Origin: a virus
IMG/VR virus record: IMGVR_UViG_3300024520_000457
Span: 1-25,528 of that record
Length of the DNA stretch: 25,528 nt
Reading direction: 5' to 3' (one strand)
A program made the translations under genes and the position numbers. The notes under the pieces were generated by a model. That model ran no database searches and had not been told where the DNA came from. It worked only from the letters and a program-made list of their open reading frames with translations. Below are positions 1 to 25,528 of the stretch, in pieces. Position 1 is the first letter of the stretch. Each line of letters starts with the position of its first letter.

Positions 1-112
1 TCTATTTAACGAATCAACAGGGACTAATTTACCCGACACAGGAGCAGGTGCAAACAACGGCACTTTAACAAACTTTGCAGACCCGGATGCTAACTGGGTA
101 TCAAGATTATGA
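1..112 (+). CDS. 3' end of a LamG-like (concanavalin-type) protein, partial
   Basis: Only the last 36 codons are in the window, read in frame 2 and stopped by TGA at 110-112. The visible tail contains NNGTLTNF followed by DPDANWV. An 'N-N-G-T-L-T-N' stretch is typical of LamG/concanavalin A-like jelly-roll domains ('GNNGTLTN'), often found in phage tail or surface adhesins. The stop overlaps the next start (ATGA at 109-112), which suggests translational coupling. The next-but-one gene is another protein of this fold, so this end of the operon probably encodes carbohydrate-binding virion parts. The family call rests on one short motif. Confidence 0.5.
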   Translation, partial: LFNESTGTNLPDTGAGANNGTLTNFADPDANWVSRL

Positions 113-471
113 CACATAAATATGGATTAGTAATTGGTAAGGTAGAAAGTGATTTAAAGAAATCATTTAAGGTAGTAACTTCCACGAAAATGAAATATCC
201 ATTTGCTGGAAAAGGAGTAATGAAAATTGGTGCAATCGAAAAGGAGTATAGTGATAATCTTGAATTTCATATTGTTGAAAGTTTGAATTGGGGATCATCG
301 CACGACAAGATTGTAAATGATGCCAAGGTTAAATGGAACACCGAAAATCCGCTAAGAAAAGTCCCTGTTGATTTGCAGTTGATCTTTACATATGGAGAAA
401 GAAGAAAAGTTTGGGATCAAGTAAAAGAAAGGAAAGTAACATTAGAAGCAGCATCAGTAATAAAGAAATAA
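109..471 (+). CDS. Hypothetical protein, 120 aa
   Basis: A 120-residue basic protein that I do not recognise. It begins MTHKYGLVIGK and has alternating hydrophobic and charged residues suggesting a small soluble alpha/beta protein. There is no signal peptide, membrane segment or clear motif; the end is lysine-rich (VKERKVTLEAASVIKK). The start overlaps the upstream stop by 4 bases (ATGA), so it is probably translated by coupling to the upstream LamG-like gene. Its place between two adhesin-like genes suggests an accessory or assembly role for these surface proteins, but that is inference only. Confidence 0.7.
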   Translation: MTHKYGLVIGKVESDLKKSFKVVTSTKMKYPFAGKGVMKIGAIEKEYSDNLEFHIVESLNWGSSHDKIVNDAKVKWNTENPLRKVPVDLQLIFTYGERRKVWDQVKERKVTLEAASVIKK

Positions 472-492
472 GAAAGCCAGAATTAGAAGCTA

Positions 493-1353
493 ATGAAGAA
501 GTCATCTAAAAGACCTGTAATTTGTAGCCCTCCTTTCAGTCCTTTGAATAGTGGAGAGAATGGAGGTGTTGCAGGTGGCGTTCTTTGGGACCCATCTAAT
601 TTATCATCAGGGTTAATAGCGTGGTATGATGTCTCTTTATTGGATTGGAAAACATCGGTAGCTCAGGATTATTTAACATTTAATGCAGCAAAAGTTAGTC
701 AATGTGATGATAGGAGCGGGAACCTTAATCATGTAACACAAGGATCAGGAGCTAACCAACCACCAATTTCAACGCTAGGAGGCCAAAGGTTTATTGATTT
801 TGAGGCTGGGGATTTTTTAGACAAGTCTGCATATGTAGGAGGTAATTTATCACAACCGACCAGTGTTTGTTATTTAGTGTTACAAAATAATTCAGGAGGT
901 AACCCTACTACATTTCAGAATGATGTAGCTGCTGATGCTGAAAAACATTTGTTATGGACAAATTCAGGGACATCAAAAATTACAATGTTTGCAGGAGGAT
1001 CACATGTTCCAACAACAAGAGATGCAGACCTAGTAAATTACGCTAGTTACATAGCAGAATTTAATGAAGCAAGCAGTAAATTTTATTATAACGATACTGA
1101 TAATTCACCTGTTGGGGATATTGGAAGTAGTACATGGAAAGGTGTGAGGATTAATACAAATTTTGCAAATGGAGCAAGTGCAGTGTTATCATTAATTGAT
1201 TTTGTGATCATTAATAAAACATTATCATTAGACGAAAGACAAAGAATACAGGGATATTTTGCATGGAAATTAAATACACAATACGGAGATAGTACAATCG
1301 TAGACAATTTAGCAGCCGACCACCCATATAAAGCAGCAGCACCAACGGTATGA
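493..1353 (+). CDS. LamG/concanavalin A-like lectin-fold phage surface protein
   Basis: A 286-residue protein with features of LamG/concanavalin-like jelly-roll domains: GLIAWYDVSLLD (about residues 40-51), a C-DDRSGNLNHVTQ stretch (about 75-88), QPP then FIDFEAGDFLD, and a C-terminal LSLDERQRIQGYFAWKLN followed by HPYKA. The order 'LS-x-x-E-R-x-x-I-x-GY-x-AWK ... HPY' is typical of this family in phages and marine bacteria. Proteins of this kind bind glycans and decorate tails, fibres or capsids. The N-terminus, with repeated Pro, Ser and Gly, may be a flexible linker or attachment segment. No catalytic residues are evident, so binding is more likely than hydrolysis. The TGA stop overlaps the first copy of the 25 bp duplication. 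Confidence 0.75.
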   Translation: MKKSSKRPVICSPPFSPLNSGENGGVAGGVLWDPSNLSSGLIAWYDVSLLDWKTSVAQDYLTFNAAKVSQCDDRSGNLNHVTQGSGANQPPISTLGGQRFIDFEAGDFLDKSAYVGGNLSQPTSVCYLVLQNNSGGNPTTFQNDVAADAEKHLLWTNSGTSKITMFAGGSHVPTTRDADLVNYASYIAEFNEASSKFYYNDTDNSPVGDIGSSTWKGVRINTNFANGASAVLSLIDFVIINKTLSLDERQRIQGYFAWKLNTQYGDSTIVDNLAADHPYKAAAPTV

Positions 1354-1399
1354 AACTAATTAAATCAAATAGTTATGAAACTAATTAAATCAAATAGTT
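1350..1399 (+). repeat. Perfect 25 bp tandem duplication over a gene start
   Basis: A 25-base unit beginning ATGAAACTAATTAAATC occurs at 1350-1374 and again, identically, at 1375-1399. The first ATG overlaps the TGA of the upstream gene (ATGA), the usual coupling arrangement in this operon. Because 25 is not a multiple of 3, starting at the first ATG gives only a 12-codon peptide ending at TAA (1386-1388), while the second ATG opens the 129-codon gene. The duplication therefore seems to have separated the gene from its coupled start. Confidence 0.95.
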
Positions 1400-1764
1400 G
1401 TGAAGCAATCCAAAGAATAATATGGTATTATGGAAACATTCATTTTAAGGATAGAATTGATTTTGGTTTGTTGCCTACATATCACGAAGTAGTACCGGCA
1501 TTAATTACAGCAACAGAACTTAAAGCCTTATATGGAGCCTCTAAACAGTTTCTAAATTGCACTATTGACGAGGTATGGGAACAGAGCTATAATAGAAAAC
1601 TAGGAACGCATAAGGGGGAATGGCGCACAGATTTTGAAGGCGTTACTGATAATTGGAGTATACCACAAGAATATGAAGATAGTTTTGTTATTTCCTGCCC
1701 TGATAATATTACAGATTATGATTTAAGTGCTTATTCTTATACGATAATTGATGGAACAGTATAG
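1375..1764 (+). CDS. Hypothetical protein, 129 aa
   Basis: I do not recognise this 129-residue acidic protein. It starts MKLIKSNSCEAIQRIIWYYG and is rich in aromatic residues (Tyr, Trp, Phe) with no membrane segment or signal peptide. The chosen start is the ATG in the second copy of the 25 bp duplication; the ATG in the first copy is out of frame. No Shine-Dalgarno is visible, so translation may depend on reinitiation after the 12-codon peptide of the first copy. Its end overlaps the next small gene by 14 bases. By position it belongs to the adhesin/lysis end of the operon. Confidence 0.65.
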   Translation: MKLIKSNSCEAIQRIIWYYGNIHFKDRIDFGLLPTYHEVVPALITATELKALYGASKQFLNCTIDEVWEQSYNRKLGTHKGEWRTDFEGVTDNWSIPQEYEDSFVISCPDNITDYDLSAYSYTIIDGTV

Positions 1765-1918
1765 ACTAGGTAAAACACCTATTGAAATGCCTACAGGCTG
1801 GCACGATGTCAACTACAATAAAGCTATCAAAATACTAACCGAAGATTTAAACGAGATTCAAACGCTTGCTTTGTTGACAGGTAGGAGTGAGAAAGAAATA
1901 AGAACACAGCTAACATAG
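1751..1918 (+). CDS. Small hypothetical protein, 55 aa
   Basis: A short gene starting MEQYRLGKTPIEMPTGWHDV and ending TGRSEKEIRTQLT, stopped by TAG at 1916-1918. It starts inside the end of the previous gene and stops 4 bases before the next ATG, so it fits the packed operon exactly and is likely real. The 'P-T-x-W-x-x-V' start followed by a helical stretch with 'LALLTG' looks like the N-terminal part of small proteins I have seen in Bacteroidota phages, but I cannot name the family. It may be a truncated relative of a longer protein. Confidence 0.6.
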   Translation: MEQYRLGKTPIEMPTGWHDVNYNKAIKILTEDLNEIQTLALLTGRSEKEIRTQLT

Positions 1919-1922
1919 GAAA

Positions 1923-2345
1923 ATGGAAAATCTCATTGATCACTTAAAAACTTGGGACTGGGAGTGGGCTGCTTCTGCTGCTACCGCGGTGGTGACTTTC
2001 TTTGGTTGGAAAAAAGGAGGGAAGTATCTGAAGCGAAAGCAGCAGGAGAAAGTTGACTCATCCCAAAACGAAAGGATGAATGAAATGGAAAAAGAAATGG
2101 AACAAAAAATCAAAGACTTATCGGACAAGATTGATGCCAATGGTGAGGCTGATAAGGAAAGAGGTCTAGCAGACAAAGCTCGCTCGGACACAATCATGAA
2201 ATCATTGGAGAGGATAGAAGGAAATCAAGCTAGAATGGGAGAAGACATTCAAACCAATTGGAATAAGTACATGGAAGATCGGGTGAAAGATAAGGAGGAG
2301 TTGGTAAAATATTTTCAAGGCAAAGCAGCCAAAACAGGAACATGA
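1923..2345 (+). CDS. Membrane-anchored coiled-coil protein, holin- or spanin-like
   Basis: The 140-residue protein has a short hydrophobic segment near the N-terminus (about residues 13-29, AASAATAVVTFFGW), then a basic patch (KKGGKYLKRKQQEK), then a long charged helical region (about 40-120) with heptad-like spacing, probably a coiled coil. This one-anchor plus coiled-coil layout occurs in phage lysis cassettes, as holins, spanin-like proteins or regulators. The 4-base overlap with the amidase gene (ATGA at 2342-2345) supports a lysis role. With a single segment it would not be a classical multi-span holin. The function is inferred from layout and context. Confidence 0.6.
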   Translation: MENLIDHLKTWDWEWAASAATAVVTFFGWKKGGKYLKRKQQEKVDSSQNERMNEMEKEMEQKIKDLSDKIDANGEADKERGLADKARSDTIMKSLERIEGNQARMGEDIQTNWNKYMEDRVKDKEELVKYFQGKAAKTGT

Positions 2346-2800
2346 ATAAAGTAGACATACCATCACAGTATGGGGGAGGTCCTCAGAAACCAGACAGGGG
2401 TATTATTCATGCCCATGGTGAATTTATTGAAGCTGGTGAAATAGATTACTTCGCAAAAGATTGGCTGGATAAGTTAGAAGTATCAGCACATTATTTAGTC
2501 ACTCCATCGGGTGTGATAATTGTATGTCGTGATATTTTTAAAATTGCTTGGCATGCTAAAGGACATAATACGAATACGGTAGGGATTGAAATATTGGTAG
2601 CAGGAGTTCATACTTATGGAACATTTTTGGAGAAGATTAAGAAGCCTTATATGTTCGGAGATCAGTATACAGCATTGGTGGGTCTTTGCAAGGAACTCAA
2701 TCTCCCTAAGTGGGAAAGACATTCTGATGTAAGTCCCGGTCGTAAGTTTGATCCGGGTGATGGATTAGATTGGAAAACATTAATGAGTGATATAAAATAA
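2342..2800 (+). CDS. N-acetylmuramoyl-L-alanine amidase, phage endolysin (Amidase_2 type)
   Basis: The 152-residue protein matches the single-domain zinc amidases (T7 lysozyme/PGRP fold) that cut the bond between N-acetylmuramic acid and L-alanine in peptidoglycan. Visible features are the first zinc ligand in GIIHAHGE (His23 most likely, His25 possible), SAHYLVTPSG (48-57), WHAKGHN (70-76), the conserved GIEI (81-84), and the C-terminal RHSDVSPGRKFDPG (126-139), in which His127 and Asp137 fit the remaining zinc ligands. There is no signal peptide, so export would need a holin from a neighbouring gene. The length is typical of single-domain endolysins. Confidence 0.92.
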   Translation: MNKVDIPSQYGGGPQKPDRGIIHAHGEFIEAGEIDYFAKDWLDKLEVSAHYLVTPSGVIIVCRDIFKIAWHAKGHNTNTVGIEILVAGVHTYGTFLEKIKKPYMFGDQYTALVGLCKELNLPKWERHSDVSPGRKFDPGDGLDWKTLMSDIK

Positions 2801-2805
2801 AAATT

Positions 2806-3057
2806 ATGAAAAAGAAATTCAAAGACACAAAGGTAGGCGGTCTCCTCAAAGGATTAGTAGGAGGAGCATTGAATACATTACCTTTCCCGACCAATTTTTT
2901 AAAGTTGGATAGGGATGGTGATGGCAAAGTCACATTAAAGGACTTCAAACCGATTGAGCTGGCAGGAGGAGTGGGCATACTTGCTTTCTTACTGTATTTT
3001 AAAATCGTTGATTTAAATCAGATACTTGAGTTAATAAAAGCGCTCACAGGGGGTTAG
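2806..3057 (+). CDS. Small membrane protein with an EF-hand-like calcium loop, holin candidate
   Basis: An 83-residue protein. The N-terminus (FKDTKVGGLLKGLVGGAL) resembles small lysis-block proteins of Bacteroidota phages that start 'KDTKVGKFL'. Residues 35-46, DRDGDGKVTLKD, fit a calcium-binding EF-hand/dockerin loop: Asp at positions 1, 3 and 5, Gly at 6, a hydrophobic residue at 8, Asp at 12. A hydrophobic segment follows (about 51-70, ELAGGVGILAFLLYFKIVDL), then an amphipathic end. Coming directly after the endolysin, it is the best holin candidate in the window. The calcium site is predicted from the loop only; a second EF-hand is absent. Confidence 0.65.
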   Translation: MKKKFKDTKVGGLLKGLVGGALNTLPFPTNFLKLDRDGDGKVTLKDFKPIELAGGVGILAFLLYFKIVDLNQILELIKALTGG

Positions 3058-3075
3058 TTTATTACTTGTTAATTT

Positions 3076-3091
3076 TAAGGAGGGAAACATG
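3076..3091 (+). promoter_or_regulatory. Strong Shine-Dalgarno before the protease/scaffold gene
   Basis: AAGGAGGGAAACATG precedes the start at 3089. It is a full Shine-Dalgarno at good spacing, unlike most genes here, and it fixes the start codon. Similar sites precede 4659 (AGGAGGTAAAAAATG) and 13951 (AAAGGAGTATTTTATG). Confidence 0.8.
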
Positions 3092-4648
3092 AAACCATTA
3101 ATATATAATCTTTCAGAAATTGGATATCAACTTCGGACTGAATTACGACGTGGTAGAGAGCATTGGATTTTACCTGTGGTGATGATGGTAGAAGGAGTTC
3201 ATAACGGAAGTCGTGGACCATTACTTTATTCATTAGAGGAGATGCAGAGAGCACCTAGTGAGTGGAATGGAGTTCCGATTACTATTGGTCATCCCACAAG
3301 AGAGAGTGGAGACTATGTTTCTATCAATGATCTTCCTACAGGACCTAATATCGTTGGTCAGATTGAGAATGCAATTATATCTGATGATAAATTGAAAGCT
3401 GACGCTTGTATTGATATACAGGTACTCCAAGAGACTTCCGCAGATGCTTATGAATATATCAAGGAAGGGAAAGCTTTGGAAGTCAGTACTGGGATGCAGG
3501 CTACAGAAGTCCCAGAAAGTGGAGATTGGAATAATGAAGAGTACAGAGCAATAGCCACAAATTTTTCTCCTGATCATCTAGCACTTTTACCAAATTCGGT
3601 AGGGGCTTGTAGTTGGGATGATGGATGTGGTATACGAAATCAGAAATTAAACAAGAAAGGAGAAATAGCAAATGAAATGAAAGAGTTAAAAGACATGAAT
3701 ACTGGTGAATTCAAGGAATACATGATCAGTAATTCGCTCGTCCCTCTTCCAGTGGTAGAACCCACTTTATTAGAGGAAGTAGGGTTTCGAGAAGTAATGC
3801 AGAATATCCAACAGAAGTTGGACCAACTGGATAATAGCTTACGGGCTCATTATTTGGAGGAGGTTTTTAATGAAAGTTTTGTTTACCGGGTTCATAATAG
3901 GGAGAACGGAGAAACAGAATTTTTCTTGAGATCATATACTGTAGGTGAGGATGGGTCAGTTGATTTTGAAGGAGATCCAACTCAGGTGAGGAAGGAGACT
4001 TCCTTTGTTAGTTTAAGTGATAAGTTGAAAAGAACTAAATTTGAAAAAGTTGATAATAAAATGACGAGAACAAAGAACGCAAGTCCTTGCGCCATTACTT
4101 CGCTGATTGAAAATGAAGCGACTCAGTGGACAGAGGACGATCGGAAATGGTTGGAGACATTGGAAGGAGATCAATTAGCTAAATTCGCTCCGAAAGAAGT
4201 GGAGAAGGCAGTTGAGATTACAGAAAATAAAGCAACCACAGATAAGCCTTCCAAGGAGGAGGATAAATCTGAAAAGAAAGATGAGGGTTTGGCTCTCAAT
4301 GGTAAGACGATTGAGGAAACTGTAAAAGGGATTCTTAATGCTGAGACTGATCCTGAAAAAGCAATTGAGCTTATGCCCAAGGCTTTGCAGAATCAGTTGA
4401 AAGCTGGATTAAAGATGCATCAAGATAAGCGAGCAAGCTTGATTAATGGGATTGTAAAAAATTCCAAGTTTGTTGAAGCTAATCTGACTGGATGGGCTGA
4501 TGAGGATTTGGAAAACCTCCATGAGTCAGTAGTTCCGGAGAATGTTGATTATTCAGCGAATGGTGGTGGTACAGTTGTTAATTCTGGTGATGCTGGAACT
4601 GACGGTGTATCTATGTTAAACATTCCTAAGAAAAAGGAAGAAAAATAG
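3089..4648 (+). CDS. DUF2213-type prohead protease fused to a scaffold-like region
   Basis: The 519-residue protein has an N-terminal part (about residues 30-185) like DUF2213 phage proteins: VMMVEGVHNG, WNGVPITIGHPT (59-70), IVGQIENA, ALEVSTGM (129-136), SPDHLALLPNSVGACSWDDG (160-179). In this family, which sits just before capsid genes, a protease role in head maturation is suggested; His68 and Ser133 are candidate active-site residues, by analogy only. From about residue 190 the protein is charged and helical with a Lys/Glu-rich linker (about 385-405), as in scaffold domains. Protease and scaffold fused in one chain, followed by decoration and capsid genes, fits a HK97-like head. Confidence 0.75.
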   Translation: MKPLIYNLSEIGYQLRTELRRGREHWILPVVMMVEGVHNGSRGPLLYSLEEMQRAPSEWNGVPITIGHPTRESGDYVSINDLPTGPNIVGQIENAIISDDKLKADACIDIQVLQETSADAYEYIKEGKALEVSTGMQATEVPESGDWNNEEYRAIATNFSPDHLALLPNSVGACSWDDGCGIRNQKLNKKGEIANEMKELKDMNTGEFKEYMISNSLVPLPVVEPTLLEEVGFREVMQNIQQKLDQLDNSLRAHYLEEVFNESFVYRVHNRENGETEFFLRSYTVGEDGSVDFEGDPTQVRKETSFVSLSDKLKRTKFEKVDNKMTRTKNASPCAITSLIENEATQWTEDDRKWLETLEGDQLAKFAPKEVEKAVEITENKATTDKPSKEEDKSEKKDEGLALNGKTIEETVKGILNAETDPEKAIELMPKALQNQLKAGLKMHQDKRASLINGIVKNSKFVEANLTGWADEDLENLHESVVPENVDYSANGGGTVVNSGDAGTDGVSMLNIPKKKEEK

Positions 4649-4658
4649 GAGGTAAAAA

Positions 4659-5114
4659 ATGGCTAAAAATACAATTAAAGTCAAATCGTACTCCAACATA
4701 CAGGATCAGAAAGTAGCCACAGCGGTTGCGATTACTCCGGGTATGTTGTTAGAGAGAACTTCCGGCGATCTGGTACAAGCACACTCCACAGCGGGTGGTC
4801 CTTGTTTTCCTATGTTTGCTTTGGAAGATGCATATCAGGGAAAGAAGATCACTGATAATTATGCCGTGTCAGTTCCAATACATTGTTGGATTCCGACTCG
4901 TGGTGATATTGTTTATGCAATATTGGATGATGCTTCAAGTGTGTCAGCAGTGACCATAGGAGCATTTGTTGAATCAGCTGGAGATGGAAGGCTCAGGATT
5001 TTAACTCCTGCTCAGTCTAGTGTTTCTGTTGCTGAGTTTGCTGCAAATGTTGTAGGCCGTGCTCTTGAAGCACAATCCACAGCAGCTGGTCGTTTTTTAA
5101 TTGAAGCATACTAA
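4659..5114 (+). CDS. Head decoration (capsid cement) protein
   Basis: The 151-residue protein has the composition and position of a capsid decoration protein: small, beta-rich, many Ala/Gly/Val/Thr residues, no charged helical regions, between the protease/scaffold and the major capsid gene. PGMLLERTSGDLVQAHSTAG (27-46) and RGDIVYAILDDASSV (about 86-100) resemble the 'L-V-x-a-G-x-x-V' beta-barrel pattern of decoration proteins such as the DUF2190 type. Such proteins trimerise on the outside of the capsid and stabilise it. The strong Shine-Dalgarno (AGGAGG, 7 bases before ATG) fits a high-copy virion protein. It is a possible glycan acceptor for the module downstream, which is speculation. Confidence 0.65.
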   Translation: MAKNTIKVKSYSNIQDQKVATAVAITPGMLLERTSGDLVQAHSTAGGPCFPMFALEDAYQGKKITDNYAVSVPIHCWIPTRGDIVYAILDDASSVSAVTIGAFVESAGDGRLRILTPAQSSVSVAEFAANVVGRALEAQSTAAGRFLIEAY

Positions 5115-5126
5115 AATTATATAAAG

Positions 5127-6176
5127 ATGAAAAAATTAGAAAAAGCTGGTAATTTGTTAGCAGGTAGAGGAACCGACCCCGGTTCAATGAGACCCTTTAT
5201 TGGGAATGACGGTAATGCCTATGTCATGGCATTTAATGGAGGAGATAAGTACGATGAAAAGAACTACACTCAAGTCCAAGTTGATAATGCTGTTTTGAGA
5301 TATGATGAATGGCGGTCATTGGATGATGCAGTTGTGAAAGTTGCAGAACAACGTCTTGTAGGATTCGACGATCTGAGATCATATGGTTTAGTTCATCCAT
5401 TGGCGAATGCTATGGGAACAACTGTACTCACTTGGGAGAATATGAGCGATGCAATGGAAGCCACAGTTTCTATTGATCCAGTCCAAAGGGACAAAGGTGA
5501 TCAAGTTGATTTTGAAACTCAGCACATCCCTATCCCTGTAATCCATTCTGGTTATTCTTTAAGCGATAGAATTTTACAAGAATCTAGAAATCGTGGAAAC
5601 GGTCTGGATACTGTAAATGCTGAGAGAGCAGCCCGGAAGGTAGCAGAGAAGATGGAGGATATGTTATTCGGAGCAACTTCATTATTGACTTATGGTGGTG
5701 GTACTATTTATACTTATATCACTCATCCTGATGTTAATGATGTAACATTGTCAACCAATTGGGATGCTTCAGCAAAAACTCCTGCTCAAATATTGGCGGA
5801 TGTTATTGCAATGAAAGCAGCTCTGATTGCTGATCGTTACTACGGACCATATGTTCTTTATATTCCTTCCAGTTATGACACTGTGATGGATGAGGATTAC
5901 GATGTGGCTGGTACTTCTTTGCAGACAATCAAAGCAAGGATTGAAGCTATTTCTGGGATTGATAAGGTCGTAGTCGTTGATAGATTACCAGATGACAAAT
6001 GTGTCATGGTAACTATGAGGAGTGATGTTGTTGATCTAGTAGATGGAATGCCAATTCAGAATGTCCAGTGGGATACAGAAGGTGGTTTTATTCATAATTA
6101 CAAAGTGATGGCTATCCAAGTTCCTAGAGTTCGAAGCGAGTATGGAAATCGTTCAGGTATAGCCTTGCTGGCTTAA
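5127..6176 (+). CDS. Major capsid protein, HK97 fold
   Basis: The 349-residue protein resembles HK97-fold capsid proteins of the encapsulin-like group: HPLANAMGTTVLTWENM, a middle stretch IPVIHSGYSLSDRILQESRN and AARKVAEKMEDMLFG, then DVIAMKAALIADRYYGPYVL with YIPSSYDTVMDEDY and a C-terminal DLVDGMPIQNVQWDTEGGF followed by VPRVRSEYGNRSGIALLA. Length and neighbours (scaffold/protease, decoration) agree. No obvious N-terminal delta domain is present, consistent with a separate scaffold in the upstream gene. No Shine-Dalgarno is visible before ATG; the leader is ATTATATAAAG. An A/T-rich hairpin follows the gene. Confidence 0.88.
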   Translation: MKKLEKAGNLLAGRGTDPGSMRPFIGNDGNAYVMAFNGGDKYDEKNYTQVQVDNAVLRYDEWRSLDDAVVKVAEQRLVGFDDLRSYGLVHPLANAMGTTVLTWENMSDAMEATVSIDPVQRDKGDQVDFETQHIPIPVIHSGYSLSDRILQESRNRGNGLDTVNAERAARKVAEKMEDMLFGATSLLTYGGGTIYTYITHPDVNDVTLSTNWDASAKTPAQILADVIAMKAALIADRYYGPYVLYIPSSYDTVMDEDYDVAGTSLQTIKARIEAISGIDKVVVVDRLPDDKCVMVTMRSDVVDLVDGMPIQNVQWDTEGGFIHNYKVMAIQVPRVRSEYGNRSGIALLA

Positions 6177-6223
6177 TTTTGAAACTTAAATAACTAATCA
6201 AGTTATTTTTAAATTGGATTAAG
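6174..6223 (+). promoter_or_regulatory. A/T-rich spacer after the capsid gene: TAnnTTTG motif and weak hairpin
   Basis: TAATTTTG (6174-6181) fits the TAnnTTTG -7 element of Bacteroidota promoters, but no good TTG lies at the usual upstream distance. It is followed by a 7 bp inverted repeat, AATAACT (6189-6195) and AGTTATT (6201-6207), loop AATCA, then three more Ts. This may be a weak attenuator that lets the capsid gene be expressed above the genes downstream. A very similar arrangement follows the tail tube gene. Confidence 0.4.
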
Positions 6224-6490
6224 ATGGAAAAGAAAAATTTTGATATACGCAAGCCCTTATGGAAAAAGATAGCTCGTGGTTCTGTTGCTTTGAAGAGGGA
6301 TTGGAGAGTTGAATGTGGTGATGTAATTCATGCGACAAAAAGTGATCTGGGAAAGTATGTTGATGAGTTTGAATTGGTAGCTGTAAAGAAGCCAAAGGCT
6401 AAGAAGAAAGTTATCAAGAAGAAAGCTCCAGCTAAGAAGAAAGCTCCAGCTAAGAAAAAAGTGACAAAACCTAAATCATTAAACAAATGA
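6224..6490 (+). CDS. Small protein with a lysine-rich repeat tail, paralogue of the next gene
   Basis: An 88-residue basic protein. Residues 1-60 form a small domain (KPLWKKIARGSVALKRDW, then GDVIHATKSDLGKYVDEFEL). The rest is a low-complexity Lys/Ala/Pro tail built of KKAPA units, like histone H1 or DNA-binding tails. An 18-base unit (AAGAAGAAAGCTCCAGCT) is repeated exactly in tandem at 6416-6433 and 6434-6451. The N-terminal domain resembles small post-capsid proteins whose core reads 'G-D-x-I ... G-x-x-V', and matches the next gene's N-terminus. The tail could bind DNA or the acidic capsid interior; this is not proven. Confidence 0.7.
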   Translation: MEKKNFDIRKPLWKKIARGSVALKRDWRVECGDVIHATKSDLGKYVDEFELVAVKKPKAKKKVIKKKAPAKKKAPAKKKVTKPKSLNK

Positions 6491-6882
6491 AAAGGACAAA
6501 AAAAGAATCTTCTAAGCCCTTATATCGAAAGATAACAAGAGGGACATTACACTTGCGGGATAAGGATAATCATAGAATAAAGCCGAAGCAAGAAATTCGA
6601 GCCACTCCTGAGGAATTGGGAAAGTGGATTGATGAGTTTGAATTGATTCGAAATGCTGATGGATCTTTGCCCAAAGGAGGGAAGAAGAAAGGGGAAAAGA
6701 AAAAAGAGAAAAAGAAAGAGGCTCCTGCTAAAATTTTTGATACTTACACTGTTGAGCATATTGAGGAGGGATGGTACAATGTATTGTCCTCTTCTGGAAA
6801 TGTTATGAATGAGAGTAAGTTGAGAGAAGCTGACGCTAAAGATTTAAAAGCTCAGTTAGAAGAGGAGACCACTGGAACATAA
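6487..6882 (+). CDS. Paralogue of the previous gene with a lysine-rich linker and extra C-terminal domain
   Basis: A 131-residue protein. Residues 11-55 align with the upstream gene: KPLYRKITRGTLHLRDKD, then IRATPEELGKWIDEFELI, against KPLWKKIARGSVALKRDW and IHATKSDLGKYVDEFELV. A Lys/Glu/Gly-rich linker (about 62-80) follows, then a second small domain (TYTVEHIEEGWYNVLSS..NVMNESKLREADAK) that the paralogue lacks. The start overlaps the previous stop by 4 bases and the stop overlaps the next start by 1 (TAATG). This looks like tandem duplication and divergence of a minor head protein; its role is unknown. It links the head block directly to the carbohydrate module. Confidence 0.7.
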   Translation: MKRTKKESSKPLYRKITRGTLHLRDKDNHRIKPKQEIRATPEELGKWIDEFELIRNADGSLPKGGKKKGEKKKEKKKEAPAKIFDTYTVEHIEEGWYNVLSSSGNVMNESKLREADAKDLKAQLEEETTGT

Positions 6883-7571
6883 TGAAAGTCCATTGGACAG
6901 TTCCCCAAATGTGGAAGGGTGGAGAATGTTGGATCATTGGAGGTGGGGCAAGCATGCCCAGACAGTTCGGGATTCCTGAAGATGCTATTCAAAATGTGGA
7001 GAGCAAGCAGGACCCCATTTCCATATATTCAGAGTATTTGAAGCCTTTACATGATCGGCATATCATTGGAGCTAATATTGCTTTTATGTTAGGCGATTGG
7101 GTGGATGTCTTGTATTTTTGTGATAGAAATTTTTTTAGAGTGCATCAAGATCAGATACAAGAGTTTCCTAATATCAAAGCAACATGTGTTTCAACTTTGA
7201 CTCAGGCTTTTCCTTGCCATAGAATTAAGCGATTGAAAAGGGATATGGCTTATGGTCTAACTCCAAAAAGAGATGCCATAAGATGGAACGGGAATAGCGG
7301 AGCAGCGGCAATTAACTTTGCTGCACATACTGGAGTAAAAAGAATTTTATTACTAGGATTTGATATGCATGATCAGCATGGAAGAAGTCATTGGCATGAG
7401 GGATTTCCTCAGTATACCAAAAAGACGGATCCTCATAATTACAAAAGATTTCTGAGAGGCTTTCCAGCGATTGCATTGGAGGCTAAGAAAAGAGGGATTG
7501 AAATATTGAATGTCAATCCAGATAGCAAGTTAGGTGTTTTTGAAAAAGTAAAATTGAAAGATGTAATATGA
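6882..7571 (+). CDS. MptE/DUF115-like protein, putative sugar or nucleotide transferase
   Basis: The 229-residue protein has the pattern of MptE-like/DUF115 Rossmann-type proteins: CWIIGGGASM (16-25), an aspartate-rich DVLYFCDRNFF (75-85), and GNSGAAAINFAAHTGVKRIL followed by LLGFDMHDQHG (137-167). In this family the 'GGG' loop and 'N-S-G-x-x-A ... G-F-D' segment form the nucleotide site. Relatives include 6-hydroxymethylpterin diphosphokinase and flagellin or sialic acid modification proteins; phage members are often unassigned. First gene of an eight-gene coupled module, with its start inside the stop of the head-block gene. I favour a glycan role from context, not from specific residues. 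Confidence 0.7.
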   Translation: MKVHWTVPQMWKGGECWIIGGGASMPRQFGIPEDAIQNVESKQDPISIYSEYLKPLHDRHIIGANIAFMLGDWVDVLYFCDRNFFRVHQDQIQEFPNIKATCVSTLTQAFPCHRIKRLKRDMAYGLTPKRDAIRWNGNSGAAAINFAAHTGVKRILLLGFDMHDQHGRSHWHEGFPQYTKKTDPHNYKRFLRGFPAIALEAKKRGIEILNVNPDSKLGVFEKVKLKDVI

Positions 7572-8338
7572 TTATACATCAAGCATATACTTCTATTCCG
7601 ATTAGTAAATTCAAGTTCCGTTCCTTGTTTGGGATGGATGAGTGTGGAGATATTAATTCGCCGTTATTAGTTTTTGGGATGTATCGAAAAGAGGATGTGC
7701 GAATGGTGCTAAGACATAGCCGTGGAAGAAAGACAGTTATTGTATGGTTGGGAAATGATTCTACAAAAGTTGATCTGAGTAAAGTGCGATCTGAAAATAT
7801 AATTCATACGACTTGGTTGCCTAGAGTAAAAGAGTATTTGAAATTGAATGGAGATATTGATTGCATCCTCCTTAAATTCCCCGCTCATGAGAAACCAAAT
7901 CCAATGGTATTAGGTCCTAGAGTTTACGCTTATTTACAAAAGGGCAAACCAAAATATCATGGAAGTGATACTGTACTGGATTTAGATATGTCCTATCCTT
8001 TATTGGTTGGAGATCATAGTGTGCCAAGACAAGAGTGGTGGAATGGGATAGGTGATAAGTGGTACCGTAAATCATTCATCGGATTATTCTTGAGTGAGTA
8101 TACAGGAGGAGGATGTGGAATTGTTGAAATGGGATTGAGGGGAAGGAAGGTTATTACAAATGTTTTAAATCTCCCTCATTGTATCCCATGGAAAACGAAA
8201 GAGGATGTGGAGGCTATTATTGAAAGAGAAGCAGAGCATATCGGCATTCAAGATACTTATTTGGCGGAAGAGGTTTATGCTTCTCTAGCGAAAGGAAAAG
8301 ATTTGGAGCATTTTGATTTGGAAAGGATGGCTGCATGA
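7568..8338 (+). CDS. GT-B-like glycosyltransferase
   Basis: The 256-residue protein shows a GT-B C-terminal pattern: VYAYLQKGKPKYHGSDTV (120-137), then SFIGLFLSEYTGGGCGIVEM (169-188), then GLRGRKVITN (189-198). This follows the usual 'E-x-x-G-x-x-(v/i)-x-E-x-x-x-x-G-(r/k)-x-(v/i)' donor-binding region of glycosyltransferase families 1/4. The N-terminal half is shorter than in full GT-B enzymes (usually 350 or more residues), so it may be a reduced or atypical member. It overlaps its neighbours by 4 bases on both sides. It would transfer an activated sugar to a glycan or protein acceptor; donor and acceptor cannot be told from sequence. Confidence 0.6.
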   Translation: MIIHQAYTSIPISKFKFRSLFGMDECGDINSPLLVFGMYRKEDVRMVLRHSRGRKTVIVWLGNDSTKVDLSKVRSENIIHTTWLPRVKEYLKLNGDIDCILLKFPAHEKPNPMVLGPRVYAYLQKGKPKYHGSDTVLDLDMSYPLLVGDHSVPRQEWWNGIGDKWYRKSFIGLFLSEYTGGGCGIVEMGLRGRKVITNVLNLPHCIPWKTKEDVEAIIEREAEHIGIQDTYLAEEVYASLAKGKDLEHFDLERMAA

Positions 8339-8997
8339 AAAAGGTATTAGTTTTATCCAGAGAACACATCATACCACTTCTTCATTTTAGAAGGGCAGTG
8401 AGAGTGCTGGGCATAAAGGATGTTAAGTTTCATTATTGTTTTTTCTTTGATCCGATTGAATGCCGGACAATTATTAATAATTATGATTTAGTAATAAGTG
8501 TTCATTATCCTCATATCCTTTCAGCGGACCTTGTTGATAATATCAGATGTATAAACATTCACCCCGGTTATAATCCTCACAATAAAGGATGGTTTCCGCA
8601 TATATTTTCAATGGCAAATAAAGATAAGATTGGAGTTACTATTCATGAGATGAGTGCTCAGCCAGATGCAGGTCCAATTATTTGCAGGGAAGAAGTTAAG
8701 GCAGCATGCAATGATACTTCTAATGAGGTATATAATCGAATCCTGAATAAGGAATTTGAAATGATGCATAAATGGTTAAAAAGAATAATTGACTGGGAGT
8801 ATGAATTGCAGGAACCTACGGCAGGGAATTATAACAGCAAATCTGATTTTGATGATTTGTGTAAATTGGATTTAAATCATGTGGGAAGTTTTGCAGATCA
8901 TTTGGATATTCTGAAAGCCCTATCCCATGATGGAATGAAGAATGCTTATATTGAAAAGGACGGAGAAAAATATTACTTAGAATTGAAGTTTTTATGA
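8335..8997 (+). CDS. Sugar N-formyltransferase, dTDP-4-amino-4,6-dideoxyhexose type
   Basis: The 220-residue protein matches the formyltransferase (Formyl_trans_N) fold that transfers formyl from N10-formyltetrahydrofolate to an amino group. The stretch CINIHPGYNPHNKGWFPHIF (72-91) then IGVTIHEM (99-106) and PDAGPII (110-116) carries the catalytic triad Asn74, His76, Asp111. 'NIHPGYNPxNxGWFP' and 'IGVTIHEM' are closer to sugar N-formyltransferases (VioF/FdtF-type, making Qui4NFo or Qui3NFo) than to methionyl-tRNA formyltransferase, which has a 'RG' loop and a C-terminal OB domain that is absent here. It directly precedes an aminotransferase gene that could supply the amino sugar. Confidence 0.82.
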   Translation: MKKVLVLSREHIIPLLHFRRAVRVLGIKDVKFHYCFFFDPIECRTIINNYDLVISVHYPHILSADLVDNIRCINIHPGYNPHNKGWFPHIFSMANKDKIGVTIHEMSAQPDAGPIICREEVKAACNDTSNEVYNRILNKEFEMMHKWLKRIIDWEYELQEPTAGNYNSKSDFDDLCKLDLNHVGSFADHLDILKALSHDGMKNAYIEKDGEKYYLELKFL

Positions 8998-9614
8998 TGG
9001 CAAAGGATGAATATATAATAACAGAATTGTTTGAGGAGAAGGTAGCTGAGTATACTGGATCTCCTTATGCTATTGCAGTTGATAATTGCAGCAATGCATT
9101 ATTCTTATGCCTCATGTATGTAGGGATTAAAGGAAAGACAATTCATATTCCATCATGCACATATATGTCGGTTCCTTGTGCTGTTATTAATGCAGGGGGA
9201 ATAGTTGATTTTACGGATAGACCATTTCAAGGTATTTATTATCTGAGTCCTACTAAAGTGATTGACGCGGCTTTAAGATTTACGTGGGATATGTATATTG
9301 AAAAGAGTTTTATGTGCCTCAGCTTTACAGGACCTTATAAGCATTTGAAATTAGGAAAGGGTGGGATGATTTTGACAGATAATAAAGATGCTTATGAGTG
9401 GTTTAAGAAAGCAAGGAACTCAGGGAGGAATGAGTGCTCGTATATGGATGATGATTTTCAGATGACTGGGTGGAACTTTTATATGCCTCCTGAAACAGCA
9501 GCTAGAGGGGTTCAATTAATGAGAGGGTTTTATTCTCCAGATGGATCAGCAAAATTTATGACTGATGCGAAAGGAACTTATCCTGACCTATCAAAATTTA
9601 AAGTATATCAATGA
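8994..9614 (+). CDS. Short DegT/DnrJ/EryC1-type sugar aminotransferase
   Basis: The 206-residue protein follows the N-terminal two-thirds of the PLP-dependent DegT/DnrJ/EryC1/StrS sugar aminotransferases: FEEKVAEYTGSPYAIAVDNC (13-32), HIPSCTYMSVPCAVINAGG (51-69), VIDAALRF with Asp91 (the PLP-nitrogen partner position), LSFTGPYKHLKLGKGG with Lys116 as the likely Schiff-base lysine, then TGWNFYMPPETAARGVQL. The usual G-E-G-G reads G-K-G-G, and one extra residue lies between Ser-Phe and Lys. Full-length enzymes have about 370 residues; the C-terminal domain is missing and the next gene starts straight away with a 4-base overlap. It is either a compact phage form or a decayed enzyme. With the formyltransferase it would make an N-formylamino sugar. 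Confidence 0.7.
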   Translation: MMAKDEYIITELFEEKVAEYTGSPYAIAVDNCSNALFLCLMYVGIKGKTIHIPSCTYMSVPCAVINAGGIVDFTDRPFQGIYYLSPTKVIDAALRFTWDMYIEKSFMCLSFTGPYKHLKLGKGGMILTDNKDAYEWFKKARNSGRNECSYMDDDFQMTGWNFYMPPETAARGVQLMRGFYSPDGSAKFMTDAKGTYPDLSKFKVYQ

Positions 9615-10255
9615 TAAATCAAAAACCTATATTGATTGCAGGATGTCCAAGATCAGGAACAACGATGTTGGCTGGATTACTTCATTACCATGGAGTATGG
9701 GTGGGAAGAAGTAGAACGACAATGTATCCGGGTTCTAATTCTAATTTTGGAAGTGAGAATCTTGATATAAAGGAGATCATGAAACAAGAGGGCGATCTTA
9801 TTGGATATAAACATAAGAATTGGAGTGCTGATCTGCCTATAAAACCACAGACAGATACAGCTGTTTTGAAAAAGGCAATTGAAGCATTTGTCCCTCATGA
9901 TCAACCATGGTTAGTAAAGACTTCTTGGACTTTAATTTTTTATGAGTTTTGGAAGGAAGCTTATCCTGATGCATATTGGATTTTCCCATATAGGGAGGAG
10001 CAGAGTATTTTGGATAGTATGGATAGACACCCGGGCATGGCAAAACGTTTTGATAAAGTGAAGAGAGATTATGTGACGGCTTTAATGGAAAGACAAATTG
10101 ATGTGCGATTAGCTGTTAGAAAACATTTTCAAGTGGATGTAAAAAAAGTATCACAAATGAATCTTTCCCAGATTACTTGGTTGTTTGATTTTTTGGATAT
10201 GAAAGTGAGTAAGGAAGTTATATATGATTGGATTGAACCTGAATTAATGTCATGA
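9611..10255 (+). CDS. Sulfotransferase (PAPS-dependent), first of two
   Basis: The 214-residue protein has a 5'-phosphosulfate-binding loop at the N-terminus, PILIAGCPRSGTTMLAGLL (6-24), with GCPRSGTT at 11-18. The 3'-phosphate-binding pattern Arg-x7-Ser is seen at Arg128 and Ser136 in YWIFPYREEQSILDS. Both are typical of sulfotransferases that move sulfate from PAPS to a hydroxyl or amino group of a glycan. The protein is compact (families usually have 250-300 residues), with no transmembrane anchor. It is coupled by 4-base overlaps to the aminotransferase gene and the next glycosyltransferase. A general P-loop kinase is less likely because the loop is 'PRSGTT' rather than 'GKT'. Confidence 0.8.
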   Translation: MINQKPILIAGCPRSGTTMLAGLLHYHGVWVGRSRTTMYPGSNSNFGSENLDIKEIMKQEGDLIGYKHKNWSADLPIKPQTDTAVLKKAIEAFVPHDQPWLVKTSWTLIFYEFWKEAYPDAYWIFPYREEQSILDSMDRHPGMAKRFDKVKRDYVTALMERQIDVRLAVRKHFQVDVKKVSQMNLSQITWLFDFLDMKVSKEVIYDWIEPELMS

Positions 10256-10923
10256 ACATAGTATGTCTATATTGGATACCTCATGATGGTCCTACTTTTA
10301 GGGGACGAGATTTTTCTATACAGGATGTGGAGCGATTAGCTGATAATGTAGCTAGGAATATGGACTGTCCATATAATTTCTATGTTTTGACTAATTATGT
10401 AGGTGATGATTTAGGATTTGATACAATTCCTTTGCAGCATAATTTTCCGGGCTGGTGGAGTAAGATGGAGTTGCATCGTCCTGATCTTCCAGAGGGTAGA
10501 ACATTGTATCTGGATTTGGATACTCATATTGTAGGGAATCTTCAACCAATCTTGGATTACTCAGGAGATTTGGTAATGTTTAAATCTATATTCTGGACAG
10601 TCAAGCCTCAAATAGTAAGAAGGTATCAAGCTGCTACAATGTTATTTGATTCTGGCACTCCTGTAATGACTGAGGTCTGGGACAGATTCATTTCTAATCC
10701 GAATAGATGGATGAAGGAGTATAGAAGTGATCAAGATGTGATGGGTGATTGGATTCCAGATCAGAAGACATTTCCAAAAGCATGGATGATGAAGCTAGGA
10801 GATTGTTTAAGAATAAAAGCATTACCAAATGAGTGTATTATTGTGACAGGACAGCCAAGGAATGTTTCATTTAGGGATACGGATAAATTTCCGTGGCATG
10901 GATTTAATCAGATAGCATCATGA
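10252..10923 (+). CDS. GT-A glycosyltransferase with a DxD motif, first of two
   Basis: The 223-residue protein has the features of a GT-A glycosyltransferase: an N-terminal NIVCLYWIPHDGP, a 'Y-N-F-Y-V-L-T-N' strand (41-48) typical of families related to GT8, WWSKMELH, and the metal-binding DLD at Asp88/Asp90 in LYLDLDTHIVGNL. The C-terminal part has SDQDVMGDW (the 'D-Q' near the acceptor site) and FPWHGF. It has no signal or membrane segment, so it would act in the cytoplasm, on a nucleotide-activated sugar. Its neighbour downstream has the same layout, so the two probably add two successive sugars or the same sugar to different acceptors. Confidence 0.75.
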   Translation: MNIVCLYWIPHDGPTFRGRDFSIQDVERLADNVARNMDCPYNFYVLTNYVGDDLGFDTIPLQHNFPGWWSKMELHRPDLPEGRTLYLDLDTHIVGNLQPILDYSGDLVMFKSIFWTVKPQIVRRYQAATMLFDSGTPVMTEVWDRFISNPNRWMKEYRSDQDVMGDWIPDQKTFPKAWMMKLGDCLRIKALPNECIIVTGQPRNVSFRDTDKFPWHGFNQIAS

Positions 10924-11672
10924 AACCAGTATATGTAATTTGTTTTTATTGGCAAGGAGAAAGATGGCAGGAGCAGGGAATGAACTATGACAAGGTAGAG
11001 GATCCCGGTTTTAGAAAGCATCTAGCCAGAACGGGGCCTCTGACTCATGAAATGGTTTGCCGGTATGTTGATAATTTATATTTTGGAGTCAAAAAATGGG
11101 CAGTCCATCCTTTCAAGTTTATCTGTTTCACTAATGATGATTTGGATGTGGATGAGAGAATAGAGATTAGGGAATTTCAATCAGTGGTTAAGGAGGGAGT
11201 GATGCCTAGAATGTTTATGTATAGCAAAGCTGCTGGATTGTTTGGACATCAGGTGCTCTGTTTAGATATTGATGTGGTCATTACAGGCTCTCTAAGGGAC
11301 TTAATGAACTATGATGGACTCTATTGTACCCGGACGAGTTTTGCCGGTCCAGACAAAGGGAAATTGGATGGAGATATACAGAGCTTCCAAGCTGGGAAAG
11401 AAATGGAAGATATATTTTGGAAGCCACTGATTGATGATCCTGAGAAGGCTAAAGAAATATCACAAGGACGAGAACGATTCTGGGTACGACATGTGATGAA
11501 TGGGAAAGCTGATTTGTGGAATGATGTTGCCCCTGATCAAGTGCTGAGTTACAAAAGACATGTTATGAAAAATAATAAGGAGTTGCCGGAGAATGCTAGA
11601 ATCATTAGTTGTCACGGTCATCCTAGACCTCATATAATAAACGAACAATGGAGAAAAGACAATTGGGAATAG
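10920..11672 (+). CDS. GT-A glycosyltransferase with a DxD motif, second of two
   Basis: The 250-residue protein is a relative of the preceding one: VYVICFYWQGERW (4-16), VCRYVDNLYFGVKKW (46-60), FKFICFTND (65-73), MYSKAAGLFG (100-109), then the DxD at Asp116/Asp118 in VLCLDIDVVITGSL. The downstream APDQVLSY and the final CHGHPRPH (the usual 'F-H-G-x-P-(k/r)-P' close to the end of such enzymes) support the call. It overlaps the next gene by 25 bases, the longest overlap in the module. It would act in the cytoplasm, on an activated sugar; donor and acceptor are not evident. Confidence 0.75.
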   Translation: MKPVYVICFYWQGERWQEQGMNYDKVEDPGFRKHLARTGPLTHEMVCRYVDNLYFGVKKWAVHPFKFICFTNDDLDVDERIEIREFQSVVKEGVMPRMFMYSKAAGLFGHQVLCLDIDVVITGSLRDLMNYDGLYCTRTSFAGPDKGKLDGDIQSFQAGKEMEDIFWKPLIDDPEKAKEISQGRERFWVRHVMNGKADLWNDVAPDQVLSYKRHVMKNNKELPENARIISCHGHPRPHIINEQWRKDNWE

Positions 11673-12352
11673 AAAAGTCGCCAATCCTAATCACGGGATG
11701 CGCACGATCAGGTACTAGCATGATGGCTGGTATCATTGATATATGTGGAGGGTTTGGCGGAATGACTGCCGGACCAAATAAGCATAATGCTAAAGGAATG
11801 TTTGAGAATCTCAGGATTAAGATGGAAGCAGATAAACCATACTTAAGTTCATTGGGAGTTGACCCGAAAGGACAAGGACCATTACCTGATACTAAGAAAT
11901 TGAGAATTCCAACTGATTGGAAAGAGACGGTTGATAATATCATTCTCCAGCAGGGATATAAAGAAGGAGCTTGGTATTATAAGGGAGCAAGGACTTGTTT
12001 GTATTGGCCGGTATGGGCTTATGCTTATCCGAATGCTAAATGGATTATAGTGAGGAGGAGGAGTTCGGACATTGCAGACTCTTGTTTGAAAACTGCTTTC
12101 ATGAATAAGTATCAGACATTTGATGAGTGGATTAAGTGGGTGAATCAGCATGAAAAGAAATGGACGGAAATGTTTGTGGCAGGATTAAATTGCAAACAGA
12201 TATGGCCGGAAAGAATTATAAGAGGAAATTATGAGCAAGTACATGAAATGATTGAGTGGCTAGGCCTAGAATGGAGGCCTAAAGAAGTTATGAATTTTAT
12301 TGAACCCAAGCTCTGGAAAGCAAGAGTGAAAGAAGGAATCATAAAAAATTAA
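11648..12352 (+). CDS. Sulfotransferase (PAPS-dependent), second of two
   Basis: The 234-residue protein has the PAPS loop SPILITGCARSGTSMMAGII (11-30), with GCARSGTS at 17-24, followed by the Arg-x7-Ser pattern (Arg137, Ser145) in VRRRSSDIADSC. It resembles the sulfotransferase 1.4 kb upstream in layout (loop near residue 15, 'YPxA-W-I' before the arginine) but has diverged, so the two may sulfate different positions. An N-x-x-M-F-E-N segment (47-54) just after the loop is also seen in other phage members. It ends the carbohydrate module; the next gene, a connector, starts 5 bases later. The first ATG is used because it lies in the coupled overlap. Confidence 0.8.
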   Translation: MEKRQLGIEKSPILITGCARSGTSMMAGIIDICGGFGGMTAGPNKHNAKGMFENLRIKMEADKPYLSSLGVDPKGQGPLPDTKKLRIPTDWKETVDNIILQQGYKEGAWYYKGARTCLYWPVWAYAYPNAKWIIVRRRSSDIADSCLKTAFMNKYQTFDEWIKWVNQHEKKWTEMFVAGLNCKQIWPERIIRGNYEQVHEMIEWLGLEWRPKEVMNFIEPKLWKARVKEGIIKN

Positions 12353-12357
12353 TTGAT

Positions 12358-12750
12358 ATGGCAAATAGAACAACATTTGGAGAAGTACAAAAGATTTCGG
12401 ATACGGCATTGGCGGATGCAGATATAACTAGTGTTATTGATTTTGCTAATCGTATTGTGACAGATACAGTAGGGTCAGAGAGTTTGAGTGCAGCAGTCTT
12501 GAAAGATATTGAGACTTGGTTAACTGCTCATCTGATAGCTATTGGAAAAGAGCGACAACCCAATGCAGAGAAGGTAGGAGATATTTGGCTGACATTTGAT
12601 AAGAATGAAAGGGTTGGATTGGGTTCTACCAAATATGGACAGATGGTTTTATTTTTGGATACATCTGGGAAGTTCCAAGCTGGGACAATGAAGAAGGCTA
12701 GGATTAGAGCCATGAAACAAATTGACACCACTAGATCATTTTCAGGATGA
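12358..12750 (+). CDS. Head-tail connector (adaptor) protein
   Basis: The 130-residue protein has the helical pattern of head-tail adaptors of the HK97 gp6/DUF4054 sort: ITSVIDFANRIVTDTV (about 24-39), then LSAAVLKDIETWLTAHLIAI (about 43-62), then KVGDIWLTFD, GLGSTKYGQMVLFLDTSGKF. The 'LS-x-x-x-L-x-x-I-E-x-W-L-x-A-H-L ... TxYGQ' order is characteristic. It would form a ring beneath the portal. It is followed by stopper, neck and terminator genes in the usual order. The head-tail genes resume here after the eight-gene carbohydrate module, with no gap beyond 5 bases. Confidence 0.75.
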   Translation: MANRTTFGEVQKISDTALADADITSVIDFANRIVTDTVGSESLSAAVLKDIETWLTAHLIAIGKERQPNAEKVGDIWLTFDKNERVGLGSTKYGQMVLFLDTSGKFQAGTMKKARIRAMKQIDTTRSFSG

Positions 12751-13112
12751 GCATTGAAGCATTTATAAAAAGACTTTGCAAGAGTGATACCGTTGTGTAT
12801 TGGGCATCTCCTTCTGAGGAATCGGATGGATCTTTCGGCTTTGATGCAGGAGCAGAGATTACTTGTTTTTGGAAAGAAGAAACAGAAGTATTTACAGATG
12901 CTAATGGAAAGGAGATGATTTCAAATGCGATGGTATATGTGGAACAGGATTTGGATGAACAAGGGATGATCTTCCACGGAGCTTTAACTGATTTGACTGC
13001 AGGACAAATAGCAGACCCAAAGACAGTTCAGGCTGCTTATGAGATTAAGAAATTTATCAAATTGGAATCTATGTATCAAACGGGAGAATATAAGAGGACA
13101 GCAATGATATAA
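12747..13112 (+). CDS. Head closure/stopper-like protein
   Basis: The 121-residue protein fits head closure (stopper) proteins by position and pattern: a DTVVYWASPSEESDGSFGFD start, ITCFWKEETEVFTDANGKEM (38-57), where the 'C-x-W' and 'D-x-x-G' steps correspond to the beta-barrel of stoppers, and a long strand-rich middle (SNAMVYVEQDLDEQGMIF). There is no catalytic motif. It overlaps the connector by 4 bases and is followed 2 bases later by the neck gene. Order connector, stopper, neck, terminator, tail tube is the classical siphovirus order, so the call depends mostly on context. Confidence 0.6.
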   Translation: MSIEAFIKRLCKSDTVVYWASPSEESDGSFGFDAGAEITCFWKEETEVFTDANGKEMISNAMVYVEQDLDEQGMIFHGALTDLTAGQIADPKTVQAAYEIKKFIKLESMYQTGEYKRTAMI

Positions 13113-13114
13113 TT

Positions 13115-13501
13115 ATGGCACGAGCGAAATCGGGATTAACAGGAATTGAAAATGTGATGCGGAATCTGAATAAGGAAGCTGCTAAGATTAAGATAAAGTC
13201 AATGGGAGCTTTAACAGATGCAGCCACAATGATTCGTAGAGATATGGACGCAACCCCACCAAAGATTCCTATTGATACAGGAACTTTAAGAGCTAGCTGG
13301 ACAACTGTTCCTGGTCATGGAGTTGCTGGGTTTTTTATGATCATGAGATTCACTGCAGGATATGCCATATATGTTCATGAGATGGAGGGTGCTGATATCA
13401 ATTGGAATCGTCCGGGTAGTGGAGGGAAGTTTTTTGAGAGTGCTTTAGTGAGGAACCAAGAAAATATTTTATTGATTTTTAAAAGAGATTTATCAATATG
13501 A
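13115..13501 (+). CDS. HK97 gp10-like neck protein
   Basis: The 128-residue protein matches the HK97 gp10-like family: a helical N-terminus (about 8-50) with AATMIRRDMDATPP, then PIDTGTLRASWTTVPG ('P-x-DTG-x-L-R-x-S-W', a family signature), FTAGYAIYVHEM ('Y-A-x-Y-V-H-E') and PGSGGKFFESAL near the end. Such proteins sit at the head-tail interface. The length is typical (usually 110-160). Only 2 bases separate it from the stopper gene, and it overlaps the next gene by 4. Confidence 0.85.
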   Translation: MARAKSGLTGIENVMRNLNKEAAKIKIKSMGALTDAATMIRRDMDATPPKIPIDTGTLRASWTTVPGHGVAGFFMIMRFTAGYAIYVHEMEGADINWNRPGSGGKFFESALVRNQENILLIFKRDLSI

Positions 13502-13902
13502 GAAGTGCAGCGAGAGATATAGCAACAATATTGGATGGAGTCAGCTCATTGGGATTGACTAAAGGGACAGATTTATTTCATGCTAGGATGAATGATGATC
13601 CAGATAATCGTGTGACAGTATTTGATAATCCGGGTGGTCCTCCTTTAATTGCTCAGAGGAAAGTAGATAGTGGGTATCATTACTCATCAGTCTCTGTGCA
13701 GGTAAGGAATATAAAGTATAATGATGGATACGCGGTCGCTCAAGCTATTGTAGAGTACTTACATGCTCAAAGTGGAGATGTGGTTGCTGGTACATTATAT
13801 ACACTAATAAGAGCTTTAAACAGTCCACAATTGCTTCATTATGATAAAAATGATCGGCCAATATTTGTAGTTAACTTTGAAGTGCAGAGGAGGAATAATT
13901 AA
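13498..13902 (+). CDS. Tail terminator (minor capsid/tail completion) protein
   Basis: The 134-residue protein fits tail terminators: a helix with IATILDGVSSLGLTKGTDLF, then RVTVFDNPGGPPLIAQRKVD, SVSVQVRNIKYNDGYAVAQA and IVEYLHAQSG, and a C-terminal FVVNFEVQRRNN. The 'V-x-D-x-G-G' and 'v-Q-v-R' pieces and the final 'vNFE-v-x-R' are typical of the minor capsid/terminator group. It would close the tail at the head-proximal end. It comes last in the connector set and is followed by the tail tube gene. Confidence 0.7.
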   Translation: MRSAARDIATILDGVSSLGLTKGTDLFHARMNDDPDNRVTVFDNPGGPPLIAQRKVDSGYHYSSVSVQVRNIKYNDGYAVAQAIVEYLHAQSGDVVAGTLYTLIRALNSPQLLHYDKNDRPIFVVNFEVQRRNN

Positions 13903-13950
13903 TATGTTAATTTTATATATATGTTTAATTAAACAAGAAAGGAGTATTTT
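13903..13950 (+). promoter_or_regulatory. Spacer before the tail tube gene: palindrome and Shine-Dalgarno
   Basis: This A/T-rich gap holds a perfect 12-base palindrome, GTTTAATTAAAC (13923-13934), and the strong ribosome site AAAGGAG 7 bases before the start at 13951. The palindrome might be an operator or a chance A/T-rich sequence. I see no promoter pair. Confidence 0.4.
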
Positions 13951-14400
13951 ATGGCAACAGTAGCTAAAACTGGTATTGGAGCGTACTTCCAGAGATGGAA
14001 TACAGATGTGGGGACAACCACAGGATTCTGGGAAACGCTTGCGGAGGTCACCCACATTGGATGGGGTGGTATTTCGCGAAATGTAGTAGAGACATTCAAA
14101 CTCAATAATGCAGATGATTATGTAAATAAACTGCAAGGGATTTTGAATGCTGGTTCCATCACATTGACTATCAATTATAGTCAAGCTGAATTCGTTAATT
14201 TAAAAGCGGATGCAGAGAACAGGGGAAACATTGAATATCAAATTGTATTCCCAGATGGAGAAGGATTAGAGTTTGCAGGCTTCGTTGTGGAGCTTCCAAT
14301 TGACTTTGGGTCTGATGATGTTATGGCAGGAGATGTTGTGATTGAAATAGATGGTAAGCCTGATTTTGTAACAACAGCAAATGTCACTACTCCAGCTTAA
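13951..14400 (+). CDS. Major tail tube protein
   Basis: The 149-residue protein has the profile of siphovirus tail tube proteins: a beta-rich chain with ETLAEVTHIGWGGISRNVVE, TFKLNNADDYVNKLQGILNA, GSITLTINYSQAEF, then NIEYQIVFPDGEGLEFAGFV (about 92-111), and PIDFGSDDVMAGDVVIEIDG near the end. The 'F-x-G-F-V ... P-x-x-x-G-x-x-D ... f-x-I-x-G' arrangement is typical of lambda-like tail tubes. The gene has a strong Shine-Dalgarno and is followed by a weak hairpin, fitting high expression. Position between terminator and tape measure chaperones agrees. Confidence 0.82.
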   Translation: MATVAKTGIGAYFQRWNTDVGTTTGFWETLAEVTHIGWGGISRNVVETFKLNNADDYVNKLQGILNAGSITLTINYSQAEFVNLKADAENRGNIEYQIVFPDGEGLEFAGFVVELPIDFGSDDVMAGDVVIEIDGKPDFVTTANVTTPA

Positions 14401-14454
14401 AATGAAAGTCAACTAATCATGTTGATATTTTTGAACCTTTAAATTATTAATCAA
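14401..14454 (+). terminator. A/T-rich hairpin and TAnnTTTG motif after the tail tube gene
   Basis: An inverted repeat, GTCAAC (14408-14413) and GTTGAT (14421-14426), with a 7-base loop (one G-T pair) is followed by five Ts (14428-14432). TATTTTTG (14426-14433) fits the -7 consensus TAnnTTTG, without a convincing -33 element. The same layout follows the capsid gene, suggesting partial attenuation after both abundant virion proteins. Confidence 0.4.
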
Positions 14455-14796
14455 ATGATAGAGTACATTAATTACAAAGGAAAGAGTCATCCAGTGAGAA
14501 TTTCTTACATAGCATTGAATGGATTTAAGAAAGAGACAGGTAAGTCTTTTGATCAGATTGGAGATGCAATGAAAAAAGGTGATGGGATGGATTTAGAAGT
14601 CTATGAGCCGTTATTATTTTACGGACTGAAAGCGGGACATGCTGCTGAGGAGATTGAGTTTACTTTTGAACGAGATCAGATGGAAGCTGTTTTGGATGAA
14701 TGCTTGTGGGAGTTTATTGCTATGATTCCCAAGTTTATGGAAGCTGCTGGATTGGGGGAGACGGGGAACCGGGCACAGAGAAGAAAGAAGAACTAG
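14455..14796 (+). CDS. Tail assembly chaperone, upstream frame (gpG-like)
   Basis: The 113-residue protein fits the first of the two overlapping tail assembly chaperones of siphoviruses: SYIALNGFKKETGKSFDQIG (17-36), then LEVYEPLLFYGLKAGHAAEE (47-66), FERDQMEAVLDECLWEF (71-87) and a basic Arg/Lys end (RAQRRKKN). These helical proteins coat the tape measure before tube polymerisation. The next frame overlaps it by 97 bases in the -1 frame and lacks its own ribosome site, as in lambda G/T, so a longer fusion product probably exists. No Shine-Dalgarno is seen before the start; the leader is A/T-rich. Confidence 0.8.
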   Translation: MIEYINYKGKSHPVRISYIALNGFKKETGKSFDQIGDAMKKGDGMDLEVYEPLLFYGLKAGHAAEEIEFTFERDQMEAVLDECLWEFIAMIPKFMEAAGLGETGNRAQRRKKN

Positions 14797-15230
14797 GTAA
14801 GAGCGTTGCCAGTGATTACGCTATTGCTTTGTCACGGTTCGGGATGTCGCTGCAAGCTTTTTTGTTGATAACACCAAAAGAGTTTTATGATGCATTAAAG
14901 GACAAAGGAGATTATGACAAATTGGAAGCAGAAACAATTCTTATACCGATCTGTGAAGCGATCAGATTGGATGCCTTTCATCAGGTCAATATTCAACTTC
15001 CAAGAGGTAAAAAATATAGAAGTGCTCGACAATTATTTACTTTCTATTGGGATAAGGTTAGGAATCCTAAGAAGCCTCAGACTAAAAAGGAGATGAAAAA
15101 GGTCATGAAATCTATTGCGGGAGCTGGAGAATCGAATGTAAAGAGTAAAATGGAATGGCCTGAGTGGCTGACTCGTAAGAAAAGGAAATTTAGAAAACCA
15201 AAAAAATTAAGAAGAGATGACAGGAGTTAA
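14700..15230 (+). CDS. Tail assembly chaperone, downstream frame (gpT-like), probable -1 frameshift product
   Basis: This frame lies at -1 relative to the gene before it. The first ATG (14700) lies deep inside that gene without a ribosome site, so the true product is likely a fusion made by -1 slippage near the end of the upstream gene. Candidate slip sites are G_GGG at 14763-14766 and A_AAG at 14784-14787, both before its TAG (14794-14796). The useful part from about 14787 to 15230 encodes roughly 147 residues (DYAIALSRFGMSLQAFLLIT, EAIRLDAFHQVNIQLPRGK, basic end), giving a fusion of about 258 residues. The stop overlaps the tape measure start by 14 bases. Confidence 0.7.
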   Translation: MLVGVYCYDSQVYGSCWIGGDGEPGTEKKEELGKSVASDYAIALSRFGMSLQAFLLITPKEFYDALKDKGDYDKLEAETILIPICEAIRLDAFHQVNIQLPRGKKYRSARQLFTFYWDKVRNPKKPQTKKEMKKVMKSIAGAGESNVKSKMEWPEWLTRKKRKFRKPKKLRRDDRS

Positions 15231-17463
15231 AAACATAGGACATCTTGAAGCAACGTTAGGACTCAATGATGCTTTATTCACGGCAGGGTTAAGTAAAGCA
15301 AGAGCATCCATGATGGCTGCTGGAACTTCTATGAAGCGGGTAGGACGTTCGATGACTACCACAGTCTCATTGCCCTTGGTACTTATAGGAGGAGCAGCTG
15401 TAAAGATGGCAGCGAGTTTTGAAAAGTCCATGAGTAAGATTGAAGGACAGGTTGGAATAGCTGCTGATAAAGTCCAAGCAATGAAAAAGGATGTGCTAGC
15501 CTTAGCAGGTCCTACAGCTCGTTCTCCGCAAGAATTAGCGGATGCCTTATTCTTTGTTACATCTGCTGGATTGAGAGGAGCAGACGCGATGGAAGTGCTG
15601 CGAAAATCAGCAAGAGGAGCTGCTGCAGGATTTGGAGAAACTAAAGTGGTGGCTGATCTGGTCACGAGTGCTACAAATGCTTATGGGATTTCTAATCTAA
15701 GTGCTGCACAGGCGATGGATACTTTAGCGGCGGCTGTGCGAGAGGGTAAGAGTGAAGCACTTGATATTGCAGATTCAATGGGACAGGTATTACCTATTGC
15801 TAGTAATCTTGGAGTATCATTCAATGAAGTAGGAGCTTCAATCGCCTCCATGTCCAGAACGGGAACAGTTGCTAAGACAGCTGTGATTCAATTAAGACAA
15901 ATATTGTTTAGCATATTAAAACCTTCCCAGATGTCAGAAGATGCTTTCAAAGCAATGGATACAAGCTCTGCAAAGCTTCGGGATGTCTTGCGGGGAGAGA
16001 ATGGTTTATTAAATGTCTTATCTTTTTTGAAAGATGAGCTGAATGCAGATGACCAAGCAATGGCAAAAGCTTTCCCAAATGTCCGCGCACTATCTGGAGC
16101 GCTAGACATAATGGGGGCAAATGCTGAAGAGAATATTGGGATATTTAAAAGGATGCGTGATAATACAGGAGATGCGGACGCTGCATTTGATGCTGCTGCT
16201 AAGACTCTTGATCATAAATTCAATGCAGCGATGGCTGAGTTTAAAACCGCTATGATTGAGATTGGTACTTTATTGATTCCGTTTGTCACTAATCTGGTGA
16301 GTGGATTCAAAGAAGTGGTGATGTGGTTTAAAGGATTATCAACATGGGTTAAGAAAACGATTCTTGTCTTTAGTGGATTCCTTGCAATAGCTGGTCCAGT
16401 CTTGATAGTGCTAGGATCAATGGCTACTCTGATAGCTGCAATTAGTTGGCCTGTATTAGCTGTGGTGGCTGCTATTGCTACTCTTGGAACTGCGATTGTC
16501 TGGGTGGCTGATAATTGGAAAGCAATCACGGAGAGGTTAAGTGATTGGGGGTGGTGGAGAAATATGCTAATTAGCATGGTCCAATTTTTAATAAAGTGGA
16601 ATCCAGTTTCATTATTGATTGAGGGATACAATGCTCTTGCAAGTGTAATCCCTGCGATCAATGAAATCGTTAATCCATTCGAAGCTATGTCTGGAGCACT
16701 TGGATTATTGAAGAATGAGACTAAGGAGTTTAAGCATGAGTTTACTTCTTTGGGACAAGCTATAACAAATACATTGAGTTCTATCTCTGGTGTGCTGCCA
16801 ACTGCTGGAGCAGGACCAGAACCATCTGAAGGGAGAAAAGGAGTTCAAAGAGATTTGATTCCTGTTCCAAAAATAGATACAATTGCAGATATAATGGATA
16901 GGGTTGCTGCTAAAATAAAAGAAGTTCGAGAGGAGACAGCTAAGATGGGGAAAGAAGTAATCAATATGAGCAGTATTATTACAGGGGCATTGATCGGAGC
17001 ATTCACTATGTTTGGGAATACAATCTCTGACATCCTAACTGGAGATGCAGGTGCCCAGCAATTCTTTACAGGGATTATAATGGTGGTTGCTGATTTCTTA
17101 ACAGCTCTGGGACAAGCCATGATAGCAGCCGGAGTTGCTTCAATAGCTTTCAAGGATTTATTCGTAAGTGGTATTGGAGCTGTCATAGCAGGAGGGGCAT
17201 TGATTGCTACGGCCGCTGTTGTTAGAGGATTATTACAAAACGCCTCTTCTGGAATGCAGGGAATGCGGTCAGGAGGATTTGTGACTGAAGGAGGAATGTT
17301 CCAATTACATAAGGATGAGAAAGTAGCATTGCCTGCTGGATCTGCTGTGATGTCTCAGAGAGCAAGCAGAATGGGAAATGGAGGAGGAGAGATTACAACA
17401 AGCATAGGAATGAGGAAATTGATTATTGAGTTGAATAGAGAACAACAAAGATTGGGAAGGTAA
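15217..17463 (+). CDS. Tail tape measure protein, TP901 type
   Basis: The 748-residue protein matches TP901-1-like tape measures: an N-terminal part beginning LEATLGLNDALFTAGLSKAR (10-29), VSLPLVLIGGAAVKMAASFE, then ALAGPTARSPQELADALFFV and TSAGLRGADAMEVLRKSARG (the PhageMin_Tail domain, about 80-340), a hydrophobic stretch near 380-433 (VLIVLGSMATLIAAISWPVL) and another near 617-672. Such hydrophobic segments may insert in the membrane during DNA entry. At about 0.15 nm per residue, tail length would be near 110 nm (inference). The C-terminus is helical and basic (MRKLIIELNREQQRLGR). ATG 15217 overlaps the chaperone gene by 14 bases. Confidence 0.9.
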   Translation: MTGVKNIGHLEATLGLNDALFTAGLSKARASMMAAGTSMKRVGRSMTTTVSLPLVLIGGAAVKMAASFEKSMSKIEGQVGIAADKVQAMKKDVLALAGPTARSPQELADALFFVTSAGLRGADAMEVLRKSARGAAAGFGETKVVADLVTSATNAYGISNLSAAQAMDTLAAAVREGKSEALDIADSMGQVLPIASNLGVSFNEVGASIASMSRTGTVAKTAVIQLRQILFSILKPSQMSEDAFKAMDTSSAKLRDVLRGENGLLNVLSFLKDELNADDQAMAKAFPNVRALSGALDIMGANAEENIGIFKRMRDNTGDADAAFDAAAKTLDHKFNAAMAEFKTAMIEIGTLLIPFVTNLVSGFKEVVMWFKGLSTWVKKTILVFSGFLAIAGPVLIVLGSMATLIAAISWPVLAVVAAIATLGTAIVWVADNWKAITERLSDWGWWRNMLISMVQFLIKWNPVSLLIEGYNALASVIPAINEIVNPFEAMSGALGLLKNETKEFKHEFTSLGQAITNTLSSISGVLPTAGAGPEPSEGRKGVQRDLIPVPKIDTIADIMDRVAAKIKEVREETAKMGKEVINMSSIITGALIGAFTMFGNTISDILTGDAGAQQFFTGIIMVVADFLTALGQAMIAAGVASIAFKDLFVSGIGAVIAGGALIATAAVVRGLLQNASSGMQGMRSGGFVTEGGMFQLHKDEKVALPAGSAVMSQRASRMGNGGGEITTSIGMRKLIIELNREQQRLGR

Positions 17464-17467
17464 GCAT

Positions 17468-20400
17468 ATGGCACTAGGTGTAAAATATCGTATGGAATGG
17501 TCTGATACTTTAGGAGGCTCAGAAGCTTTTAAAGTTGATATTGAGATTGAAGGATATGCTTCAGATGTCATTGATTTAGGACATACTGAAGACGCATTTA
17601 CTTTATCCTATGAAGAGGCCCCAGTGGTTCAAGGGAGTGAAGCAGTTATATCTTTCCATGTTGATAATGATACAGATCGAACTAATTATGACGCGGATTT
17701 TTATGATGCGGATTATAAGGATGCCAAAGTCAAATATTATGTAGACGGGACATTGAAATGGGTAGGGTGGATGAAGCCGGAAAATACTACCCGGGAATAT
17801 GATGGTCCAGTTACATTGTATCAGTTATCCGCCACGGATGGATTGAATGATTTGAAGGATATTGAGTACACAGGATTTTCAGGAATTGGAAGGGAACCAC
17901 TTTTGCAGATCATAAAGAATGCAATTAATTTTAATGGTATTGATGATTTGGATTTCTTTACGCAGTGCAATATCCATGAGGTCACTATGTTGGATACGGA
18001 GGATGTATTTGAAGAAGCTAATGCAGATAATGATTTATTCTATTCTGTTGAAGATGGGGAAAGTAAGCCAGATAAATGCTATACAGTTTTGGAGAAAGCT
18101 GTTAAATCTTTGTATTGTACATTGGCAATGGTGGATGGGTATTGGCAGCTTTCAAATGGACAGGAATATAATTCGGAAAGGACTCTTTTTAATTATGGAA
18201 ACTTAGCAGCTTCATCCAGCAATATATCATATGATAGAAGAGTTGATATAAGTGCTTACAGCAGACCAGCGAGTTCTGCATTTGAGCTTTCCAGACGTCC
18301 ACCAATTAAGAAGCTGAGAACTACATTTTTGAATAAGAATCTTGGTGATAATGAAATAGGAACTAATCCTGATTTTGAGACAGGGCACGCTGATCCTCCT
18401 ACAGGATGGACGAATAGTGGTTGGGATGCTTTTACCACATTTACTTTGGGGGATGGAAATCAGGTTGGAAGCTGCCTTGAATCAAATCCTAATGCAGATG
18501 CAAAATATATTCAAGCTTCTTCTTTTGCTCTGGCAAGTCTTGATACGGACAATGATACTTTGGAAATTAGTTTTAGAATTAAATTAAAGCAAATAGCATG
18601 GAGTGCTGGTGATCAGTTTCCTGCAATACGATCTGCTTTAGTGTATGATCCGGGTGGTGGGTTTGAATCTGAGAATAAAGCATGGACTCAGCACCTTACT
18701 GAAATAGATGGAGAGTTCACAACCATGAAGCATACTTTTACTTTGCCTCTTGGTGATGGGACTTATGCAATTCGTTTATATGTGGAACCAGTTGCCAGTA
18801 ATCCAACATCAACATTGCAGTATTATTTTGATGATCTGGTGGTGGTGTTAGCTCAGCCCACTAATATTTCTATGGATTCTTTGCATGTGGCCACGGCTGC
18901 TGTTTCCGCTTATGAAGAAGTGGAGGAGACTTTACATATATTGGATGGTTTAGAAACAAATGATATTGGAACTATTACTATTGGAGGAGCTTTAACTTTA
19001 TCCACTAGTTGGTCCAGATATGGAACATCCGCGGAGGGTCTTTCATTAATCAATTTGTACTCCCAGCAATATTTGAATGATCGGCAAACCAATCATGATT
19101 TGTTGACTGTTGAATTATATGATCAGGACGAAGCAATACATTATAATTCAATTCTTCAGTTAGGAGGAAAGACTTATAAGTGGCTTGAGATGTCTAAGAA
19201 TTCCAAGTCCAAATTGATTAGTGGAACATTAGCTCAGGTAGATAATTCGGATACCACATTTACGCTAGCTTCTCAGACTTTGACAAGCTCGGAAGGAGCT
19301 TCCACATCAGCCGAAGGAGCTCCTAGTGAAACCTGGTTATCTACTTTGGAAATTGTTACTCTGTTTTCAATTGCTGTAGATGGATTTGCTAGTACTACTA
19401 ATCCAATAATGATTGGAGAATCTGAAGCTCCAGATTCATTACTTCATGTCAAGGACAATACTGATGATGCGGTAATTCATATTGAATCCTCTGCGGTCAA
19501 TTCTGCTGTGGCTTTAATTTTGGAAAATGATGCAAGGCGCTGGGATGTATGGGTTGATACGGATGAGTCTTTTAAGATTAGTGATGTCACTGGAAGCACC
19601 GAACCATTTGTTATTGAAACAGGAACCACTACTAATACTTTACATCTGAATGCTACTGGGGTGGGAATAGAAGTAGATCCTAGTTATCCACTTGATGTGT
19701 CTGGTATTATAAGAACTTCAACAAGTATTTATGCGAATAATGTAGTGGCTGCTGGGACTGGATATACTTCAGGAGAATGGAAGACCGCTTGGGATGATGT
19801 AATACTTTCAGGGAGTTATTCTTCGCCTAGTTTAACATTAACACAAAGGGATGCTGGAACGGTAGTTATTGATCTTTCAGGTATAGATGAGACTTTGCAG
19901 GAGGTGACTGATAATTCATTTACTGCCGATGGATTTGTAAGTACGTCAAGATCAATGACAATAGGAGCCAATTCAGCCCCTAGTCAAGAGCTTCATGTTA
20001 TAGGTACAGATAGTATAATACTCATAGAATCAACCGGTAGTACGGCTTCGAGAGTATATTTTGACAATACTGGAATGGTTGGGGCGGGGTATGCTCAAAT
20101 ATGGTCGCAGAACAACGATCTGGTTTTTAATGCTGGTAATACTGAGATCATGAGGTTGAGGAGTAGTCTTGATGTTTTAATTTCAGGAATAGTTGATCAA
20201 AAATTAGTCATAGAGGAAACCAGCACAGGCGCAAATTATATGCAATGGAGAGCCAACTTAGCAGCCAGGGGGTACATAGGTAATGATAGCTCGGTGGGAG
20301 GTGTTTTATTCACAGGATCTGCTGCGTATGATATGAGTATTCGTTCAGAGGCTGACTTGCATCTTGGTGGTGGGGGAAATAATCTTCAAATGACTTTAGA

Positions 20401-21880
20401 TGGATCAGGAGTAGGCATAGGAACAACCAGTCCATTAAAACTACTTCATATTAATACAACTGGAGTGACTAATGCTGTTTTTGGCATAGGACAAACTGGA
20501 ACAGGACAAGCGACAATATTAATGGATGCTTCAAATGGAGATTTTGCAGGGACAGATTATTTGAAGTTTTGGCAGTCGAATGATTTGGTGGGTCATATTG
20601 ATATGGTAGGGGCGCATGATTTTATTTTACAAGAGTCAGGTGGAAATGTAGGAATAGGTATTATACCAATAGTTAAATTTCAAGTGAATGTTGCAACTGA
20701 TGAAAATGTAACAATATTGACAAGGAATAGTAAGCCTGAATTATTATTTATGAATGACGCAGGATCAGCGTCAGTTGAAGCTAGGATTTTTGCAAATGGT
20801 ATTCATTTCACGAGTTCATCATTAGATGCTAGTTCTGATATGTATTTGAGTGGTGCTGGTTTGTTAGGAATAGGAACAACTAGCCCAACATCATCGGCAG
20901 GATTTACTCCTTTATTACACTTAAAGCACGCAACGAATCCAGCAATTATTTTAGAAGATTCAAGTACATCGCAACAAAATGACATAGGAACAGGAGGGGC
21001 AGGATTACTTATTTCATCAGGAGGACACGCAACCGCCTCAAATAATACGATAGCTTTTAGGACTTCAAATGTTAATAGTAATTTCAGTTCTACAACTAGA
21101 TTGTTTATTAAAGCTGATGGCAACGTAGGAATAGGAACAACTAGTCCGACACAAGCAAAATTGGTTGTAAAAGATTCCGCATATAGTGTGATAGGGATTC
21201 AGACAAGTGGTTCAGGAGCAAGTACAGGAGGAGCGATAAATTTTTTAGATTCGGCAGGCAGTGCAGACGGTCAGATATTATATGATGATACTGGTTGGAT
21301 GCGATTTCAGACTCTTTCGACAACTGCCATGACTATTGATGCTAGTCAAAGAGTAGGAATAGGAGAAACTAGTCCCGGTGCAAAACTTGAAGTAAATCAA
21401 ACGGGAACGGGATTGATTTTTATGTGTACTGATAGTGGGGTGGATAGACTTCAATTAACAGAAGCAGGTCAGCTTGAGGTGGATGCAGATATCATTGCCT
21501 ACAAAGCAACATTTTCATCTGATCCAAAACTAAAAAAGAATAAAAGGAAATTTGACCCTTGGTCAATATTGAATGAAATTAATGGGTATAATTTTGAGTG
21601 GATACATAACAATGAAACAGGTACAGGATTTATGGCGAATGAGGTCGAAAGAGTTATGCCTTGGTCGGTTTCAGTTAAAGATGCCTTTGCTGAAAAATAT
21701 GGAGTACGGGATTACCTAGCTTTAGATTATACTAGTTTAATTCCTGTGATTGCAGAAGGATTAAAACAAGATCATAGAGTATTGATTAACCATGAAACCA
21801 GACTCGAAAAACTAGAGAAAGCTGAGTTGATTGAAAGAGTAAAAGAGTTGGAATATAAATTAGAACAATTAGCAGCATGA
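17468..21880 (+). CDS. Tail hub/fibre protein with an S74 self-cleaving chaperone
   Basis: The 1470-residue protein has several parts. Residues 1 to about 290 resemble Bacteroidota phage tail hub/baseplate proteins (VVQGSEAVISFHVDND, KWVGWMKPENTTREYDGPVT, LYQLSATDGLNDLKD). About 300-455 is a CBM4/9-like beta-sandwich (NPDFETGHADPPTGWTNSGW). About 640-1320 is a fibre with recurring '(V/L)GIG-T-T-S-P' motifs starting near residues 982, 1133, 1220 and 1296, a GIG-only degenerate repeat at 1061, and weaker relatives at 732. The C-terminus (1351-1470) is a peptidase S74 domain: SDPKLK gives Ser1351 and Lys1356 as the dyad, then GTGFMANEVERVMP and a coiled coil (LEKLEKAELIERVKELEYKL). It would trimerise and cut before Ser1351. 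Fusing hub and fibre in one chain is unusual. Confidence 0.82.
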   Translation: MALGVKYRMEWSDTLGGSEAFKVDIEIEGYASDVIDLGHTEDAFTLSYEEAPVVQGSEAVISFHVDNDTDRTNYDADFYDADYKDAKVKYYVDGTLKWVGWMKPENTTREYDGPVTLYQLSATDGLNDLKDIEYTGFSGIGREPLLQIIKNAINFNGIDDLDFFTQCNIHEVTMLDTEDVFEEANADNDLFYSVEDGESKPDKCYTVLEKAVKSLYCTLAMVDGYWQLSNGQEYNSERTLFNYGNLAASSSNISYDRRVDISAYSRPASSAFELSRRPPIKKLRTTFLNKNLGDNEIGTNPDFETGHADPPTGWTNSGWDAFTTFTLGDGNQVGSCLESNPNADAKYIQASSFALASLDTDNDTLEISFRIKLKQIAWSAGDQFPAIRSALVYDPGGGFESENKAWTQHLTEIDGEFTTMKHTFTLPLGDGTYAIRLYVEPVASNPTSTLQYYFDDLVVVLAQPTNISMDSLHVATAAVSAYEEVEETLHILDGLETNDIGTITIGGALTLSTSWSRYGTSAEGLSLINLYSQQYLNDRQTNHDLLTVELYDQDEAIHYNSILQLGGKTYKWLEMSKNSKSKLISGTLAQVDNSDTTFTLASQTLTSSEGASTSAEGAPSETWLSTLEIVTLFSIAVDGFASTTNPIMIGESEAPDSLLHVKDNTDDAVIHIESSAVNSAVALILENDARRWDVWVDTDESFKISDVTGSTEPFVIETGTTTNTLHLNATGVGIEVDPSYPLDVSGIIRTSTSIYANNVVAAGTGYTSGEWKTAWDDVILSGSYSSPSLTLTQRDAGTVVIDLSGIDETLQEVTDNSFTADGFVSTSRSMTIGANSAPSQELHVIGTDSIILIESTGSTASRVYFDNTGMVGAGYAQIWSQNNDLVFNAGNTEIMRLRSSLDVLISGIVDQKLVIEETSTGANYMQWRANLAARGYIGNDSSVGGVLFTGSAAYDMSIRSEADLHLGGGGNNLQMTLDGSGVGIGTTSPLKLLHINTTGVTNAVFGIGQTGTGQATILMDASNGDFAGTDYLKFWQSNDLVGHIDMVGAHDFILQESGGNVGIGIIPIVKFQVNVATDENVTILTRNSKPELLFMNDAGSASVEARIFANGIHFTSSSLDASSDMYLSGAGLLGIGTTSPTSSAGFTPLLHLKHATNPAIILEDSSTSQQNDIGTGGAGLLISSGGHATASNNTIAFRTSNVNSNFSSTTRLFIKADGNVGIGTTSPTQAKLVVKDSAYSVIGIQTSGSGASTGGAINFLDSAGSADGQILYDDTGWMRFQTLSTTAMTIDASQRVGIGETSPGAKLEVNQTGTGLIFMCTDSGVDRLQLTEAGQLEVDADIIAYKATFSSDPKLKKNKRKFDPWSILNEINGYNFEWIHNNETGTGFMANEVERVMPWSVSVKDAFAEKYGVRDYLALDYTSLIPVIAEGLKQDHRVLINHETRLEKLEKAELIERVKELEYKLEQLAA

Positions 21881-22845
21881 GTTACGACAAATACACATCA
21901 CCCCCATTGACAGATTTAAGTATGGCTGAGTTGGCTAAGTATGGTAATCAAGCTCCGACCGATATTAGCTTATTACAATCTGGGAAAAATTTGACAGCAG
22001 TTGATCCTGCGACTGATGTTAGTTTAGGAACATTGCGGTATAATGATAGACCGATTGCGGCAGGTCCAAACGGTAAGAATGCAGCTACTTATGGAGCGAG
22101 TTTTGGGCATACTTTGGTTTTGCAATCAAGAGGCGCCGGAGGAAGTGGTTTATTTTGGGGAGAGCCCGCTGGTGCTGGAGAGCTTTCTGGAATAATGCAT
22201 ATAGTTGGAGTGGATGATTATGCGCCAAGATATAAATGGCATTATGATAGTAATGTAGGGACGGGGGGAGCGAAAGTAAAGCAACTCCAAATCCAAGGAT
22301 TCGATGCTGTGAATGATTTCAAAGACATCACAACAGGACATAGTGGCAGCAGCAGTATTCAACAGCATCTTGAAAGCACAGAAGGAATTGTAAAGGATGG
22401 GAGTTTTGGAAGTACAGCATTGAAATATACTTATGAATCAGGAGGCAACCCAGAAGGTTTTGGAAACATTGCCGGGGCGGAGTTATGGTCTGCGGATGGT
22501 GGTCCATATGCCACATTGAATATAAACATAACTGATTTTGGAGGAGTGAGGACAGACGTTGAAGTTTATTATATATTAGGATGGACAACAAATAGAGGAG
22601 ACAATATAGTCGCTGGATATGAAAGTATTGTTAGTGATCAAATTGTTGCGGGAAATTTTACGGCAACTGTCCTTGGGAATCATGCAATTTCGTTTAGTGG
22701 ATTCACACTTGATGACAGAAAAATATTATCAGAAGGCGCTTGGCTAGAGGATATTATAGACCCTGTACATGGGACAGTTGGAGGAAGAGTTGTAAACCAT
22801 CAAGCATTGAGCTTTGTGGCTCAGGTGTCTTTACATGTTAGTTGA
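21877..22845 (+). CDS. Putative tail fibre or virion surface protein, 322 aa
   Basis: I cannot place this 322-residue protein in a family. It is beta-rich, with low charge and many Gly, Ser, Asn and Ala residues (GHTLVLQSRGAGGSGLFWGE, TGHSGSSSIQQHLES, GGVRTDVEVYYILGWT), no signal or membrane segment. It begins MSYDKYTSPPLTDLS, a polar, possibly attachment-like segment. It overlaps the hub/fibre gene by 4 bases, so it is co-translated with it. A fibre accessory protein or a receptor-binding tip are the likely roles, from position and composition. Confidence 0.65.
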   Translation: MSYDKYTSPPLTDLSMAELAKYGNQAPTDISLLQSGKNLTAVDPATDVSLGTLRYNDRPIAAGPNGKNAATYGASFGHTLVLQSRGAGGSGLFWGEPAGAGELSGIMHIVGVDDYAPRYKWHYDSNVGTGGAKVKQLQIQGFDAVNDFKDITTGHSGSSSIQQHLESTEGIVKDGSFGSTALKYTYESGGNPEGFGNIAGAELWSADGGPYATLNINITDFGGVRTDVEVYYILGWTTNRGDNIVAGYESIVSDQIVAGNFTATVLGNHAISFSGFTLDDRKILSEGAWLEDIIDPVHGTVGGRVVNHQALSFVAQVSLHVS

Positions 22846-22880
22846 AATAAATTTTGAACATTTTAAATAAATAATGAATT

Positions 22881-23228
22881 ATGGCACTAACGAAAGCCCA
22901 GACCGAGGTCTATAAACAGCTTGAAGAAAAGAGACATCCAGTCTTCACTCTGAAGCGAGCACATGGAAACATGAATACTGATTCTGATTTTGATCTCACC
23001 ATCAAAGGAGAGATTCTTTTGAATCGAGATCCTTTGAAAAACAAAGTCTTACTTAAAGTGAATGAAGTAAAATTGAATGAGGATTTTGACTTGGCAAATA
23101 TGAATGATGCTATTGCCAGATGTACGGAGATTTTTGCAATGAGCATGGTGACTGTAAAGGATTTAGTTGACAAAGCTAAGTTGGCTCTATCTCCAGAAGA
23201 CACTAAAACCCAGCCCGGAATACTTTAA
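22881..23228 (+). CDS. Hypothetical protein, 115 aa
   Basis: A 115-residue protein that I do not recognise. It starts MALTKAQTEVYKQLEEKRHP and has strands (FTLKRAHGNMNTD, DFDLTIKGEILLNRD) and helices (ANMNDAIARCTEIFAMSMVT). No motif or membrane segment is visible. The start is preceded by an A/T-rich leader (TTTTAAATAAATAATGAATT) without a Shine-Dalgarno. Near the end of the late operon, it may be a minor virion or regulatory protein. Confidence 0.6.
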   Translation: MALTKAQTEVYKQLEEKRHPVFTLKRAHGNMNTDSDFDLTIKGEILLNRDPLKNKVLLKVNEVKLNEDFDLANMNDAIARCTEIFAMSMVTVKDLVDKAKLALSPEDTKTQPGIL

Positions 23229-23258
23229 TTTTGTAAAACTTAAATTCATTTAATCATA

Positions 23259-23843
23259 ATGGAAAAGATAAAACAAGGACAAGTCCTCGCTTTGGATCAG
23301 GCGATGGCAGACTATAATAACTTTATCAAGAAGGATAAGGATGTTGCTGTCACAGAGGAAAGGATGATCAAGTTGAGTGGATCAGTCAAATATACAATCC
23401 TGTTTAATAGCAATAAGATTGTAAAGAAGGCTGAGGCCCTGCGAACGATAGCTAGTGATAAGTTCCGTTGGTTTGGTGGAGAAACAAAAGTGGATGATGC
23501 AACTGGATTTACTGTCATGCGTTTTGTGAAACCTGAGGAGGAGTCAGAAAAACCAAAGAAGCCTTCCAAAAAAGAAAAGGATAATACTTTAGGTGAGGAG
23601 TTGAAAAAGAAAGAGGATGAAGAGGAAGCTGCTAAGGTTTATTCCAAAGAAAAGAAAGAGGAGTATGAGAAATGGTCTGAGGAGTTTGCCGAAGAAGAGA
23701 TATCAGAAAAGATCGAACTCCGCACAATTAAACCAAATACTCAAGATATTCAACTACTTCCTGACTCCATGGTTTCCATATATATGGAGTTAGGGCTATT
23801 AGAAGAGCCAAAGGAGGAGGGTGAAAAGGGTAAGAAATCATAA
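23259..23843 (+). CDS. Hypothetical protein with a charged helical C-terminal half, 194 aa
   Basis: The 194-residue protein has a possibly globular N-terminal part (ALDQAMADYNNFIKKDK, KYTILFNSNKIVKKAEALRT, RWFGGETKVDD) and, from about residue 90, a highly charged region rich in Lys and Glu (KPKKPSKKEKDN, EELKKKEDEEEAAKVYSKEK), probably a flexible or coiled segment, ending IYMELGLLEEPKEEGEKGKK. No family is recognised. It is the last gene before the terminator, so the end of the late operon; the gap before it has TAATTTTG (23226-23233). Confidence 0.6.
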   Translation: MEKIKQGQVLALDQAMADYNNFIKKDKDVAVTEERMIKLSGSVKYTILFNSNKIVKKAEALRTIASDKFRWFGGETKVDDATGFTVMRFVKPEEESEKPKKPSKKEKDNTLGEELKKKEDEEEAAKVYSKEKKEEYEKWSEEFAEEEISEKIELRTIKPNTQDIQLLPDSMVSIYMELGLLEEPKEEGEKGKKS

Positions 23844-23858
23844 CTAGTCAATCAGATC

Positions 23859-23886
23859 AATAGGGCTATTTTGCGATAGCCCTATT
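23859..23886 (+). terminator. Hairpin terminator ending the late operon
   Basis: A perfect 11 bp stem, AATAGGGCTAT (23859-23869) and ATAGCCCTATT (23876-23886), with a 6-base loop TTTGCG. The T run is short (ATTTCAT), so it is weak by that measure, but the stem is the strongest inverted repeat near the end of the structural genes. It follows the last long gene by 15 bases. Confidence 0.7.
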
Positions 23887-24355
23887 TCATTGGAGGGAGT
23901 CACCCTGCATAATCCTATCAATCAAGGCATAAGTAGCTTAAACGAGCTTAAAATGAGTTTGAAAAATATTTTTGTTTTTAGGGTAAATTATTTAAAAAAA
24001 CACTTGTTATTTAAAAAAATAGGACTATCTTTATATTGTCATTGAGACACATATCCAAAGTTCTTTACTTACTGAAATTCAAATCCGACCGATAAAAAGG
24101 GAATAGGTTCCCTCCTGAGATTCGGAGATCATCTCTCTCAGCGACAGGAAAAAAGAAAGAAATCCGGCAGGAAAGTATTTTAGTTTGAGACTGATTTTTC
24201 CCAGAATAAAAAATTTGTTGAGAATAACAAAAGGAAAAATGAATATGGAAGGAATTAGTCCTTATATAGAGCGATGCTATCCATATTCGCAACCACAATT
24301 AAATTTTAAAATGATGAAAAATAAAAAACAAAAATCAACACTAAATATTAAGACG
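23887..24355 (+). other. Non-coding stretch between late genes and the small-gene array
   Basis: No gene is supported here apart from a possible upstream extension of the next gene. It contains a palindrome AAAAATATTTTT (23962-23973), a promoter candidate at 24004-24033, and in the likely transcript two hairpins: AGGGAA/TTCCCT (24098-24113, loop TAGG) and CTGAGA/TCTCAG (24115-24120 and 24136-24141) with an inner GAGATCATCTC palindrome. The first leader thus also seems structured, but I see no clear relation to the two 91-base repeats further right. Confidence 0.55.
24004..24033 (+). promoter_or_regulatory. Candidate Bacteroidota promoter for the small-gene array
   Basis: TTG (24004-24006), 19 bases, then TATCTTTA (24026-24033). 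This is one base off the TTG-N17-23-TAnnTTTG pattern of Bacteroidota main sigma promoters. It comes after the terminator and before the small genes, giving a transcript start near 24040 and a leader of about 270-320 bases. No other pair in the gap is as good. Confidence 0.45.
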
Positions 24356-24655
24356 ATGACAACACAAGAAATAAAAGTTCCTGATTCTGATTTTTATTCA
24401 TTTTCAGACGAAGACAAAAAAGTACATGAAGTTATTGGCTTGACTTGGAAGCATGAAGGTTCCGCAGGTCCATTATACGTAGTTTTTAAAGCTGAGGAAT
24501 ATGATTCCTTTTGGGAGCGCACAATACAAGTTGCTCGCAATTATCGTGATTCCGATCAAGAAAAACATGGTGGTGGTTTTTATGCTGAATGGTTTACTTT
24601 AGGACAAGCACATAAGATTGCCAAAAAATTAAACGTTGAAGTTGAAACGGTATGA
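24356..24655 (+). CDS. Small hypothetical protein, 99 aa
   Basis: I do not recognise this 99-residue protein. It starts MTTQEIKVPDSDFYSFSDED and has GLTWKHEGSAGPLYVVFKAE, FWERTIQVARNYRDSD and AEWFTLGQAHKIAKKLNVEV, looking like a small alpha/beta domain. I chose ATG 24356 because it follows AAATATTAAGACG, close to the AAATTTTAARACG leader before the genes at 24749 and 25085. An in-frame ATG at 24314 has an equally good leader (AAATTTTAAAATG), which would add 14 residues (MKNKKQKSTLNIKT). The frame stays open back to 24185 only because the leaders happen to lack stops. The stop overlaps the next start (ATGA). Confidence 0.6.
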   Translation: MTTQEIKVPDSDFYSFSDEDKKVHEVIGLTWKHEGSAGPLYVVFKAEEYDSFWERTIQVARNYRDSDQEKHGGGFYAEWFTLGQAHKIAKKLNVEVETV

Positions 24656-24744
24656 AACGATTACAAATCTTACTCGGAATACTTGTTGCACTATACATAG
24701 TGTCAACCCAATTTGAAAATATTATTTTAACCATTAAATTTTAA
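24652..24744 (+). CDS. 30-residue membrane microprotein
   Basis: Start ATG 24652 overlaps the previous TGA (ATGA), and the stop TAA (24742-24744) lies 4 bases before the next start. The 30 residues include one hydrophobic segment (LQILLGILVALYIVSTQF, about 4-21) after a basic start (MKR), then a short tail. Coupling on one side and close packing on the other suggest a real coding sequence; the length and single membrane segment are typical of phage microproteins. The end also supplies the A/T-rich leader of the next gene. Function unknown. Confidence 0.5.
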   Translation: MKRLQILLGILVALYIVSTQFENIILTIKF

Positions 24745-24748
24745 GACG

Positions 24749-24916
24749 ATGAAAACTATCAAATTAGATTTAACAGAAAAAGAAGCCAATGCTTTATTAC
24801 AAGCAGTAAGGTTTCTTGCTGATGATGCTCACGATAAAAATCAAAATACGAAAGAGGCTGTAATGGAGAACCTTGATCTAAAAATTTCAGGAGCGATTGA
24901 AAGAAAAATACGATAA
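24749..24916 (+). CDS. Small helical protein, 55 aa
   Basis: A 55-residue protein beginning MKTIKLDLTEKEANALLQAV and ending SGAIERKIR. The 'L-T-E-x-E-A-x-x-L-L' start is common in small Bacteroidota phage and plasmid proteins and also opens the gene at 25085 (LTEKELAVMKAF). It is predicted as two helices, with no membrane segment. The start is preceded by AAATTTTAAGACG, the leader shared by the array. A hairpin terminator follows 28 bases after the stop. Confidence 0.65.
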   Translation: MKTIKLDLTEKEANALLQAVRFLADDAHDKNQNTKEAVMENLDLKISGAIERKIR

Positions 24917-24944
24917 ATTTACGGCATTGAAAGATGTTAAGGAA

Positions 24945-24985
24945 AAGGAGGGTGAGTATTTGGCTACTCAATGCTCTCCTTTTTT
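24945..24985 (+). terminator. Hairpin terminator after the 55 aa gene
   Basis: Outer stem AAGGAG (24945-24950) and CTCCTT (24976-24981), inner stem TGAGTA (24953-24958) and TACTCA (24965-24970), followed by T to 24985. A good Rho-independent terminator, or an attenuator, just before the first copy of the 91-base repeat. Confidence 0.7.
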
Positions 24986-24989
24986 GATC

Positions 24990-25080
24990 TCCCTTGCCTC
25001 GGCGGGACTTGGTAATAAGCCAAGTCGGCGGTTCAATTCCTGCTTATAGGGACTAAATAAATTTTGAAACTAAATTTTAA
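24990..25080 (+). repeat. 91-base structured repeat, copy 1 (leader of the 25085 gene)
   Basis: Identical to 25438-25528 except C/T at 25000 and 25003. Possible folding: closing stem TCCCT (24990-24994) with AGGGA (25048-25052); a 7 bp stem GACTTGG (25006-25012) and CCAAGTC (25020-25026) with loop TAATAAG; the loop's ATAAG (25015-25019) pairs with CTTAT (25043-25047), a pseudoknot; and GGTTCAATTCC (25030-25040), which equals the tRNA T-arm/B-box consensus. An A/T-rich leader, AAATTTTGAAACTAAATTTTAA, then leads to ATG 25085. It is not a full tRNA (about 63 bases, no proper D-arm). Confidence 0.85.
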
Positions 25081-25084
25081 AACG

Positions 25085-25408
25085 ATGATAAATTTAACAG
25101 AAAAAGAATTAGCAGTGATGAAAGCATTTGCCGATAATGAATACACTGCAATGGAGGGAATGTACAATGATCCCAGAATTAAAAGCAGTCAATGGATGTT
25201 CACAATCAAAGACTATTCAGAATTGAGTGATAGTTCTTTTCCAGGTGTGGTTGGGTCTTTAGTTAAGAAAGGATATGTATTTACGGATACTGAAGGTGAT
25301 AAAAATATGGGAATGAAAGTACAAGATACTTGGACAATGGGAATGACTGATAAAGGATTTGATGCTTTACAAGAATCAGGCTTTGAAATTATAATCCAAA
25401 AAGATTAA
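25085..25408 (+). CDS. Probable winged-helix DNA-binding protein, 107 aa
   Basis: The 107-residue protein reads like a small winged helix-turn-helix domain: a first helix LTEKELAVMKAFADNEYTAM (4-23), then WMFTIKDYSELSDSSFPGVV and GSLVKKGYVFTD (the recognition helix and start of the wing, about 40-71), and a C-terminal TWTMGMTDKGFDALQESGF ('L-T-x-x-G-x-x-A-L' as in MarR/PadR-like domains). It could be a phage regulator. I chose ATG 25085 rather than the earlier ATG at 25064 because the latter lies inside the shared leader and would merely translate AAATTTTAAAACG. It is flanked by the two 91-base repeats. Confidence 0.65.
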   Translation: MINLTEKELAVMKAFADNEYTAMEGMYNDPRIKSSQWMFTIKDYSELSDSSFPGVVGSLVKKGYVFTDTEGDKNMGMKVQDTWTMGMTDKGFDALQESGFEIIIQKD

Positions 25409-25414
25409 AACTTC

Positions 25415-25434
25415 GGGAGTCTTAGTTGACTCCC
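25415..25434 (+). terminator. Hairpin after the winged-helix gene
   Basis: GGGAGTC (25415-25421) and GACTCCC (25428-25434) form a perfect 7 bp stem with loop TTAGTT. There is no T run after it (ACATCCC), so it may act as an RNA end or processing signal rather than a classical terminator. It takes the same place before repeat copy 2 as the terminator before copy 1. Confidence 0.55.
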
Positions 25435-25437
25435 ACA

Positions 25438-25528
25438 TCCCTTGCCTTGGTGGGACTTGGTAATAAGCCAAGTCGGCGGTTCAATTCCTGCTTATAGGGA
25501 CTAAATAAATTTTGAAACTAAATTTTAA
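25438..25528 (+). repeat. 91-base structured repeat, copy 2 (runs to the window end)
   Basis: Same sequence as 24990-25080 with T at 25448 and 25451 in place of C. Stem GACTTGG (25454-25460) and CCAAGTC (25468-25474) and the loop-to-CTTAT pseudoknot are retained; the two changes lie outside those helices. The copy ends at the window edge inside the A/T-rich leader, so another start codon is expected within a few bases downstream. The next cassette is not visible. Confidence 0.85.

Follow-up and report, generated by a model that had tools for sequence, protein, structure and literature searches.

A repeated phage leader with a predicted tRNA-like RNA and a start-associated sequence before unrelated small genes

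Start-associated leaders and the repeated unit

In the cluster K mycobacteriophages, a short repeat, the start-associated sequence (SAS), is found at the start codons of many unrelated non-structural genes, and about half of these sequences carry a longer upstream repeat (ESAS) with dyad symmetry. The latter consists of 17-bp imperfect inverted repeats, judged by the authors unlikely to form RNA hairpins (PMC3203893). By layout, this appears to be the closest system to the locus analyzed here, in which a repeat also occurs at the starts of unrelated genes: the motif TAARACGATG at six starts and a 99-nt unit before two unrelated genes. On direct reading, however, the phage element contains neither the cluster K sequence GGGATAGGAGCCC nor the 17-bp inverted repeats; instead, an RNA resembling a tRNA and bearing a T-loop is predicted upstream, and only three copies were seen. 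Since hairpins were doubted by the SAS authors and the upstream part looks tRNA-like here, the element was grouped as a variant among the start-associated phage leaders. No description of such phage leaders was found in the openly accessible literature.

The window, that is, the whole stretch of 25,528 nt analyzed (IMG/VR record IMGVR_UViG_3300024520_000457), contains two near-identical copies of the element (24990-25080 and 25438-25528; 89/91 bases, 98%) flanking a 107-codon gene, just as an earlier note on this DNA had claimed, and a repeat search within the 25.5-kb record found no third copy. When the IMG/VR viral contigs were scanned with strict and relaxed patterns of the element, the sole match to the full element outside the window was in contig 3300024520_003937 (17,839 nt; hereafter G001, with positions given as L017). 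This third copy is identical to copy 1 over 99 of 99 nt, from T24990, where the closing stem TCCCT begins, to the base following the start codon (ATG+A, 25088), and the genes behind copy 1 (107 aa) and copy 3 (124 aa) are unrelated. Copy 1 thus occupies 24990-25088 on the plus strand, and these edges, together with the unrelated downstream genes, indicate that the unit is a structured RNA plus an A/T leader and a start codon, not a duplicated gene. The length of 91 bases given earlier holds for the comparison of copies 1 and 2 but not for the true unit, because copy 2 only appears to be that long where the contig stops. The claim of a reused 5' element was strengthened by copy 3, by unit edges coinciding with an RNA stem and a start codon, and by the predicted tRNA-like fold; a further copy before an unrelated gene also argues against the single recent duplication of one gene and against the absence of other copies, both of which the earlier note had listed as damaging. 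In the INPHARED phages, the element matched nothing beyond a 26-nt chance match and neither cassette gene had a match; the T-arm plus leader pattern was not found in the GTDB genomes.

Copy 2 (25438-25528, plus strand) is cut off at the contig end and, when aligned with copy 1, shows two base differences, one in a loop and one changing a G-C pair to G.U. Past the second mismatch (25451), the two copies agree at every one of the 77 nt that remain, the last being base 25528. This looks like a k=77 assembly-graph node, a typical k-mer size, and such a contig end makes the cut-off position uninformative on where the repeat truly ends. A false duplication of copy 2 by the assembler would explain both the exact stop and the 77 identical nucleotides. 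It would account for nothing else, as copy 2 is preceded by a hairpin of its own and differs from the other copies at two bases, and copy 3 lies on a separate contig behind yet another upstream sequence; an artefact is hardly credible and was rejected as the main explanation. Nevertheless, as no base distinguishes copy 1 from copy 3 across the 99 nt, a short-read assembly could have swapped the genes behind them, and the pairing of gene to copy could still be mis-joined.

Upstream of the element, copy 1 diverges at once, the bases just before TCCCT being GATC in this copy versus CACA and CAAA in copies 2 and 3, which have a similar CTCCCA stretch in common. The same 99 nt precede two different genes and follow a different sequence in each of the three copies, as would be expected of an exchange site at the DNA level, where recombination, homologous or site-specific, would swap small genes through their identical leaders and the RNA fold would be incidental. 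This explanation is quite improbable, since the attC-like core RYYYAAC/GTTRRRY is absent from the 99-nt unit on direct reading, no recombinase was recognised beside the array among the proteins scanned, and the edges match RNA and start-codon features.

G001 is likely, though not proven, to be the early-gene half of the same phage as the window. Window positions 15-16881 are matched at 99.9% identity by a contig from sample 3300024518, a number close to that of the G001 sample (3300024520); the tetranucleotide correlation between window and G001 is 0.72, compared with 0.58 between the two halves of the window and 0.64 for a capsid relative; and the same start motif is found in co-directional small genes of both. 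A protein scan of G001 detected early-type genes (SNF2-type helicase, primase, DNA polymerase and processivity factor), and at L017:4280-9897 a cluster resembling those for 7-deazaguanine DNA modification, with GTP cyclohydrolase I, PTPS/QueD, a QueE-like protein, QueC and a TGT/DpdA-like protein. G001 also contains two 148-nt copies of another sequence (L017:2460-2606 and 3358-3504), about 78% identical. The nearest capsid relative was found in a Spirochaetota MAG contig (GTDB), which was considered too uncertain for naming a host. Between the capsid and tail genes of the window (6882-12352), an unusual location for sugar-modifying-type genes, ORFs resembling glycosyltransferase, formyltransferase, aminotransferase and sulfotransferase genes were recognised by eye; 9611-10255 and 11648-12352, with GCPRSGTT/GCARSGTS motifs, are examples.

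The small-gene block and its start-associated sequence

The 99-nt unit is made up of two parts, a tRNA-like predicted RNA of about 63 nt and a 35-nt A/T-rich leader. The latter, ending in TAARACGATG, is the common leader that had been noted before the start codon. In the window and G001 together, TAARACGATG was observed seven times against 0.12 expected. Six of the seven occurrences mark gene starts: the final 1.2 kb of the window holds three of these, and the other three lie in G001, within 2.9 kb of the end that carries the element; late genes do not have the motif. TAARACGATG is the start-associated sequence of the small-gene block. Before the 107-aa gene it takes the form CTAAATTTTAAAACGATG (25070-25087, plus strand). 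A motif search located it without the tRNA-like part at 24339-24358, for the gene at 24356, and at 24732-24751, for the gene at 24749, both on the plus strand. When the leader 18-mer CTAAATTTTAARACGATG was scanned alone over 2.9 million viral contigs, it was found beyond the window only in G001 and in contig 3300025732_000155 (G2). The stretch of about 450 bp that separates the small-gene block from the last late-type gene (23844-24300) contains no clear gene and may hold the promoter of the block.

As had been described, each of the two copies in the window follows a hairpin. Directly upstream of copy 1 and after the gene at 24749-24916, a long terminator-like stem with a TTTTTT tail lies at 24940-24985 (plus strand, -19.7 kcal/mol); directly upstream of copy 2, a 7-bp stem, GGGAGTC/GACTCCC, lies at 25414-25435 (plus strand, -13.9 kcal/mol), lacks a T-run and is terminator-like on the minus strand only. 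Hairpins that separate the cassettes in this way, and repeated structured leaders in an early-type block, would fit a cis-acting antiterminator or regulatory RNA, either HK022 put-like or a novel riboswitch, in which the cassette is element-gene-hairpin and the nascent element lets RNA polymerase pass the next terminator. Nonetheless, the hairpin before copy 2 has no T-run, the T-loop motif described below is left unexplained, and no family matched in an Rfam library that includes the known riboswitches, so that this alternative is improbable. Upstream of the second hairpin, a promoter-like site (TTTACA-18-TATAAT, 11/12, by consensus match; 25366-25395, plus strand) would also allow independent transcription of the copy 2 cassette. 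The intervening 107-aa small gene (MINLTEKE...; 25085-25408, plus strand) has a distant relative that another phage (L020) carries within a large tRNA array. A structure model of its protein was of low confidence and too weak for use.

Predicted fold and tests against tRNA

The structured part of copy 1 (24990-25052, plus strand) is predicted to form a tRNA-like cloverleaf with a closing stem TCCCT/AGGGA, a D-like hairpin, a central hairpin of 7-8 bp and a T-like arm. Over 24990-25054, the minimum free energy and centroid structures agree on this four-way junction at -24.7 kcal/mol. Its stability relative to shuffled sequences is mild (z = -1.9 to -2.2), 5 to 13 of 200 shuffles folding as well. 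The T-arm motif GGTTCAATTCC was read directly at 25030-25040 (plus strand) and holds the textbook T-loop UUCAAUU; in the window plus G001, GGTTCRAWTCC was found four times against about 0.1 expected. The central stem is GACTTGG/CCAAGTC, with ATAAG in its loop (25017-25021, plus strand), for which direct reading suggests a possible pseudoknot with CTTAT at 25043-25047. All of the parts named earlier, including this complementarity, are thus present. TCCCT and the ATAAG loop are jointly complementary to the continuous 10-nt strand CTTATAGGGA. By base composition, the chance of the ATAAG/CTTAT pairing is about 0.6% (p about 0.006, for one of several pairings inspected), and the putative pseudoknot competes with part of the T-stem.

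The plant-virus 3' tRNA-like structures of the TYMV type build their acceptor arm through a pseudoknot, with one continuous 3' strand, and stack it on the T-arm. A similar pseudoknotted acceptor arm stacked on the T-arm may form in the modelled phage element, which differs from the TYMV type in lying 5' of genes in a DNA phage, in lacking a CCA end and in having no sequence or Rfam match.

Among the three copies, only two differences occur in total. One lies in the D-like loop, consistent with the claim that both fall outside the helices, but the other changes G-C to G.U within a fourth predicted helix, which resembles a D-arm; no change affects both sides of a stem. A covariance model built from the three copies detected no diverged homologue above noise in the 315 kb of DNA searched.

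With respect to canonical tRNA, ARAGORN called no tRNA gene in the window, and the tRNA model RF00005 gave no match to the element even at E<=10, although all 14 control genomes scored with it. Searches of Rfam 15, covering riboswitches, T-box, viral TLS and ribozymes, yielded none at the gathering score and only chance matches up to E 5. Given this lack of a match, the riboswitch-like sensor suggested earlier did not hold up for any known kind, and a known riboswitch was rejected as the main explanation. The element has a T-loop, a cloverleaf-like layout and a position before ORFs in common with the canonical phage tRNA genes found between small ORFs. Unlike these, it is repeated together with a translation leader, its closing stem has 5 bp instead of the 7 bp of an acceptor, its T-like stem contains a bulge or wobble where a tRNA has 5 regular bp (although the 7-nt T-loop itself conforms), and its anticodon-position loop, UAAUAAG, lacks U33.

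Other tRNA-like RNAs and the proposed processing

A second, unrelated tRNA-like element was detected in G001 on the minus strand (L017:17178-17263), 0.6 kb beyond copy 3. Its acceptor forms 6 of 7 pairs, its T-arm has 7 bp, and the model that it matches best is tRNA-Sec (26.5 bits, E 0.46); the element ends just before the leader AACTAAAAACTAAGACGATG and a small gene. In G2, the leader 18-mer likewise stands behind an element with an acceptor (AGTCAAG/CTTGGCT) and a T-arm, and two further such elements precede genes, one of which scores as tRNA in Rfam. These three noncanonical RNAs (L018:8730-8802, 9077-9145 and 17188-17274) have a 7-bp acceptor and a 5-bp T-arm, and in one of them a single long hairpin replaces the D and anticodon arms. 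ARAGORN called no tRNA in the G2 locus scanned, and a reversed-sequence control gave no such acceptor plus T-arm sites. The earlier idea of a tRNA mimic is thus backed by an independent element before the same type of leader in G001 and by similar RNAs before leader-bearing genes in other phages, but not by an ARAGORN or RF00005 call for the repeated element itself. The same G2 phage carries a Group I intron at L019:14165-14396 (Rfam, 81.6 bits). Three T-arm pattern matches (L036, L040 and L043) were set aside, their surroundings not being tRNA-like by eye.

Additionally, several phage contigs were found to share a family of tRNA-like elements in which the ends are constant (AGTCAGG...GGTTCGAATCC..CCTGACT), the middle varies greatly and the overall length is 80-158 nt: L039:2654-2733 and 2812-2969, L045:218-297 and 681-806, and L051:2301-2423 and 2554-2675 (minus). 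At least two are present per locus, one of them directly before AAATAAAACGATG of the same gene; some are read by ARAGORN only as intron-bearing tRNAs, and one that was searched in INPHARED had no match.

About half of the T-arm plus leader matches in IMG/VR are ordinary tRNAs by ARAGORN, which makes a tRNA remnant that gained or lost function the main rival explanation. The element would then be a decayed or noncanonical tRNA gene between phage genes, its copies recent duplicates of remnant plus leader with no role beyond that of a translation start leader. Phage tRNA genes often directly precede small genes, the 107-aa gene has its relative among arrayed tRNA genes, and near-identical copies are what recent duplicates would look like. 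Such a remnant is nevertheless somewhat unlikely, given an element without any tRNA score, unit edges that coincide with a stem and a start codon, stems intact in all copies, and the presence in G001 of a second tRNA-like element ahead of a leader of the same type.

Processing of a tRNA mimic was favoured on the grounds of copy 3 before a non-homologous gene, the agreement of minimum free energy and centroid on a cloverleaf, the excess of the T-loop motif, the independent element in G001 and the leader context in G2. As a possible explanation, we tentatively prefer a leader module that the phage reuses on the 5' side of genes in its small-gene block, in effect an extended start-associated sequence with a tRNA mimic that would be cut by tRNA enzymes. 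From the copies, unit edges, start motif, T-loop and predicted fold, we infer that the structured part would fold in the cell as a tRNA mimic within the transcript, be cut and influence expression. The closing stem would supply the acceptor-like helix, which might be lengthened by the ATAAG/CTTAT pseudoknot and stack on the T-arm. Cleavage between cistrons would be carried out by tRNA-processing enzymes of the host: RNase P would act at the 5' edge, possibly together with a 3' tRNA nuclease. After the cut, the upstream message would retain its 3' hairpin, and the downstream message would begin with a short unstructured A/U leader suited to Shine-Dalgarno-free initiation. Reported substrates of RNase P include the phage M3 and C4 RNAs, pseudoknotted tRNA-like structures from viruses, and some mRNAs, polycistronic mRNA among them (PMC11143913). 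M3 RNA and the C4 RNA of P1/P7 are, like the putative substrate described here, phage RNAs other than tRNAs, but they are separate small RNAs and not a repeated leader before protein genes (PMC11143913).

More broadly, some phages might employ tRNA mimics that do not decode, with a pseudoknotted acceptor arm in the present case, as interchangeable 5' leaders that host tRNA enzymes cut to yield single-gene messages with a short start leader, and the tRNA-like RNAs of other phage contigs, in which the middle is unusual, might reflect the same practice; this wider proposal is unlikely as it stands.

The repeated leader, as read from its sequence, is suggestive of a reusable 5' control or RNA-processing module. 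Should RNase P cut this leader, or should the leader be read as a tRNA mimic, it would represent tRNA punctuation of phage messages. It would then be a portable 5' module joining RNA processing to a Shine-Dalgarno-free start, and annotation pipelines would be missing a class of phage tRNA-like RNAs other than tRNAs.
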